From contig JAHAZB010000017.1 of NCBI GenBank assembly GCA_018384175.1, forward strand, positions 1 to 61,235: a DNA stretch of 61,235 bases, given 5' to 3'. Shown here in pieces: positions 1 to 61,235 of the stretch. Under the pieces are notes generated by a model, which saw only the letters and a program-made list of their open reading frames with translations, had not been told where the DNA came from and did not search any database. The number at the start of each line of letters is the position of its first letter. Positions within the stretch are counted from its first letter, which is position 1. The position numbers were made by a program, and so were the translations under genes. The DNA is from Eubacteriales bacterium. GTDB lineage: Bacteria; Bacillota; Clostridia; UBA1381.

Positions 1-237
1 TTTGCATATCCGGTTGAGATACGGAAGATAATATATACAACAAACATCATTGAGGGTTTGAACCGTCAATTCAGAAAGGTAACAAAGACGAAATCTGTAT
101 TTCCTAATGATGATTCGCTTAGAAAAATGTTGTATCTTGCATCACAGAATATTACTAAAAAATGGACTCAGAGGTACAAAAACTGGGATATAGTTATTAG
201 CCAATTGGAAATCATGCATAATCATGAAACGGCATAA
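1..237 (+). mobile_element. IS256-family (mutator-type) transposase, C-terminal fragment cut by window start
   Basis: Frame 1 translates FAYPVEIRKIIYTTNIIEGLNRQFRKVTKTKSVFPNDDSLRKMLYLASQNITKKWTQRYKNWDIVISQLEIMHNHETA*, the typical IS256 C-terminal motif (YTTN.IEG.NR..RK.TK.K..FPND). Confidence 0.93.
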
Positions 238-358
238 CGGGGCTCTGCCCCGGACCCCGAAGTTTAACGCATTTGTTTTCCCTGAAACAGGCGAAACGAG
301 CGATGAAATATCACCGCCCGTTTCAGTGCAAAATCCACAAGACCGCTCCGGTTGCTCT

Positions 359-616
359 TCAGCATTGCCGTATCCTGTCTTGAGGCAAAAGCCAATAGTT
401 ATTATTAACAGATTTAATTAAGCTTATACCTGTAATTTTCACCTTGTCGAAGGTTGTCAGATATTGCTTACACAACATTTTCCGCAGAGCCTTTATGGTA
501 GTTACAGCGATTGAAGTCCGGTAAGTAGCAAAATCAAATTTTGGGTATTTTTTGACTGCACATATCTTGACAATTCCAAAATCACATATATCAAGAAACA
601 CAACATCATCACGCAC
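359..616 (-). CDS. hypothetical protein
   Basis: ORF collinear with the minus-strand gene array. Confidence 0.4.
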   Translation of the reverse strand: MRDDVVFLDICDFGIVKICAVKKYPKFDFATYRTSIAVTTIKALRKMLCKQYLTTFDKVKITGISLIKSVNNNYWLLPQDRIRQC

Positions 617-926
617 AGAGCTCCACCGCCTTATGTAAGCTCTTTAAGCTATCACGAACAATATATTCCAGTTCTTCCTGATGCGAGTAATCGGTATCAA
701 GCCACTCATCATAAAGCTGTTCTAAAATATTGCCCTTAAACAGTACAATATTTTTCAGCATCTTCTGAGTAAACTTATACTCCGATGTCAGCATCATAAA
801 CATTTCCGTAATTATGAAAATCTTATACGCCTTAGTGTAAAGCTCCTGCTGCGGCAAGTCATACATTTCGTTTCTGAAATCGTCATAGTCCTGCTCTATT
901 TTATGTATTGCTCTTTCCTCTAACAT
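609..926 (-). CDS. hypothetical protein
   Basis: ORF overlapping the next ORF by a few nt; minus-strand array. Confidence 0.6.
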   Translation of the reverse strand: MLEERAIHKIEQDYDDFRNEMYDLPQQELYTKAYKIFIITEMFMMLTSEYKFTQKMLKNIVLFKGNILEQLYDEWLDTDYSHQEELEYIVRDSLKSLHKAVELCA

Positions 927-1300
927 TACATTATCCTCCCTATATAATCTTAGTTTTTCTTTAATTTACTCTGTTTTTCTTACAATTTCAAACTCTCAAA
1001 CAATGGTTTATGGATAAAATCAATGTATCTGTTTGTGTTCCGTACGATTTTTAAGAAATTTGGGTATAAAAACCAAAACGTCGTTGCTTTTTTGAATGGC
1101 ACTTCGGTATCCCACATTTCCTACAGCGGCAAAACCTCCCATGTCTAACAGGGTACTTTCCCTAAATTCCTTCGTTCCGCCTATCCATAAGGTGGTGTCA
1201 GTCTTTGCTCCTCGACCGAGTCTTTGCTCTAATGGATTGATTCTGTGACCAACTACCTGCTCATTGTTTGTTAATGTTAGTCTCATAAGTTATTACAGGC

Positions 1301-1873
1301 TCAATATTTGAGGACGCTTTTCCTGTTAAACTCATTTTGTCTGTTGTTTACGCTCCTCGCTACATTCTTGCAAATTGCAAAATTTATAATATCTGCCGGT
1401 GTATAGCGTTCATACACATTTTTGATATGCTCGTCGTAATTTAAAATTTCGTTCTCTCGTTGCTGTTTTGCGAACTTATACAGATACATAGTAAATACCG
1501 GATCAAAACCATATCCTCGAATAGCTTTGATTGTGTTGTCATTGTTGTCTATCACAAAAATTACACCAACCAAGCCAGTCTTTTCCGATATATCCGTATC
1601 AAAATCCTTATACAGCCCTGCATTAAAAGGCATATCAAAAATAAATGATTCACCAAATTTTGCACTTATAAATACTATCCCCTCGATAACAGTTAAATAA
1701 ACATCCAATGCTCCGCTTTCAAGGGCTGATATTTCCTCATCCGTAAAATCCGACATTCCTATTACAATATTGAACATACCGTCGTGTATCTCAAATATTG
1801 CACCGTCTCCGCCCAAGTTCTTATCAAACCTGTCTCCAACAGCATATCTGATATAGTCTGAATCTTTACACAT
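1301..1873 (-). CDS. hypothetical protein
   Basis: 190-aa ORF with good coding character. Confidence 0.7.
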   Translation of the reverse strand: MCKDSDYIRYAVGDRFDKNLGGDGAIFEIHDGMFNIVIGMSDFTDEEISALESGALDVYLTVIEGIVFISAKFGESFIFDMPFNAGLYKDFDTDISEKTGLVGVIFVIDNNDNTIKAIRGYGFDPVFTMYLYKFAKQQRENEILNYDEHIKNVYERYTPADIINFAICKNVARSVNNRQNEFNRKSVLKY

Positions 1874-1885
1874 AATTTACCTCCT

Positions 1886-2185
1886 TCATATCATTTCTGA
1901 AATTTGCTCTGCGGTAACATTGTCCGGAACTTCACACCATCTGCATATATAGTCCATATCTCCGTTTGTTCCGTATATAGCAAATTCTACTAATACAAAT
2001 TTTCTTTTTGGATTTTTTACTTTACTCAATGAATTTAGTGCATAGTCATTAAGTGTATTAAATCCATTATGTCTCAGTACAGTTTTTGTTTCTTTATACT
2101 GGTCATCCGCATTTAGAATGTAATATAATCCAGTAACTATCTCAACATATATACTGGGATTTAATACTTTATCGTAAATAATCAT
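1886..2185 (-). CDS. hypothetical protein
   Basis: ORF in tight array. Confidence 0.65.
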   Translation of the reverse strand: MIIYDKVLNPSIYVEIVTGLYYILNADDQYKETKTVLRHNGFNTLNDYALNSLSKVKNPKRKFVLVEFAIYGTNGDMDYICRWCEVPDNVTAEQISEMI

Positions 2186-2195
2186 CCGTTACCTC

Positions 2196-2531
2196 CTATG
2201 CCGCTTTTTTTGCAACCTTAATGCTTTCTAACACCTTATCCTCTTCCACGTCAAAATCACCGCTTCCGCATCGTTTATTAAACAGCTCATCATCAGAATG
2301 CAGGCGTATCCATACAGATTCAGGCTTGTAAAGCATATTGCATACAATATCAACTACCGTAAATTCCGCAATACCCTTGTACCAATCCGGCTTATATCCG
2401 TTTATACACGGAATACGCTTACACCAGTCATACGCCATTAAAAACTTGTCACCTATATGCAGTACGGTTTCCATTTCGATTTCATTGGGATTTGATGCGT
2501 CTCCGCTTCTTTTTAATACCTTTATTAGCAT
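2196..2531 (-). CDS. hypothetical protein
   Basis: ORF in tight array. Confidence 0.65.
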   Translation of the reverse strand: MLIKVLKRSGDASNPNEIEMETVLHIGDKFLMAYDWCKRIPCINGYKPDWYKGIAEFTVVDIVCNMLYKPESVWIRLHSDDELFNKRCGSGDFDVEEDKVLESIKVAKKAA

Positions 2532-3151
2532 TCTTCCTCCTCGCCAAAACCATCGTTTGCCGCTCTAATTACCGCTTTTTCCGTTCCATATTCCTTACAG
2601 TATTCACGGATAATTCTTACACCTTTATTATTGTAATCTCTGCATATGTAACACTCACTTATTTTACCTATGCAACCTCCATTATCTCTGTAAGAGTACG
2701 GATAAGGACCAAGTATCCCGCACCCGCAATGTACGCAAGTACTAACACAACCATTTACCACTTTTTCATATAGTTCATATTGTTTTTGATTATGTTTAAA
2801 GAAACTTGATATACGCCTTAATTTACGAGAGTAAAATATTATAATCTCATAATTACTACCCTCTTCACAAAAAACCGGTTCCAGCTTTTCTTTGTTGTCT
2901 ATAATACTTTTGACAAATGACATATACTCAGAACCATTATCGTACTCACTGCAATACATAGTGCATATAAGTACACCTTCAAGTCTGAAAACTATACAGT
3001 CAACCATACAGTACCATAGATATAACACGCCCGCGGCAATGACAGAAACAAATTTAGCAATGATGTTGTCCGGTTCATGCTCCGGTTCTTTCAATGCTGA
3101 TATAAGCTTTGTCCCATGCTTTTTTAGCCTTTCCAGTACGAAATTTCTCAC
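2525..3151 (-). CDS. hypothetical protein with several Cys pairs
   Basis: 208-aa ORF; CVHCGCG and CYICRDY motifs suggest metal binding. Confidence 0.65.
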   Translation of the reverse strand: MRNFVLERLKKHGTKLISALKEPEHEPDNIIAKFVSVIAAGVLYLWYCMVDCIVFRLEGVLICTMYCSEYDNGSEYMSFVKSIIDNKEKLEPVFCEEGSNYEIIIFYSRKLRRISSFFKHNQKQYELYEKVVNGCVSTCVHCGCGILGPYPYSYRDNGGCIGKISECYICRDYNNKGVRIIREYCKEYGTEKAVIRAANDGFGEEEEC

Positions 3152-3154
3152 GCT

Positions 3155-3508
3155 TCATTCCTCTCTTTCAAGCTTTTCAACCTCTGATTTCATATAGTGC
3201 GCAAATCTTTTAGCATATTCCTCTTCCCAATAATCGTTACAAGAATATATCACTCTCTCAACACCGTTTTTCAAAGTCACTTTGCTTTTTATTCTATAAT
3301 GTTCAGAACAAGCTCTAATAACTTTTTCTTTTATCTTACCAAGAGATGTTAACCCTTTAACTGATATGTTGCATTCAGCCATCCTGATTCGTACTTTATA
3401 TACTTGTCCGCCTAATAACTCGTAGTACCTGATGTTCAGCACCTCATCAATATCAAAATACTGTTCCATTTCTACCGGATTTGAACGCACTTTTGCTTCT
3501 ATTTCCAT
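3155..3508 (-). CDS. hypothetical protein
   Basis: 117-aa ORF in array. Confidence 0.65.
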   Translation of the reverse strand: MEIEAKVRSNPVEMEQYFDIDEVLNIRYYELLGGQVYKVRIRMAECNISVKGLTSLGKIKEKVIRACSEHYRIKSKVTLKNGVERVIYSCNDYWEEEYAKRFAHYMKSEVEKLEREE

Positions 3509-3570
3509 TCAAACACTCCTTAATGATAAGAGGACACAGGTTAAACCCGTGTCCCATTTTACTTTATCTC

Positions 3571-4572
3571 TTACGCTACAGCTCCAAAAATTTGCGAACT
3601 TTTGACTGACATTTTGAAATTGTCATACAGACCACGCAGCATTGAAAACTCATCATCTACATCAGACAAGTTTCTGTTGAGTATTTTTTCATACTCACGT
3701 TTTTTGCTTTCCATTGCCTGTATTTTCAATCCCCATCTGTCAAGAATGCGTTGACTCTTATTACCTCTCTCCATTAATCCTATAATTCGCGACTGATATT
3801 CGCTAATCTCTTTTGCCATATCCAAGTAAAACTCATGTGCCATCTTATCACGTTGTTTTTCATTATCGGCAACATACATCGAGTTTATGCTTATATATGT
3901 AGAGTCACGTCGATCAGAGTACGAGAAAAGATTTGACTTTCCAAGCAATTCCAAAAAGTCCTCTAACAAACTGATTTTATGCATATGTGCTCTCGGTACA
4001 AAATAGTGATGTCCTCTTGCAGAAATCGGCATCGCACTCATTGTTGATATATACTTATCCGCAATAGTTTCGATACTTCTGTTACTGATACAACCCTGAT
4101 AGAGATAAAAATACCTCTTTGCTTCTTCAAAGTAGGCAGGTATATCTCTTGAGGATGTTGTATCAACATCTGACAGCACAAGTTCACCGCTGTTTTTATC
4201 AAGTGCAATATTAGCGAGCTTCTTATATAAGTTTGTAGTCTCATCCAATGTTTCCTCTACAAGCTCTCTTGATAACACATCATTTTCTCCTTTCTTATTA
4301 TCACGGCAATATACATTAATGACTTTCATTTCATCGCCATATACTTCCAAGATTCTATGATGTATTTCACTCGTTGCACTTCTGAACGCATCGGTCATTG
4401 AAGGCTTTTCTTTAACTTCAACAGGAAAACCAATCGCCTCGCAAATCTCCTTCACTTTATCAACCTTGACAATAAGTTTCGGCAAGGAATAGTACATATA
4501 CTTTCCCATAACTTCCTCAATCTTACCATCTTCAGTTTTAATCGCAATAAATCTCTCTAAACTATTATTCAT
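3571..4572 (-). CDS. hypothetical protein (element backbone, DUF6744-like?)
   Basis: 333-aa ORF; family assignment uncertain. Confidence 0.7.
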   Translation of the reverse strand: MNNSLERFIAIKTEDGKIEEVMGKYMYYSLPKLIVKVDKVKEICEAIGFPVEVKEKPSMTDAFRSATSEIHHRILEVYGDEMKVINVYCRDNKKGENDVLSRELVEETLDETTNLYKKLANIALDKNSGELVLSDVDTTSSRDIPAYFEEAKRYFYLYQGCISNRSIETIADKYISTMSAMPISARGHHYFVPRAHMHKISLLEDFLELLGKSNLFSYSDRRDSTYISINSMYVADNEKQRDKMAHEFYLDMAKEISEYQSRIIGLMERGNKSQRILDRWGLKIQAMESKKREYEKILNRNLSDVDDEFSMLRGLYDNFKMSVKSSQIFGAVA

Positions 4573-4588
4573 CTTTACCTCCTAAATT

Positions 4589-5671
4589 TTACGCAACAAG
4601 CAGTTCGGACTTCATATACTTCGACTTCGCATAGAAATAGTCATCAATACCCTTATAGTTCGGATTCCATAGACATTCTTCATACTCTACGCCGATATCA
4701 TCAAGCATATCATGAAGCTTTATCATTGCTCTTCGAACATTAGGGTTCCAACGCTTATCCATATCCATCATCTCATAAAATTTCTTAACGCCAAGAGAAC
4801 GAACGATTTCCGGTAGATATTCAATCGCATTCACTCCGGGTATCGCTATAAACAGCTTACCGTCAGATAATACACTTGTTATATCTGCCTTCATTGCACC
4901 CTCTGTCAGCACAGCCTCCTTTGCTGTTGTATCACCTACTATATGAACCCACGGCTTTGCACCTGCACCAAACGGGAAATACCTACTGGAAAACCAGCGG
5001 AATTTGTCCTCCTTTGAATTTTCCGGAATATCAAGCCGTATCTGCAACCCCTGAATATATCCCTGACTATCGCATATCGGAACAAACATTCCGCCATACT
5101 TATTCAGGTACATCTGCACTCTTCCGCAAACATCCACGTAAAAACCTGGAATGCCTATTAGGTCATGCTTTTTCGCAAGCTTATCCAAAACCTCTCGTCT
5201 GAACACACCATCCATCGGTACACTTCTATACATAAACTGAAACATATGATTTACGGAAAGTCCTCTTCCCTCTAATCCATCACGATGATGCTCATTGAGC
5301 CTCAACAGATTCAGAAAATCATAGTACACATCATGTCTGTCTGCTAAAGAACGTATCGGTGTCTCCGTCTGCATTTTCGGAACATATATCTGCTTTGGCT
5401 GAAAATCCTCATTTTCCTTTAAGCTGTCAAATGCCTCTTTATTACTCACACCATAAATCTTGGCATAAAGCGAAACACTATTACCACTTTCACCGCAGCG
5501 GAAGCAGTTGAATCTTTCCTTTTGCCTGTTTATGCCGAGGTGATAGCTACTATCACCACAGAATGGACAACGTGCCTTAAATTCCACTTTACTGCCTTTG
5601 TTCGGATAAAGCTTGATTCCGCATTTAACTGCAACCTCTAAGATATCAAAATGCTCATACTCACGACACAT
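4589..5671 (-). CDS. DNA primase-like protein (CHC2 zinc finger + Toprim-like region)
   Basis: CPFCGDSSYHLGINRQKERFNCFRCGESGN zinc finger; downstream Toprim-like region (VLTEGAMKADITSVL...YEMMDMDKRW). Confidence 0.85.
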   Translation of the reverse strand: MCREYEHFDILEVAVKCGIKLYPNKGSKVEFKARCPFCGDSSYHLGINRQKERFNCFRCGESGNSVSLYAKIYGVSNKEAFDSLKENEDFQPKQIYVPKMQTETPIRSLADRHDVYYDFLNLLRLNEHHRDGLEGRGLSVNHMFQFMYRSVPMDGVFRREVLDKLAKKHDLIGIPGFYVDVCGRVQMYLNKYGGMFVPICDSQGYIQGLQIRLDIPENSKEDKFRWFSSRYFPFGAGAKPWVHIVGDTTAKEAVLTEGAMKADITSVLSDGKLFIAIPGVNAIEYLPEIVRSLGVKKFYEMMDMDKRWNPNVRRAMIKLHDMLDDIGVEYEECLWNPNYKGIDDYFYAKSKYMKSELLVA

Positions 5672-5672
5672 A

Positions 5673-7439
5673 TTATGCAGCCTCCCTTACAGGCATCTGC
5701 TTCTTTCTGCACTGGACATTTAAAGCTTCCGTTCGTGCATATGCAAGCATCACCTGACCGGATACCATATCCAGCTTATTTGTAATACATTCCGCATTAT
5801 CAATATATGTAGGATAAGAAAGTCCGGTAAGTCTTGCCAACAGCTCCGACACTTCAAGTCCTGCCCTGATTTTCTCAGATGCAGAAAGACAGCGGTAGTC
5901 CTTGTTATCATAAGTGAATTTAAAGACATCCTTTACCTCTCCTGTAGTTCTTGATACATCGGTTAGCTTAATAGCTGCACGGTTCATTTTGAGGCTTGCA
6001 AGAGTCATTTCTGCACGCTTTGCAGCAAAGTCAACAACTGCTTTTATAATGGCATTGTTACTCTCCATCTTCTTCTTACAGTCTGCAAGGTTTTTCTCAA
6101 TCTCCTCTATCTTAATCGGAATTTTATCACTCTCACAAAGCTTGTCTACTTCCTTCGCAAAGTCCTCTGCCTTCTTTTGAAGTTCGCAAAGTCTTGTATA
6201 TTCCTCTTCTGTCAGATTTCCGAGCCTGATTTTTGTCTCTAATGCTTTCGTTTCAGATGCGTCGTCGCCGAGCATTGAAAGATCTGCCTCTGCTTTCTTA
6301 ATGTCCTCCGCCTTGAATTCCTCGAACTTTGTACGACTTGAAGTTTCAATCTGCTCAAGCTCCTTATATGCTGCCATTGCATTTTTACCCTTTTCACATA
6401 CAAGGTTATATTCCTTGCGCAAAGATGTAATTATAGCGGTGTAGTTTCCCTCAGTAACAACAGTACCGCAGGTAGGACAAGTATCGCCTGCCTTAATACC
6501 CTTGATACGTTCTGCTAAAACTTTGCTTTTACCCGAAAGTGCTGTTATCTCAGATTTCAGTTCTGCCATCTTATCAAGACATTTCGATACATACTGTCTG
6601 TTTTCTGCTTCTGCTTTTTTTGCAAGCAGTTCTGCACGCCTACTATCCACATCAAGAGAAAGCTGCGCGAGTCTTGCTTTTAAAGCTTCGACATCAATAC
6701 CTTCAAACTGTCTTTTTTCCAGTTCTTCCTTTTGAGCAACAATGGCATTACCATTTTCGATCACAGAATCGAGGCTATCAATCGCTTCCTGACGCTGCGT
6801 TTTTAAAAGGTCAATTTGTCCTTCTAAATAGTCGCAGGTCTTTTCCGTATCTTTTAATACTGCACGCCTGTTCTTTACAAAAATTTCGGGTACACCAATA
6901 TCTTCATTTTCTATCAATACCCTTGTGCTTTCGCTCATTTTTTCAAGAACCTGTGAATTTTCAACAGTTGGAAGAAGCTTTTGCAAAAAACTTCTTCCAT
7001 CCGAGGCTATCTTTTCGATAAAGTACAGTGGATTAAATATAGAGAGAAAAATATCCCGCTCTGCAAACACAGCCGGAATATCACTCTGATTCATCTGCTG
7101 ACTATCCAAAATAACCGTAGTGGTATCGCCTGTTCTTGTTCTGGTCAGCGTATGTAACTCACCATCGCCGTCAACAAACTGTACCGACACCTTCATTTCG
7201 TTGCAAAACGGATTCTTGAACCGTTCATAATCACGCTCGCCCCAGAAATTAGTACCGAAGAAAGCAAATGCGATTGCATCGGCAATACTGGACTTCCCTT
7301 CTCCGTTCGCACCACTGATACAGGTGATTTCATCCATTCTGACCTCATACGTGTCTTTAAACCTTTTAAACCCTTCCATTTTCAGTGAAAGGATATTCAG
7401 CTCATTTATTTTCTTCATATCTATACCTCTTTCTGTCAA
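5673..7439 (-). CDS. SbcC/Rad50-like ATPase with zinc-hook motif
   Basis: N-terminal Walker A GANGEGKSS, central coiled coil with CPTCG hook, C-terminal LSASEKIRAGLEVSELLARL signature and YPTYIDNAE Walker B-like. Confidence 0.85.
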   Translation of the reverse strand: MTERGIDMKKINELNILSLKMEGFKRFKDTYEVRMDEITCISGANGEGKSSIADAIAFAFFGTNFWGERDYERFKNPFCNEMKVSVQFVDGDGELHTLTRTRTGDTTTVILDSQQMNQSDIPAVFAERDIFLSIFNPLYFIEKIASDGRSFLQKLLPTVENSQVLEKMSESTRVLIENEDIGVPEIFVKNRRAVLKDTEKTCDYLEGQIDLLKTQRQEAIDSLDSVIENGNAIVAQKEELEKRQFEGIDVEALKARLAQLSLDVDSRRAELLAKKAEAENRQYVSKCLDKMAELKSEITALSGKSKVLAERIKGIKAGDTCPTCGTVVTEGNYTAIITSLRKEYNLVCEKGKNAMAAYKELEQIETSSRTKFEEFKAEDIKKAEADLSMLGDDASETKALETKIRLGNLTEEEYTRLCELQKKAEDFAKEVDKLCESDKIPIKIEEIEKNLADCKKKMESNNAIIKAVVDFAAKRAEMTLASLKMNRAAIKLTDVSRTTGEVKDVFKFTYDNKDYRCLSASEKIRAGLEVSELLARLTGLSYPTYIDNAECITNKLDMVSGQVMLAYARTEALNVQCRKKQMPVREAA

Positions 7440-8305
7440 GCCGCAATGTCGTATGAATCAAGCAGGTTATATGTTTTACCTGAATTCTGACACTGCTTCA
7501 CATTTACATTCGTGATTTTGGATCCTTGTTTCAGCCTTTGGTCGCAGCCGTTCATAACAGCACGGTATCTGTTATTCCCACAGGACAATATGATTGAGCT
7601 GACAGCACCCCGTTCATTGTTCTGAACATTGATTTGCTGAATCTCATATATCGGTGTATTACCCTGACTCTTAGGCTGCTGTTGCGGTTGGTTCTGCTGC
7701 TGTTTTGGTTGCTGCTGTTTTGGCTTTTGATATCCTGCACTTTGACCGCCGGAATTTTTTGGGGCTTCAATCGCATCGTTACCAAACAGTCTTATGACCG
7801 TATCGTAATATACATTCTGAAGCTTTTGCTTCTCATGCTTTGCGATTACAGGCTTTCCGTACTCATCCTCAAGGTCAACCCATACAGCATCAAAGCTATA
7901 CATATATCTGCCTATATTCCATTTTACTGCAGCACGCTTAAAGGCATCGGAAAGTCCGCCCTTAACCGCTTCAAAGTCTGTGTTCTCAGCACCGTCGGTT
8001 TTGCCTATCCATTCCTTTTTCTCATTGTCATAGATATAGATAGTACAAAGCTGGGAATTGACCAGCTTTGTTGTTTCCTTACCTTGCTGCTTTACATTGT
8101 CCGTATATCTGTGCCACAGAGAATACTCATCCTTCCAGTTATTCTGTCCTACAACGCTGTCGAGCCTGTCGGAAATTGCCCTGGCATCAAGATACGGTAC
8201 TGCTAAGCCTCTCATCTTATCCTTTATTGTACGCTGCAGCTTCCAACTCACATCGCTTGCAGAAAAAGGCTTCCCGAATTCCTCAAAATATTTGTTTTCA
8301 CTCAT
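7436..8305 (-). CDS. Rad52/Rad22-family single-strand annealing protein
   Basis: N-terminal core (VPYLDARAISDRLDSVVGQNNWKDEY...GGLSDAFKRAAVKWNIGRYMY) plus Gln/Pro-rich linker. Confidence 0.85.
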   Translation of the reverse strand: MSENKYFEEFGKPFSASDVSWKLQRTIKDKMRGLAVPYLDARAISDRLDSVVGQNNWKDEYSLWHRYTDNVKQQGKETTKLVNSQLCTIYIYDNEKKEWIGKTDGAENTDFEAVKGGLSDAFKRAAVKWNIGRYMYSFDAVWVDLEDEYGKPVIAKHEKQKLQNVYYDTVIRLFGNDAIEAPKNSGGQSAGYQKPKQQQPKQQQNQPQQQPKSQGNTPIYEIQQINVQNNERGAVSSIILSCGNNRYRAVMNGCDQRLKQGSKITNVNVKQCQNSGKTYNLLDSYDIAA

Positions 8306-8308
8306 ATA

Positions 8309-8974
8309 TTAACCTCCGTTTAAACATATAAAGTCCTTTAATGTTTTATCGCTTGGAATCAGTACATCGGTATAGTAAAAGTCAGAGTCCTTATCCTGCA
8401 GAAATTCAAGCATATTCCGATATTCCATACTCAGCTTGGTCTGCTCCGGCAAATAATAGTCGTTATTATCCGGCATAGAGAACAGATAACACGGAATTCC
8501 CGAGAGCTGTCTTAATTGCTTTATTTCCGGCAATGCGTTGTCTCCGGTACACATACGAAATCCGTTTACATTAGAAAACGGATACTCATACAGTTTTGTA
8601 TCATCTCGCAATCTACCCTTATCTGCAACGGTAACATATACATTTGTGATTTTGCCCTGTGCATCAACAGTAAAGCCATAAATTAGCCTCGGAACAGGGA
8701 AATTTTCATAAGTAGTCTTTTCGTAGGTCAGGTCAATTCTGTCCCGACCAAGTTCAACAACCACAAATCTTACTCCGTCCCTTTCACTGAATGAGATGCA
8801 GCTATCCGGCAATATACCGCTATTTATACCCTTTACCTTCACATTTTTAGCAACAATCTGACATAAAGCATCGGGTGTTATTACCTTGTGCCTGATTCTG
8901 TTTCCGGCACGCACGTCAATAACAATGTTCCAATCCTTGTCTATATACAGATTCAAGCCGTGTTTTTTATCCAA
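8309..8974 (-). CDS. hypothetical protein
   Basis: 221-aa ORF in array. Confidence 0.65.
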   Translation of the reverse strand: MDKKHGLNLYIDKDWNIVIDVRAGNRIRHKVITPDALCQIVAKNVKVKGINSGILPDSCISFSERDGVRFVVVELGRDRIDLTYEKTTYENFPVPRLIYGFTVDAQGKITNVYVTVADKGRLRDDTKLYEYPFSNVNGFRMCTGDNALPEIKQLRQLSGIPCYLFSMPDNNDYYLPEQTKLSMEYRNMLEFLQDKDSDFYYTDVLIPSDKTLKDFICLNGG

Positions 8975-9582
8975 TCATACCGCCTCCAATATTCATCATC
9001 CTTGTCATAATATTTCTCCCTCAGTTCGTTAAGCTTCATTGAGTACATATCAAAAAGAGTAGCCGCACCACAGGTGAGCTCAAACAAGCTGCCGCAGGAG
9101 TTTATATCAATGTATATGCTGATTGAGCTTGCGTACTTGTGGTTTGTCTTTGTCCTGAGATAGAACGACGCACCTCCGTAGTATGCCGCATCTGTATATA
9201 GGATATATTCCCTTGCCATATTATGCATTTCTCTTTTGTATCCGTTATACTCCTTAAAGCTGATTCTTTTTTCCTGATACAGTCTACCAAGAGTCCTGTA
9301 GTATTCCGTCATATCTCTGCTCGACATAAACCAGATATCATAAGCCGGCTCACAATAATCGTTTATCTGACCGTTTTCGTCTGGATAATATATCGTCTTA
9401 CACTTCACATGCTCAGCAGCATCATACATCTTGCCATAGCCATCCTCTTCAAAGCTCTCGTAGTCATGATCGCAGTCCGAGAATATTTTTATTGCCGTAT
9501 CTCCGCCGTCATCATAGTGAAGCTTTAATATAGTGAGATAGCTCAGGAATTCCTCAAGCCATGCATTATACAGTAACTTCAT
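8953..9582 (-). CDS. hypothetical protein, paralog of 9908..10501
   Basis: Shared layout with 9908..10501: hydrophobic N-term, GG-[DR]-[TE]-A-[IV]-K, [SD]MxEYYR.L..L...+IS, CG..A.F..Y...L..L...Y. Confidence 0.7.
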   Translation of the reverse strand: MKLLYNAWLEEFLSYLTILKLHYDDGGDTAIKIFSDCDHDYESFEEDGYGKMYDAAEHVKCKTIYYPDENGQINDYCEPAYDIWFMSSRDMTEYYRTLGRLYQEKRISFKEYNGYKREMHNMAREYILYTDAAYYGGASFYLRTKTNHKYASSISIYIDINSCGSLFELTCGAATLFDMYSMKLNELREKYYDKDDEYWRRYDWIKNTA

Positions 9583-9593
9583 ATACTACCTCT

Positions 9594-9908
9594 TTAATGA
9601 AAGCTGTTTTTAGGAACAAACATTGCAGCCGCTTCCTCTACTGCGCTAAACAGCAAGCCTGCCGCCCTTATTCTCTCGGAAAGGTGACTGTTATAGAAGT
9701 CCTTGTATTCTTCCAGATCCTCATATGTGAACTCAGAAAAATCAATATCCTCTACATGAAAGCCCTTACCGTCAAACAGTGAGCCTGTTATTGCTTCATG
9801 AAGATACAAAAAACCTTCACTTCGCTCTGGCTGTTCTTTGCTTCTCCTGACACTTCTGATATTCCTGACATCATCAAGAAAACTATCTTTTTTCAGTTCA
9901 AGCTCCAT
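9594..9908 (-). CDS. hypothetical protein, paralog of 10501..10812
   Basis: Shared GF.YLH..IT..L..G..F...D.DFS.FT..DL.EY...Y..HL motif. Confidence 0.7.
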   Translation of the reverse strand: MELELKKDSFLDDVRNIRSVRRSKEQPERSEGFLYLHEAITGSLFDGKGFHVEDIDFSEFTYEDLEEYKDFYNSHLSERIRAAGLLFSAVEEAAAMFVPKNSFH

Positions 9909-10501
9909 TACTTAACCTCCGTTTCATCTTTTACCGTGAATTCTTCCTCTAAAAATTTCAATCTCTCTTTGTACCTTTCAAAGACTGCAACAATACCGCA
10001 TACTGCATCAAAAGCTCCGAAGCTTCCGTCGTGATAGTTGTATATCTCGATATGACAATATCCGTCCGGCATAGTCCCGTCGTCAAGATGACAATGAAAA
10101 CCGCCGTCGTTGTACTGCTTATTTACAAGCGCGTGCAGAATATAGTCGGTCATTTCGCTATCAAAAAACCTATACTCATCATCCGTTATAAGCTTTCTTT
10201 GACTAAGGTCTTGAAGCAATCGGTAGTATTCACACATATCTTCGCTTTCGAATATCCATTTCTCACCACAGATATCACCTATCTCGTTAGAATCCTCAAA
10301 TTCCTCACGCAAATATTCATGTTCCGTGCATTCGGGCAGATTTTCAAGCTTATCGAGGCAATTTATCTCATATTCCTCTGTATCAGCCCCAAAATTCCTG
10401 AAACACTTTACCGCTTCTCTTCCGCCTTGCTTATAAACAGCTTTGAGCTTTGAAATATACCAGAACAGTGATGTGATCTCATACTTCAATAGTGGAATCA
10501 T
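9908..10501 (-). CDS. hypothetical protein, paralog of 8953..9582
   Basis: See 8953..9582. Confidence 0.7.
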   Translation of the reverse strand: MIPLLKYEITSLFWYISKLKAVYKQGGREAVKCFRNFGADTEEYEINCLDKLENLPECTEHEYLREEFEDSNEIGDICGEKWIFESEDMCEYYRLLQDLSQRKLITDDEYRFFDSEMTDYILHALVNKQYNDGGFHCHLDDGTMPDGYCHIEIYNYHDGSFGAFDAVCGIVAVFERYKERLKFLEEEFTVKDETEVK

Positions 10502-10812
10502 CAGGCAACACCTCTGTACTGCTTCCTCATAGGGAAACTCACTGTATCATAGCTTATCTGGCTAAACAGTACGGCACCTTCCTCAGCCATCGGTTCAAGA
10601 TGTCGTTCATAGTATCTCATATATTCGCTAAGATCGTCTTCTGTAAATCTTGAAAAGTCAAGATCACCGATTTTGAACTCACATCCTTCTGCCAATCTTT
10701 TTGTTATGGTATTATGAAGATACCGAAAGCCTTTGCTTCTGTCCTTAGCATAAATCCCGCCAACTTTTTTCAGCCTTAAGAATTCATTAAGAAAACTCTT
10801 TCTTTTTGCCAC
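10501..10812 (-). CDS. hypothetical protein, paralog of 9594..9908
   Basis: See 9594..9908. Confidence 0.7.
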   Translation of the reverse strand: MAKRKSFLNEFLRLKKVGGIYAKDRSKGFRYLHNTITKRLAEGCEFKIGDLDFSRFTEDDLSEYMRYYERHLEPMAEEGAVLFSQISYDTVSFPMRKQYRGVA

Positions 10813-10824
10813 AATATCCCTCCT

Positions 10825-12189
10825 TTATGCCAGTCTTTTTACTCCGTCTGGAGTCAGCACATTAAATATCATCTTATTCACTCTTGTTTCTGTAAGCGTA
10901 CCCAAGTCTTTATTCTCACGGCATTTAAGCTCCTTAATCACACGTCCCTTTATGACATGCGGCTCATCGCAGTCAACATAACCATTGATAAGGCCGCTAC
11001 CGCCGATCAAGCCTATTTGACCGAGATTTAACGGCATAAGCGGACGGTGTACCATCTGCTCAAGTTTGCTTTTCTCAAAGAGCATTTCGATTGACCTCGA
11101 GCGTGCAAGCTGTCTTTTAAGCTCGCCTAAGTTAAACTCGGCACCTCTGAATAAATCTACATCTTTGCGTATATCAGGCAATGGATAGCTTTCTTGTTTC
11201 AATTTACTGATTAGCGGAATACACTCCTGATGAGTTGCATACTGAGAAAGAACTTCTGCCTCGTCACTACCATCATCTCTTTCCTTCTTGATGCCTAACA
11301 CTGCAATCTGACTAAATTTCGAGAATTCATCATCTAAAAAGCGATAGACTGATATATCTCTAAAATTATCACACAGTATCCTGCAAATATCGAAAGTCAA
11401 GCGGTAATACGGAATGACATATATAAGTACCCCATCAGGCATAAGATGATGCAGGCTTTCTACCAAAAAACGTTTCTCACTCCTTGTTTTTATTCCATCC
11501 TTTTCTATCTTATTTAAGTACGGAGGATTCAAAAAAATACAATGGAATGAATCCTGTCCTATTCTTGAATAGAAATAACTGCCATAACCCACATGGTTAA
11601 TCCTATTATCAGCCTCTGTTCGTCTTGCTTTATCAATCTCTATACCGAAACTGTCTGCATTTACTCCGCTTGCCAATGTTTCTAAAGCCAGTCCTTCTCC
11701 ACAGCATGGGTCAAGAATGTTTACCTGATTTTCTGGGAATACAAGCGATGACTTTATCATCTTGATATGCTCTGTGTCTGTAGGATAGTATCCCATTCTG
11801 ATCTCGTTCATAAGATGACCGACAACTCTTGCATTCACCTTTTCATTTTTCGGGATATTACTGCATAGCATCTCTACTGCACTAATTAACTTTGCATAGT
11901 CCGGTGTTATCAGATTAAACTGCTTTACCGAAGCATACAGTCTGTTGGCAAAATCTGCGCTGTCAGCCATTTCACATTCCGAAAACAAAAGGCTCAGGTT
12001 CATAACTGTATCAAGCAGCTTTTTCTTTTCTGCTTCAAGCTCTGAATAGGTGTCTTTTGCTCTTTGTTTCTGTCCTTTTTGCATGTAGATATCAATAGCT
12101 TTTCGTTTTATGGGCATTGCTTCAGCGATACCTGCAAGTGTCCTTTCAAGCTCCTCAAACATATCAAGAGCATAAAAATGTTCCTCCAT
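10825..12189 (-). CDS. N6-adenine methyltransferase-like protein (DUF6094-like)
   Basis: SAM-binding region NILDPCCGEGLALETLA and catalytic NPPY (IFLNPPYLNK). Confidence 0.8.
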   Translation of the reverse strand: MEEHFYALDMFEELERTLAGIAEAMPIKRKAIDIYMQKGQKQRAKDTYSELEAEKKKLLDTVMNLSLLFSECEMADSADFANRLYASVKQFNLITPDYAKLISAVEMLCSNIPKNEKVNARVVGHLMNEIRMGYYPTDTEHIKMIKSSLVFPENQVNILDPCCGEGLALETLASGVNADSFGIEIDKARRTEADNRINHVGYGSYFYSRIGQDSFHCIFLNPPYLNKIEKDGIKTRSEKRFLVESLHHLMPDGVLIYVIPYYRLTFDICRILCDNFRDISVYRFLDDEFSKFSQIAVLGIKKERDDGSDEAEVLSQYATHQECIPLISKLKQESYPLPDIRKDVDLFRGAEFNLGELKRQLARSRSIEMLFEKSKLEQMVHRPLMPLNLGQIGLIGGSGLINGYVDCDEPHVIKGRVIKELKCRENKDLGTLTETRVNKMIFNVLTPDGVKRLA

Positions 12190-12323
12190 CAGGCAACCCT
12201 CCCGACATCGTTATGAAAGGCTGTGCTTTCGCTCCGGCTGGATTTAATCAGTGTCCTTCTGCCGAACACATCCACACTTTCAAGCTTTTCGGTCAGTGTT
12301 ACCGTGGTCTTTTCAGATGTCAT
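12189..12323 (-). CDS. small hypothetical protein (44 aa)
   Basis: Restarted at MTSEKTTVTLTEK, where AGAGGT precedes ATG; the longer listed ORF overlaps the ThiF end. Confidence 0.45.
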   Translation of the reverse strand: MTSEKTTVTLTEKLESVDVFGRRTLIKSSRSESTAFHNDVGRVA

Positions 12324-12366
12324 TACTACCTCTTTTCGCTGTGTTAAAACGAAATCGTCAAGCTTT

Positions 12367-13101
12367 CTATTTCTCATACTGTGCAATACCTTTCATCAAG
12401 AGTTTTCTTGCAGAAAATGCAATCTTAGTAGTTTCAAGCTCTCCTTTTGCAAGCAGATAGTAAAGCATTGTACTGATTGCCGTTGCTGCAAAGATATTCG
12501 CCGCAATACTCTGCGGTGCCGACACGCTCCGCTCCGCACAAGAAAGCTCGGACGGAAATTTCTCTGTATCGGTCAGAATATCCGGAAATATACTTGCAAC
12601 TGGCTCTGATACAACCTTACCATTTTCCTTGATACCGCACACAACCTGTCCTGTGTATTCGCCGTTACCTGAGTCAATGTATATAACGTCATCCAGTTTA
12701 TTGAATACGTTATGACACATCACTCTCGAACGGTTATTATCCACAGCACCGATTATGATATATGCAGGCTTTTGCGACCTTGCTTCATTGGTTTTAGGAA
12801 TCAGCAAATCACATAGCATATCTTCATCCTCGATATATTCGGGAATATATTCCGTTTCAATACCAAAGGTTTCTGAATATCTTTCTGCCATCGCCTCTGC
12901 CTTGTTGGTACCAATATCAAACTCAGAAAAGTTCTGCCGTATAAGGTTCTTCTTCTCTACAATATCACCGTCTGCAATTACAACCCTGTATTTCCTCTTT
13001 GTTGCATAAGCAATACGGTACAGATGCGGAATAACGTACCCGCCCGTACCGCCTGCTCCGATAATAAGGATGGAAACAGGTCTTGAAAGTTGAAGCTTCA
13101 T
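12367..13101 (-). CDS. ThiF/E1-like adenylyltransferase, PRTRC-type
   Basis: ILIIGAGGTGGYVIPHLYRIA nucleotide-binding loop, VIADGDIVEKKNLIRQNF, GAVDNNRSR: canonical ThiF/E1 motifs. Confidence 0.88.
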   Translation of the reverse strand: MKLQLSRPVSILIIGAGGTGGYVIPHLYRIAYATKRKYRVVIADGDIVEKKNLIRQNFSEFDIGTNKAEAMAERYSETFGIETEYIPEYIEDEDMLCDLLIPKTNEARSQKPAYIIIGAVDNNRSRVMCHNVFNKLDDVIYIDSGNGEYTGQVVCGIKENGKVVSEPVASIFPDILTDTEKFPSELSCAERSVSAPQSIAANIFAATAISTMLYYLLAKGELETTKIAFSARKLLMKGIAQYEK

Positions 13102-14492
13102 TTCATCTCCTCCTGTTCCTTAATCTCCTTTATCGTAACTGCATCCTTCCACTTTTCGGGGAATGTTCCGTCAATGCCGTCAAAAATATCTTCAAGCGGA
13201 ATTTCCACAAACTTACCACCCACTGAAATTCTGACAAGAATATCCGGGAACACTTTATCAAAGCTGCCAACTACTGCATAAAGTCCGGTTGCCTTTTCGT
13301 CCTTATCATCATCACCGGAGAAATATGCCGGCATGGTGTTATGAGAATGGATTTCCATTACAAGAATAAACCTCTCATCTTCAAGCGGCATTTCGGTTGT
13401 GTCAACACTTGCTTTTGATACCTCCTGTTTCGGTATATGAACAAAGTATCTTTCTTCCGTCTTTGACCAGAAGATGTATGCAAGAGCTTCCGTAATCCTA
13501 TCCTTCGTGATATATGACTTGAAGAATGCCAATATCTCCGACAAGACAGAAAACGGGATTTTAGGAAGGGCGGGGATAAACCCAGCCCTTACCTTTTGGA
13601 ATGCAGTCGCTTTTCTTGTCTGAACGATAAAAGTACCGACGCCGTTTGAGCGTATCTCATAGAGTCTGCCGTTTTCGGATGGGACATATGAGATTACTTT
13701 ATCGCTCATTCTTGCAGCGTCAACCGTTTCATACAAGCCCTTGTATGCTGACATTACACCCTTCTTTTTTGCTTTAACACTCGGTGTAATTTCGCACTTT
13801 AAATCGCCCTTTGCTTTTTTGATTGCCTCAGGAAATTCCTTAGATTCCTCAATCTTCTTTTTAAAAGATGCAATCGTAGTGTCCTTTGGAGTAGTTACAT
13901 TTTTTGAAATGCTTCCATATGTAACCTTCCATGATACATTCTCTCCGTCGTCAAGCTCCGGGAAATCCTCTGCCTTTTCCAAACGCAAGGCTTCAAAGGT
14001 GATTGATGTATCAACAATTTCGTCCTTCGCCTTTCCGTATACGAAAATCGGGAGTTTTTTAATCAACCCACTTTTGGCACTTTCTGTTTCTTTCTTCTCC
14101 GCCGCTGCAAGTTCCGACGCATATATATCTTCGTCACTTTCCAGTTTGTCTGCATCTGCATTTGTGACTGCTGCGGCGTTTTCAGTTGCGGCAGGTTGTT
14201 CGACTGCTTCTTCATTCTTTTCCTCCACTTTCTCTGTACTTGGTGCTGTCTGTTCTGCAATTACCTGTGCCTCTGCTGATTGAGTAGCTACAGGCTCAGC
14301 TTGCTGTGCTACAGATGTTTCAGCAGCCTCGACAGGTGTTTTTTCTTCCTCTTTCGGTGTCTGCTCTGGCTCAGGCGTGCTTTCGCCGAACAGTTTGTCA
14401 AGGTCAGTATCCTCAAACATACCGCCAAAATCGTTGCTTCCTAAATCCATTGCGTCATCACCAAACATAATGTTCATTTTATCCTCTAACAT
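13098..14492 (-). CDS. JAMM/JAB-domain protein, PRTRC system protein A-like, with Ala/Glu-rich N-terminal region
   Basis: JAMM motif in MEIHSHNTMPAYFSGDDDKDE (HxH-x7-S-x2-D) followed by GLYAVVGSFDKVFPDILVRISVGGKFVEIP; overlaps the ThiF start. Confidence 0.85.
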   Translation of the reverse strand: MLEDKMNIMFGDDAMDLGSNDFGGMFEDTDLDKLFGESTPEPEQTPKEEEKTPVEAAETSVAQQAEPVATQSAEAQVIAEQTAPSTEKVEEKNEEAVEQPAATENAAAVTNADADKLESDEDIYASELAAAEKKETESAKSGLIKKLPIFVYGKAKDEIVDTSITFEALRLEKAEDFPELDDGENVSWKVTYGSISKNVTTPKDTTIASFKKKIEESKEFPEAIKKAKGDLKCEITPSVKAKKKGVMSAYKGLYETVDAARMSDKVISYVPSENGRLYEIRSNGVGTFIVQTRKATAFQKVRAGFIPALPKIPFSVLSEILAFFKSYITKDRITEALAYIFWSKTEERYFVHIPKQEVSKASVDTTEMPLEDERFILVMEIHSHNTMPAYFSGDDDKDEKATGLYAVVGSFDKVFPDILVRISVGGKFVEIPLEDIFDGIDGTFPEKWKDAVTIKEIKEQEEMK

Positions 14493-14546
14493 TTTTCTTT
14501 CCTCCTCTTTTTTTCTCTCGCCTATAGTTTCCTTACTTAATCACCC

Positions 14547-15008
14547 TCAAGCTTCCACACACCTCCTGAACGCAGACTGCCTTAACGCATTTCCGCAAGA
14601 GTATCTATGTAAAAGCCTGTACCCTCCATTGGGACGGCTGTGTTTCCTTTTAACACATACGTCAGGGGCATTCCTACCATCTGCAATCGTATCACCAAAT
14701 ATAATCTTTTCAGGATACGACATCTGATAGTCAAGACTCAGTACAACTACATTCCCTCTTTCATTCCTCTGATCTTTAAAGTGCTGACCTATTGCCGTTG
14801 ACATAGCCTGTATTGCAAATAATTCAAACGAATCGATTTCATCTTTTCGCTCATCGTATTCGCACACAGCTTCTAAAAACGGGAATACAGCAATGTCATA
14901 ATATTCATCCATTGCCAGATGTCTCGATTTTAGAAAGTCAAGCAAAATGTTATGTTGCTCCTCTGCCAACCTCCTCTGCCTCTCTGTTAACCTTTTTGTT
15001 TCATTCAT
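14547..15008 (-). CDS. sigma-70 region-2-like protein
   Basis: AEEQHNILLDFLKSRHLAMDEYYDIAVFPFLEAVCEYDERKDEIDSFELFAIQAMSTAIGQHFKDQRNERG resembles sigma region 2; start reset to MNETKR (15008) behind AAGGAGG. Confidence 0.6.
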   Translation of the reverse strand: MNETKRLTERQRRLAEEQHNILLDFLKSRHLAMDEYYDIAVFPFLEAVCEYDERKDEIDSFELFAIQAMSTAIGQHFKDQRNERGNVVVLSLDYQMSYPEKIIFGDTIADGRNAPDVCVKRKHSRPNGGYRLLHRYSCGNALRQSAFRRCVEA

Positions 15009-15032
15009 TTTCTTTTCCTCCTTTTTTCGGGC

Positions 15033-15076
15033 AAAAAAACACACGATGAAAAGTATCTACTTAACCTCGTGTGTTT
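15033..15076 (-). terminator. intrinsic-terminator-like hairpin between leader and the sigma-like gene (attenuator candidate)
   Basis: Minus strand AAACACACGA...TCGTGTGTTT, perfect 10-bp stem (15037-15046/15067-15076) followed by TTTTTTT. Confidence 0.75.
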
Positions 15077-15096
15077 AATTAACCTCAAATATTTAG

Positions 15097-15280
15097 TTTA
15101 CCTCGTAAAAATGCAAAAACAGGTTCTAAAGGACATACCTATCCCGTAAGATAGAGTTTCCTAAAGAACCCGTTTTAACCGTAACCGTTTTAGCTGCACC
15201 ATTTTTACAAGCTCATTTTATCACGCTATTTCCTACCTTGCAATATGTGGAGCTGTTTTTTTATGAAGTTTTATTTTTTT
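15097..15280 (-). promoter_or_regulatory. Duplicated promoter+leader element, copy 1
   Basis: About 184 nt, ~95% identical by eye to 34090..34273; minus-strand promoter TTGCAA(15243-15238)-17-TAAAAT(15220-15215), then a structured leader. Confidence 0.85.
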
Positions 15281-15289
15281 TATAAAAAA

Positions 15290-15320
15290 AAGAGAACGGC
15301 TACTCATTGTAACCGTCCTC
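15290..15320 (-). terminator. terminator of HU gene
   Basis: Minus strand GAGGACGGTTAC..GTAGCCGTTCTC then TTTTTTTT. Confidence 0.8.
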
Positions 15321-15338
15321 AAAAATTGTGTATTGCCT

Positions 15339-15611
15339 TTAGTTAAGCATATCCTTGAATGCCTTACCTGCCTTGAATGCAGGTGCTTTGCTTGCAGCAA
15401 TCTTAATCTTTTCGCCCGTTCTTGGATTCTTACCATCACGAGCTGCTCTTTCTCTGGTCTCAAATGTACCAAAGCCGATAAGAGAAACCTTATCACCAGC
15501 TTTTACAGCCTCTTCAATAGACTCAACACAAGCATTAAGTGCCTTTTCAGCATCCTTCTTTGACAAACCTGCCTTTTCAGCCATTGCTGCTACTAATTCC
15601 GCTTTATTCAT
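15339..15611 (-). CDS. hup: HU-family DNA-binding protein
   Basis: MNKAELVAAMAEKAGLSKKDAEKALNA...LIGFGTFETRERAARDGKNPRTGEKIKIAASKAPAFKAGKAFKD. Confidence 0.96.
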   Translation of the reverse strand: MNKAELVAAMAEKAGLSKKDAEKALNACVESIEEAVKAGDKVSLIGFGTFETRERAARDGKNPRTGEKIKIAASKAPAFKAGKAFKDMLN

Positions 15612-15700
15612 TAACCTTTCCCTCCTTTGTCATTTCTTCCCTGATATTTTATCACAGACTGCTAAGAATAGCAAGAATAATATTATTCCGCTCCAAACTC

Positions 15701-15889
15701 TTAACTTTCATAAATGACTTTATACACTGAGTTTTTGGTCTCAAACTCAATTTCTTGTTTAGTCCGCTTATATATTACTGCCACCTCAGACGTATAATGT
15801 GTTGGTTTACCATTTTGCAGGATTACAGCACGCTCACCGATAACAGGTTCACCAGCAAAACTTCCGTAAACCTCAATAACACGTTTCAT
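15701..15889 (-). CDS. small hypothetical protein, paralog of 23926..24156
   Basis: Shared P.IGER.VI.Q...P.++TS.V..I.KR....IE.ET.N..Y++.YE. Confidence 0.65.
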   Translation of the reverse strand: MKRVIEVYGSFAGEPVIGERAVILQNGKPTHYTSEVAVIYKRTKQEIEFETKNSVYKVIYES

Positions 15890-15939
15890 TCTATATCCTC
15901 TTTCCTTTGTATAGATGCTGTCATTATTTATGTCAGATA

Positions 15940-16665
15940 TTACGGTATCACAATAAAACCTTTTTCATCTACATCAATTCCAATATATTCATCAGGAGAT
16001 ATTTTATTTCCCCATTCCTTCCCTATACCGGGATTATATGTATCAGGGGTTGCCACCGTCACATCATCTATCTTTTCTGATGGAATTATCTCATATTCAA
16101 CGACTCTTGAAGGTATATCATCAGACTTTTGAAGATAATCTTCAAGCTCTGTTTCAGCCTTAACAATATCACCTGGAATCGTAACTGTATAGTCAAAATC
16201 AACCTCCGGAATTACCAAACCATTACCCGAGTTATATTTTTTGTCGTACTTTACAACCTTCGGTTCTGCGAAAGCCTTCATATCCTTCCATATCATACCC
16301 TTAACAGTCATAGTCTCATCAAGAGTGGTTGATACTTTTAGATTATATACAATACTTACATCAGTCTCATTCTGTTTAAGTGGTGTTGAGGACACCTCCA
16401 ACAGTTGCCCTTCCTGACTATATATAGCAACATAGAGAGTCATTCCATCTTCTGTGTCAATGTTCGTTGTAACTGCCGCACTAATGCCATAATACTCATA
16501 ACATTCAAACATTAAATGCTCTATGGTATGTGCATAGTTTTGAGCAAATGCAGGAGCAGAGAAAACAAATGTAAATATACATACAATTATAGCTTTAATA
16601 ATATTCTTCATTTTCTCACGCTCCTTTCTCTGCCTCATTATACCAGAAATCTTGTTGTTTGTCAA
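15940..16665 (-). CDS. secreted hypothetical protein
   Basis: N-terminal signal peptide MKNIIKAIIVCIFTFVFSAPAFAQ; true start likely that MKN. Confidence 0.65.
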   Translation of the reverse strand: MTNNKISGIMRQRKEREKMKNIIKAIIVCIFTFVFSAPAFAQNYAHTIEHLMFECYEYYGISAAVTTNIDTEDGMTLYVAIYSQEGQLLEVSSTPLKQNETDVSIVYNLKVSTTLDETMTVKGMIWKDMKAFAEPKVVKYDKKYNSGNGLVIPEVDFDYTVTIPGDIVKAETELEDYLQKSDDIPSRVVEYEIIPSEKIDDVTVATPDTYNPGIGKEWGNKISPDEYIGIDVDEKGFIVIP

Positions 16666-16678
16666 AGATAATACTTCT

Positions 16679-17284
16679 TTAACAGAAACAAATCTCTTTT
16701 ATCTTTCTTGCTTTTTCTTTAATATCTTCTATTAAATCAACATCTTTTGTGTAAAATAAATAATTCATATGATGATGTGCCTTAATAATCAATCTCTTTT
16801 CAGGAATTAGGATGAAATAGTCTGAGATTCCCGAAAATCCTCCAAAACTATAACGATCACACCAATCAATAAATTCTTCTTTTTTCATTTTAATTGCTTT
16901 GTTAGTGCTGATTTTTAACCCCAAAGACTTCATTAACATTTGAAACTCACTATATATATCTTGACATATTGCATCATCAGATTTCTTTAACTTATACTTT
17001 TGGGGGAATATACAAGAAAGATAACAGTCATCAAAAGCATATTCCCCAATAATCTGTTTTAATAATTCAATCATTTTAAATCCATCAAAAAAGAAATCAA
17101 TGTATGAAGGCATTTCGTTTTTTGTAACTTCATCCCAATGCATTACAAAACGATCCCAATTATTAGAATGATACACATCTAAAGAACACGGTTGAGTCAA
17201 ATATTCATCGCGTATTCCCGCTTCTTTTAGAACTCCTATCAATATCTCTTTTTCCGTTACTTTCATATCGTTTTCCTCCATCAC
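16679..17284 (-). CDS. candidate immunity protein for the adjacent RHS toxin
   Basis: Overlaps the RHS stop by 4 nt; lies directly 3' of the toxin tip, the usual immunity-gene position. Confidence 0.65.
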   Translation of the reverse strand: MMEENDMKVTEKEILIGVLKEAGIRDEYLTQPCSLDVYHSNNWDRFVMHWDEVTKNEMPSYIDFFFDGFKMIELLKQIIGEYAFDDCYLSCIFPQKYKLKKSDDAICQDIYSEFQMLMKSLGLKISTNKAIKMKKEEFIDWCDRYSFGGFSGISDYFILIPEKRLIIKAHHHMNYLFYTKDVDLIEDIKEKARKIKEICFC

Positions 17285-20200
17285 CTTATTGTCCCATCAG
17301 GATTCACGTTTATATAGTTACCCGTTTTTCCGTCAGGCGAAGCGTCCCAATGATCCCCTCCATGTCTTGAATAGTCTGGCTTAAACTTCCACTTTGTTTT
17401 TTTATGAGTGTATGAACCATCTTTATTTTTATTAAATTCATCAGGATGAGTGTCCGGAGTCTTTACTTTATCATCATCTAATAGTTTTGACGGCGGTTTA
17501 GGAGCTTTCGCCTTTCCTTTTGCGTATATAATGGCTTCACGAAGGTTCTTTCCTGTTTCAATCGCTGCTTTGAATGCATTTCTAAAGACTACACTTCCTA
17601 AGTATCCAATAGCCATAATACTTCCGCCAATTAATGCTATTTCTTTAGCAGTAAATACCACACCACATATTACTAAAGTGATGCTTTCACCAGTATAGTC
17701 AGCATAAATCACCGGATTCTGATTACCATACACATACCAGTTATATCCATCCTCGGCAGGGTCTTGCTGCGTGAATCGTCCTGTTGTCGGGTCATAGTAT
17801 CTCGCTCTTAAGTAATACAATCCTGTTTCTTCGTCATAGGTTTGTCCGAAGTATGTGAAGTGATTATCTATTGTCTCGTCTTTCTTTAAGAAGTTGCCCC
17901 ATACATCGTAGTCATAGCGGTTTTTGATATTGCCGTTTCTATCAACTATCTGCACCACATCGCCGTGTCCGTTATAGATGTAATAGTATATTTCTCCTGT
18001 TTCTTTATCTACTTGAGCAAGAACTCTGTCAGGACCCCATATGTACTGCTTCACAGGGCACATTGCATATTGGGTTGTGCCATTTGCTATTACCTCTGCA
18101 AGATCTGCAATAGCCTGAAGTCTGCCGTTTTGGTCGTAGATGTAGTACTCAATCCCGGATGAACTGCTTTCCTTTACATATCGGTATCCACTTGCATCAT
18201 ATTCAATATATACTGCATCATCACCGACCTCGGCATAATACATTTGGTCCTGTTCGTTATATCTGAACTCTGCACTTTCTTCCGAAAGGAAATCTATCTG
18301 TTCAAAATTCACCTTACGGTTGCCACGATAATCATATTCATAATATGAATCAGCACCCTTTGTTCCGCTAACTGATGCAATTCGGTTTAACTTGTCATAA
18401 TCATATGATACAGTATTTGAAACACCTTCAACCATTTCATTTGATGTGAGAATATTCCCGTTTTCGTCATATGAATAGTTATAGCTCGAAAGAACTGTTG
18501 AACCTTTTTTATTTGTAAGACCAATCAGTCTTGAAAGTCCGTCATATACATATTCTGACTTTAGGACACTTCCTTCGGAAAGAGTTGGAAATGTTATAGA
18601 TTTCAGCTTCCCGTCCGGATAGAACTCATATCTGACATTTGCATTGTCAGCAGAATTTTTGTTTACACTTCCGTCAACCTGAACCTTTGATATACGATTT
18701 TTATCATATTCATAATATGTCGGAGTACCGTAGATACCCTGACCGTCAGGGGCAGCACATCCATACTTTGCTGTCGTTATATTGCCCATTACATCATATA
18801 TGTAACTCTCATATGGGGTAAAGTATATGTTTCCTCCGTTTGTTACATCAGCTTTAAAATCATCCAAATGTGAAAGAAGCTTACCCGTTCGAGAATATGT
18901 GTTACTTTCAATTTCTCTAAGCTGCACCCTATAACTTTGCGTTGTTGCGCTATATATTCCACGAGCATCAAACACAAAATCCGCACCATGTGGATTTGCA
19001 TACTGATATTGTCTGTCTGTCAACGTTTCGTTAACCTTTATATAGCTTTCTCTTTCAACGCTACCCAAAGCATTATAATATGGATTATATAATTTGCCGT
19101 CTTTATCTACCGATTGCCATAACCTTCCCATATCATCATAGGTGTATGTATTACTGTTTCCGGTATTATCAGTATCTGAAACAAGCTTTCCCTCACCATC
19201 ATATACCCTTTGATATAATGTGCTTTCGCTTCCGGCAGAATCAGATATTTTTTGAGTCTTTATATTCCCGGCATTATCATAGGTATTGGTTATTGTTTCA
19301 TTTTGAGCATTTGTAATCTTAATCGCTCTGTTCAGTTTATCATATTTAATGCTCTGTGTAAACCCATCCTCATTAAGATTTTCATTTGCATCAATTACAC
19401 CAATCAAATTACCTGCTATATCATATGTATACTTCTTTTCGACAAAGCTATTATCCTGATAATTTTCATATGCCCGTTCGTTAATAAGCCTTCCCACACG
19501 GTCATATGTGTACTCGATAATATTTTCCTTTACCAGAGTGTTTGTTGCAGGTGTAAAATAGCGTCGAGCTTTAAATCCTGCTCCGTCTGAGGCAATATTA
19601 TATTCTGTAATATGATGATTCCCAAATATATCTACAGTCTTTACATCACGTCCAAGGCCGTCATAATATGTAATCTTCGAATTCCCTTGCGGATCAATTT
19701 CAGTAACAGTATTTGCATCACTGTCGTACACATATGAGGTTGTAACATATGAAGCCGTATTGTTAACGGTATCTATTACATTACCTTCTATCAACTCCCC
19801 GGTTCCCATATATAGATTTATTTTTGCATCATGGTATGTATAACTATGCTCTGATAATTCTTCTTCTGTAGGATATGCAGGTGTATTATCGGTTGTAACA
19901 TAATATTTGAGCTCACTTATTATCCTCTGGCACAAAAGATCTTCGTCAGATGTAAGTTTATTACCATAATTATCCTTGAGTATCGTAGTATAGGATATAT
20001 TTTCAACAGGCAACAATGCACCATTCTTATTTCCATACGATGTATACACTAAATGTTTCGGATATATTATTCTTGTCGGTCTGCCAAGCTTATCGTATTC
20101 AAAATGTGTCACATTACCTTCGTCATCCGTTACACTTTCTACTAATCCAAGAAGCATATCATACGTATATGCTGTTGTCTGTGTTTTTGTAGTTCCATTC

Positions 20201-22818
20201 TCTGTAACCTTTTTAACAATTGTAGAAGGATATGCATATCCTGTAGCAGAGGTATAGTGCTCTTCAATAACTGTTGTTCCGCTGTCATTATCAGTAGTTG
20301 TGGTACGCTTTGTTACTTTTCCTGCTGTATTGTATTCATATGTATAAGTTTCTGAGCTTCCGTCTGCTTTTCTAACATATGATGGTCTTTGCTTATTGTT
20401 ATATCCGTAATATTCAAAGCACTGTGTATTATTATCACGATACCACGATTTATTTCGTACAAATCCGGTGTCGGCAAAATACTCATAGCAGACACTATGC
20501 TTTTCTCTATCCTGTCCTATTACCGTTTCGTAATCGACCTCCTCCGTTATAAGAGTAGGCTTTCCATATGCTTTATTAACCGCATTATTCAATGACTTCT
20601 GCACATATGAGGTGTATGTATATCCATCGCCATTAGAATAGTCAAGCTTGGTTCTGGTAGGTTGCTTTTGTGAAAAATATAAATTTTCATAATTTACTGT
20701 AAGTGCATTTCCAACAGGCGTACTATATTGTATATTACCATTTTTTTCAAGTACAGCATCTTGAATTTTATAAAACTCCCTGATATGTGTACCATTTTGG
20801 CTACGTTCTCTTGTTTTTACAATATATGATCTATAATCGTTGGCAATACTGTCTATCGAGTTATGAAAACCATATCCGGTATAACCTCTGTAATATTCGT
20901 ATTCAACAACATTCTTATCATAATATTCTACATACCTTAATTTGTCGTCCGCTGTTGGCTCTACTACATGTTCATACTCACCCCGTTCTTTGACAACATA
21001 TGCCTCACATACTCCGCTGTGTCCCAAATTCCTTTGTCTTTTATCGTAAAAATAGTATGTATCAGAATGCGGACGGACAATATTACCTAAAAGATACACC
21101 ATATTATGCTTGTACCCTGTTGTATTAAACACAAAATCAGAATCAAACGATTTATCAGCAAAAGAAAACTGTATTGGAAAATACAAGTATCTTGAGCCAC
21201 TTTCCCATGTAGGATAATAGTGTGTTCTTTCTCCGATAGCATTTGTAACATGCATCAAAATAGGCTCTGTTGAAATATAGTTATTATCAGGATCGAACAC
21301 ATCAGCCATCAACTTCTCATACTCAAGTGTTAAGCCTATTTCCGCGGTACCCGGCTCACTGACAGTTACGGTTATGCTTTCATAAACTTCCCCATCAACA
21401 ATGTATTCCTCTGAATAATCAAACCTTACAACTCTTCCGACGGTGTCAATAATACTTGACAGTATCGGGGTGTCATTTACACCATAAAAGTCTTTCTCTG
21501 TATAGTTAAAAGTAATTTTATTACCATATCTATCTACAATTGTACGGAGTTCTCCGTGCTTTCCAAAATAGTATTTTGTGCCATCCGGATTATCCACGAT
21601 ATAGTCAATTCGTGCAACACTACATATATCGGGTGCATAGTCAAAATAATCTGTAAAAGTTATATCTTTACCAACATAATTTGCGAATGAATATCCCTCT
21701 CCGGATATAAATTCCACCTCCATAGTATTGCCTTTACCATCATGGTAATATATTGCTTTAGCTATTTCATTTATATCCTCAATATTATCCTTAATCACCT
21801 GTACTGAAGGAAAACCCCACGACCATCCTGCACCCAGATTATTTCTTGCCTGCTGATAGCTTACCGACGAAATTTCCGATGTATAATGATAGTCAACATA
21901 TACTGTGTCACCTTCATTTTTTCGTATTTTAGACGCTGTATAATAAAACAGTCCGCCTTCTCTTTCTCTTGTGTTTATCTCTTCAACACGTCTGTCTGCC
22001 TGACTTTCGGTTAGATAAAAATAGTTGTAGGTCTCTGTTTCATTTGTTTCTGTATTTGTTTTTGTTTCTGTTACCTGAAAGCCTCCGCCTGCCGGAAATT
22101 CATATGTCCTACCATTAGCCTCAACACCGGCTGTTTTTGTATACAACTCTGCCTCAGCAGCACTATAGTACCTCGACAAATTCAAATCCAAGCCATCAAC
22201 ACCCGGCAAAACAAGGTCTGTTTCCGTAACAACAAGATTTCCGGTCATGGGATCAATGTACTCTTCTCCGAGGTTATCCCCTATAAAATTAGTTCTTCCT
22301 GTTTGATTTTGCAGAGCAAAAGAGTCCTTCGCATTCATATCCCCGAGGCGATATGCCATATCCATTGAAGACGGCACAGTTCTTGATGACACAACATTAC
22401 TGTCATGCACCAGCATTTCTCCATCTATTACAATTCCATCATCGATATAGTCACCTGGTTCCAGTTTATTCAAACTTACATATCCGTCGGAATTATATAC
22501 TGTTGCCGGAATAGTCACATCAGTATCAAATTGTATATTCTTTTCAGGCATTATTTGTACTTCCTCATACTCTATTTCTCCAACACTTGAAAGTGCTAAA
22601 GGGCTACTTTGGCTACTCATTGTCATCAACGTCACGTTTTCCGAAGAAATATGCGGTAAGCTTTCTGACTCTGTAGATAAAGCAGAAATATTGCTTGAAA
22701 TATTATTTTCCTGAATATCAATGGTTGGCTCACGTTCTATAGCATATGCTGTTAAGGAACCCAAAAGTGTCGTAACCACTAAAATTGATGATATTAATCT
22801 CTTAAACATTGTCTTCAC
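17281..22818 (-). CDS. RHS/YD-repeat polymorphic toxin with variable C-terminal domain
   Basis: Signal peptide; many YD repeats (YDNAGN, YDYRGNR); core end YLRARYYDPTTGRFTQQDPAEDGYNWYVYGNQNP; divergent tip ending HGGDHWDASPDGKTGNYINVNPDGTIR. Confidence 0.95.
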   Translation of the reverse strand: MKTMFKRLISSILVVTTLLGSLTAYAIEREPTIDIQENNISSNISALSTESESLPHISSENVTLMTMSSQSSPLALSSVGEIEYEEVQIMPEKNIQFDTDVTIPATVYNSDGYVSLNKLEPGDYIDDGIVIDGEMLVHDSNVVSSRTVPSSMDMAYRLGDMNAKDSFALQNQTGRTNFIGDNLGEEYIDPMTGNLVVTETDLVLPGVDGLDLNLSRYYSAAEAELYTKTAGVEANGRTYEFPAGGGFQVTETKTNTETNETETYNYFYLTESQADRRVEEINTREREGGLFYYTASKIRKNEGDTVYVDYHYTSEISSVSYQQARNNLGAGWSWGFPSVQVIKDNIEDINEIAKAIYYHDGKGNTMEVEFISGEGYSFANYVGKDITFTDYFDYAPDICSVARIDYIVDNPDGTKYYFGKHGELRTIVDRYGNKITFNYTEKDFYGVNDTPILSSIIDTVGRVVRFDYSEEYIVDGEVYESITVTVSEPGTAEIGLTLEYEKLMADVFDPDNNYISTEPILMHVTNAIGERTHYYPTWESGSRYLYFPIQFSFADKSFDSDFVFNTTGYKHNMVYLLGNIVRPHSDTYYFYDKRQRNLGHSGVCEAYVVKERGEYEHVVEPTADDKLRYVEYYDKNVVEYEYYRGYTGYGFHNSIDSIANDYRSYIVKTRERSQNGTHIREFYKIQDAVLEKNGNIQYSTPVGNALTVNYENLYFSQKQPTRTKLDYSNGDGYTYTSYVQKSLNNAVNKAYGKPTLITEEVDYETVIGQDREKHSVCYEYFADTGFVRNKSWYRDNNTQCFEYYGYNNKQRPSYVRKADGSSETYTYEYNTAGKVTKRTTTTDNDSGTTVIEEHYTSATGYAYPSTIVKKVTENGTTKTQTTAYTYDMLLGLVESVTDDEGNVTHFEYDKLGRPTRIIYPKHLVYTSYGNKNGALLPVENISYTTILKDNYGNKLTSDEDLLCQRIISELKYYVTTDNTPAYPTEEELSEHSYTYHDAKINLYMGTGELIEGNVIDTVNNTASYVTTSYVYDSDANTVTEIDPQGNSKITYYDGLGRDVKTVDIFGNHHITEYNIASDGAGFKARRYFTPATNTLVKENIIEYTYDRVGRLINERAYENYQDNSFVEKKYTYDIAGNLIGVIDANENLNEDGFTQSIKYDKLNRAIKITNAQNETITNTYDNAGNIKTQKISDSAGSESTLYQRVYDGEGKLVSDTDNTGNSNTYTYDDMGRLWQSVDKDGKLYNPYYNALGSVERESYIKVNETLTDRQYQYANPHGADFVFDARGIYSATTQSYRVQLREIESNTYSRTGKLLSHLDDFKADVTNGGNIYFTPYESYIYDVMGNITTAKYGCAAPDGQGIYGTPTYYEYDKNRISKVQVDGSVNKNSADNANVRYEFYPDGKLKSITFPTLSEGSVLKSEYVYDGLSRLIGLTNKKGSTVLSSYNYSYDENGNILTSNEMVEGVSNTVSYDYDKLNRIASVSGTKGADSYYEYDYRGNRKVNFEQIDFLSEESAEFRYNEQDQMYYAEVGDDAVYIEYDASGYRYVKESSSSGIEYYIYDQNGRLQAIADLAEVIANGTTQYAMCPVKQYIWGPDRVLAQVDKETGEIYYYIYNGHGDVVQIVDRNGNIKNRYDYDVWGNFLKKDETIDNHFTYFGQTYDEETGLYYLRARYYDPTTGRFTQQDPAEDGYNWYVYGNQNPVIYADYTGESITLVICGVVFTAKEIALIGGSIMAIGYLGSVVFRNAFKAAIETGKNLREAIIYAKGKAKAPKPPSKLLDDDKVKTPDTHPDEFNKNKDGSYTHKKTKWKFKPDYSRHGGDHWDASPDGKTGNYINVNPDGTIR

Positions 22819-23671
22819 CTCCGCTTACTGTCTTTGATAGCAAATTTCCCATATTGTCATAAGTATAAGAAACTGATACACCGTTCCTTTTATCAATTTG
22901 AACCAATCTATTATTTGCATTATAATAATATGCGTTTACACCACTATTCCCGTCAAAATCAATGGATGCTCTCACTGGCATAATCCCCGAATGCCACAGC
23001 ATAAGCTTTGCTCTCTTTTCTGTTTGGGTATTAAACTGATATATCAAACTGATATTGCCGCTAAGATTAGACGGTACTTTTACATCTGACTTTTTAACAT
23101 TTACCATTCTCTTATCGTCATCATATGTTGCGAGAAGCAAGGTGATATCCTTTTCTGCATTTGTACTGTTTGTAACACTGAATAAGCACTGTAGCTGAGC
23201 TTTATCAACAACTCTGAGTCCGGCTTCGCCTGTATTTACATCATTTATCTTAATCTGAGAAGTAAACGATATTCCTTCCTCATCAGAAACCACATTTTCA
23301 GATACTGTGTTTACCTGTTCCGATTCCAAAACATCTGTCTCTGTCTGCAGCATTGATGACACAGCATTACTTTGAGATGTTGATGTTATCGGATAAACAT
23401 AGTACACCGCATCCGGATTCTCCCATTCAAGCAAAACAATAAATGCACTTTTCGAAAAGTCCACACTTGAACAAATCCCATTGTCGTACTGAGATACCGG
23501 TCCTGTATACAATATAACCTCTTCATCATCGACATACTTCACAACCTTAACATTTGTATCTGTTACAAGGCTTGTTTGTGTCATTTCACTTACACTTATC
23601 CCATCTGCATATGCTATATTGCCCACTAAAAGGCAACAGCACGCGAGAAGCATGATTAGTTTTTTCTTCAT
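22802..23671 (-). CDS. secreted protein with a single C-terminal YD repeat (RHS-associated)
   Basis: Signal peptide; C-term NAYYYNANNRLVQIDKRNGVSVSYTYDNMGNLLSK; overlaps the RHS start. Confidence 0.75.
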   Translation of the reverse strand: MKKKLIMLLACCCLLVGNIAYADGISVSEMTQTSLVTDTNVKVVKYVDDEEVILYTGPVSQYDNGICSSVDFSKSAFIVLLEWENPDAVYYVYPITSTSQSNAVSSMLQTETDVLESEQVNTVSENVVSDEEGISFTSQIKINDVNTGEAGLRVVDKAQLQCLFSVTNSTNAEKDITLLLATYDDDKRMVNVKKSDVKVPSNLSGNISLIYQFNTQTEKRAKLMLWHSGIMPVRASIDFDGNSGVNAYYYNANNRLVQIDKRNGVSVSYTYDNMGNLLSKTVSGGEDNV

Positions 23672-23859
23672 CTTCTTTTCCTTCCTTTTTACAATATATT
23701 TTCTTAATCATATCATAAATTGGGAAATATTTCAATCTGTAATAGCACCAAAATCCGCATTGTATTGCATATTTAAGCATATATCATAAACAGATTGACA
23801 AATAACTTCTTTTCAAATATAATGTACATAGATTCAATTCATAAACACCATAAAAATAA

Positions 23860-23904
23860 AAATCCGATACCCTATACTGATTTCAGTAAGAGTACCGGAT
23901 TCTT
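23860..23904 (-). terminator. terminator downstream of 23926..24156
   Basis: Minus strand AATCCGGTAC...GTATCGGATT followed by TTTATTTTTA. Confidence 0.7.
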
Positions 23905-23925
23905 TCATTTTACCTCATAAGAAAA

Positions 23926-24156
23926 TCAAGCTGCTTTTTTAGCTTTCTTTCTTTTTTCATATGTTATCCTATAAATTGTGTTTGTTGTTTCAACTTCAAT
24001 ACTATGCAATCTTCTTTTGCGTATCGCCACAACCTTAGATGTGAAATACTCAGGATTTTCACCCTGAATTATTACCATACGCTCGCCAATTTCAGGCTTA
24101 TACACAAGACTTCCCTTAAGATTCACAATTTGTTTCATTATTTGCCTCCTTACCAT
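23926..24156 (-). CDS. small hypothetical protein, paralog of 15701..15889
   Basis: See 15701..15889. Confidence 0.65.
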   Translation of the reverse strand: MVRRQIMKQIVNLKGSLVYKPEIGERMVIIQGENPEYFTSKVVAIRKRRLHSIEVETTNTIYRITYEKRKKAKKAA

Positions 24157-24359
24157 AAAATCGACGTCAAAAGTGACGGCATCATACAGATTGCCATTAT
24201 CATAACATAAAACAGCACAGCAAGTCCTACCGAGATATATGTTCCCATACTAATCTGTGCAAATTGACCGTCCTTTACAACAACATTGTTCTTAACAAAG
24301 CCCTTTACTTCTTTGATAAGCTGAACACAAGCAAGTATAAATAATACCTTAAAATACAT
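24150..24359 (-). CDS. small membrane protein
   Basis: Two hydrophobic segments. Confidence 0.55.
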   Translation of the reverse strand: MYFKVLFILACVQLIKEVKGFVKNNVVVKDGQFAQISMGTYISVGLAVLFYVMIMAICMMPSLLTSILW

Positions 24360-24373
24360 AATGGCACCTCCGT

Positions 24374-24577
24374 TTAACTAAACTTCGCAGGCTCATTTGT
24401 CCCGAAATTTATGTATTCGACAATGTCGCTTATCCGCTCATCGTCCCATACATCACAGTACAGTGTTTTTCTTTCGTTTCCTGAACCTGTATGAACTATA
24501 GCCTTTCCATCATAAATTTGCAACAGACAATTCTGTTTATTTGCCACCGCCGCTGCAAGATTACCTAACTGTTTCAT
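24374..24577 (-). CDS. small hypothetical protein
   Basis: ORF in array. Confidence 0.5.
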   Translation of the reverse strand: MKQLGNLAAAVANKQNCLLQIYDGKAIVHTGSGNERKTLYCDVWDDERISDIVEYINFGTNEPAKFS

Positions 24578-24590
24578 AATAAACCCCCAT

Positions 24591-25067
24591 TCAGTTCAAA
24601 TCGTCTTCTTCAGCTTCATCAGCCATATACTCCTTCATATATTGGTCATACTCATCAGAGTATTTCCGATATAGTTCCTCATTTACCGATTTGAGAAAAT
24701 CCTCATCAAATTGCCATAATGGATATTTATAGTACCCGCTTATTTTTGTAAGCCCTGTGTCTACTGCGATTCCTGTTTCTAATATTTCATCCGCAAACCA
24801 GCAATTGTTTGTATCAACATAGGCACTGTTTTTCAGAGCAATAAATTCTCCAAAATTCAATGTGAAATTTGGAAACGGCAGCTCATTTCCATCTTCCTTG
24901 TATGTAAACGAAATACCGATATTGTGCTGCTTTCCGTCAAGAAAATCAGTAACCGTCACAAGCTTCAAATGCGGTTTTATCTCAAACTCTTTGTCAAATC
25001 CCTTTACAGTAAATGTCTTTAACATATTTCTCCTCCTGTTATATGCGCAATCAGCAAATACTAACAT
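24591..25067 (-). CDS. hypothetical protein (likely starts at internal MLKTFTVKGF)
   Basis: ORF in array; aggag upstream of MLKTF. Confidence 0.6.
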   Translation of the reverse strand: MLVFADCAYNRRRNMLKTFTVKGFDKEFEIKPHLKLVTVTDFLDGKQHNIGISFTYKEDGNELPFPNFTLNFGEFIALKNSAYVDTNNCWFADEILETGIAVDTGLTKISGYYKYPLWQFDEDFLKSVNEELYRKYSDEYDQYMKEYMADEAEEDDLN

Positions 25068-25251
25068 AATCGCCGATTATCATAAGTGCTTCCTCATAAC
25101 TGCCGCTGGCATAAACATGGTTATACATTTCCTTCGATTCCTCTTCCATTCCGTTTTGTTTTAATGTAACGGATGCAATGGAAAGCAGATTAAATATCTT
25201 TCCGTCCTCGCCTATCAGTTTACATTCCGGCTTATATTTCTTTTCACTCAT
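25051..25251 (-). CDS. small hypothetical protein
   Basis: ORF in array. Confidence 0.5.
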   Translation of the reverse strand: MSEKKYKPECKLIGEDGKIFNLLSIASVTLKQNGMEEESKEMYNHVYASGSYEEALMIIGDYVSIC

Positions 25252-25253
25252 AA

Positions 25254-26825
25254 CTATATCCTCTCTTCCATCAAATCACCTATAATATTATCCTCTAAAA
25301 GCTCACTTGTTCTGTAAAGTCTGTCAGCAAATTTTGCAAGGGAAAATTCAAAGCATTCACCCTTATCAAGCAGGATGCCTGTAAGTCTTGCACCTGTACG
25401 GGATTTATATTCCTCAAATACCTTAAAAAAGTCATCAGGCAGATCACACTCACCGTCCGTTATAAAGACAATGTCAGGTTTATCAACCTTTCCTGTTGCC
25501 GTTAGTGCAAACACTTCTCTGAGTGGTCTTTCAAAATCCGTGCCACCGCCTAAAAGTGTTTCTGCACAGTCCAGAACCTTCCTAGTGTCAGGAGTTACAT
25601 CCTTCGGGAAATAGTCAACCTTAGTATCAAAGGAAAAATGCACAAGTGCAAAGTTTGTATGATTGATTCTGCAAATCTCATACAACACCATTGCAATCGC
25701 CATACCATAGGCACTATTTTCTCCAAAGGTAGAGCCGGACTCATCAAGGCATACAACAATATCGCCCTTTCCTTTATATTCCGGCTCACGCTTTCGGTAC
25801 TGTTTCAGCTGCTTATTCTGATACTTTTTAAGAAACAGGGGCATCAGCTCCGGTGTTGCTGTCATAGCAATTTCAGAGGTTAATGCTCTTGATATACTGT
25901 TTCCGTACTCAATATCATACTTTTCGCCTCTGCCATAGGTATAGCCTGCAAGACGTTTGGAGTTGAGCATTTCCTTATACCGTCCGAGAAACTGTGCGAT
26001 ATACCGAAGCTTATCGGATTTTGCAGTACGCTTTAGGATTTCCATATTAACAGGATTCTTCTGCATACTGCTGTCTCCGTCTCCCCATGCCATTACGGCA
26101 TGTGCGACACCTTCTGCACGATCGAGTGCTGCATCTGCTGATTTCGCAATGATTTCTGCAATATCCTTCGACCTTTGGTTCATACCTTTTTTCACAATCT
26201 GTGAAAACTGCTCGGTCTGTTCTTTCTTTGCAATAACCTTATTCGCAGTACTGACAGCCTTTTTCTCCAAGGCTTCCTTTTGTCCTTCCGGTGCAGCCTC
26301 GTACTGCTCCATCAGTTCCTGAAGCTGCTTATACAATTCCTCCTTATCCTGCTCCATGACATCAAGAGCATTTACCTGTCCTTTTCCACCTGTTGCCTTA
26401 TTCATAAGGCTTGTAAGGTTTTCAAGAAGCTTTTGGGTAAATTCCTCCGTTGCACCGATAGCGGGTAATTCTTTTCCCGCGCATACCTGCTTTATAGCAG
26501 AATAATGGTCATCATCCATAAGCTCGGACAATATCCCTTTATTAAAAGTCTTTGACAAGTCAGAAAGATTTTCTTCATCCTCAAATCTCGGACGCAGACC
26601 GTAGATTGACTGAAACACATCATTTACAAGACTTTTAAAGCTTGCAAGCTTCTTTTCACCTTGTTCTCCGTATATCTGCAGTTCTTCTGCATCCCCGGAT
26701 AAGTCATCATATATCGCCTGCTCTATCTTTGTTGATTTTAAGACTCTGTGCGTTTTTACTTTCCTGTCAGCCTTTATCATATCCTGAAAATCACCGGACA
26801 GGATTTCCTCAATACTTTTAATCAT
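25254..26825 (-). CDS. VWA-domain (ViaA/CoxE-like) protein
   Basis: MIDAS-like VCLDESGSTFG, GGTDFERPLREV, VFITDGECDL. Confidence 0.85.
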   Translation of the reverse strand: MIKSIEEILSGDFQDMIKADRKVKTHRVLKSTKIEQAIYDDLSGDAEELQIYGEQGEKKLASFKSLVNDVFQSIYGLRPRFEDEENLSDLSKTFNKGILSELMDDDHYSAIKQVCAGKELPAIGATEEFTQKLLENLTSLMNKATGGKGQVNALDVMEQDKEELYKQLQELMEQYEAAPEGQKEALEKKAVSTANKVIAKKEQTEQFSQIVKKGMNQRSKDIAEIIAKSADAALDRAEGVAHAVMAWGDGDSSMQKNPVNMEILKRTAKSDKLRYIAQFLGRYKEMLNSKRLAGYTYGRGEKYDIEYGNSISRALTSEIAMTATPELMPLFLKKYQNKQLKQYRKREPEYKGKGDIVVCLDESGSTFGENSAYGMAIAMVLYEICRINHTNFALVHFSFDTKVDYFPKDVTPDTRKVLDCAETLLGGGTDFERPLREVFALTATGKVDKPDIVFITDGECDLPDDFFKVFEEYKSRTGARLTGILLDKGECFEFSLAKFADRLYRTSELLEDNIIGDLMEERI

Positions 26826-26851
26826 ATTCTACACACCTCTTTTTTCAGAAA

Positions 26852-26870
26852 GAGGAGGCAAAGCCTCCTC
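26852..26870 (-). other. strong intergenic hairpin between ssb and VWA gene
   Basis: GAGGAGGC-AAA-GCCTCCTC, perfect 8-bp stem. Confidence 0.7.
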
Positions 26871-26879
26871 AACTGTCTG

Positions 26880-27329
26880 TCAATTCATATTGAATGGTAA
26901 ATCGTCGTTAAAATCCATTGGCATCGGAGTAAAGCCCATATCCTCCTTTGACTGCATCTGATTATCTGCTGTCTTAGGAGCGTCGTCCTTTTTCTCATCA
27001 CCGTCAGACTTCTTACCACCTGCAAAGCCGGTTTCTGTTCCGTTTATTCTATATCCAAAAACCTTTCCGTTCTCGGTATCATATGAATAGTTTTCAAGGG
27101 AACCGACTACATACACCTGACAGCCTTGCGTATAGTGATTGAATGCAAATTTTGCATTAGAGCGCCACAGGCTTACCGGAATGAAATCCACCTCCGGCTT
27201 ATCCTTTCCTTTCGGTGTATAGTTTCTTGTAACTGCCAGTCTGAAGGTTGTATTTTCCGCATTATCTACAACCTTTGACTCCGGATCGTTTGCCAATCTT
27301 CCTATCAATATAACTTTGTTTAGTGACAT
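26880..27329 (-). CDS. ssb: single-stranded DNA-binding protein
   Basis: MSLNKVILIGRLANDPESKVV...FRLAVTRNYTPKGKDKPEVDFIPVSLW, acidic tail ending DDLPFNMN. Confidence 0.93.
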   Translation of the reverse strand: MSLNKVILIGRLANDPESKVVDNAENTTFRLAVTRNYTPKGKDKPEVDFIPVSLWRSNAKFAFNHYTQGCQVYVVGSLENYSYDTENGKVFGYRINGTETGFAGGKKSDGDEKKDDAPKTADNQMQSKEDMGFTPMPMDFNDDLPFNMN

Positions 27330-27343
27330 AATTTTATCCTCCT

Positions 27344-28729
27344 TTAAATACTCATAATCTTCTGTTCAGAAAGCGGAATGTATGTCATTCCAACCTTCTT
27401 AGCCGCTTCTGACAGCATTGCTTCAAGCTCATTTTCGCTGTTTACAACAGTTTCCAAATCAGAATCACTCAAATCTGTTTCTCTTAAAGCTGTCAACGCG
27501 ATGTAGATTTTCAAAAGCTCACGAGAGAATACCACATAAGCCTTTATCTTTTCATCATCTGACACACCCTCGTCTGTCATCAGTCCGAGTGTTTCCTCCA
27601 TTAGGCTCTTGCTTTCATTTGCCATATCAAGCAGCTTATCAACCTCTGTGCCAATCGGATTTTCGCAGATGTCGGAGAGAATCTTCTCCACAGTCTCACG
27701 CTCGTTCGGGGTATCCCAGAAATAGTTTTTAAGAACCATCAGGTCCTTTGGTGCTACTTCCGTATTTCCCGAAAGGTATGCTTTTGCCTTCACAATCGGT
27801 GTGAACCCGAAATACTTTCTGTCCGATACACGAACACCGTTTCTTCTCAGTTCACACAGCACATTATCCATCAGCTCATTGATACTATCCGGAACAATGA
27901 CCTTTTCCATCTGCTTCTGCATCTTTTCAAGCTCATGTAGCGATATGGTAGCATTGATTTTACCATTCGCACCGCTTTGCTTATTCTTCAGCACACGCAT
28001 ACGGTTTTCAGGCTCCTGCACATACTCTGTTAATACCTTCAGTTCAAAACGGTCATAAAGCGGTTTTAATATCGCCTGTGCCGGATCCTTGAAATCAGGT
28101 ATCTCATTGGATGCAGAGAAAATGGAAATAACCGGAATAGGTACAGTTTGTCCCTCGTTGGTATATACCCTTTCATTAAGTGCTGTCAGCAATGAGTTTA
28201 ATATTCCATCCGCTGACTTAAATATCTCATCTAAAAAGACAATATGACTGTCCGGAATCTTGCCCTTTGTAATGATTCTCGGAGCATTGTCAGATGTACT
28301 GCACACAATTCTCTTTATGTAGGACAGCTTCGCTGCTTTATCTGCAGCTTCTTTGAGTACCTTTTCATCACGTTCTGCTTTGTATTCCTCATACATAGCC
28401 CTGATTGTGTTGACATATTCTGAATATACCTCATCCTTCATAAGCTCTTCCTTCGGCAAATTATCGGGGATAATACTTGACAGGTCAAGTCTTCCGAAGA
28501 TCTGCTCCTCATCGGTCTGCTTTGACATAAGGTATTCAAACTGCTTTGCACCTGTGATTCGTTTTCTAAACTCGTTGATTGCATAGCTTTTTGCCTGCCC
28601 GGTTTCTCCTAATATAAACATATTCTTTCGGGCTAACAGGCATATTGCAATACACTCAACAAGCTCCTCACGTTCCGCAACCTCTGCGTTTACCTCATCA
28701 ATGATGTCATTCATCTTTGTATATAGCAT
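27344..28729 (-). CDS. MoxR/RavA-family AAA+ ATPase
   Basis: Walker A FILGETGQAKS; HIVFLDEIFKSADGILNSLLTALNERVY; FSASNEIPD. Confidence 0.9.
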   Translation of the reverse strand: MLYTKMNDIIDEVNAEVAEREELVECIAICLLARKNMFILGETGQAKSYAINEFRKRITGAKQFEYLMSKQTDEEQIFGRLDLSSIIPDNLPKEELMKDEVYSEYVNTIRAMYEEYKAERDEKVLKEAADKAAKLSYIKRIVCSTSDNAPRIITKGKIPDSHIVFLDEIFKSADGILNSLLTALNERVYTNEGQTVPIPVISIFSASNEIPDFKDPAQAILKPLYDRFELKVLTEYVQEPENRMRVLKNKQSGANGKINATISLHELEKMQKQMEKVIVPDSINELMDNVLCELRRNGVRVSDRKYFGFTPIVKAKAYLSGNTEVAPKDLMVLKNYFWDTPNERETVEKILSDICENPIGTEVDKLLDMANESKSLMEETLGLMTDEGVSDDEKIKAYVVFSRELLKIYIALTALRETDLSDSDLETVVNSENELEAMLSEAAKKVGMTYIPLSEQKIMSI

Positions 28730-28741
28730 CTTTCAACCTCC

Positions 28742-29296
28742 TCACACAAACGGAAAACCTTTGTATTCAGCCACGATATCTGTAGCTTTTCTGATATAAG
28801 GTTTGTTGACTTTCGTTTCGGATAAATGCTTCAGCCAGCCACAGCACAGTCTTGAAAAGCTCTGCTGATTTGTTTTATGTGCGTTGTTAATCATATACCG
28901 GATAAATTCATCATTGCTTTCACTGCTGAATAGATAATGCTCAAAAAGCAGTGCTGCTGAAAAGTCGTTACGGTAGTCAAAGTCCAGACCGCACATACTT
29001 TCACAGCGTCTTGTCAGTCTATCTGTATCAAAATCCGATATAATCCCGGACACTCTACGTGCAAAGATAACAGATTTTTCATTTCTGCCATCATATCTAC
29101 TGCAATCCGAAAGTGCATTAAGCCATTCAAAGCACAGCATTGTGAAATCGTATCTGATGCTCTCCTGCATTTTCATCATACACTCATAAAACTTCTTGCC
29201 GGGCGTAACAAGCGAATTGACATACAACCCTGCAATCGCCTCTGCAACCTCTTTTCCGTTTGATACATCATTGATATGTATCATTGTGTTTTTCAT
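28742..29296 (-). CDS. hypothetical protein linked to MoxR
   Basis: 184-aa ORF between Zn-ribbon and MoxR genes. Confidence 0.6.
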   Translation of the reverse strand: MKNTMIHINDVSNGKEVAEAIAGLYVNSLVTPGKKFYECMMKMQESIRYDFTMLCFEWLNALSDCSRYDGRNEKSVIFARRVSGIISDFDTDRLTRRCESMCGLDFDYRNDFSAALLFEHYLFSSESNDEFIRYMINNAHKTNQQSFSRLCCGWLKHLSETKVNKPYIRKATDIVAEYKGFPFV

Positions 29297-29310
29297 TGTT
29301 TTTTCCTCCT

Positions 29311-29679
29311 TTACGCAGCCTCATTACATAGGTCTATTACCTTCTGACAATCCTCCATCTCGAAATATCCGATATGCGTAGACTTAGGCGGCAGTCCCAT
29401 TTTCTGGGACAACCATTTATACCCTTCTGTCCTTGTCATATTCTTCGCTTTCCAGAAGCTGTCGAAAACATTGTGTGTTTCCTTACGCTTTGCACGCAAA
29501 ATACTGTTTGCAAGTGTACCCAAAGGCTTCTCGCTCTTTTTATCTACGCCCACAAAAGCATTACAGTTCGTACAAAGATAAATGTTACCGTAATCCTTGC
29601 CGTAAATTCTGCTACTATTTGTTAAAATCACTTTTCCACCGCAATATCGACATATAGTAGGCTTTTTCAAGTCATGCAC
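29311..29679 (-). CDS. zinc-ribbon protein (DUF3268-like)
   Basis: CRYCGGKVILTNSS...YLCTNCNAFVGVDK. Confidence 0.7.
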   Translation of the reverse strand: MHDLKKPTICRYCGGKVILTNSSRIYGKDYGNIYLCTNCNAFVGVDKKSEKPLGTLANSILRAKRKETHNVFDSFWKAKNMTRTEGYKWLSQKMGLPPKSTHIGYFEMEDCQKVIDLCNEAA

Positions 29680-29682
29680 CTC

Positions 29683-30864
29683 CTACGCTGCCTTCTCTTC
29701 CGGTTCGGCTTTTTTCTTGACTTTCTTCGGTTTTGGCTTCTTTTCAGCAACATAATCCTCTCTTTGCTTTTTAACAGCTTCGTCACTCACTCTTGTCATC
29801 ATAAAACGGTTGTATTTGTCCCTTATAAGGATATAGCCACGCCTGTCAATCTGAATCAGTAATGTGCCTTCAATTGTATCAAATACATTTTTAAGATGCG
29901 TTGCAGGATAGAAAAAACTCATACTTTCTTCACCAGATATCTTAACAGCATCTACTGTATTGGTGCATTTACCAACATTATTCTGTGTTGTAAGAGTGAT
30001 TTTCTCATCAGCAAATTCCAGGCCTATATATGACATCTTACTTCCCATCGCCGCAACAGTGTATGTACTCTCAAGCTGAGGTTTGAAATCAGAATATTCA
30101 ACCTTCATTGAATACACAGGTTTTAGTCCGTTCAGGATATTATCCACATTAACATACTCATACGCCATTTTCCTCGCTGAAAATATAAGTCCCTCACGCA
30201 TAAACACCACATGAGTATCGGTTGTACCAACTTTTATCTCCTCATTACCTGCCGCTGTTGCAAGATACATACAGGCTGGTTTTGGAAGTGTAAACTCAAC
30301 ACTGTTTTCACAGTTCATCATATGACTAACCATAGATATATTCTGCAAGTTACAGCTGATGACGCGAAAACCATTTGAACGGATATCAAAATGAATACCC
30401 TTCATTCCATCCGGTACTCCTGAGGATACAACTGCTGCTCTTGTTTTCGTATACATCGAAGCAACATTTGAGACAGTTGCCATCGTACCAGGAAATGGTA
30501 TCTCTGTTTTGGGATATGCACACGGATTCATAACACTTCTTGTATATGTACATTCACCTGATTTAACTTCTGCTGCTCCTTCTTTTATAAGAGCAAACTC
30601 AACCTCTGTGCCACCTAATAGATGCAGCATTTCGTACATAAAACTTGCATCCATCAGCATTTTGCCACCGCTTTCAATCGGCACCTTTATTCTCCTCTGT
30701 ACTGAAACTTCAAGATTTGTCGCCGTAATATAAAGGTATCCGTCATCCTCGTTTGCTTCAAGCAGAAAACCTGTCAGCTCTTTCATAGGACTTCCCTTCG
30801 GCACTACCTTATACATTGACTTAAGAAGTTCCAACATCAAATCTCTGTTAATCTTAAATCTCAC
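29683..30864 (-). CDS. DNA polymerase III beta-clamp-like protein
   Basis: DnaN-like three-domain layout; ITATNLEVSVQRRIKVPIESGGKMLMDASFMYEMLHLL; Lys/Glu-rich extra C-term tail. Confidence 0.8.
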   Translation of the reverse strand: MRFKINRDLMLELLKSMYKVVPKGSPMKELTGFLLEANEDDGYLYITATNLEVSVQRRIKVPIESGGKMLMDASFMYEMLHLLGGTEVEFALIKEGAAEVKSGECTYTRSVMNPCAYPKTEIPFPGTMATVSNVASMYTKTRAAVVSSGVPDGMKGIHFDIRSNGFRVISCNLQNISMVSHMMNCENSVEFTLPKPACMYLATAAGNEEIKVGTTDTHVVFMREGLIFSARKMAYEYVNVDNILNGLKPVYSMKVEYSDFKPQLESTYTVAAMGSKMSYIGLEFADEKITLTTQNNVGKCTNTVDAVKISGEESMSFFYPATHLKNVFDTIEGTLLIQIDRRGYILIRDKYNRFMMTRVSDEAVKKQREDYVAEKKPKPKKVKKKAEPEEKAA

Positions 30865-30887
30865 TTTTTTCTTTCCTCTCTTTCTTT

Positions 30888-33800
30888 TTACGCAACATCA
30901 AACAGCGTCATCTGATCTCCCTCAAAAGAGAACTGAATATTCTGCTTAACTGCTCCGCTATCCTTAATTCCTCTCGCTTGCCTTGCAAGTAATCTCGCCT
31001 TTTCTATCTTATCAGCGATAGAAACAGTAACCTTTACCTGTACTTCATCTGATATGATGTATTCGGACATATCCTCCTCTGGCTCATCGTTATCTTTTAT
31101 GATAGCCATTCGTTTGAACATCTCCGCCACATCCTCAACCTCGTTCTTGATACCCATTGTAAGCTCTTTTGCAAGCTGTGATGTCATGTCTGCATCATCG
31201 CCAAGTGCTGCCAGACCTTCATCTGTGAAATTACCCTCTACTAATGTTGCCGCCGCAAGTTTCGATGCCATAAGACGTATCGCTCTTGCCTGCATTACAT
31301 CCTTGTAGTAAAGGATATATACCTCAATTCTTGGTGCCGTCTGGTTAATCCTCCACGAACGCCTTGAGCTTTGGCGAAATGTGAAGAGGTTGTACCCGAT
31401 GTTGTAGTAGATAAGAGTAGTGAATGAATTGAGATCCAATCCGGTCTCAACCAAACTAGGGTTTGTTATTAGAACATCAAGACCATCTTTTATCTTCTTT
31501 TCCACCCATTGCTCTCTCTTCTCAGGTGCAACTGTCTGCGGAAGGACTGCTACACGATAGCCATTATCCTCCAGCAGTTTCTTCAGCTTATCCTGTGTGT
31601 CAATCTTTACCCAACTCGTATAGATTAATACCTTTTCGCCATTTTCCACTTTACGCTTCACTATATCAAGTGTTGCCGTATCCTTTTCATGAAGTTCGTC
31701 AAAATTTGACAGACTTTTTGGTTCTACTACAGCAATATCACTGTCAGGAAACATAATTGGTTCTGCATCATATGGTTGGTCAGGATATGTAGTCAAAAGA
31801 CTCAAAAACTTTGACATAAGCCTCCTGCTTTCCAACCCCTTTGTCTGCATCACACTCTTATATGTCTTCTCAATTCTTTTATACTCTTCAGCAATATCGT
31901 CTCTTAAATTAAGTTCAATAGGTATCTCCTCATATTCAGGAAGATGTTTGCCCATATCGTTAAGTGATAGAAATACCGCACAATCCATTAAGAACCTCGA
32001 ATATACAAGCGGTGATACTCCCGGTCGTTGTCGAGATTGTGTAAGTTTCTTTCTGCTCTTGGAATTCTCGTTGTATTCACTCTCTTCAAGCTCGTATGTT
32101 GTCTCAGTAACACCATATTCATCATTAAATCGCTGCGGTGTTTCATAGTCCTTATTGTCAGCTTTCATGAAGTGCGGTACAATTCTGTAAAGGAGATAGA
32201 AAAGTCCGCTTGAATAGCCATTGATTAGTGTTGCTGTCATACCTATAACCTTCTTGCTGCAGCCAATTAGAGTTTCCATCGCATCGCCTTGTCCACTATC
32301 ACCCTTAAACAGATGTAATTCATCCGCTATAAGACCGTCAACATTTTTTATATGTTCAGCGATAAAACTACTCATCGAATATCGTCTGTAAGCACCCTTC
32401 GCAATAAAAATCTGGTCAGGATTATCTACAATCTCATTTATTTTAGCAATAACTTTTTCACTATTAGTTTTCTTCAAGTGTCTTGCTGCAAAATCACGAT
32501 ATACGAAACCATAACCTCCGATTTTTACCCATTTGTTATGCCTTAAATCCATATCATAAGGATTCAAAGCAGTCCAAAGTGTTTTCTTACACTGAGGGTT
32601 AGTACAGAAATGGTTTTGCGTATTTCTCTTTTTAAAGAAATACTGATTAGCATTAATAGTATAATAGGCATCATCTCTTTTAACCTGCATAGTGACAACC
32701 TCACCGCACCACGGGCATATAAAACCTTTTCTGACTCTTGAATACACAACAGCCGGACGATGCATATATCCGTCTCTTGCACGTTCTTTTGATAGAACAA
32801 TATATTTACTCTCTGCTCCATCCTGAAAGTCTTTATATGCTCTTTTGATGTCTGCTATGGAATACACTACTTCTGCATTAGTATTCGGCAAAGACTCTTC
32901 TATCTCACGAACCCATTTCTTGGTTACATGGGACGGAGAAAGAATCACATTAAACGTCTTTCTGCCGTTTTGATGTGCTGCAAGTGCAACGGAGCCAATT
33001 TTTGTCTTTCCACTGCCGCACTCAGCAACTACCAATCCTACCTTTGCCATGTCAAGCCTGCGTTTTAAGCTTTCCGCAACAGCAAGCTGTGCAGGGTACA
33101 GACTATATCCGACATTTTTCTTGATATGTCCGTTAATTATTTTTAATCTGTCGCATATGCTCTCTGTTTCAGGATCAAATAGCGGATTAAATGAATCTCT
33201 GATTCTGTTGGCAATTTTGATACCGTATTTGTTCAGGTATTCAGACACCGATTTGATATTCAACAGTTCCTTTGACTGCACAGAATTAGGAATCGATATT
33301 ACTCCCATTTTTAGCCCATCATTTACAACTGCTTCCATATCTTGTTCATCGTCACTGAGTTCGAGCTGGTATGCGTCAAAGCTTTCACTTAATGACAGCA
33401 CCTTCAATTTTGTGAGCATTCCACGTTTTTGACATTCCGATAATATATAGTCCTTAAAATCAGGTATCAGCGGAATTGATGTTTTCCTGTCAAACTCAGC
33501 AAAAAGTTCGTCTGTATCACCTTCTTTACAGAAGATATACATTTTGTGTTTCTCGTCTTTTTTGTTATCTCTTTGTCCCTCCTCGGTTTCTGCACCAATT
33601 TCATCGTCAAGTGCCATTACCATGCCTTCAGCATACATACCGTCATGAGTAATGCTGCGCCTGAAATCTTTCTGCATAACCTTTAAAATTATCGGATGAT
33701 TATCAACATTTGCTTGAACAGTCACACCTTTCCGCACAACATCAGACATTGCTTTTACATGTTCTGCATAACCGCCAAATCGCATTGCAACAAGTTCTCT

Positions 33801-33920
33801 TGTATTTCCGTCTCGCTTATTAAATACAAATGTATCAGCGTAACAAGAAATAGCAATTTTTGCATCATAGTCGTTATATGTGACCGTTGAAAGCTCTGTC
33901 ATTTCTACAATAGAAACCAC
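30888..33920 (-). CDS. SNF2/DEAD-like helicase with embedded zinc-binding region
   Basis: Walker A VAECGSGKTKIG; IADELHLFKGDSGQGDAMETLIGCSKKVIGMTATLING; helicase C ITNPSLVETGLDL..YYNIGYNLFTFRQSSRRSWRINQ; CPWCG...CTNPQCKK. Confidence 0.9.
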   Translation of the reverse strand: MVSIVEMTELSTVTYNDYDAKIAISCYADTFVFNKRDGNTRELVAMRFGGYAEHVKAMSDVVRKGVTVQANVDNHPIILKVMQKDFRRSITHDGMYAEGMVMALDDEIGAETEEGQRDNKKDEKHKMYIFCKEGDTDELFAEFDRKTSIPLIPDFKDYILSECQKRGMLTKLKVLSLSESFDAYQLELSDDEQDMEAVVNDGLKMGVISIPNSVQSKELLNIKSVSEYLNKYGIKIANRIRDSFNPLFDPETESICDRLKIINGHIKKNVGYSLYPAQLAVAESLKRRLDMAKVGLVVAECGSGKTKIGSVALAAHQNGRKTFNVILSPSHVTKKWVREIEESLPNTNAEVVYSIADIKRAYKDFQDGAESKYIVLSKERARDGYMHRPAVVYSRVRKGFICPWCGEVVTMQVKRDDAYYTINANQYFFKKRNTQNHFCTNPQCKKTLWTALNPYDMDLRHNKWVKIGGYGFVYRDFAARHLKKTNSEKVIAKINEIVDNPDQIFIAKGAYRRYSMSSFIAEHIKNVDGLIADELHLFKGDSGQGDAMETLIGCSKKVIGMTATLINGYSSGLFYLLYRIVPHFMKADNKDYETPQRFNDEYGVTETTYELEESEYNENSKSRKKLTQSRQRPGVSPLVYSRFLMDCAVFLSLNDMGKHLPEYEEIPIELNLRDDIAEEYKRIEKTYKSVMQTKGLESRRLMSKFLSLLTTYPDQPYDAEPIMFPDSDIAVVEPKSLSNFDELHEKDTATLDIVKRKVENGEKVLIYTSWVKIDTQDKLKKLLEDNGYRVAVLPQTVAPEKREQWVEKKIKDGLDVLITNPSLVETGLDLNSFTTLIYYNIGYNLFTFRQSSRRSWRINQTAPRIEVYILYYKDVMQARAIRLMASKLAAATLVEGNFTDEGLAALGDDADMTSQLAKELTMGIKNEVEDVAEMFKRMAIIKDNDEPEEDMSEYIISDEVQVKVTVSIADKIEKARLLARQARGIKDSGAVKQNIQFSFEGDQMTLFDVA

Positions 33921-33942
33921 CCCACATTCTTTTGTTTTTCAT
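33874..33942 (-). CDS. possible 22-aa leader peptide/uORF overlapping the helicase start
   Basis: MKNKRMWGGFYCRNDRAFNGHI* behind GAGGAGGAGAAAAGG; helicase frame starts inside it. Confidence 0.35.
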   Translation of the reverse strand: MKNKRMWGGFYCRNDRAFNGHI

Positions 33943-34021
33943 CCTTTTCTCCTCCTCTTAGATTTTTCTTTCTTTCCTAAACCCTCATATTCTTACCTCC
34001 TTGTAGTCTTGAATAAAACGA

Positions 34022-34067
34022 AAAACACACTATGAAAGTCTTATTTGACTTTTCCAAAGTGTGTTTT
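34022..34067 (-). terminator. intrinsic-terminator-like hairpin between leader copy 2 and helicase operon
   Basis: Minus strand AAAACACACT..AAAAGTC..GACTTTC..AGTGTGTTTTTCGTTTT. Confidence 0.72.
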
Positions 34068-34089
34068 ACCTCTTTCAAAACTTATTAAA

Positions 34090-34273
34090 TTTACCTCGTA
34101 AAAATGCAAAAACAGGTTCTAAAGGACGCACCTATCCCTTTGGATAGAGCTTCCTAAAAAACCCGTTTTAACCGTAACCGTTTTAGCTGCACCATTTTTA
34201 CAAGCTCATTTTACCACGCTATTTCCTGCTTTGCAATATGTGGAGCTGTTTTTTTATGAAGTTTTATTTTTTT
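34090..34273 (-). promoter_or_regulatory. Duplicated promoter+leader element, copy 2
   Basis: Promoter TTGCAA(34236-34231)-17-TAAAAT(34213-34208); ~10 differences from copy 1. Confidence 0.85.
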
Positions 34274-34299
34274 GTTTTAGTTCTTGTCTTCTGTTATTA

Positions 34300-35427
34300 T
34301 CAGTTTGTATTACTTCTTTTTGCTTTAATTTTCTTTCTGAGCCATACAATAAACGCAATTGGACCTCCTATTATACCGGCAAACATAAGAAATACAATAA
34401 TTCCCGCTATGACATTGACTATCACTGAAATCTCATATATTTCAATCTCTATTGTATCTGTCATTCCATTTTCGGTTTCTGCTGTTATTTTCACCTTGCC
34501 TTCAGCAGTACCGACAACAACCCCGTTTTCGTCAACATTTGCAATATCAAAGTTATCTGACGACCATGTTACTGCAGGATTTGTAGTGTCTATTGGTAAT
34601 ACCAGAGCTGACAATTCAATTTGCTTCCCTTTCTCAAAACGAAGACTTTCGTATGATTGTCCTGTCTCCTTATTTATACATGTTATCTCTACACTTTCTG
34701 CTAATATAGGCATAACTTCAATTTCAAAGCTGTCAGTTAAATCTTTATGTACTGCTGTAATTGTTGTTTTACCTACTGCCAACGTCTTAACTTTACCTGT
34801 TGAATCAACAGAAGCCACACTTTCATCTTCTGATTTCCATTCAACGTTTTTGTATGTAGTGTTATCCGGTGTAATTATAACGGATAATTGAAGTTCTTCT
34901 CCGATGAAAACACTGTCCTTCTTCCCGTCAATCATGATGTTTTCTGCAACAACCTCTTTTACAATAAGCTTGAAATTTGATGTAGTTCCTCGTGAAGTCT
35001 TTGCACTAATAACAACACTACCGACACCAACAGCCGTTAAATTTCCTTCTGAATCTACAGTCGCAATAGAAGTATCACTTGATTCCCAAGTAATGCTTTT
35101 ATCTTCAGCATTTGCCGGGTAGGCTGTTGCACTTAATTTTATGCTTTCTCCTGCATCAATGCTTGATGGCATATTTTGTACATTAACCTTTGTTGCATAC
35201 ACTGGTTTTGGTGTAGTATATGTTGAAGTCTTACTGCTCGAATTATTTTTCGAGGAACTCTTACTTGACGAAGAACTACCCCCACCATTATGATAATGGT
35301 ATTCTCCTGTTTTTCTGTTGTAATGTCCTCCGTTAGCATCTGTTCTTCCCGGGTGTCCCATTACAGAAACAGCTGTTACCACCATAACAATGCCAATCAT
35401 TAATGCTGAAAATATATTCTTTCTCAT
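34300..35427 (-). CDS. exported YHYH-motif protein with Big_2-like Ig domains and C-terminal TM
   Basis: HPGRTDANGGHYNRKTGEYHYHNGG; repeated SSDTSIATVDSEGNLTAVGVG-type Ig domains. Confidence 0.85.
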   Translation of the reverse strand: MRKNIFSALMIGIVMVVTAVSVMGHPGRTDANGGHYNRKTGEYHYHNGGGSSSSSKSSSKNNSSSKTSTYTTPKPVYATKVNVQNMPSSIDAGESIKLSATAYPANAEDKSITWESSDTSIATVDSEGNLTAVGVGSVVISAKTSRGTTSNFKLIVKEVVAENIMIDGKKDSVFIGEELQLSVIITPDNTTYKNVEWKSEDESVASVDSTGKVKTLAVGKTTITAVHKDLTDSFEIEVMPILAESVEITCINKETGQSYESLRFEKGKQIELSALVLPIDTTNPAVTWSSDNFDIANVDENGVVVGTAEGKVKITAETENGMTDTIEIEIYEISVIVNVIAGIIVFLMFAGIIGGPIAFIVWLRKKIKAKRSNTN

Positions 35428-35439
35428 TTTACCTTCTCC

Positions 35440-35640
35440 TTAGTCCCTGAATAATTTATTCATTCGTTCTGTATTATTTTGTAATTTTTCTTTTGTTTCC
35501 GTTTCATCAATACAAATTAGCACAACATCGCCCTCTTTTGCATTATCCGGGAAAATCGCTCTTGGACATATAACCATTTTACCGCTGTATAATTCTACTA
35601 CAGCAAATTCTCCCTCAAACCTATCAATTATAACCTTCAT
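35440..35640 (-). CDS. DUF3006-like protein
   Basis: MKVIIDRFEGEFAVVELYSGKMVICPRAIFPDNAKEGDVVLICID; next to an MBL hydrolase. Confidence 0.75.
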   Translation of the reverse strand: MKVIIDRFEGEFAVVELYSGKMVICPRAIFPDNAKEGDVVLICIDETETKEKLQNNTERMNKLFRD

Positions 35641-35660
35641 ATTTGACCCCCTCATTCAAG

Positions 35661-36863
35661 TTATTTACAGCATCTTGAGCACGGACCCAACCCCATAGCC
35701 TCAGCTTCGCTTATCGTAGTTTCGATTTTACTTTTAAGGTATGAACATCCCAATCTATGATATTTCGTCCCTGTTTTTGTTCGATATACCACAAAGTTTT
35801 GTGTTTCTTCATTAACACTTTCATCTCTTATATTTCCTTGCGCTTCTTCGGTAATGGGAGGTGCATTTTCTTTTATCGAAGACGATTTCTTATTTACAAC
35901 AATTTTCTTATTACTATCTGCTGTAATAGTTATTGTTCCTACTTCATCAGTTCTGTAAATTTCCGCGCCAATATCGGATAATGTAGACAACGTTTCTTCA
36001 TGCGGATGACCATATGAGTTCCCATATCCTACAGAAATAACTGCAACTGCCGGTGATACTGCTTCTATAAATTTCGGAGCAGATGAAGAATTAGAGCCGT
36101 GATGTCCTACCTTTAGGACTTCTGCATCAACATCACTTCGCTGTAACTCTATCTCTTTTTCTGAATCTCCTGTAAATATCATTACAGTTTTTCCGTAAGT
36201 AAGTTTTACTATAGCAGAACAGTTATTTAAGTCAGTATAACTATCAGCAAACGGAGCAAGTATATCTATTATAGTGTTGCCATCCCTTGTTATGTTCACT
36301 CCCGCCTTTGCCGTGTATAGCTCTATGCCTTTGTTTTCAATAACATCAAGCATATTATCGAATGCACTTATTGTATGCGCCTGCCTAGGCATATACATTT
36401 TACCGATTTCAAAGCTATTAAGAACATCTGCCATTCCGCCAATATGGTCGTCATGCGGATGAGTTGCAATAACAAAATCTATAACATCATACTGCAGATT
36501 ACGTATATAGTTTATTATTGTTTCAGAATCTCCTTTTCTTCCCGCATCAATCAGCATTGTTTGACCGTTGCTCAGTTCAATAAATGTACTATCAGCTTGA
36601 CCTACATCTATGAAATGAGCATACATCAATTTGCTGTTTAAGTTAGGTTGTGGTGAGATTTCTGTAGTTGCTTCAATAATCTCATATTCTGTTTGCGTTT
36701 CGGTTTGTGATTCACTTATGTCTCTACTATCTTCGTGATTAATAACAGATTCTCGGACTTGTGACTGAATATCATTATTTACTTCGTTCGTTTCTACATC
36801 GCACCCCGAAAGTAAGAAAGATAAAACGATAACAGGATATATCCATCTATAAAGCTTTTTCAT
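35661..36863 (-). CDS. lipoprotein MBL-fold hydrolase (ComEC C-terminal-like)
   Basis: THPHDDHIGG motif, FTGDSE, LKVGHHGSNSSS; lipobox LLSGC; start reset to MKKLYRW with AGGAGACATT upstream. Confidence 0.88.
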   Translation of the reverse strand: MKKLYRWIYPVIVLSFLLSGCDVETNEVNNDIQSQVRESVINHEDSRDISESQTETQTEYEIIEATTEISPQPNLNSKLMYAHFIDVGQADSTFIELSNGQTMLIDAGRKGDSETIINYIRNLQYDVIDFVIATHPHDDHIGGMADVLNSFEIGKMYMPRQAHTISAFDNMLDVIENKGIELYTAKAGVNITRDGNTIIDILAPFADSYTDLNNCSAIVKLTYGKTVMIFTGDSEKEIELQRSDVDAEVLKVGHHGSNSSSAPKFIEAVSPAVAVISVGYGNSYGHPHEETLSTLSDIGAEIYRTDEVGTITITADSNKKIVVNKKSSSIKENAPPITEEAQGNIRDESVNEETQNFVVYRTKTGTKYHRLGCSYLKSKIETTISEAEAMGLGPCSRCCK

Positions 36864-36889
36864 AATGTCTCCTTTGTATCTAACTTTAG

Positions 36890-36908
36890 CAAAAAGTACA
36901 CATTTTGA
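36890..36908. repeat. 19-bp inverted repeat, left arm
   Basis: CAAAAAGTACACATTTTGA, exact reverse complement of 37035..37053. Confidence 0.9.
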
Positions 36909-36942
36909 CAAATATATTTGCAATGAAAAATTCTGTTTAATA

Positions 36943-36971
36943 TTGACAATATCCCCTAATTTTAATATAAT
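36943..36971 (+). promoter_or_regulatory. perfect consensus sigma-A promoter inside the inverted repeats
   Basis: TTGACA (36943-36948), 17-nt spacer, TATAAT (36966-36971). Confidence 0.8.
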
Positions 36972-37027
36972 AAACTTACGGATACAAGCAAATAAAGGCT
37001 GTTTTTCAGTATTTTGTATAAAAAAAT

Positions 37028-37061
37028 ATCACTATCAAAATGTGTACTTTTTGATAGTGAT
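37028..37061. terminator. bidirectional-looking terminator at recombinase 3' end
   Basis: ATCACTATCAAAA / TTTTGATAGTGAT, 13-bp stem; T-rich on both strands; overlaps right IR arm. Confidence 0.85.
37035..37053. repeat. 19-bp inverted repeat, right arm
   Basis: TCAAAATGTGTACTTTTTG. Confidence 0.9.
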
Positions 37062-37063
37062 TT

Positions 37064-37663
<600 letters not shown>

Positions 37664-37696
37664 TCACCTCCTCGGATACACACAATTCCCATTATA

Positions 37697-37873
37697 TTAT
37701 ATCATTTTATGTCTATTTATTTTGCTTTTTATATCATGAATTTCATCTAACTCAACAAACTTAGAGTGTCTACCGTTCTTTAAGCAAACTATATGTGAAC
37801 ATATAACACTGCTTCTGTCAAGCGCTAAATCAAGCATTCCTGTTTTACATATAGAACATAGTTTAATGTTCAT
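37697..37873 (-). CDS. 58-aa Cys-rich (zinc-ribbon-like) protein, absent from ORF track
   Basis: MNIKLCSICKTGMLDLALDRSSVICSHIVCLKNGRHSKFVELDEIHDIKSKINRHKMI*. Confidence 0.5.
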   Translation of the reverse strand: MNIKLCSICKTGMLDLALDRSSVICSHIVCLKNGRHSKFVELDEIHDIKSKINRHKMI

Positions 37874-37890
37874 AAAACCATTTTCCTTTC

Positions 37891-37925
37891 AAAAAAAATA
37901 CAGGCGGCCAAATAATTGACCGCCT
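37891..37925 (-). terminator. terminator of S1-domain gene
   Basis: Minus strand AGGCGG...CCGCCT followed by GTATTTTTTTT. Confidence 0.85.
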
Positions 37926-37929
37926 TTCA

Positions 37930-38805
37930 TTACTTATGCATCTTTCGAAGAATTTTACCGTATACAAGTTTTCTCTCGTAATTATGTTTACGGATAAGTA
38001 CCTCAACATCATCACCTATCTTGTAGTCGCCATCATACTCCATCGTTGCATAGGAACAGAGAATTTCTGTCACACCATCAAACAAACGGCAATATACACC
38101 GCCTCCGTATTTACCAACAATCTTGGCTATTCTCGTGGAACCCACAGGATGTCTTGTTTCTATACCGTCAAACGGATGAGGAATTGTGTCTTTTATAGAA
38201 AGTCTTAATACATTACTTTTTCTGTCAAATTCCTTTATAAGCGCTTTCTTTATTTCTCCGGGACGTAAAACCGCACGAAGGTCTGGTACCGTATTGTGAC
38301 TTACTTCTTTTTGTACAAGAACAACATCATATCCACAATATGTAACTGTACACGCTCCTCTGCCTACCGAGACAACTTCCGCCTGAATAATCTGACCCGG
38401 AGTGATTTTTCGTCTCGCATTTACTCTTTTTATCTGTTCAAGAGCTTTTTTGCGCGATGCTATTGCAACACCCGAAAGTCTGTCTATCTCAGTTATAATA
38501 AAAGAGATTTTGGCACCATTCATTGACAGCAGTGACGGCGGCTCATCAAAATCAAGAAACACCTCAGTTTCTGGAATAATTATTTTCACTCGGTATGGGA
38601 TTACAATCAGGCATAGTATTGTATGATTTGATGCACGCTTTTTCCCTTCCGGTACATAACTTAATTCGTGCTCATCCACACCTACAACTACTCCAGTCAA
38701 AACCGAACCGCCTCTATATGACGCATAAATTGCCTGCCATTCCTGTCGTTCCTCTTCTGACAAGTTCCTGTCAAGTTCCGCTAAATTTAATTCTTTGAAA
38801 TCCAT
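37930..38805 (-). CDS. S1 RNA-binding domain protein
   Basis: Ribosomal-S1-like repeats: PGQIIQAEVVSVGRGACTVTYCGYDVVLVQKEVS; VGSTRIAKIVGKYGGGVYCRLFDGVTEILCSYA. Confidence 0.75.
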   Translation of the reverse strand: MDFKELNLAELDRNLSEEERQEWQAIYASYRGGSVLTGVVVGVDEHELSYVPEGKKRASNHTILCLIVIPYRVKIIIPETEVFLDFDEPPSLLSMNGAKISFIITEIDRLSGVAIASRKKALEQIKRVNARRKITPGQIIQAEVVSVGRGACTVTYCGYDVVLVQKEVSHNTVPDLRAVLRPGEIKKALIKEFDRKSNVLRLSIKDTIPHPFDGIETRHPVGSTRIAKIVGKYGGGVYCRLFDGVTEILCSYATMEYDGDYKIGDDVEVLIRKHNYERKLVYGKILRKMHK

Positions 38806-38913
38806 AGTATATTCCTCCTTCTTTAGTCATTTATTACTACTGCACCATTGCAATTAAACTTTTAATTTCACCTGCCGTTCTGTTTATTTTTTATGCAACA
38901 CGAGCTGTAGCTC

Positions 38914-39450
38914 TCACTTATCTTTATAAAAGACAACACCTTGTTTACCTATTACGGCAAAACGTTGATAACGCTTCGAAGTTATTTTCTTAATTTGGTT
39001 TTTATTCTCCAAAAGATACATAACAACCTCGCTCTTACTTTTTGCGAATCTGTCATTTACATATTCTGATACCATTTTTTCCGAGCCTGCTTTTACCGGA
39101 ATTACAGAAATTTCCCGTGTATGATTCTCGTCATCCACATAGAATCTTATAGTTACTAGCTCTCTACTTCGTCTATGACATATGACCTGATTGTTAAAGT
39201 ACAGCATCACCTCAAATGAACGTATAATATCATAATCCGGTTGCATACCACGAACCGCAACAATGGCTTCTTCACCTTTTCCAATCCGCTCATAGTCATA
39301 ATACCTTTCCATTTGTGCTATGTATTTGTCAAGGTTCGGAAAACGTGATTTGAATTTTGAGTTTACCATAACTAGCAGTTGTCGCATCTGAAGCGGACCA
39401 TACTCATTTATAAGCTCATCTATGTACTTTTGATACGGGTTAAGAAACAT
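38914..39450 (-). CDS. hypothetical protein (DUF5697-like)
   Basis: 178-aa ORF between initiator and S1 genes. Confidence 0.6.
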   Translation of the reverse strand: MFLNPYQKYIDELINEYGPLQMRQLLVMVNSKFKSRFPNLDKYIAQMERYYDYERIGKGEEAIVAVRGMQPDYDIIRSFEVMLYFNNQVICHRRSRELVTIRFYVDDENHTREISVIPVKAGSEKMVSEYVNDRFAKSKSEVVMYLLENKNQIKKITSKRYQRFAVIGKQGVVFYKDK

Positions 39451-39456
39451 TTCCGA

Positions 39457-40461
39457 TCACTCCTTTCGTCGCATTGAATTTAAGTATGCATCAACATGCA
39501 ATAAACTGTATTCTTCTGTTATTGCATTAAATATCGTACTCATCACATATGCTGTTATATTCTTTATCTGCTTATCGTTTTGATGCAGCTTATCTATTAC
39601 ACCATGAAGAAGGGTTGCATTAAGTTCATACATCCTGCTCCTGACCTTATCCTGCGGAAGTATTGCATCGCCTATTTTAAGGAGTTCGGAATAGTACATC
39701 CGCTCCAATGCATCATAGAGTATTATCCTCTCTTCTTCAGCAAAGGTATCAAGCTGACATAGCTCTAAAATATCATCAAAGCTGTATATGTCTGTCGGTC
39801 TGTCCTTTTCGTGCGTATAGAATTTAATATTACTGCTATTTAGGACTGACTGACTATTCTCAGTATGGTTTATATCAGTCTTTATTTTATTAGTCTTTAT
39901 TGTGTGCGATTTTGGCACATCTTGATATTCCGGTTCGTCAGTTCTTGATATGCCGTTTTGGAAGTTCTTGATATGCTCATTTGTAACATCAGTATTAGTA
40001 TGTTCATTTTCAGATATGCCATTTTCGCACATCTTGGCATTTGGCATTAATTCCGCTTGATATGCCGATTCGGCAGTTCTTGAATTTTCCTGTTTTGTAA
40101 ACTCTCTTGCCGCTTCATCAGCAAGCTCAGGCTTCACTATGTAAATCATATTGGGCATACCGCGTCCGCAACGGTGTTCATGTATCAAGCCCGCCATCAG
40201 CAGTTCACGAAATGCTGATATTGCCTTTTTATATGAGATACCTAAATCCTCTGCTATCTCTTCTCTTGTATAGATAAGATAAACTTCATCATTTTCATTT
40301 ATCCATCCGTTTAATTTTGAAAGAGATAGTCTGTCATACAAAAGTGCATAGGTAAGCTTCGCATCGGATGATAGTTTTCGGTAGCTCTCATTTGCAAACA
40401 TTGTCTTGGGTATCTTTAAAAATTCGCATTGTATTACATCGTGTATTTTATATACTCTCAT
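39457..40461 (-). CDS. RepA_N-type replication initiator
   Basis: FLKIPKTMFANESYRKLSSDAKLTYALLYDRLSLSKLNGWINENDEVYLIYTREEIAEDLGISYKKAISAFRELLMAGLI. Confidence 0.88.
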   Translation of the reverse strand: MRVYKIHDVIQCEFLKIPKTMFANESYRKLSSDAKLTYALLYDRLSLSKLNGWINENDEVYLIYTREEIAEDLGISYKKAISAFRELLMAGLIHEHRCGRGMPNMIYIVKPELADEAAREFTKQENSRTAESAYQAELMPNAKMCENGISENEHTNTDVTNEHIKNFQNGISRTDEPEYQDVPKSHTIKTNKIKTDINHTENSQSVLNSSNIKFYTHEKDRPTDIYSFDDILELCQLDTFAEEERIILYDALERMYYSELLKIGDAILPQDKVRSRMYELNATLLHGVIDKLHQNDKQIKNITAYVMSTIFNAITEEYSLLHVDAYLNSMRRKE

Positions 40462-40478
40462 ATTAACCCCTCCTCATT

Positions 40479-42566
40479 CTAATCAAAAATATTGTTAATA
40501 TCTGTTTCTTTGTACTCATCTGTTTCAGCACCCACAATTTCATCCTCTGCAAAATCAAGTATGATTTGCTGTGGCTTTTGGGATGCTTTTGGTATATCTT
40601 TCTGTTTCGGTTTTTCCTCTTTTACCGGAATTGGTTCATCATCATCCTCAGGTTCATCATATACAAAGTTATAGTGTACCGTTGTTGTTTTCTTCTTCTG
40701 TTGCTCCTCAATCTCATGCCATCCGGGAACATACTCACTGACACGTGTATATTTCAGTTCCTTGTATGATGAAAGCTCATCAGGAATAATCTTAAGTCCT
40801 TTTAGCGGTTTTTGACCTCTTAACAACAACAGACATTCCTTGTTATCCATCTGTAGTATTTCTTCAGGATACATAAGCGGTCTTTGGTTATTGGATTTCG
40901 TTTCACGATAACCTGTAACCTCTCTTGTGATAGGTGAAAACAGCGGTGTCTGAGGTGCCATGCTGTTCGTAAGCTGTATCGTAACATTACCACAGCGTTT
41001 TGATATGTATTCACTGGTCATCATATCGTTACAACCAAGGACAAGCTGTGTATCGCAGTTACCGACAATTTCTTCCCATTCCTTTACGGGATAACGGTCT
41101 GACAACTGTGCAATAGACTGTACTACAATCTGGCAGTTGATACCATAGCCTCTTACTACCGAAATTGTTTTTTTGAAGTCTAGAAGCTTTCCGACGTTGC
41201 AAAACTCGTCCATTACAAAATTAACCTCTACAGGTAGTCTTCCTCGTTCATCACCGTGTTTTCTTGCATAGTCTGAAAGCTTCTTAAAGAGCATTGAAAA
41301 GAACAGTGATGATAAAAACTCATACGCCGTATCCTGTGCCGAGATAATACAAAAGTATGCACAGGGTTCTTTCCCCGGAAGTTCCAAATCTATCTCATGA
41401 TACTTGGTTATCTTATCCACCAGCTTATTCTGAAACACATTCATTCGTGAGCCAAGACCGATGAACACATTACCCCAGAGATTACTTGCCGCCTGCTTGA
41501 ATATTCCGTAAGGACCTCGTGCCGGATGATCTAATGGCAGCCTTTGAAATTTCATATCCAATGACTTTGCACTTTCGCTCGACAATATTTTATATATCGT
41601 ACCTAACGACCTTTCATGCAGCGGCAGAAGCTCGTTTGTTATCGGGTCTCTCATACTCTGAACATAAAGGATAAGAGCGATAAGCAAGTTACCTTCCGCC
41701 TTATCCCAGAAGTCGGCTTTTTGTCCGTCCTCTGATGTATTACGGATTATGATTTCAGCAACAGACTGTACCATATCCACATCACCCTGCGTTTCACCGA
41801 TACAGTTCCAGCCATCCGAGTTTTCCATATCCAGAAGATTAAGTGCCTTTACCACATACCCGTTATCTCTTAAAAACTCCGAGTACTGTTCAAAAAGCTC
41901 AGCCTTCGGATCGACTATAATCATACTTTGAGGGTTCTGACCGGAGTTCTTCATCTGCACCATTTTTAGTATGTACGGCTTTACAAAGCCTCTTGATTTT
42001 CCGGCACCTGTTGCACCGTAAATCAGGATATGCTTATTAAGCCCTGAATCAGTTCGTAAGCCAAGATAGCCATTACCCGAATCATTCCCTTTCATTTTAC
42101 ACAAAATAGGCGTAGGGAGCTTATCAGCCGTATCAGATAAAAGGATTTTCTTCTGCTCATCCTTTGTCATCCAACCGGAGGTACCGTGTGTACCCTCGCT
42201 CGATACAAAGAAGTTCCTCTCATCCTTTGTTATCTTTACACCGGTTATGAGGTATGTCCATTTCCCCGATATGAGGATATACATAATTGCTATAAATACA
42301 AGAACACCTAAGCCCTCAGGTGTGAATACAGCGCCTATGCATACAAACGGATTCATCGAAAATGTTTTCTCATTCACGCCTGTATAAAAGATGTTTGTAG
42401 CACCGCAAAAGCTGTTGATAACAATTCCGTAGAGATACATAACAACAAGAGTACAAAAACAATAGTACCCGAAATTTCCCTTTACTTTTTCATAAAGGCT
42501 GTTTATCTTATCATTCTTCAAACTCATCGAAATCAACTTTTGTAAGATTAGTTTCATAAACTTCAA
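40479..42566 (-). CDS. VirD4/TraG-type coupling protein
   Basis: HILIYGATGAGKSRGFVKPYI; IIVDPKAELFEQYSEFLRDNGY; VNFVMDEFCNVGKLLDFKKTISVVRGYGI. Confidence 0.95.
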   Translation of the reverse strand: MKFMKLILQKLISMSLKNDKINSLYEKVKGNFGYYCFCTLVVMYLYGIVINSFCGATNIFYTGVNEKTFSMNPFVCIGAVFTPEGLGVLVFIAIMYILISGKWTYLITGVKITKDERNFFVSSEGTHGTSGWMTKDEQKKILLSDTADKLPTPILCKMKGNDSGNGYLGLRTDSGLNKHILIYGATGAGKSRGFVKPYILKMVQMKNSGQNPQSMIIVDPKAELFEQYSEFLRDNGYVVKALNLLDMENSDGWNCIGETQGDVDMVQSVAEIIIRNTSEDGQKADFWDKAEGNLLIALILYVQSMRDPITNELLPLHERSLGTIYKILSSESAKSLDMKFQRLPLDHPARGPYGIFKQAASNLWGNVFIGLGSRMNVFQNKLVDKITKYHEIDLELPGKEPCAYFCIISAQDTAYEFLSSLFFSMLFKKLSDYARKHGDERGRLPVEVNFVMDEFCNVGKLLDFKKTISVVRGYGINCQIVVQSIAQLSDRYPVKEWEEIVGNCDTQLVLGCNDMMTSEYISKRCGNVTIQLTNSMAPQTPLFSPITREVTGYRETKSNNQRPLMYPEEILQMDNKECLLLLRGQKPLKGLKIIPDELSSYKELKYTRVSEYVPGWHEIEEQQKKKTTTVHYNFVYDEPEDDDEPIPVKEEKPKQKDIPKASQKPQQIILDFAEDEIVGAETDEYKETDINNIFD

Positions 42567-43749
42567 TGCATGTACCCTCCTTTGTTACATATCCGGCTCG
42601 TTTTATTTTGTTTTCTTTTATTTCAGGGAATACCTTATGTATTTCGCTGTTTGGTATCGGTGTTATAATCGTTTTAGGCAGACCGTTCTTCTTTATTATC
42701 TTTATGATTGTACTCTTTTGAAAAGGGAGGCAACACACTCTTGATACAAGTGTCTTATCATATCTCTCAATCTGTCTTATTGCTCTTACTATCCGTTTCT
42801 CATTACAATCCACGGCTATGATGTATGGTACACCATCACGGATACCGTCACATTCCGAAAGGTTTATCGTATCCGTACAGCCTATGGCTTTTGCAAGCCT
42901 TTCTCTGTACCCTGCAATTTTCAGCACGCTCATCTGCATCACTCCGTCCCGACCGAACGGTACAAGCAAGTATTCGCACGCAAGTTCCTCCAATGCCTTA
43001 TTAAAAGGTTTCATCCCTTTTCCAAATTTTCTGTGTTCTCCTGCCGAGTTGATATATGCCCACAATTCCTCCAAAGACTCACCTATAAGTATAAGTCTTA
43101 TATCTTTAACATTTTTCATGCTGTCGGTCTGCGACCTATATATTTCGCTTTCAAACTTAGGGTATATCCACGACTCTTCATTTTCCACATAATAGGGTAC
43201 ATATACTGTTTCTGCAATTTTCAGGATTCCGTAAAACTTAGCACACGATAATACCTTCAACATATTATCTGCACGCAACATCAGACTGCTAAAGTATCCG
43301 CATTCTTCTGTTGCAAGTTTCTTCGCTGTTTCATAATACACATCTATTCCTGCAAGAGTTAACAGCACATTCCACTGTGCGTTTTTAAGCTTCCTCTGAT
43401 ACGACGCTTTCTTTAAATCTGTCCTCGCATCCTTAGCAAATGTCATACCCATTTCTGCAAGACAATCTCTTCCCTTTTTCGTCAGCTTATAGCTCATCTT
43501 ATCGCTCATCAACTTGATAAGTCTGTGTACCTTTAAATTGGATATGACACTCCTTTTGAACATCGGAGTGTCATACTTTCTGCAAATGCCTGACGGCATA
43601 TATCTGCAAAGACCTGTGAGTCTCAAAAACTCAAAATCGACTGTATCAAAAATCATTTTTCCCACACCCTCCATACTAGTGAGATTTTTGTTCTGAAATT
43701 CGTTTTTTTCGAATCCCAGAACCCTCGTATTTACTACGTTTTTCAGCAC
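42511..43749 (-). CDS. winged-helix protein (probable true start MIFDTVDFEF, ~43655)
   Basis: FDTVDFEFLRLTGLCRYMPSG...LKVHRLIKLM..YKLTKKGRDCLAEMG; SD GGAGGG upstream of the internal ATG. Confidence 0.65.
   Translation of the reverse strand: MLKNVVNTRVLGFEKNEFQNKNLTSMEGVGKMIFDTVDFEFLRLTGLCRYMPSGICRKYDTPMFKRSVISNLKVHRLIKLMSDKMSYKLTKKGRDCLAEMGMTFAKDARTDLKKASYQRKLKNAQWNVLLTLAGIDVYYETAKKLATEECGYFSSLMLRADNMLKVLSCAKFYGILKIAETVYVPYYVENEESWIYPKFESEIYRSQTDSMKNVKDIRLILIGESLEELWAYINSAGEHRKFGKGMKPFNKALEELACEYLLVPFGRDGVMQMSVLKIAGYRERLAKAIGCTDTINLSECDGIRDGVPYIIAVDCNEKRIVRAIRQIERYDKTLVSRVCCLPFQKSTIIKIIKKNGLPKTIITPIPNSEIHKVFPEIKENKIKRAGYVTKEGTCIEVYETNLTKVDFDEFEE
43690..43722 (-). other. 13-bp-stem hairpin in the leader of the wHTH/T4CP operon
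   Basis: Minus RNA GUUCUGGGAUUCG-AAAAAAA-CGAAUUUCAGAAC. Confidence 0.75.
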
Positions 43750-43822
43750 TTTAAGGGTGGAGCTGTTTTACAATATCTACAAACATAAATATCGACGAAA
43801 AAAAATCATTTTTCCCACACCC

Positions 43823-44458
43823 CTAAAGTGCATCATTTGCTAAAATTTCCATAAAATTTGCAGCGTCTTCGGGCGGTAAAATATAGATTTCCGAGTGTGG
43901 ATTTTCCGCTAGTTTTGCAAATAAACCTACACTCAAAATGAACTGATTATCGTCCGGTATTACCCTACCTTTTATTGCGTTCGGTATCATTTTCCAACCT
44001 TTATTATCATTATCAAGTGAATGATGATTTTCAAAATTACAATACTCAACTATGGCTAAAAACGCTGTTTCAAAATATGGTAATTCACCACTGAATTCTT
44101 TTACTAATCGTGATATTGTATCGCCGAGATAGTTACTTATTTTATATTTCCCGCTCGGCAATAATGTATTTAATGAAATGTGTATCCAACCTTCAAATGT
44201 AACTTCAATAGAGCCATACACATCACTTACCTTTCCTGTTTCATATAACATTTGCTGGTAATCTTTTGGTGATTTATACGCTTCAAGATATGTCCTTGAA
44301 TTTAAGCATAGGTTTTCAAGCTCATACATATAGTCGTCTATACCTTTTTCTATTACTCCCTTCGACTCGCTGTTTGAAATAAGAAGTCTGGATAAACATT
44401 GCATTATCTTTATAGTGTCATTTTGAAGTGATTTCAGTATTTCTCTATACTGTTCCAT
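43823..44458 (-). CDS. hypothetical protein
   Basis: 211-aa ORF in T4SS array. Confidence 0.6.
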   Translation of the reverse strand: MEQYREILKSLQNDTIKIMQCLSRLLISNSESKGVIEKGIDDYMYELENLCLNSRTYLEAYKSPKDYQQMLYETGKVSDVYGSIEVTFEGWIHISLNTLLPSGKYKISNYLGDTISRLVKEFSGELPYFETAFLAIVEYCNFENHHSLDNDNKGWKMIPNAIKGRVIPDDNQFILSVGLFAKLAENPHSEIYILPPEDAANFMEILANDAL

Positions 44459-46343
44459 TTCTCTTTCTCCTTTCTAAATCGCTTCTCTTTGTTGTTATAA
44501 GGTCATACATCGTCGGTGATGCATGTACATCGATGCATACTTTGTTCTTATTTGCACAAAGAAGCGCTTCCCCTCTTTGATTTCTGATTATCTGCATCGT
44601 TTCCTCATCTGAAAGTGCCATATATTTCTGTACTGCAAAAGCTTCATCCTCTTCAAGCTGAAGTATGAATTTTATCCTTGAATTGTTAATCACACCTTTG
44701 CCGTATTTACCATCATCAAGGGAAAAGAAATCACCAATATCCTGTGTTGCTGCAAACGCTGCTCCGCCATAACCTCGTATTACTTTGAATATCTCAAGCA
44801 CATAGTCTGCCGCCAGTCTACTTGAGCCGGCGCCTATCAAAGTCCATAACTCATCAAGAAATATTATCTTTTTCTGTATTCTGCTTTCCTTCGCTTTGTC
44901 CCACACATAATCAAGTGCCATAAACATACCAAGAGGTTTTAAGTGGTCTGTCATTTCCGAAATATCAAGCACGATATATTTATTGGATAAGTCCACATTC
45001 GTTTCCCCACCAAAAGCTGAGAGAGAACCTGTTGCAAATTTTTCTATCATTAATGACAGCGAAGATGTTTCTTCTCTCGATTTAAGTTCTTCATATAAGT
45101 CTTTAAGAGTTGGCATCTTCTTGAAACTTCCGTTCTCTTTATACAGGGATTTGTTTTCAAAGGTTATACCGAATTTCTTATATGTCCGAATAACTGCGCT
45201 GTCAATAAGATTAAGCTCATTCTGAGTAATATCGCTCTTTATGAGTGAGAAGAAAATCATAAGCTTTTGCAGTTTTTCTGCAAGAATAGAATCATCCCTT
45301 GTGTCCTTGTCAAGCTCATAGTCTGTAGAAAGGCTTGTTTTTCTTATCTCCATTATATTGATACAATCCCTTGACGACGGTGCTATTCTTATGTATTTAC
45401 CGCCAACACTTTCGCACGCATCTAAAAACTCGTGTCCCTTAATGGGCGCTATTATAAATACCTGCGTCCCCTGCATTCTCATTCTTAATGCCATACACTG
45501 CATCAAGAATGATTTTCCTGCGCCTGACATACCTAATATACAACCGTTTGCGTTAGGGTATTTATCACTGTCAAAGATATCAAGTATTGCAACAGAGCTG
45601 TTATACTTATTAAGACCGATAAATATTCCGTTTGGGTCATATATCTCGTATGAAGAAAATGGAAACGACGCAGCAAGCGAATCAGTCAGTATATTCCGTT
45701 TTGCTTTTCGTTCAATATCTGCATCAACAGATAATGTGGGCAAAAGCGACAGAAAACATTGCTCATGCTTATAGTCTGCTCGTTTTACTATCATACTCAT
45801 TGAAGTACATAATGTAATTACATCTGCTATCCGTTCTTCAAGCTCCTCTACATCTCTTGCTGTTATTTCTATCACGGTAGTCATATAATAGAAGTCCTGA
45901 TTTGCTCTGTTGATTCCGTCTTTTAAGTAAAAACCTGCTGATATTGCATCGTCAAGTTCTTCATAGTCTTGTCTTGTATCACCGACATCACGCATACGAC
46001 TTCTGTTAATCATTGTTTTTTGCGATATTCTTGACAGTATCTTATCTTTAGGCATCCTTTTGAATGTAAAAGATATTCCTATGTTATCTCCTGCTTCGAC
46101 TAACGGAGCAAGCCATGCTGTTTCATTTCTTGTTTTGTAACCGTAGCCTGCAACATATAAATACGAGTGATAGATACCATCTACTACAATATAGTCTCTG
46201 CTTGCTGTATCAACAGAAGACGGCGCAAGCACATCAAGAATCGTTGTTTGCCCGGTCCACAAAGGCTCCTGTACTTCCTCCTTGTCAATTCCAAACAGTT
46301 TTTTAATACCACCTTTTGATTTTGCTTTTTCTCTCAATCTCAA
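44445..46343 (-). CDS. VirB4-family T4SS ATPase
   Basis: ILGMSGAGKSFLMQCMALRM; FLDELWTLIGAGSS; AATQDIGDFF. Confidence 0.93.
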   Translation of the reverse strand: MRLREKAKSKGGIKKLFGIDKEEVQEPLWTGQTTILDVLAPSSVDTASRDYIVVDGIYHSYLYVAGYGYKTRNETAWLAPLVEAGDNIGISFTFKRMPKDKILSRISQKTMINRSRMRDVGDTRQDYEELDDAISAGFYLKDGINRANQDFYYMTTVIEITARDVEELEERIADVITLCTSMSMIVKRADYKHEQCFLSLLPTLSVDADIERKAKRNILTDSLAASFPFSSYEIYDPNGIFIGLNKYNSSVAILDIFDSDKYPNANGCILGMSGAGKSFLMQCMALRMRMQGTQVFIIAPIKGHEFLDACESVGGKYIRIAPSSRDCINIMEIRKTSLSTDYELDKDTRDDSILAEKLQKLMIFFSLIKSDITQNELNLIDSAVIRTYKKFGITFENKSLYKENGSFKKMPTLKDLYEELKSREETSSLSLMIEKFATGSLSAFGGETNVDLSNKYIVLDISEMTDHLKPLGMFMALDYVWDKAKESRIQKKIIFLDELWTLIGAGSSRLAADYVLEIFKVIRGYGGAAFAATQDIGDFFSLDDGKYGKGVINNSRIKFILQLEEDEAFAVQKYMALSDEETMQIIRNQRGEALLCANKNKVCIDVHASPTMYDLITTKRSDLERRKRNGTV

Positions 46344-47000
46344 TCACTCCAATTCATCATTTGTCATTACTTCATCAAACATTGTACCGTCAAAGTTTCC
46401 CGGTTTAATGTATTGTGATGACTGCTTATTTATTATGCCGTATAAAAGGTCTATCAAAAAGCCATCATCATTTATGTTCAGAACTTCAAGTCCGCATTGG
46501 GACAGATATCGTTCTGCTTTGTATGCTTCATCTGAAAGATACTTATGTGCATCATTTATGTTTACCTGACCGTCGAAGTTCTTGTATCCATACTCAAACA
46601 CGATAAAGAAACGTTTCTTAACCGCAGTATTATCAGATAGACTCTTAACATAAGATAGCTCACTGTCAATCATTATTCTGCAGTTTTCATTTTCCTCCTT
46701 ACCAATACGCTCTGTAAGTCTTTCAAGATAGTCATCGATATCTGCACGCTGAGTAAGTATTCGTATCTGCATATTATCAGGTGCTATCTTCAAGTATGCC
46801 GCAAAGAAATATATAATATTTTCCTGTTCAACCTCACTCTTCAGATAAAAGTTCACCGGCATTACCTCTACTATCTTGATACAGCGTTTGTCCTTCAAAT
46901 AAATAATACCATTCTTTATATTCTCAATCGGGAGCCAACGCTGAGTACTGTTTTCGTATGTATTCTCCTGTACCTTCTTTTTATCGAACATTTGCATCAC
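46344..47000 (-). CDS. T4SS protein, VirB4 N-terminal-like/TrsD-like
   Basis: LPIENIKNGIIYLKDKRCIKIVEVMPVNFYLKSEVEQENIIYFFAAYL; abuts VirB4. Confidence 0.65.
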   Translation of the reverse strand: MMQMFDKKKVQENTYENSTQRWLPIENIKNGIIYLKDKRCIKIVEVMPVNFYLKSEVEQENIIYFFAAYLKIAPDNMQIRILTQRADIDDYLERLTERIGKEENENCRIMIDSELSYVKSLSDNTAVKKRFFIVFEYGYKNFDGQVNINDAHKYLSDEAYKAERYLSQCGLEVLNINDDGFLIDLLYGIINKQSSQYIKPGNFDGTMFDEVMTNDELE

Positions 47001-47292
47001 CTCGGTATTCCATAATTCTTCTATTCCTTAACCAATGAAAGCAATTTCTTACAAAAACAGAAATTGGGTCATCGTTTATTCCTATAAGAGCAAAACCGCC
47101 GGCGGGAATTGCGAATACAGCAGATAATATTATTTTCATAGTCAAAGAAACGGGAACTATCTTAAAAACAACAAACACAAAAGGCAGAGAAAATATCCCT
47201 GCCTCAACAACATTTCTCATTCCAAATATTCCCATTACTTTACCGCTATCTTCAAAGTTAGCCGGTATATAAAATTCTTGCATAAAAAACAC
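46981..47292 (-). CDS. PrgI-like T4SS membrane protein
   Basis: Small two-TM protein upstream of VirB4; FYIPANFEDSGKVMGIFGMRNVVEAG. Confidence 0.75.
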   Translation of the reverse strand: MFFMQEFYIPANFEDSGKVMGIFGMRNVVEAGIFSLPFVFVVFKIVPVSLTMKIILSAVFAIPAGGFALIGINDDPISVFVRNCFHWLRNRRIMEYRGDANVR

Positions 47293-47295
47293 TCC

Positions 47296-47397
47296 TTATT
47301 CCCTTTTATTTATATCATCCCTGCCAGCTATCAACAGGCTCATTACAATTATCCCAAACATACCACCCAAAATAAAACCAATAATTCCTGCTAACAT
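47296..47397 (-). CDS. DUF3789-like 33-aa membrane protein, absent from ORF track
   Basis: MLAGIIGFILGGMFGIIVMSLLIAGRDDINKRE*, AGAGGAGAAG SD. Confidence 0.65.
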   Translation of the reverse strand: MLAGIIGFILGGMFGIIVMSLLIAGRDDINKRE

Positions 47398-47416
47398 AAC
47401 ACTTCTCCTCTGCACG

Positions 47417-47448
47417 AAAAAAGACCTGCACGTATTTTGGCAAGTCTT
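47417..47448 (-). terminator. terminator of HigBA-like operon
   Basis: Minus strand AAGACTTGC...GCAGGTCTT followed by TTTTTT. Confidence 0.75.
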
Positions 47449-47466
47449 TCATTTCAATATTAAGCT

Positions 47467-47769
47467 TTATTTAATGTCACCTATATATAATGTTTTTCCA
47501 AGCGGGGCAAGAACTTTTAATATAGTGTTTAGATTAGGTGTTGATGTCCCGTTCTCCATTCTCGCTATAATCGGTTGTTTTACACCACTTAGTTCTTCGA
47601 GTTGTCGTTGGGTAATACCTTTTTCCTGTCTTGCTTTGGTTATTTCACCAATCAATGCTACTCTCAAATTACTTTCTGCAATTTCTTCAGGAGTAAACAA
47701 CTCACTTCTTGCTTCGTCCCAGCTATGACCTACAGAAGAGTTTCTATTCATCCAAATCACACCTTTCAA
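47467..47769 (-). CDS. HigA-like XRE antitoxin
   Basis: EITKARQEKGITQRQLEELSGVKQPIIARMENGTSTPNLNTILKVLAPLGKTL. Confidence 0.9.
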   Translation of the reverse strand: MKGVIWMNRNSSVGHSWDEARSELFTPEEIAESNLRVALIGEITKARQEKGITQRQLEELSGVKQPIIARMENGTSTPNLNTILKVLAPLGKTLYIGDIK

Positions 47770-48106
47770 TGAAATCTTCTAATTCTCTTTTTGCCTGTTC
47801 AATTTCCTTTATAGGAGTCTTTTGTGTTTTCTTTATGAAATGATGTAGCAGCACATACTTACCTCCTACAACTCCGGCAAACAAAATACGGTTACGAATC
47901 GGTCTCAGTTCCCATATTTCACCGTCAAGATGCTTTAAATAGTTCTCAGGGAGTTGTGTTCCGTAAACACTAAGAGCTTGTATGTAGTCCTGCATCCTAT
48001 TCAGATTTATACGGCTGTCCTTGCTACCATTTTTCTTAAGGGATTGCATATAATCGTAAACAGGTTCATTTCCGTTTTTATCACGATAAAATATTATCTT
48101 ATGCAA
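47744..48106 (-). CDS. HigB/Gp49-like RelE-superfamily toxin
   Basis: IIFYRDKNGNEPVYDYMQSL...GEIWELRPIRNRILFAGVVGGKYVLLHHFIKKTQKTPIKEIEQA. Confidence 0.92.
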   Translation of the reverse strand: MHKIIFYRDKNGNEPVYDYMQSLKKNGSKDSRINLNRMQDYIQALSVYGTQLPENYLKHLDGEIWELRPIRNRILFAGVVGGKYVLLHHFIKKTQKTPIKEIEQAKRELEDFIERCDLDE

Positions 48107-48183
48107 TATGTTTCCCTCCTCTCACTAATATTATACTTTTAAGTTATCAAAATGTCAACACTTATTTGATAACTTTTTAGTCA

Positions 48184-49374
48184 TCACAAACTCAATGACC
48201 AGAAAGGTCCGCCTGCCGCAGCTGTTCCTCTTGCCTCATTTAATATAATTGACATATCCCATTTCATATTACTTCTCTTTCTACTTGCAGGATCAGCAAC
48301 TAAGACTTTTCCGTCTGGTGTTATACCTCTCAATACTATGAAATGTCCTCCGTATGTAAAATGTCCTTTTGCCATTATAGCAATCACAAGCTTTCCTGAT
48401 GATAAATGTTCGGTAATCTCCTTTCTTGATGAACGACCAAGCTTTTCTACTTTTAGTCCGTAATACTTTGCACCTTCAGGAATTAGAGAGTGGTAGCTTC
48501 CACTTCCTTCACACCTATGACCATTTTTTACAGACCAGTTAGCAACCTCGACAGGAGTAACATTTTTACCCTTTAGTGTCGAAACTACAATTGCAAGCGA
48601 TGTAGGTCCACACCCTGCAGCACCGATTGTACCGCTTTTTCCGTATTTAATGTCTTTCCAGCGACTATCTATCTGGCTGTAGTATGTAACCACCGTTTCA
48701 CCTGAAGCGCCCATAGGTGTTCCGTCATCATCTTTAGGCTCTATTACCTCTCCCGTTTCCTCAGAAACAGGCAATTCATTATCCGCCATATTACTGCCGG
48801 GCGGGATATACTGGTCGCTTATCGTCGAATACATCAGTTCTGCCCAGTTTTTATCCTCTTCACTAAAACCCAACTCATCCATAATTTGTTCAGGAGTCTT
48901 TGATACGACCTCTCCTGTTTCTTTGTCTATTGTATAACTTCTCCTAAAAGATTCCTCCACATCCTCTCTTGTTATATCTTCTACCTTTTGTTTGTGTAAA
49001 ACCGATTCTATACTGATAAGCCAGCAGATATTTACATTAAGCTCAGGCGGCTGCTTTTCGTACACTTCCTCATAGTATTCCATTACCATAGTACCATGAA
49101 GATTTCTTGCAACTAACTGTGTGTCTTCAACAGTCGCCCAGCTAAACATTAGCTGCGGTAAAGAGGCTATTATAATAATCGGCAAAAGGATAATGAGTGT
49201 TATTACAGTAATCAATATAAGCAACACTTTGGGCGAAAGGATTTCTGCTGCTCCTTGGGCTACAGCGACAAAGTTGCCTGATGCAATACCACCTGCAACC
49301 TTGCTCGCCCCCTTTAGCATCTGTGCGCCTCGTGCTGCTTTTTGTGCTGTACTTTTATTACTTTGGTTTTCCAT
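48184..49374 (-). CDS. T4SS-associated membrane protein with C39-like peptidase domain
   Basis: AAGCGPTSLAIVVSTLKGKNVTPVEVANWS...GHFIVLRGITPDGKVLVADPAS (Cys/His/Asp). Confidence 0.85.
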   Translation of the reverse strand: MENQSNKSTAQKAARGAQMLKGASKVAGGIASGNFVAVAQGAAEILSPKVLLILITVITLIILLPIIIIASLPQLMFSWATVEDTQLVARNLHGTMVMEYYEEVYEKQPPELNVNICWLISIESVLHKQKVEDITREDVEESFRRSYTIDKETGEVVSKTPEQIMDELGFSEEDKNWAELMYSTISDQYIPPGSNMADNELPVSEETGEVIEPKDDDGTPMGASGETVVTYYSQIDSRWKDIKYGKSGTIGAAGCGPTSLAIVVSTLKGKNVTPVEVANWSVKNGHRCEGSGSYHSLIPEGAKYYGLKVEKLGRSSRKEITEHLSSGKLVIAIMAKGHFTYGGHFIVLRGITPDGKVLVADPASRKRSNMKWDMSIILNEARGTAAAGGPFWSLSL

Positions 49375-51253
49375 TATCCTCTCTCCGATTTCTCTTATGT
49401 AAAGTATCAGGTTGCGAATTTCTTATAATTCGTTCGGCTGGTGTCCTTTTCTGATAAAAGCTGTTCTTAGCCCTTCTGTTTACCGCAGCCGGATCACGTC
49501 GGCCTTTGACGTATTCAGGATTCACACGCTCTGTATTTTCGGTATGATTTTCTCTAACTCCTACCGTTCGTTCTGTACTGCTTCTATCGTATTTAGAGTT
49601 TACCTTGCCATGATGTTCTGAGCGTTCTTCCGCCGTTTTTATTTCCTGTGTAGTATTCGTGTTATTTCCAAACTCAAAGGCATTTCCTTTTCTGACACGT
49701 ATATCATTCGCCTTTCTCACCATATCGTTCTCCCTCCTTGGTACATCACTTGAAATTTCGTTATTTGATACACCTACCCTGTTAATATCACCGCCTCTGG
49801 TATGATGTGCGATGTTTCCATTTATCACGCTACTGCTTTTACTGCCCTGAGGCATGCCTTTAACGCCTTCGTTATGAGTAACCGGATTCATATTATTTCT
49901 TACAACTTCTGTTTTTTGATTAGCATTCATACTTCCTGAAGTATCCCGTGACAACGGAGGTCTTGCAGGTGTTTGCGATTTACCTATATTTGTATCATTA
50001 CCGCCCATCGCTCCTTTTTGATTATCCCTGCTGTATCTTGTCCCAACTTCGCTTGTTCTTCTTTCAGATGCTTTGGTAGCTCTCTCGTTCGGTGTACCCA
50101 TAGCACCTACCGAGCTTTGTCCGCCCTTAACCGTATCATTTTGTTTATGAGCTTTCGGTGTTGAGTGTACTGTTTCACTGCCTTGTGTTGCGGTATGATT
50201 TGTGTTTGTACCTACATTCGTATCACCTACACTATTTGAAGAAGAATTATTGTGATTTACATTTCCACCACGGTTAACTGTAGAGTTGTGCGTACCTGGA
50301 CGATAATGCGAGTTATTTCTACCTCCACGATATCTGCCGCCGGTGTTTCTTCCACGATTTGCACCGCCGCCATTTTTTGTTCCGGAGATACTCTTACCTA
50401 TGGCAGACGACATCACTTTTACCGCCATCATTGTCATCATTCCCGGAAGTCTTGAACCGATACCGTCACCTGTTTGGGCTGGGTTTAAGCCTATTTTACC
50501 AATGTGGCTATCAATCTTTCTTGCAACACGAGTTAGTGCTACAACAAAAACAAGCCATACAAGTACATTTCCTGCAGCCAATCTTGACATTGCCGACATT
50601 ATAAGCTTCAAAAATACAATGTTCATTATCATCATTACGAGCATTGAGCAGTACATTCTTACCCAGCCCTTGAATATATCGTTTGTGTTTCTGCTTCCAC
50701 CCATTGAAAAAGCAAGTGGGGCAAAGAATGTAAGTACACTTGTTATTACGTATCGCTCTCCTATTTCAAATAAGAGCTTTACCATCTGTACCATTAAAAC
50801 AACACCTACGATGATAACTAATAGCCACTTCGCATCAGCGGCTAATGCAAACATACTCTCGTCAGGTGTTTTTACCTCTATGGATGCAGGAAGTGCCAAT
50901 AGGTCTATCACCTTACTTGTTATCGATAATCCTATATCACATATCTGTCTTGATGACAAAAGAAGGAACGCAAATACAAATGTTCTTAAAAATATAATCT
51001 TTGGATCCTCTGCCTCAAATCCGATTCCTGATACCATTGACTTTAGGAGCTGAAACACAAGATTACCTATAAGCAGCGCCCAGCCTAATGCAATAAATAC
51101 TTTAACAATATCAGAGATTATCGGTGCAGTACTCTCAAAGTAGGACAAGTCCATTGAAAGAACACCTATAAGCTCCCCCGATGCGTATGACATTATATCG
51201 ACCATTATCTGATACAGCCATTCTACCAAGCCTTTTAGTATCGGTTCTAACAT
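49358..51253 (-). CDS. VirB6/TrbL-like polytopic protein with long low-complexity tail
   Basis: N-terminal multi-TM region; Asn/Gly/Ser/Arg-rich hydrophilic C-terminus. Confidence 0.8.
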   Translation of the reverse strand: MLEPILKGLVEWLYQIMVDIMSYASGELIGVLSMDLSYFESTAPIISDIVKVFIALGWALLIGNLVFQLLKSMVSGIGFEAEDPKIIFLRTFVFAFLLLSSRQICDIGLSITSKVIDLLALPASIEVKTPDESMFALAADAKWLLVIIVGVVLMVQMVKLLFEIGERYVITSVLTFFAPLAFSMGGSRNTNDIFKGWVRMYCSMLVMMIMNIVFLKLIMSAMSRLAAGNVLVWLVFVVALTRVARKIDSHIGKIGLNPAQTGDGIGSRLPGMMTMMAVKVMSSAIGKSISGTKNGGGANRGRNTGGRYRGGRNNSHYRPGTHNSTVNRGGNVNHNNSSSNSVGDTNVGTNTNHTATQGSETVHSTPKAHKQNDTVKGGQSSVGAMGTPNERATKASERRTSEVGTRYSRDNQKGAMGGNDTNIGKSQTPARPPLSRDTSGSMNANQKTEVVRNNMNPVTHNEGVKGMPQGSKSSSVINGNIAHHTRGGDINRVGVSNNEISSDVPRRENDMVRKANDIRVRKGNAFEFGNNTNTTQEIKTAEERSEHHGKVNSKYDRSSTERTVGVRENHTENTERVNPEYVKGRRDPAAVNRRAKNSFYQKRTPAERIIRNSQPDTLHKRNRREDNGKPK

Positions 51254-51271
51254 TTACTAAATCACCAGCCT

Positions 51272-51640
51272 TTACATTTGACCTGTTGTTATATCAATGC
51301 GATTCAAACCGCTTAGTAATGGCTGTACATATGCTAGAAAAGCTCCTATACCATTTATAATCGCCCATGCTATCCAAATTCGTTTTAGCCAATCTACCGA
51401 CTGGTCAACCTTTTGCTGATTATTTGACAGTTTCATACCGACAACACATACCGTAGTCATAAGTGCAGCTAAAACTGTACTGATAGCCGCAATCTTATTG
51501 TAAATATCAATTATTATTCTCCTTGCAACAGTCCACATATCTTCAACACCAGCGTTTTCTGCAAAAACAACTGTTGTAAACATAACAATAATCCATAATA
51601 CATTTATCAGTATTTTAACAAACACTCTCGTCCTTTTCAT
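51272..51640 (-). CDS. VirB2/TrbC-like small membrane protein
   Basis: Signal-like N-term and two TM segments beside VirB6. Confidence 0.6.
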   Translation of the reverse strand: MKRTRVFVKILINVLWIIVMFTTVVFAENAGVEDMWTVARRIIIDIYNKIAAISTVLAALMTTVCVVGMKLSNNQQKVDQSVDWLKRIWIAWAIINGIGAFLAYVQPLLSGLNRIDITTGQM

Positions 51641-51668
51641 ACCATCTGCCTACTCCTTTCTCAAATTC

Positions 51669-52052
51669 CTAACACAAATATAAAACCAACATCCTACACA
51701 CATATCCTATAAAACCAACAAATGCAAGCGGAACACTTTTCTTTTTTGTTATTGAAGCATATACAAGCGAAATAACAAGTACATAAAAAATAATGGTTGC
51801 AAGATTATATATCCCGACACTTGCACCCAATACAGCTATGTACTTTATATCTCCACCCTTTAAGTTCTGGTATTTGAGTGCTATAAAGAAAAGAGGAATT
51901 GCAGGGAATATAAATCCTGCAACCCTCTCATAGATACTGTTGCTGCTAAAAAGCGTTCCAACTACAAAAATAAGGAGTATCTGCCAATTTGGTATCTGTC
52001 TATACCTTAGGTCTGTTATTCCTGCAATAAATAGAGGTATATACAGCATCAA
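51669..52052 (-). CDS. A24 prepilin peptidase (CpaA-like, short)
   Basis: ITDLRYRQIPN and KGGDIKYIA active-site Asp motifs. Confidence 0.8.
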   Translation of the reverse strand: MMLYIPLFIAGITDLRYRQIPNWQILLIFVVGTLFSSNSIYERVAGFIFPAIPLFFIALKYQNLKGGDIKYIAVLGASVGIYNLATIIFYVLVISLVYASITKKKSVPLAFVGFIGYVCRMLVLYLC

Positions 52053-54121
52053 TCTGCACCAGAGAAATCATCATCGTACATCACACCATTTATGGTAATT
52101 GTTCCGACAAGCTTCTTACAGAACTCAATATTTCCAACTCCGCCACCATTTATGTAGATATCAAATGAATGCGAGACTGGAGTTGTTTCACTGCCTGCTA
52201 ATTCTACAGGAGTATAAATCTTTCTTGCACCAATCTGCGATACTCTGCTTTGTGGTAAAATAAAGTTAATGTTTCCATTCTTTTCCATAGATACTATATT
52301 CCCTTGTGTGCCGAGGCTATTAGTCATTGTCCATGGCAGATATACAGTTGCTCTATCAGGTGCCCTGACTACACTCACTGCTCTTCTATTTTCTCCCCAA
52401 TTATTACAATCACCAATATTTGAAATGAGGTTTTGTGTTATTCCGCAGTTTAGAAGTAGCTCAAATCCATAACCCGACTTAAATGTATCCGGCGATATTG
52501 TTGCATTTGCATTCAGTATGGCTCTGTAAGTGAAGGTATGCGTACATATCTTGTATTTCTGTCTTCCGCTGGGATAGTATCCGTTCGGAATCTTATGCGA
52601 CTCCGTTTCTGTCCATTCAATTACACCGACACATGCACCATCCGGAAAAACCGTTACAGTCGGATCAGGTATAATTATGTCATCATCTCCTCCACTGTCA
52701 CTTCCATCTGTGTTACAGAATACTTTTATTGTTTTATGCGGGTTATTTATATCCAACATAATATTAACCTTATTGTCTACGCCCTGCTTTTCTACACTGT
52801 CGTCATCAAGAATAATATCCCATCGGTCTATATAATAGCCATTAGGCTTTACAAGTTCGACATCTACAGTTGTGGGAATATCAGGGAATACCTGACTACC
52901 GCTAATTGTTGTTTCTGCAATCAATACTTCTGTTTTCAAGCTATAATACTTAACATCTACCGAAGTATCCGTGCCTATGAAGCTACTATCAGATACATAA
53001 CACTCAACATTCAAATACTTACTCGGTGTATTTCCGCTAACCTCTATTTTAGGGTTTAGCTCTGTGCCATATGATTCAATAGTACCATCAGGTAACTGAA
53101 TGTTCCAACCTTCTATACTATAACCTCTCGGTGCAGCTAAACTCGCACTTAAAGTCGCCTTTTCATCACCGGATAGTTTTGGACCTGTAATAGTACTTGA
53201 TGATATCACCTTATTTCTTGCACTATCCCAATACCTAACTTCGACACCCGTTTCAGTTTTAGGATAACATTCAATGTTCAGAAACTTTTCAGGTAAATAA
53301 TTGGAAAGTCCTATATCAAGAACCCTGTCCGTTCCGCTGTACTGGATTGTTTTGTCCAACAGATACACATTCCAGTTTGAAATGGTATAGCCCTCAATAT
53401 CCTCAATCGTAACTATATGCTGAAGTATTTGGTCTGGTTCCTTTAGCTGTCCTACATTTATCGTGTTTTCTTTTATGATTTTATTAGCCGGTGTATCCCA
53501 ATACCTTACATGTATCTTTGCTTCCCTCATAGGTTTTACAATAACCTTTACTGCCGTGAAATACCAGTACGCACCTTTAGGGAACCACTTATTTGTACCT
53601 TTTATCTGATGGTTTCCGTTCTCCGACCACGGATCGCAGCATCCGTTTTTTACCTTTTGGTTATTCCTGACCGACAGATAGAATATCGTCTCGCCGGGTA
53701 CAGTACAGTCAATGCTTTCAGTTTCAAGAACATTGTAATTATATACCTTGTAATGGTCGCCCAAACTCCCGAAACGTTGCCAGTCCCATTCAACCAGCTT
53801 ACCGCCCGGGTTATTATCATGGCTCAAGTCCTCGAACGTTATTTTATCTCCAACATAACAAACAAGCTCCGTAAACGGTACGGAGCAGTCATAGCCAGCA
53901 TAACTTATTGCTTTATCAACTATTTCACCGTTTGATATTCTGTTGACAGCAAACTGTGCAGTAGGCTTTTCAACCCTTACATTTTTTGTATTTCTAATCT
54001 CCATGTTCCTGTAATCGCTTTTTGCATTTTCTGAACTCCAAGCTGCCATTACATTCATTGATGAAGATGAAAAAATGACTGCCATTAAGACAGTCATTCC
54101 TCTTTTAATTATCTTTTTCAT
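52049..54121 (-). CDS. secreted protein with three tandem domains
   Basis: Signal peptide; repeated V(R/K)Y(W/Y)..............G...GY.I..W.+.L.D.....G units. Confidence 0.8.
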   Translation of the reverse strand: MKKIIKRGMTVLMAVIFSSSSMNVMAAWSSENAKSDYRNMEIRNTKNVRVEKPTAQFAVNRISNGEIVDKAISYAGYDCSVPFTELVCYVGDKITFEDLSHDNNPGGKLVEWDWQRFGSLGDHYKVYNYNVLETESIDCTVPGETIFYLSVRNNQKVKNGCCDPWSENGNHQIKGTNKWFPKGAYWYFTAVKVIVKPMREAKIHVRYWDTPANKIIKENTINVGQLKEPDQILQHIVTIEDIEGYTISNWNVYLLDKTIQYSGTDRVLDIGLSNYLPEKFLNIECYPKTETGVEVRYWDSARNKVISSSTITGPKLSGDEKATLSASLAAPRGYSIEGWNIQLPDGTIESYGTELNPKIEVSGNTPSKYLNVECYVSDSSFIGTDTSVDVKYYSLKTEVLIAETTISGSQVFPDIPTTVDVELVKPNGYYIDRWDIILDDDSVEKQGVDNKVNIMLDINNPHKTIKVFCNTDGSDSGGDDDIIIPDPTVTVFPDGACVGVIEWTETESHKIPNGYYPSGRQKYKICTHTFTYRAILNANATISPDTFKSGYGFELLLNCGITQNLISNIGDCNNWGENRRAVSVVRAPDRATVYLPWTMTNSLGTQGNIVSMEKNGNINFILPQSRVSQIGARKIYTPVELAGSETTPVSHSFDIYINGGGVGNIEFCKKLVGTITINGVMYDDDFSGAD

Positions 54122-54125
54122 ATAC

Positions 54126-54989
54126 TCATTCCTCCCATTCTATCAATGGATAAGGCAATGAAAGCTTTTCGGTATATGTATATTCCCTTTGCTCTCCGCT
54201 GCATTTTCTAAGCACTGTAAGCTTATATGATACATCCATGCCCTCTGTCGGTTTGAATTTCTTCATATTCTCTCTTGTTGAGTAAAAAGCTCTGCCGACA
54301 GAAACGATTGTGTTATCAGTTAAAGTGAGGCTCTTAAATTCATCTCGATTATATTTCTCCCAGCCTACAATAGCACCTTCGTCTTGTTCAAATTCATTAA
54401 ATTCTATAGGCGAAATAAATTCTATTTTGTATTCATAATTAGGACATTCTCTTTCAAACTCTCTTGCATTCTCAAGCGTTATCCAGAACATTCTTCTATC
54501 CCATTCTGACTCTGGAAAATTGACCTTTATTTCAGGTTCCGGGAATTTTTCTATTGCACCGGGTGATGTTATCTTAACGCATCTTGCACTCTTATCCCAA
54601 TCCACATCACAATAAAGCAGTTCTGAGATATATCTTAATGGGACAAATGTTCGCTCTTCTTTTACTATTCCGTATGTATCAAACACTACCATTTCGTCGT
54701 TTATGAACGCCTTTGCATTACCAATAGTGTATTTTATAGTGTCCTTTTCCTTACGTATAGTAACCGTTCTTGTATTGTTGTCCCAGTCAACTTCTGCTCC
54801 CATAGCTTCTGAAACGAATCTTATCGGGACCAGAGTTCGGTCTCTTGCATCAACGAATGGTTGAGCATCAGGGAACATAACCTCATTACCGTCTAATGTG
54901 ACAGTGATTTTTGAATCTTCTGCATTCACAGGAATACATACCGCAAAATTCATTGCGATACATAAAATTATCGAAAGTATTTTTTTCAT
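54126..54989 (-). CDS. copper amine oxidase N-terminal-like domain protein
   Basis: ITVTLDGNEVMFPDAQPFVDARDRTLVPIRFVSEAMGAEVDWDNNTRTVTI ... FVPLRYISELL. Confidence 0.9.
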   Translation of the reverse strand: MKKILSIILCIAMNFAVCIPVNAEDSKITVTLDGNEVMFPDAQPFVDARDRTLVPIRFVSEAMGAEVDWDNNTRTVTIRKEKDTIKYTIGNAKAFINDEMVVFDTYGIVKEERTFVPLRYISELLYCDVDWDKSARCVKITSPGAIEKFPEPEIKVNFPESEWDRRMFWITLENAREFERECPNYEYKIEFISPIEFNEFEQDEGAIVGWEKYNRDEFKSLTLTDNTIVSVGRAFYSTRENMKKFKPTEGMDVSYKLTVLRKCSGEQREYTYTEKLSLPYPLIEWEE

Positions 54990-55179
54990 AACAATCCTTC
55001 TTTCTTATTCAAGTTTTATTAAGTTTTGAAGGCCTTCTTGCCCCCATAATAAAACAGTATTTTTAGCTTGTCAAGAACTTTTTTTATTTATGTACTTCAC
55101 AAAAACATAAATCGCATAAGTAAGCCATTTTTCGCACTTTACGGCTTAAAAAAATTTATTTTTATGTACTTCCGTTTTT

Positions 55180-55644
55180 CTAATCAACCCTATAATTTGT
55201 AGATGATATTTCAAACGGAATTTTTATCTTTCCGATAAGGAATGAGAACAAACTATCTGCCTCTGCATATCCCTTCACAGTAAATACAGCCGGGTTACTT
55301 GTACCCGATTTACTGCTTATATATAGCTTGTATGCTTCCCTTGTACCTTTCATTTTTCTAAGTGAACTATCAAGGCCTGTATTGTCTGTTATATACTTCT
55401 CGAACTGTGTCTTTGCCTCAGCTACATTAAGGTTTATTATCTTATCCTGTCTGTACGAATCACCCATTGCGTATTCTACAGCACAATTTACTGACCTCTG
55501 CAGTTGATACTCTATATCCTGCTGCAGTATATGTATTCGGAAATATTCACCTACTGTAACTGTAATTGATATAACCACAAAAACGAGTATCATTGTAAGT
55601 AATGTTCCTTCTCCGCGCTTTTTTCTCATTAACAATGACATCAC
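55180..55644 (-). CDS. TadE-like/pseudopilin protein
   Basis: KKRGEGTLLTMILVFVVISITVTVGEYFRI hydrophobic N-terminal helix. Confidence 0.65.
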   Translation of the reverse strand: MMSLLMRKKRGEGTLLTMILVFVVISITVTVGEYFRIHILQQDIEYQLQRSVNCAVEYAMGDSYRQDKIINLNVAEAKTQFEKYITDNTGLDSSLRKMKGTREAYKLYISSKSGTSNPAVFTVKGYAEADSLFSFLIGKIKIPFEISSTNYRVD

Positions 55645-55647
55645 TCC

Positions 55648-56355
55648 CTATATCGCAAGACATAGCATCGTCCCCATAAACAATAGCGGTGCAAATGCTA
55701 ATGGTTGCTTTTTATCATACTTTTTCAGTATTACTGCAGGAAGATAGATTGCACAGCCGATAAATGATGATACTGCCATACAAAATACCGTTCCATAGTC
55801 GCTAAACAGGATGTAGATAATGAGGATTATATCAAAATCCCCATTACCTATTCCCGGAAAGGATATAAATGAAAACACTGTTTTGAAAAGTACAATGGTT
55901 AAGAATAACATTAATATATCAAAATGCTCGCTATTACAATATAGCATATATGCTTTGAAGATACCTGTAAGAATTACACCTATATCCAATAACGCCGCAT
56001 ATATCATCTGCTCTTTTGTATCCTCAATTGCATATATTGCCATAAAGAAAAGTGCTATTGCAGAAAGTAATGCATAATTGAGACTATATTTCAAAAAACA
56101 AACATAGCTTATAACAAATGCTGTACCCATATATAGCTCGCTTATAAAGTGGCAAGCGTCTATGTTCTTTTTGCACTTTCTGCATTTACCCAAAAGCGTT
56201 AAATAACTGATAATCGGTATTAAATCGTACCATTTGAGAGTGTATCCGCAAGAATCACACCTTGACCTACCCTTGTACCAATCTTTTCTTGAGAAGATAA
56301 CATTTATGAAACTACCGATGCATGCTCCAAGCATAAATATCATAGCATAAATCAT
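55648..56355 (-). CDS. A24 prepilin peptidase/N-methylase (PilD-like)
   Basis: CDSCGYTLKWYDLIPIISYLTLLGKCRKC and GNGDFD. Confidence 0.92.
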   Translation of the reverse strand: MIYAMIFMLGACIGSFINVIFSRKDWYKGRSRCDSCGYTLKWYDLIPIISYLTLLGKCRKCKKNIDACHFISELYMGTAFVISYVCFLKYSLNYALLSAIALFFMAIYAIEDTKEQMIYAALLDIGVILTGIFKAYMLYCNSEHFDILMLFLTIVLFKTVFSFISFPGIGNGDFDIILIIYILFSDYGTVFCMAVSSFIGCAIYLPAVILKKYDKKQPLAFAPLLFMGTMLCLAI

Positions 56356-58538
56356 CAGAACACCACCGTTGTAACGCCCTTATTATCAGGTGCATCTACT
56401 ATCTTGTATGTCACATAAATAACTTTATCTCCAACTGTGTAATACCTGTTGTAGGTTCCTGTATTAAGCCCACTTATATCACTGCAATACCAACAGAAGT
56501 TTTGTCCGTTAGTGTACACTGAAACTGCCGCATCACCTATTGTGCTATCATACTCTTCAAATGCCTCTAGTGTTGTGCCTGTGTTCTGTGTTCCGCTTGC
56601 TGTTTCTGTATTCTTGATAATTACAATGTCATTAAGTCTGATTGCATTTATCTTTTCCCTTACATTACTATCAAGCTTATTTGTTCCGATTACATTATCC
56701 TTAATGTTGTATCCAATAGGCAGGTTATCCTTACCAAAGTCGATAACATCCTGAACAGGTACTGTATCAGTATCAGCAGGCGGTGTCAAAACCTTATTGC
56801 CAATAGCGACACTTGATACAACATTACCATCTCCTGTTTCCTTAACAACGGATGCTCTGTAATATTCCTTTGCAGCAGGTGTTTGTAGATCTTTTACACC
56901 AGCAATAAATTTACTGTTACCAACTGCTATGCAAAAGCAATCTTTCTCAGCTTTTGTGCTATCAACAGTATAACCTGTCGGACCTTTAGCAACAACTCTG
57001 CCGTCAGTATCAGTTATCGTATACCACATTTCTGAGTAGTTACCTACATAGGACCAATAACACTCGACTTTTCTTCCATTATCAAACACATTATCAATAA
57101 ATCTTCCACTCCACTCTTTAGGCGATGATAATGACATAGTTTTAAATGAAGAACATGCTTGGAATCTCGATGCATTGTAATAATAACCATCCTGACCTTC
57201 ATTTCCGTTTGATACTTGGTCAAGAATTATATCCTCGGATACAACAAATTTATCTTTACTGCTTATATTGACATAGTTTAGCATCTGCTTATATACCGTA
57301 CCATAGCTTGTACTTTCATATACATATGTATTTCCGTTCTGACACCGTATAACAACCAGTTTTCCGTTATATAGTGCATAGTTCCAGTTCAAGTGCGTTG
57401 ATCCATTTAACTCTACCATTGCAACCTGCCCTGTATTTGTTATAATATATTTTTTCCCTACATCAACTACAGGTGCTGACAATCCTTCTTCTCTATACTT
57501 ATTGACATTTACACCCGCAAGTTGTGTAATTGTATTACCTGTCTGATATCTAGAGTTTGTATCAAATGAATATGTCTTAACTGTTGTAAAATTCCCTCTA
57601 TCATTCTCCAGAATTTCTATATCATCATAATATGTTATTACAGTCCCAGCTTCATCATAAATTGGGTAATTGGTGAAACGAAAATATAGATTATCTGATC
57701 CTGGGATTTTGTACGCACTAATGACCGGTGTGTCTACTGTCACAGTCTTATATGACGTATATCCGTTTCCGACATTAACGTCAGTCGTAGCTGGTCCAAC
57801 CGATGAACCATATTCTGTATTTTTCCCTGAGAAATACATCTCTTTAAGTATGGTTGCTTCAATTCCATTTGAATAATATCTGTATGTACCGCTTCCGTTA
57901 TAGTACCACTCGTTAGCCCAGTAAGGCTTGCCATTATGTATCACAGGCCAACCGCCTTGATTTTTTGAATCATCTTCTGACACGATTATCATTCTTTTTT
58001 CTTCTGTTATGAACATATAGTCATTGTAATCATCCCATCCGCTTACTTCATACTTAGCATTTGGCTTAATAATGTACATAAGCCTTGAACCTTTGCTCGG
58101 CTCAACTGTTATGTCGGATACATTATCTATATTTGCTCCGGCATTCCAACTATAATCACTCCAAGGCGAACAAAAGTCTAAAATTATATAACTATCATCG
58201 GTTGCAAGAAGAAGATAGCAATACAAGATACTAAGATTAGTCCTGCCGTTCTTTCCGTTGTTAGATAATTGCAATTCGGCTATTGCGAAGAAATAATTAT
58301 TTCCAAGTTCCGGCAGTGGATACATCAAAAGCTTTCCCATATCCATTGCTTTTTGTATTCTGAATTCTTCTTGTCCGACACTTGTTGTAAGGTACGGAGA
58401 CGGTGCCCAGAACTCATACTCTTCTGCTTGTTCTACCACCTCTACATCAGCACTTACAAACGTTGAAAACATCGTAAATGTCATTATAAGTATCAATAAT
58501 ACCGATACAATTCTTTTCATCAAAATCACTCTCCTCAT
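56355..58538 (-). CDS. large exported hypothetical protein
   Basis: Signal peptide MKRIVSVLLILIMTFTMFSTFVSA. Confidence 0.75.
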   Translation of the reverse strand: MRRVILMKRIVSVLLILIMTFTMFSTFVSADVEVVEQAEEYEFWAPSPYLTTSVGQEEFRIQKAMDMGKLLMYPLPELGNNYFFAIAELQLSNNGKNGRTNLSILYCYLLLATDDSYIILDFCSPWSDYSWNAGANIDNVSDITVEPSKGSRLMYIIKPNAKYEVSGWDDYNDYMFITEEKRMIIVSEDDSKNQGGWPVIHNGKPYWANEWYYNGSGTYRYYSNGIEATILKEMYFSGKNTEYGSSVGPATTDVNVGNGYTSYKTVTVDTPVISAYKIPGSDNLYFRFTNYPIYDEAGTVITYYDDIEILENDRGNFTTVKTYSFDTNSRYQTGNTITQLAGVNVNKYREEGLSAPVVDVGKKYIITNTGQVAMVELNGSTHLNWNYALYNGKLVVIRCQNGNTYVYESTSYGTVYKQMLNYVNISSKDKFVVSEDIILDQVSNGNEGQDGYYYNASRFQACSSFKTMSLSSPKEWSGRFIDNVFDNGRKVECYWSYVGNYSEMWYTITDTDGRVVAKGPTGYTVDSTKAEKDCFCIAVGNSKFIAGVKDLQTPAAKEYYRASVVKETGDGNVVSSVAIGNKVLTPPADTDTVPVQDVIDFGKDNLPIGYNIKDNVIGTNKLDSNVREKINAIRLNDIVIIKNTETASGTQNTGTTLEAFEEYDSTIGDAAVSVYTNGQNFCWYCSDISGLNTGTYNRYYTVGDKVIYVTYKIVDAPDNKGVTTVVF

Positions 58539-59047
58539 TATTCATTTTGTCTTGACTGTTTCTTATCTTCCATAATGAGCTTTTTTAATTCCTCCTCATC
58601 CTCAATAATTGAATTAACACCTAATCGTTTTAGATAACAGTACATACCGCTATATTCAATCGGCTCTTTAGTGTATTCTCCATCTATCGCTGCATCAAAG
58701 AATTCCTCAAGCTTTGATTTGCCGACTATGTTATAAAAGCCATCAGGCATATATGGAATTGTACCTTTCCCCTGTTCATGAGGATTTTCCTTTAAGCCGT
58801 GTTCTTCGATAAATTCCATACATTCGTCATACGAGTCGAACAATATGAGAATAGATTTCTTGACATCCATACTGTTCCCAATTATTTCCTTATACTGTTG
58901 TATCTCGCTTTCACTGACTTCAATGTTTGTATATTTATCTGTCCCCGTTGTTAGTTTTATTGTCAATATTGAAACCGCAAGAGCTACAAGAGTCCCTGCC
59001 GTTATGCCTATTACAAGTTTCTCTTTTTTACTGATTTTGTTCTTCAT
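58538..59047 (-). CDS. membrane-anchored hypothetical protein
   Basis: N-terminal TM. Confidence 0.65.
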   Translation of the reverse strand: MKNKISKKEKLVIGITAGTLVALAVSILTIKLTTGTDKYTNIEVSESEIQQYKEIIGNSMDVKKSILILFDSYDECMEFIEEHGLKENPHEQGKGTIPYMPDGFYNIVGKSKLEEFFDAAIDGEYTKEPIEYSGMYCYLKRLGVNSIIEDEEELKKLIMEDKKQSRQNE

Positions 59048-59048
59048 A

Positions 59049-60008
59049 TTAACCCTTTCTTACATGCAACATATACTTATAATTACCGCCGATTGTGTTC
59101 CCGTCTTTATCCTTTAAGCTATCCTTTATAAAGATATAGCACTCACCATCACTCCATACAGTTTTTGGCTTAACAGTGAGGATATTCCCATTCACACCGA
59201 TGTCAACATCTATTAAATCACCATTACCGAACGCATCATTTGTTGCAAAAATACTACTATATGCGCTGTTTGCTGAAATATCATTATCGAACTCAATCAC
59301 AACAGCTTTTGTGTTCTTCACATTGTAAGCTTTCCCTATTTCTGCAAAGTGATTTTCAGCATACTTTATATCTATCTCCATATCGTATTCCTGGCTCCAG
59401 TCAAAAGTAACAGCCTTCACTTTTACTGTCCCTTTTTCTTTAAGAGTCAGAACTCCGTTTTGGTCTATCGTTGCTGCTGTTCCAAACGCATACCATCTAA
59501 GTGCCTTTTCAGTTGTTTCTTCAGGATAGAATGTAGGAATTAACGCTACTGTTTTTCCTGTCTCAAAGACAGCTCCCTCTTCCGGTGCAATGGTTATCCT
59601 GTCAGCCTTGCATGTGTACCTTGTTACATTTACTGTTACTACATCTTTTTTTGCTGAACTGATTTTGGATATAGCATATATCTTACATGTTCCGATACCT
59701 ACTGCAGTTACAACTCCGTTATTATCGACTGTTGCAACAGTGCCGTCAGAAGAATGCCATCTGACGTTTGCATTTGCTTTTGTCGGATATGGTCTTACAG
59801 TCAGCTTCTGCGTTGTCTTTTCCATTATAGTTATTACATCTACAGGCTCGTTGTCCTTTAGTATGAACAACTTATACAGCGCAGCACCATAGTCCTCATC
59901 ATCAAAGTATTCATAGTATTCATCATCATACTCTATATACGCATATGTAGGTGAGCTGACAAGCACTGTTGATATGCAAATAAGTAAAATTAGCAATATT
60001 TTTTTCAT
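59049..60008 (-). CDS. secreted Ig-like (Big_2) protein
   Basis: VRWHSSDGTVATVDNNGVVTAVGIGTCKIYAIS, second Ig-like repeat. Confidence 0.85.
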   Translation of the reverse strand: MKKILLILLICISTVLVSSPTYAYIEYDDEYYEYFDDEDYGAALYKLFILKDNEPVDVITIMEKTTQKLTVRPYPTKANANVRWHSSDGTVATVDNNGVVTAVGIGTCKIYAISKISSAKKDVVTVNVTRYTCKADRITIAPEEGAVFETGKTVALIPTFYPEETTEKALRWYAFGTAATIDQNGVLTLKEKGTVKVKAVTFDWSQEYDMEIDIKYAENHFAEIGKAYNVKNTKAVVIEFDNDISANSAYSSIFATNDAFGNGDLIDVDIGVNGNILTVKPKTVWSDGECYIFIKDSLKDKDGNTIGGNYKYMLHVRKG

Positions 60009-60661
60009 ATATAATCACGCTCCCATACAGAATCAATCTTTCCGTCTTTTAGCAAGAAGATTTTGAATTTATTATCTGTGTTTATGAAATTGTCAAGGCC
60101 TTTCATTCTTTCACAAAGCTTAATCCTTGTGTTATATGAGAGAATTTCTTTAGTAAGGGATTCAAGGCTTGTAATGTATATCCAGCTTGCATCGTCAGGA
60201 TTCTCATAAGTCTTTTTATAGCAAGAGTATCCGCCGACTAACGAAATATCTCTGTATATATTAAAATATATTACAGGCTCAAACCAAGTCTCATAACCAG
60301 CAAGACCCCCGAGTACCTTAAACTGATTAAAGCTGTTTTTAAGTCTTTTATCAGAAACAACACCAAGGCTCATATTTATTTTGCCGTTGTCAAGTTCTTC
60401 TATTGTCATAGGCTTTGAAAGCTCAGCGTAGAATCTGTCAATGTCCGATATGTCAACATATTCCTCCTGCTTCACAACAAATAACGATGCGTATTTGTCT
60501 GCGATACTCTTTAGGTATTCTTTATCGCTTTCGGTATCAATACCTCTTTCAGCTATTACTGAAGTATCAGGTGCAATACTCTTAATTCCAAAAGCACCTG
60601 CTGTACTTTGAAATGAAAGTAGTACAGCAAGTGCAACAACAATTATTTTTCGCATATTCAT
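60005..60661 (-). CDS. secreted hypothetical protein
   Basis: Signal peptide. Confidence 0.65.
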   Translation of the reverse strand: MNMRKIIVVALAVLLSFQSTAGAFGIKSIAPDTSVIAERGIDTESDKEYLKSIADKYASLFVVKQEEYVDISDIDRFYAELSKPMTIEELDNGKINMSLGVVSDKRLKNSFNQFKVLGGLAGYETWFEPVIYFNIYRDISLVGGYSCYKKTYENPDDASWIYITSLESLTKEILSYNTRIKLCERMKGLDNFINTDNKFKIFLLKDGKIDSVWERDYI

Positions 60662-60668
60662 CCTCCGA

Positions 60669-61235
60669 TTAGTTTATAAAATCAAATATATCACTATTGA
60701 TACCCTTCTGCTTTTCGCGTCTTGTACCGATATAATATACATTTCCTGCTCTTGATTCTTCTACAGTTGTATTGCTGCCCTCAACTGTTGCATCAATTCC
60801 TGATGAACCTGCTCCTGCATCTGAGCTAAAGATGCGCTTGGTTGCAACAGATACATTACCTGCTATATCAGTATAGAGTGCAGTTACAGTCATATTATCA
60901 GCGGGGAAACTATCTGTGTAGTTTACATATCCGCTTATATCAACACCGTCTTTTACAACCTTATACTGCTTTTTGTACTTTGAACGAATAAAGCTGTTAT
61001 TAAGGCTTGGTGCCGTTGTTTCGTCCGGATATGTGATATCAACCAGACCGCTGCTTACATTTATTACCGGTGTGGGTGGCGCCGTCCTTTTTATAATCAC
61101 ATCACATACATTTATACTGTCGTGCGTCTTTATAACCTCACCATCATTCTTAATTTCTGAAATACTGATTAGCATATCATATACACCGTCAGGGAGCTTG
61201 TTGTCTGCCTCATCAATATACGGCATATTAAAGAC
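60669..61235 (-). CDS. surface-protein C-terminal part, probably 5'-truncated by window end
   Basis: ORF open to the edge; Ig/fibronectin-like composition. Confidence 0.6.
   Translation of the reverse strand, partial: VFNMPYIDEADNKLPDGVYDMLISISEIKNDGEVIKTHDSINVCDVIIKRTAPPTPVINVSSGLVDITYPDETTAPSLNNSFIRSKYKKQYKVVKDGVDISGYVNYTDSFPADNMTVTALYTDIAGNVSVATKRIFSSDAGAGSSGIDATVEGSNTTVEESRAGNVYYIGTRREKQKGINSDIFDFIN

Follow-up and report, generated by a model that had tools for sequence, protein, structure and literature searches.

The stretch of DNA that we analysed (hereafter, the window) is an entire contig, 61 kb long, from a draft genome of 1.98 Mb. Judging from its sequence, it is a conjugative element or plasmid: its markers are a TraG-type coupling protein, a TraG/VirB4-like ATPase, TrbL, RepA_N, and a resolvase. 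Beside RepA_N lies a gene for an S1-domain RNA-binding protein (window 37933-38805), which is a candidate for an RNA-binding factor of the element. Two operons on the minus strand are each preceded by a copy of the same leader (Table 1). Copy 1 heads a PRTRC operon, whose first gene encodes a sigma-70-region-2-like protein. Homologues of this protein match both TIGR02937 and Pfam region 2, with values as low as 2.5e-5 and 0.002, respectively. Its predicted structure (pLDDT 73.6) has sigma factors, or complexes that contain them, as the top-ranked PDB neighbours; none is significant. Besides the JAB-domain and ThiF-family genes, the operon contains genes for a DUF6094 methyltransferase, a Prok-E2 protein, a Rad52-like protein, an SMC-like ATPase, and a CHC2 zinc-finger (primase-like) protein. 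Copy 2 is followed by the helicase-like gene and then by genes for a DnaN-like clamp, a DUF3268 protein, a MoxR-like ATPase, SSB, and a VWA protein. Given the gene content of the two operons, both leaders head DNA replication and recombination genes. The secretion genes in the window have no leader copy in front of them. The region between the two leader-driven operons (window 16679-23671) is cargo-like, with an RHS-repeat gene, a 1,845-aa ORF, and smaller ORFs.

Table 1. Coordinates of the leaders, their parts, and associated features (window positions unless a locus is named)
Feature	Position	Strand	Remarks
ThiF-family gene	12367..13101	-	PRTRC operon
JAB-domain gene	13098..14492	-	sits where genome G064 has its PRTRC protein A homologue; the NCBIfam match is that of the G064 homologue
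Sigma-70-region-2-like gene	14547..15008	-	gene 1 of PRTRC operon; ATG at 15008; evidence weak but consistent, mostly via homologues
Copy 1 T2, predicted intrinsic terminator	15034..15076	-	AAACACACGA...TCGTGTGTTT + U7; hairpin 15076-15037
Three GAGGTWAA sites	15061..15104	-	starts at 15061, 15079, 15097
Copy 1 P1, 3' strand	15102..15113	-	pairs with 15200-15211
Copy 1 P2 hairpin	15116..15176	-	asymmetric internal loop; P3 tip 15154-15150 / 15143-15139; terminator-like, U-run after
Copy 1 tandem repeats R1-R2	15171..15203	-	third unit begins the P2 5' arm
Copy 1 P1, 5' strand	15200..15211	-	pairs with 15102-15113; lineage-specific
Copy 1 promoter	15215..15253	-	box CTCCACATA; -35 TTGCAA (15243-15238); 17 nt; -10 TGATAAAAT (15220-15215)
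Intrinsic terminator after HU gene	15292..15320	-	upstream of leader promoter; 12-bp stem, T8
Helicase-like gene	30888..33920	-	first large gene after copy 2
Copy 2 T2	34021..34067	-	sequence differs from copy 1 T2, form the same
Copy 2 leader	34104..34211	-	P1 5' strand, repeats, P2
Copy 2 promoter	34208..34246	-	
Conserved stretch of about 450 nt	L003 480-1105; L004 1060-1560; L057 1890-2365; L044 (reverse) 1330-1640		before tyrosine recombinase genes

At 15280-15033 (minus strand), the initial annotation had placed a promoter, a hairpin, and a terminator in front of a sigma-like gene, and we found all of these parts. The promoter has an extended -10 TG, and the box upstream of its -35 has loosely similar counterparts at the equivalent place in many other leaders. 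The conserved leader and its hairpin are indeed present (the P2 hairpin of copy 1 has a dG of -25.8), but toward its 5' end the leader consists of an array of repeats, the third of which doubles as the 5' arm of P2. Also, P1 is lineage-specific, with good support limited to the window, G064, and part of G066. The second copy is at 34273-34021 on the minus strand and is 87% identical to copy 1 over 253 bases. Within the window, GGTTACGGTTAAAACGGG (allowing up to three mismatches) occurs only at the two leader copies, with 0.01 occurrences expected by chance. A 14-nt repeat match at 41955 was rejected, as it lies within a gene and no leader surrounds it. The proposed array of GAGGTWAA motifs fared less well. 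The spacing is exactly 18 nt in copy 1 but 25 nt in copy 2, so it is not conserved; all that homologues retain is a loose GG-A-rich motif between P2 and T2. As a Shine-Dalgarno sequence, moreover, GAGGTWAA is ordinary in the window (15 matches, versus 4.3 expected).

A search with the sigma-like protein led to homologues with the same architecture in their upstream DNA. From six homologous leaders, leaving out the window's copies, we built a covariance model (model R1), which recovered both window copies (E = 3e-7 and 5e-6, with such E values being rough). Among 95 species-representative draft genomes from the order, model R1 gave matches in 11, including a doubtful one (G021). A second model, R2, found the leader in 6 of the 392 genomes of a class-wide sample; in a phylum sample of 399 genomes, it matched only the window's own genome. 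Altogether, the covariance models place the leader in at least 13 Clostridia genomes, typically with two copies per element, and the named carriers are assemblies of uncultured Clostridia. Matches at L045 (in G021) and L058 (from Chitinophagaceae) were judged to be doubtful or due to chance. A DNA search for the leader family gave one true homologue and one chance match (L009). The leader had no match in plasmid records, phage records, or viral contigs. Exact patterns that used the repeat variant seen in the window had none in GTDB contigs or IMG/VR; a second pattern did find matches in GTDB contigs. As for the question of whether this is a known RNA class, no leader match exceeded the gathering threshold of Rfam 15 in the window or in 14 homologous loci; matches with E up to 10 (SurC and others) were far below threshold and were discarded.

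In the window and in G013, G015, G154, and G239, the two copies are on one contig and are 15-19 kb apart, with one copy before a helicase-like gene and the other before a sigma-like gene. Further leader copies sit before tyrosine recombinases, where they can be in tandem (up to four in L057 and two to three in L044). At L057 824-1699, the later of the promoter-leader units before the recombinase have altered hairpins. Between the leader or its terminator and the tyrosine recombinase gene there is a conserved stretch of about 450 nt, without an Rfam match, that is a candidate for a second structured RNA or a recombination site. In some leaders, hairpin-like inserts separate the promoter from the repeats (L056, L059, and L038, from genomes G154, which has two different inserts, and G059). 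In the G015 element, a drum RNA (RF02958, 79.9 bits) is found upstream of the leader, at L014 176-291.

If the leader acts as a structured RNA, then its helices should covary among homologues, and P2/P3 does. Across 23 distinct sequences, P2/P3 positions were paired in 93.8% of cells, in an alignment that was fitted to the model structure and whose sequences are related. Twelve of the 14 pairs changed on both sides. None of 500 shuffles reached any of five measures, and when the partners were slid by 1-3 columns, just 39-52% could pair. RNAalifold, run on that alignment, gave the same P2/P3 helices. P2/P3 also has a conserved asymmetric internal loop and bears a conserved GUGCGCC. The changes agree with the claim that the RNA is read from the minus (gene) strand: there were 31 G-U cells versus 7 A-C cells, and 93.8% of P2/P3 cells were paired on the gene strand versus 86.0% on the opposite strand.

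These results bear on whether the repeats might be DNA operators for a repressor or activator of the element, with the hairpins mattering only as terminators. The repeats are direct, with units of 14-17 nt, and begin within about 10-20 nt of the -10 box, just downstream of the promoter; the partly conserved box before the -35 also fits. However, the third repeat belongs to a covarying RNA helix, the spacing of the repeats is variable, and the inserts in G154 and G059 part the promoter from the repeats. We consider operators to be quite unlikely.

Two repeats precede P2, and the third is its 5' arm. The letters of the repeats vary between elements, and they mostly agree within a leader and across the two leaders of an element. 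(The window is a less clear case, as its two repeats match at 8 of 14 positions.) The leaders as a whole show the same concerted change: the copies of one element are 85-100% identical, while leaders from different genomes, among the seven genomes with both copies, are 50-77% identical, irrespective of the gene served. G015 has a second element in which the repeat triplet is different (the triplets are AAA and GTA) and the leader is 75-76% identical to that of the first element. T2, which is just outside of the leader, is not homogenised between copies. The matched copies suggest either a shared element-specific factor or gene conversion, and short gene conversion alone could account for the concerted change. 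We also considered systems of the ToxIN type, which combine repeats, a terminator, and a toxin. The leader does not resemble them: its repeats are shorter and fewer, and no toxin gene lies downstream.

A terminator between the promoter and the gene, as in the initial annotation, turned out to be widespread: predicted T2 hairpins lie no more than 110 nt from P2 in all 8 sigma-side leaders and in 7 of the 9 helicase-side leaders (the exceptions are L039 and L040). By this count, 15 of the 24 leaders, taking every kind together, passed a threshold of -10 kcal/mol, versus 1.7% of dinucleotide shuffles. The sequence of T2 varies across leaders and its form is constant. Before recombinases, the terminators are more distant, as judged by eye. 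P2 itself looks like a terminator: across copies, the hairpin has an energy of about -14 to -29 kcal/mol and is followed by 3-7 T in 8 nt, and a terminator scan called P2 in all four elements examined. The tails are U-poor in L038 and L055. Most leaders, then, have two stacked predicted terminators. Beyond the leaders and the module ends, the operons have few strong intergenic terminators (G154 has one between genes 1 and 2), so the sequence does not require processivity.

Since P2 is terminator-like, the leader could instead be a trans-acting small RNA that ends either at P2 (about 100 nt) or at T2 (about 180 nt), for instance for copy control or as a decoy whose binding sites are repeated, with the downstream gene a mere neighbour. 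The unpaired repeats that are common to both copies and the tandem promoter-leader units before tyrosine recombinases would suit such an RNA. We nevertheless regard it as unlikely: the leader precedes a limited set of genes and is colinear with them, a ribosome-binding site follows T2, and the two copies head two operons.

How might termination be made conditional? The initial annotation proposed a ligand, an RNA-binding protein, or an antiterminator. With a ligand, P2/P3 would be the aptamer of a riboswitch, including the conserved GUGCGCC, and would control T2 by alternative folding. The conserved asymmetric internal loop of P2 is what an aptamer might have. But in 14 leaders, the 5' arm of T2 had no conserved alternative partner in the upstream leader, with duplex energies within those of shuffles (the lowest fractions were 0.065 and 0.075). 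Also, the leader matches no Rfam class, and the downstream genes have mobile-element rather than metabolic functions. A riboswitch therefore seems improbable, and the ligand is the less supported part of the proposal; an antiterminator, whether protein or RNA, would fit better. A leader-peptide attenuator is hardly credible. The window does contain an ORF (ATGGTGCAG..., encoding MVQLKRLRLKRVL and then a stop codon) that begins at the first repeat and is seen in several leaders, but it has no Shine-Dalgarno sequence, and homologues read MVSS and then a stop codon or have ACG in place of ATG. Nor is the reading frame maintained, given that the repeat period ranges between 14 and 17 nt.

Our preferred reading, which we consider somewhat probable, is that this is a cis-acting leader RNA of an undescribed family that provides for conditional read-through (antitermination), twice per element, at the heads of replication and recombination operons. 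The leader would be transcribed from its sigma-70-type promoter, and by default, RNA polymerase would halt at the terminator-like P2 or at T2, so that the operon would be silent or expressed at a low level. On some signal, a factor that is matched to the element might engage the leader, at the three repeats (R1-R3) and the internal loop of P2/P3, or the leader might contact the polymerase directly. The polymerase would then pass both P2 and T2, and the operon would be expressed. Since the 5' arm of P2 is made by the third repeat, a factor bound along the repeats would thereby keep P2 from folding. The order of the parts, which is conserved, and the lack of an arm-exchange partner fit a factor or direct contact with the polymerase better than a folding switch. 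More tentatively, the leader may represent a new class of antitermination RNA, carried by clostridial conjugative elements, in which repeats overlap a terminator arm and an element-encoded factor co-evolves with both copies. If so, then related elements that share a cell would retain separate control circuits. Copies that are matched yet element-specific offer a direct route to the factor, and to testing whether cross-talk is avoided within one cell. The presence of the same leader before tyrosine recombinases would tie recombination and replication genes to one switch.

By analogy, the best reading is that the leader would work like HK022 put, Tn916 canT, conAn, or the LoaP-dfn leaders. In all four of these, terminators are read through because of a factor or contact with the polymerase (PMC9378689, PMC11658703, PMC8955417, PMC12691694). 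A LoaP-regulated leader in the strict sense was rejected. The LoaP dfn/mln leader similarly has a small hairpin and then an intrinsic terminator before the first gene (PMC12691694), but none of the 95 genomes of the order had a LoaP over the cut-off (most had one NusG-like match, and G078 had two). Furthermore, the UNCG tip is found only in W1, G154, G003, and L052; other tips are AAGG, AAAG, AUAG, and UUGG. HK022 has two similar short structured RNAs, putL and putR, near the start of two transcripts (PMC9378689). The likeness of the leader to put is one of form: paired copies, stems with bulges, and a position ahead of terminators. Unlike put, the leader places an array of repeats and a terminator of its own before the gene. 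Tn916 canT also belongs to a conjugative element, and its RNA arises from an element promoter, with a terminator (T1) before DNA-processing genes (PMC11658703). However, its activity maps to 452 nt and acts at distant terminators (PMC11658703), whereas the leader measures about 95-180 nt and has its terminator next to it. The conAn RNA of pLS20-type plasmids is likewise at the start of Gram-positive conjugation operons; according to PMC8955417, it additionally requires the protein ConAn1 and serves operons that exceed 30 kb and contain many internal terminators, in contrast to the few that we found. Described RNA antiterminators of Gram-positive conjugative elements include canT (PMC11658703) and, as presented in PMC8955417, pLS20 conAn. 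If our preferred reading is correct, then the leader would be a further instance of RNA-based control of conjugative elements, in this case in gut Clostridia.

Follow-up and report, generated by a model that had tools for sequence, protein, structure and literature searches.

Why do two separate operons of one conjugative element begin with almost the same DNA, and could that DNA place both under a single signal? The question arises in a stretch of 61,235 nt from a Eubacteriales bacterium, here called the window, which corresponds to contig C119 in the incomplete, 1.98-Mb genome G000 (88% complete). The window element is conjugative, carries its genes on the minus strand, and encodes a VirD4-like protein (CD1115 family) and a VirB4-like ATPase. 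A first-pass annotation had described two copies of a leader-terminator element differing at about 10 positions over 184 nt; our count is exactly 10 (34090-34273 vs. 15097-15280). The full minus-strand repeat spans 191 nt (34083-34273 vs. 15090-15280), ungapped and with 94% identity, and BLAST within the genome recovers the second copy with E = 1.1e-79. Promoter and spacing are the same at both copies, as had been noted (TTGCAA-17-TAAAAT at 34236..34208 and 15243..15215), and the terminator-like hairpin ascribed to the copy at 34022-34273 is an intrinsic terminator (34067..34022, dG -16.6). Coordinate 34022 is the distal end of that terminator, the transcript running from ~34201 downward. The assignment of DNA-metabolism genes to both operons is likewise borne out: one encodes helicase, clamp, DUF3268, MoxR, SSB, and VWA proteins, the other JAB, ThiF, methyltransferase, E2-like, Rad52, and SMC-like proteins. 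The features of the window, all on the minus strand (-), are as follows.

34233-34245 (-): CTCCACATATTGC box, overlapping the -35 of copy 1 (from sequence)
34208..34236 (-): sigma-70-like promoter, copy 1, TTGCAA-17-TAAAAT, with TG ahead of the -10 (from sequence)
34098..34201 (-): leader RNA, copy 1; 5' end at 34201 predicted from the -10 spacing
34193-34201 with 34098-34106 (-): P1 closing helix, copy 1 (from swap test)
34181..34194 (-): direct repeat 1, copy 1, TGGTGCAGCTAAAA (from sequence)
34166..34180 (-): direct repeat 2, copy 1, CGGTTACGGTTAAAA (from sequence)
34113..34165 (-): conserved hairpin, copy 1, opening with a third partial repeat (CGG..) (from covariation count and fold)
Within 34113..34165 (-): apical stem CTATCC/GGATAG and conserved 3' internal-loop motif GUNYGYCC, copy 1
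34022..34067 (-): intrinsic terminator, copy 1, AAAACACACT...AGTGTGTTTT, dG -16.6
30888..33920 (-): helicase, first gene of operon 1 (from Pfam and homologues)
25254..30864 (-): remainder of operon 1: beta-clamp-like, DUF3268, 184-aa protein, MoxR ATPase, SSB, VWA (from Pfam and synteny)
15215..15243 (-): promoter, copy 2, TTGCAA-17-TAAAAT
15105..15208 (-): leader RNA, copy 2; P1 15200-15208 with 15105-15113, hairpin 15120-15172
15037..15076 (-): intrinsic terminator, copy 2, AAAACACACT...AGTGTGTTTT, dG -13.5
14547..15008 (-): small sigma-region-2-like protein, first gene of operon 2 (from sub-threshold Pfam matches, seen in homologues only)
4589..14492 (-): remainder of operon 2: JAB (PRTRC-A-like), ThiF, DUF6094 methyltransferase, E2-like, Rad52, SMC-like, and primase-like, the last assigned from sequence and homologue placement
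37930..38805 (-): triple-S1-domain protein, candidate trans factor by association

The order within each copy is promoter, start site, GUAAAAAUGGUGCAGCUAAAACGGUUACGGUUAAAACGGG..., hairpin, CAUUUUUACGAGG, and intrinsic terminator, and the leader-plus-terminator folds beat dinucleotide shuffles at both copies (z -4.5 and -5.6). Judged from its sequence, the repeat is a promoter with a predicted structured leader RNA of ~100 nt, neither a chance repeat nor a transposon. A leader peptide was rejected, as the window frame ATG GTG CAG.. (MVQLKRLRLKRVF) is not kept in other copies, which read MVSS* or have no ATG. Between the two operons (17281-23671) lie the gene for a large, secreted-looking protein of 1845 aa and an RHS-repeat neighbour (22802-23671), apparently cargo.

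Structure of the leader RNA

A related leader is found upstream of same-order helicase homologues with upstream DNA (helicase identity 57-63%). Its plan is two direct repeats followed by a hairpin with the conserved 3' internal-loop motif. The repeats read UGGU-GC-AGCUAAAA in the window and UGGU-AAGC-AGUUAAGA or UGGU-UGU-AGUUAAAG in other copies; the third repeat, with which the hairpin opens, is similar to repeat 2. In a hand-made alignment of eight copies, which leans to this structure (slid controls are only 40-50% paired), 92% of the hairpin pair cells are standard, 17 cells are changed on both sides, and ten pairs show such two-sided changes; none of 500 shuffles matched the hairpin on paired cells or covariation score. 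The first-pass annotation had not recognised this covarying RNA structure.

A GC-rich relative of the leader (GC-type) consists of GUAUUUCAGGGCGGAGCAUUUUAGGGCGGAGCAUUUUAGGG..., direct repeats, GUNYGCCC, and a terminator. A closing helix is possible between the leader ends of both types, as in GUAUUUCAGG with CCUGGAAUAC (GC-type) and GUAAAAAUG with CAUUUUUAC (window). A copy's own 5' and 3' ends out-pair swapped ends (p < 1/5000 overall; AT-type p 0.0016, GC-type p 0.011). Because GC-type covariation alone is not significant on a MAFFT alignment, the closing helix of that type rests on the swap test and the cross-type comparison. The AT-type hairpin is followed by a U-run and could itself be a terminator; the GC-type hairpin has no U-run. 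In the G154 leaders (L034, ~1350-1550 and 17550-17760), an additional hairpin region of ~100 nt separates the 5' end from the repeats.

The leader RNA family is absent from Rfam 15: neither the window nor ten related loci gave a match at the gathering score to any family, EAR, riboswitches, and T-box included, and a permissive search with the leader returned sub-threshold matches only. It could be among the thousands of candidate RNAs from microbiomes catalogued in 2021 (PMC8040213).

Terminators and promoters

Shortly past the leader, a terminator-like hairpin with a U-run is present in 46 of 48 copies, vs. 6.7% of control stretches from the same sequences; no separate terminator was found in G001 and G093. 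Within a genome, identity is 58-100% between paired leaders, 51-89% between their terminators, and 42-74% over the next 60 nt. In G016 the leaders are 100% identical and the terminators 51%, and a Subdoligranulum pair keeps the architecture with leaders only 58% identical. Leader identity within a genome is far above that between elements. Pairing of the leader with the terminator 5' arm showed no excess over swapped arms (p 0.42, 0.997, 0.88), and pairing with the 3' arm was slightly above swaps (AT-type p 0.035; all copies p 0.0025, a figure that mixes two base compositions).

Promoter regions within a genome are 72-100% identical. Some GC-type copies have a palindrome adjoining the -35 (e.g., upstream of L102, L109, L113, and L117), in about the same register and with varying sequence (GGTGGA/TCCACC, GTTGGA/TCCAAC, CTTGCG/CGCAAG, CTTGAT/ATCAAG, CCTGAA/TTCAGG), the individual p-values being modest; it is absent from the window copies. 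This is the pattern expected of a dimeric regulator site, and the palindrome is probably an operator that varies in sequence along with its regulator. Given the matched promoters and these palindromes, paired copies may share control in two layers.

Distribution and gene context

The search for further copies that the first-pass annotation had called for shows that the same pair recurs in other elements. Leader homologues occur in more than 25 genomes and belong to one element family, carried by Oscillospiraceae, Lachnospiraceae, and other Clostridia. Cultured carriers include Subdoligranulum and Pseudoflavonifractor isolates. In twelve elements the leader occurs twice and the order is constant, with one copy ahead of the helicase/clamp operon and the other ahead of the JAB operon. 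Eleven of them have a spacing of 13-24 kb; in the twelfth, a circular Subdoligranulum record of 168 kb, described as a plasmid and with one leader before each of helicase and JAB, it is 41 kb. Paired leaders are 16.2 kb apart in G154 and 18.4 kb apart in G239. In the window, G154, G239, and G016, copy one precedes the helicase operon and copy two a sigma-region-2-like gene, followed by JAB where sequence extends that far. GC-type elements also carry two leaders on a single contig. The second copy in G064 is cut by the end of the stretch examined.

A class-wide search of 391 genomes with strict filters, using a model built from eight copies (R1), found copies in G000 and G040 and, beyond these, in G154, G239, and G281 only; G016 escaped it. 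Scanning named genomes yielded 43 helicase loci, most of which, where upstream sequence exists, have an AT-type or GC-type leader; the upstream region of L061 is diverged and ambiguous. Applied to 25 genomes, a further model (R2) found copies in 18. Among the GC-type copies inspected from it, 29 of 30 precede helicase or JAB and the other lies at a contig end. The repeat is thus not placed at random sites, and its fixed operon context rules out a transposable unit. Four loci (L046, L049, L064, L070) have the helicase directly ahead of JAB and no upstream leader, and their genomes contain no R2 match anywhere. In these, a short hydrophobic ORF lies upstream in the leader's stead, and JAB, ThiF, and methyltransferase genes come after the helicase. 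No leader was found by blastn in plasmid or phage collections, and neither the exact leader pattern nor the helicase was found in viral contigs.

The suggestion that copies might always stand before replication operons holds in part: nearly all precede these two, but a third context exists, a tyrosine-recombinase module. The leaders on C51 and C26 of the genome to which the window belongs, and those in G281 and G476, stand before a tyrosine recombinase gene and share the repeat type of their relatives; a weaker R2 match lies near a recombinase in G484 (E 2e-10). The leader is therefore not confined to replication genes. On C51 (L012, 1-350), two leaders in tandem, ~300 bp apart, stand before genes for a tyrosine recombinase, an excisionase-like protein, and an integrase. 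At L085 (~800-1500; L086 and L087 are similar), several hundred GC-rich, apparently non-coding bases with shared pieces and no Rfam match lie between the leader/terminator region and the tyrosine recombinase; this stretch could be another RNA.

Mode of action

We infer what the leader does from its structure and context. On these grounds a single signal co-controlling both operons, as the first-pass annotation proposed, is a well-motivated hypothesis, and the leader pair has the look of a switch, not described before, that turns the mobile DNA of gut bacteria on and off. We lean, without great confidence, toward antitermination by the logic of lambda nut, HK022 put, or LoaP, which would co-activate both operons. 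By default, most transcripts would end at the terminator after the leader. Upon element activation, either the leader alone (put-like) would let RNA polymerase read through the terminator, or a trans factor on the direct repeats (nut/LoaP-like logic), for which the S1-domain protein is the leading candidate, would give readthrough. The helicase/clamp operon and the JAB/Rad52/primase operon would be turned on together, with the matched promoters adding common control at initiation. A defined RNA would then probably decide when large gut conjugative elements turn on their DNA-processing genes, and the question of how such elements stay silent becomes testable by a simple reporter.

An S1 domain is present (E 1.9e-7) in the 291-aa product of 37930-38805, for which searches by fold and by profile both return ribosomal protein S1; the model of this product has three OB-like units (mean pLDDT 82.5 for the best and 62-66 for the other four, from seven sequences only). 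In many of the elements whose flank is long enough, the gene sits upstream of the helicase leader, and close homologues within the order occur in exactly the seven helicase-bearing genomes. It is present in 26 of 29 leader genomes vs. none of four leaderless ones (Fisher p 0.0009), although the latter are probably one element lineage and the gene also tracks the close TraG backbone. Because it shares the same element backbone, the association is weak and confounded; by association, the protein is the leading candidate partner of the leader. The sigma-like first gene was rejected as trans factor, as GC-type elements begin this operon with JAB and show no such gene. A bolder claim, which we regard as unlikely, would be a widespread clostridial conjugative-element antitermination system, unrelated in sequence to known ones, in which the triple-S1 protein reads lineage-specific repeats in the leader and lets RNA polymerase run past terminators, so that both operons come on.

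A classical attenuator, its leader sensing a protein or ligand and toggling between antiterminator pairing and the terminator, is possible but doubtful. Promoter, structured leader, terminator, and gene form the classical layout, U-runs follow the AT-type hairpin, and the likeness of repeat 2 to the third repeat would permit strand exchange within the leader. However, identical leaders precede different terminator stems (100% vs. 51% in G016), the leader has no surplus pairing with the terminator 5' arm, and the GC-type leader hairpin is without a U-run. That leader and terminator do not change together, with no 5'-arm excess, is the main reason why we prefer an effect on RNA polymerase. Distinctly less probable is a promoter/operator cassette, in which the block would matter mainly as a DNA regulator site and RNA structure would be secondary. 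Neither the compensatory hairpin changes nor the matched RNA ends are expected of a DNA site, and the palindrome is missing in the window copies; such a cassette would nonetheless suit the within-genome promoter identity, the many GC-type copies with a -35 palindrome in one register and of varying sequence, and the direct repeats just past +1.

We give little credence to the terminated ~180-nt transcript being itself the product, a small trans RNA for copy control or immunity: a structured 5' segment and terminator would give a discrete, stable RNA, but every resolved GC-type copy lies in the sense leader of one or other of two fixed operons. Least credible of all is that the pair is alike only through recombination between two direct repeats and has no regulatory role. 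Structure, position, and terminator are conserved across diverged elements, and the Subdoligranulum pair is 58% identical yet retains its architecture, even if identity inside a genome far exceeds that among elements, as recombination would have it.

If antitermination is the mode of action, the leader pair would give Gram-positive bacteria a counterpart of the paired nut/put sites known from lambdoid phages. In lambda, nutL and nutR work with N as paired sites in two replication/recombination operons, each then followed by terminators. The leaders are likewise paired ahead of terminators in two operons with replication and recombination genes, but no boxA/boxB or N-like protein was identified for them. 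In HK022, putL and putR are related structured RNAs, each close to the start of one of two early operons and ahead of terminators; put is ~70 nt with two stem-loops and acts in cis, and the putL 5' end is base-paired (PMC9378689). The leaders share that placement and the paired 5' end; set against the description of put, they differ in having ~100 nt, direct repeats, and a predicted closing helix with one hairpin.

LoaP with the dfn/mln leader hairpin combines promoter, small hairpin, intrinsic terminator, and long operon, two operons sharing the hairpin, and requires a NusG paralogue and a UNCG hairpin (PMC12691694). The same order of promoter, RNA hairpin, intrinsic terminator, and operon, with a hairpin common to two operons, is seen here. 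Membership in this class was rejected: G000 (only 88% complete), G016, G154, and G239 each have one PF02357 match and no NusG paralogue, and the apical loops are AAAG, UUAC, AAGG, and AUAG, with UGCG in G001 only.

The conAn (pLS20) and canT (Tn916) systems provide antitermination with an RNA component at the start of Gram-positive conjugative operons, each serving a conjugation operon with internal terminators; canT is defined as a 452-nt sequence, of which a 341-nt piece is active, and conAn has a dedicated protein (PMC8955417, PMC11658703). The leaders resemble them as RNA at the start of Gram-positive conjugative-element operons. They differ in that the window's two operons have no strong internal terminators, so that long-range processivity is not needed there. 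The G154 operons contain several internal terminators, the strongest lying between inserted genes.

Two phage records ('Bacteriophage sp.', MT836933.1 and MT836594.1) encode a helicase of this element family with ~48% identity; they are possibly misnamed conjugative-element fragments.

Follow-up and report, generated by a model that had tools for sequence, protein, structure and literature searches.

On the minus strand of the window (the whole stretch of DNA analysed here, 61,235 nucleotides from a gut Eubacteriales bacterium of the Clostridia) lie a gene for a small serine recombinase and, downstream of it, three genes for a hydrolase, a DUF3006 protein and a surface protein, all in the same direction, as a reading made from the letters alone (hereafter the sequence-only reading) had already stated. 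That reading proposed an invertible promoter in the gap between the recombinase and the hydrolase gene. The features of the locus are collected in Table 1.

Table 1. Genes and sequence features of the recombinase locus (window positions)
Feature	Position	Strand	Details
Small serine recombinase, presumed invertase, 197 aa	37064..37657	(-)	Pfam Resolvase 1.5e-26
Proximal (recombinase-side) recombination site	37032..37057		CTATCAAAATGT-GT-ACTTTTTGATAG; core GT 37044-37045
Distal (operon-side) recombination site	36886..36911		TTAGCAAAAAGT-AC-ACATTTTGACAA; core AC 36898-36899
Invertible segment between the two cores	36900..37043		OFF orientation for the MBL operon, on the basis of homology to flipped pairs
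Promoter TTGACA-17-TATAAT inside the segment	36943..36971	(+)	Points toward the recombinase 3' end in the assembled orientation
Recombinase terminator hairpin, 13 bp, on the proximal site	37028..37061	(-)	T tract within the invertible segment
Target gene 1: lipoprotein-like secreted MBL-fold hydrolase, ComEC C-terminal type	35661..36863	(-)	
Target gene 2: DUF3006 protein	35440..35655	(-)	
Target gene 3: YHYH / Big_2 surface protein	34300..35427	(-)	

The two 19-bp arms (36890-36908 and 37035-37053) are indeed an exact inverted repeat around 126 bp, the longest in the whole 61-kb window with arms no more than 600 bp apart, the next longest measuring 13 bp. Each arm, however, forms only the central part of a recombination site proper, a near-palindrome of 26 bp built around a core of 2 bp. 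The hix and gix sites of Hin, Gin and Cin are likewise 26-bp near-palindromes with a 2-bp core. The distal site is inverted relative to the proximal one and 146 bp from it, i.e. 13.9 helical turns, and the two pair over 22 of their 26 bases. Within the assembly (1,976,368 bases, 88% complete) the pattern CAAAANGTNNACNTTTTG, counted with its exact core, is present at two places only, both at this locus, and the reversed control at none; the uniqueness of the two sites points to a one-cassette, one-recombinase system.

The promoter inside the segment lies on the plus strand, as had been read, and agrees with the consensus at 12 of 12 positions. Three further perfect copies of TTGACA-17-TATAAT are found in the window (16637-16665 (-), 23795-23823 (+) and 48130-48158 (-)), hence a perfect promoter is by itself not unusual. 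The weaker minus-strand promoter invoked as a caveat (TTGTAT/TAAAAT) did not survive, as it reaches only 8 of 12 positions, which is the background level. The right arm does overlap the 13-bp terminator hairpin of the recombinase. The hairpin is bidirectional and also ends the sterile plus transcript, whose length to the hairpin end is about 83 nt, close to the 85 nt or so expected. For the 3' end of the recombinase, folding prediction gives -16.5 kcal/mol as drawn and -2.5 kcal/mol after inversion. The anticipated loss of half of the stem is borne out, save that the inner half with the T tract is removed and not the outer one.

The recombinase matches the Resolvase N-terminal catalytic domain (PF00239, 1.5e-26), and its YVRVS catalytic-serine motif and DRLGRN motif align to Sin; possessing the catalytic domain, the catalytic serine and the conserved DRLGR motif, it qualifies as a small serine recombinase. 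The inverted pair of 26-bp palindromic sites with a 2-bp core agrees with the Hin/Gin type named by the sequence-only reading, but by sequence the protein is nearer to the Sin/Tn552 resolvases than to Hin/Gin: its PDB matches rank Sin and Tn552 Bin3 first (6.5e-32), followed by gamma-delta (7e-19) and Gin (1.4e-11). Nor does it pass the NCBIfam Mpi model (46 bits against a cutoff of 272). The surroundings include a VirD4-like gene (CD1115 family, above cutoff) and a VirB4-like conjugation gene (under cutoff), which makes an integrative conjugative element the most likely setting of the locus. A protein resembling DNA polymerase III beta (the sliding clamp) is also encoded on this probable element (29683-30864 (-)), with a score below the curated cutoff.

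Relatives of the recombinase were sampled as 80 homologs from genome contigs (60-72% identity), to which homologs recovered from viral contigs and by genome searches at class and family level were added. Here, I show that the anatomy of the cassette is conserved: about 100 recombinase relatives share a layout made of the stop codon, the proximal site with its terminator hairpin, the promoter, the inverted distal site and a co-directional gene. In most homologs the palindromic site TCAAAAGGT-NN-ACCTTTTGA, or a diverged, clade-specific version of it, directly follows the recombinase stop codon, at the same position as in the window, and a second, inverted copy usually lies 115-200 bp beyond the first. 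Inverted pairs follow the stop codon in 50 of the 73 homologs with enough flank, against 0/73 in equal upstream control windows judged by identical criteria; looser, consensus-free criteria recover pairs in 86 test and 4 control windows. No site pair was detectable at about 23 of the 73 loci. The recombinase tree places the window in a supported clade of five, every member of which has a pair; this clade is nested within one of 79 rows, 54 of them with pairs.

Exact site-pair patterns in viral contigs are limited to 4 loci. The same kind of cassette is carried by the Enterococcus faecalis plasmid pGTC3 (L243, 1992-2594 plus about 100 bp downstream), with core AG and a spacing of 94 bp (9.0 turns), and is followed there by genes for an Rrf2 regulator and an LRR protein; its presence there indicates that the family reaches plasmids of Bacilli. 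Two other plasmid relatives, one of them beside a Mu-type transposase gene, have no site pair next to the recombinase gene.

Most loci have GT/AC as the core dinucleotide, others AA, AG or AT. In the first set the two cores of a locus match in the inverted sense in 54 of 54 site pairs, a figure slightly biased by the fact that the pair score counts the two core positions. Serine recombination needs matching cores, whereas mere binding sites would not.

Both orientations of the segment, with breakpoints at the sites, are found among relatives, namely in L218/L220, L045/L055/L213 and L194/L217. Between L218 and L220 the flanks are nearly identical (572/574 on the recombinase side, 600/600 on the far side), the 118-bp core-to-core segment agrees at 118/118 positions when inverted versus 62/141 when compared directly, and the exchange of half-sites falls exactly at the core. 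In the flipped member the promoter (TGGAAA-17-TATTAT) is turned from the recombinase toward the far gene, presumably a cytosine-5 DNA methyltransferase (an assignment made by reading the sequence, with no domain scan). L237 shares the orientation of L218. The three loci belong to different genera (genomes G719, G837 and G805 for L218, L220 and L237, respectively), have identical far sides and segments, and include opposite orientations; this pattern is one of recent transfer plus a flip. The segment of L045 agrees with those of L055 and L213 at 110/129 positions when inverted (directly at 76/144 and 75/145), and that of L194 with that of L217 at 107/140 (directly at 77/152).

The direction of the promoter follows the state of the arms. 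Where the best palindromic partner of each site is the site itself, 48 loci are OFF (promoter toward the recombinase) and 5 ON (promoter toward the far gene); where the half-sites instead pair better between the sites, 5 loci are OFF and 9 ON (Fisher p = 6e-5). Against this agreement, five loci with a weak flipped arm signature are still called OFF by their promoters. Promoter calls are consensus matches, and promoters overlapping the sites were left out of them, since the arm TTTTGACA mimics a -35 box. In most loci, as in the window, the promoter faces the recombinase. In unflipped loci the hairpin behind the recombinase stop codon is stable, at a mean of -15.5 kcal/mol, and becomes weaker after in-silico inversion (-8.4 kcal/mol); it is more stable as drawn than inverted in 43 of 53 loci. 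It follows that the proximal site has a second role as terminator of the recombinase gene, and that flipping has two effects, turning the promoter toward the far gene and weakening that terminator.

The proposal of an invertible promoter is thus upheld by the recurrence of the same cassette beside some 100 related recombinases, by natural flips at the cores and by the accompanying change of promoter direction; the cassettes are a widespread family of real invertible promoters.

The distance between the two site centres falls on whole helical turns, the values being 115, 126, 136, 147, 157, 168, 178 and 190 bp. Over 82 loci, R = 0.73 at 10.5 bp with a mean phase of about 0, and it remains high when recombinases are dereplicated at 72% and 68% identity (R = 0.82, n=25, and 0.78, n=14, respectively); against jittered spacings, p <= 5e-5, and 89 of 101 loci deviate from an integral turn count by no more than 1 bp. 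The simplest reading, inferred from this phasing, is that two bound dimers loop directly on one face of a short DNA, with no remote Fis enhancer. A phased short loop predicts that a 5-bp insertion would abolish inversion and that a 10-bp insertion would restore it. The -35 box is 58, 68, 79, 91 or 102 bp from the site across which the promoter fires, possibly in whole-turn steps too; with distinct values alone this phasing is weak (R = 0.36) and no claim is made on it.

The window very probably holds a self-contained invertible-promoter cassette. Dimers of the serine recombinase would bind the two 26-bp sites (no biochemical evidence links the recombinase to them), and the sites would pair by looping about 14 helical turns of intervening DNA; cutting at the 2-bp core and rejoining would then invert the 146-bp core-to-core segment. 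As assembled, which would be OFF for the operon, the strong promoter is expected to fire toward the recombinase and its transcript to stop at the hairpin of the proximal site, which would also terminate the recombinase mRNA. In the inverted (ON) state, transcription from the promoter would cross the distal site and enter the MBL/DUF3006/YHYH operon, with a predicted leader of 101 nt, matching the value of about 100 nt first proposed; as the terminator loses half of its stem and its T tract, readthrough may add to the expression of the operon. A flip of the window segment would thereby turn a secreted-enzyme operon on or off. Flipping of the window copy by its own recombinase, and the resulting change in expression, are inferred; since the exact locus itself was not found in flipped form, the ON/OFF effect on the MBL operon stays an inference.

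The last point leaves room for an alternative which is improbable yet not negligible, i.e. that the family is invertible but the window copy is locked, or nearly locked, in the OFF state, or that the MBL operon is otherwise promoted, so that the switch has little effect. Comparison of the orientation of the segment across related genomes, as the sequence-only reading had suggested, gave flipped pairs among relatives and none for the exact locus: a search of the 101 nearest genomes returned only weaker relatives in the same orientation, and the nearest clade (L001, L095, L096, L185 and L187) has no flipped member, all being OFF-like, as are most loci overall. Most genomes are draft assemblies, which display one dominant orientation, and the window assembly is itself a fragmented draft known by its consensus only, a circumstance that leaves a locked state possible. 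Against such a state, the catalytic motifs and both sites are intact, the sites still pairing as described above, and no minus-strand promoter above background is seen ahead of the MBL gene.

A second alternative, very unlikely in the light of the family, regards the two sites as subsites (crossover and accessory) of a resolvase res site that resolves dimers or cointegrates of a mobile element, the promoter being incidental. The closest solved relatives of the recombinase, Sin and Tn552 Bin3, are resolvases, the locus is on a conjugative element according to its VirD4 and VirB4 relatives, and a resolvase complex would also predict spacing by an integer number of turns. Accessory sites, on the other hand, need no shared crossover core, yet the cores match in the inverted sense in all 54 loci, and in relatives the segment has been found inverted exactly between them. 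Moreover, Sin res is 86 bp long with a head-to-tail site II (PMC2428073), as opposed to inverted palindromes 115-200 bp apart, and while the two resolvase-like plasmid homologs lack a pair, the third, having an LRR-protein gene downstream, possesses one. That the arms merely serve as operators, bound by a transcription regulator or by the recombinase regulating itself, without any inversion, is hardly tenable: palindromic 26-bp sites around a promoter at whole-turn spacing do resemble looping operators, but operators do not account for exact inversions between cores in relatives, for the covariation of the cores of a locus, or for a promoter direction that tracks the arm signature.

As an invertible promoter, the cassette works like Hin, Mpi and other promoter invertases. 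With Hin, Gin and Cin it has in common 26-bp near-palindromic sites with a 2-bp core in inverted pairs, the invertase chemistry and, as for Hin, promoter inversion; it differs in having a segment of only about 0.1-0.2 kb, a phased spacing and a recombinase located outside the segment. The Mpi family (the master DNA invertase of Bacteroides) similarly comprises small serine recombinases that invert short promoter segments between inverted repeats, but Mpi serves many distant sites per genome, whereas here one recombinase stands beside one genome-unique pair. The Sin, Tn552 Bin3 and beta resolvases are the closest by sequence to the window recombinase; in place of a site I and a head-to-tail site II, however, the cassette has two inverted crossover-like sites around a promoter, and the outcome observed in the family is inversion. 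Short invertible promoters are also known in Clostridia, but unlike these the present family uses a directly adjacent serine recombinase. RecV is a tyrosine recombinase. The C. difficile switches surveyed centre on RecV (PMC5903667), hCom2 inverton group 139 (Clostridia, from a read-based survey) is tied to a tyrosine recombinase, and the Clostridia invertons linked to an enzyme in the literature examined involve tyrosine recombinases (PMC11892184). As for looping, Hin depends on a remote Fis-bound enhancer (PMC3798978), and Sin-like res sites, as proposed for the cassette, use tight complexes on short DNA (PMC2428073).

The family was not found described in the literature searched, and single members may already be present in inverton tables (Jiang 2019, Chanin 2024). 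I remain evenly divided on the wider proposal that it is a large, mobile and undescribed family of one-gene promoter switches, in which a resolvase-type recombinase would have been turned into an enhancer-free invertase via a short whole-turn loop, the proximal site would serve as its own terminator, the flip would aim the promoter and remove the terminator, and the cassette would move between genomes and be captured before unrelated genes.

A co-directional gene is located just beyond the distal site in 79 of 82 loci. The targets include surface proteins (BspA-type LRR, SLH, List_Bact-repeat and VWA), AMP-binding enzymes, a DrmD-like helicase with a PLD domain, Eco57I- and MmeI-like methylases, EAL/GGDEF proteins, a glycosyltransferase, PP2C and TnpB/Cas12f-like proteins. 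Nearly identical recombinases (L011, L015, L023 and L026) precede different genes, hence the cassette behaves as a module. Elsewhere in the family, the MBL homologs (10 loci) have neither a recombinase nor a cassette; in 5 of these 10 loci a DUF3006 gene adjoins the MBL gene.

A serine recombinase adjacent to palindromic, matching-core sites at whole-turn spacing constitutes a sequence rule by which phase-variable genes of Clostridia may be predicted from assemblies, without reads. For gut bacteria, it points to phase variation in surface proteins, restriction-modification, c-di-GMP enzymes, adenylating enzymes and TnpB-like genes. The cassette might also be put to use as a compact genetic switch.

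AMP-binding (adenylating) enzymes recur as targets, accounting for 6 of 77 far genes (L006, L011, L023 and others), and phase-variable metabolite synthesis is a possible consequence. In four loci of one recombinase clade (L017, L025, L066 and L068) a TnpB/Cas12f-like gene is the first behind the invertible promoter, possibly a phase-variable relative of RNA-guided nucleases. Lastly, six close homologs of the L055 recombinase occur in one genome (G689), possibly representing six independent switches.
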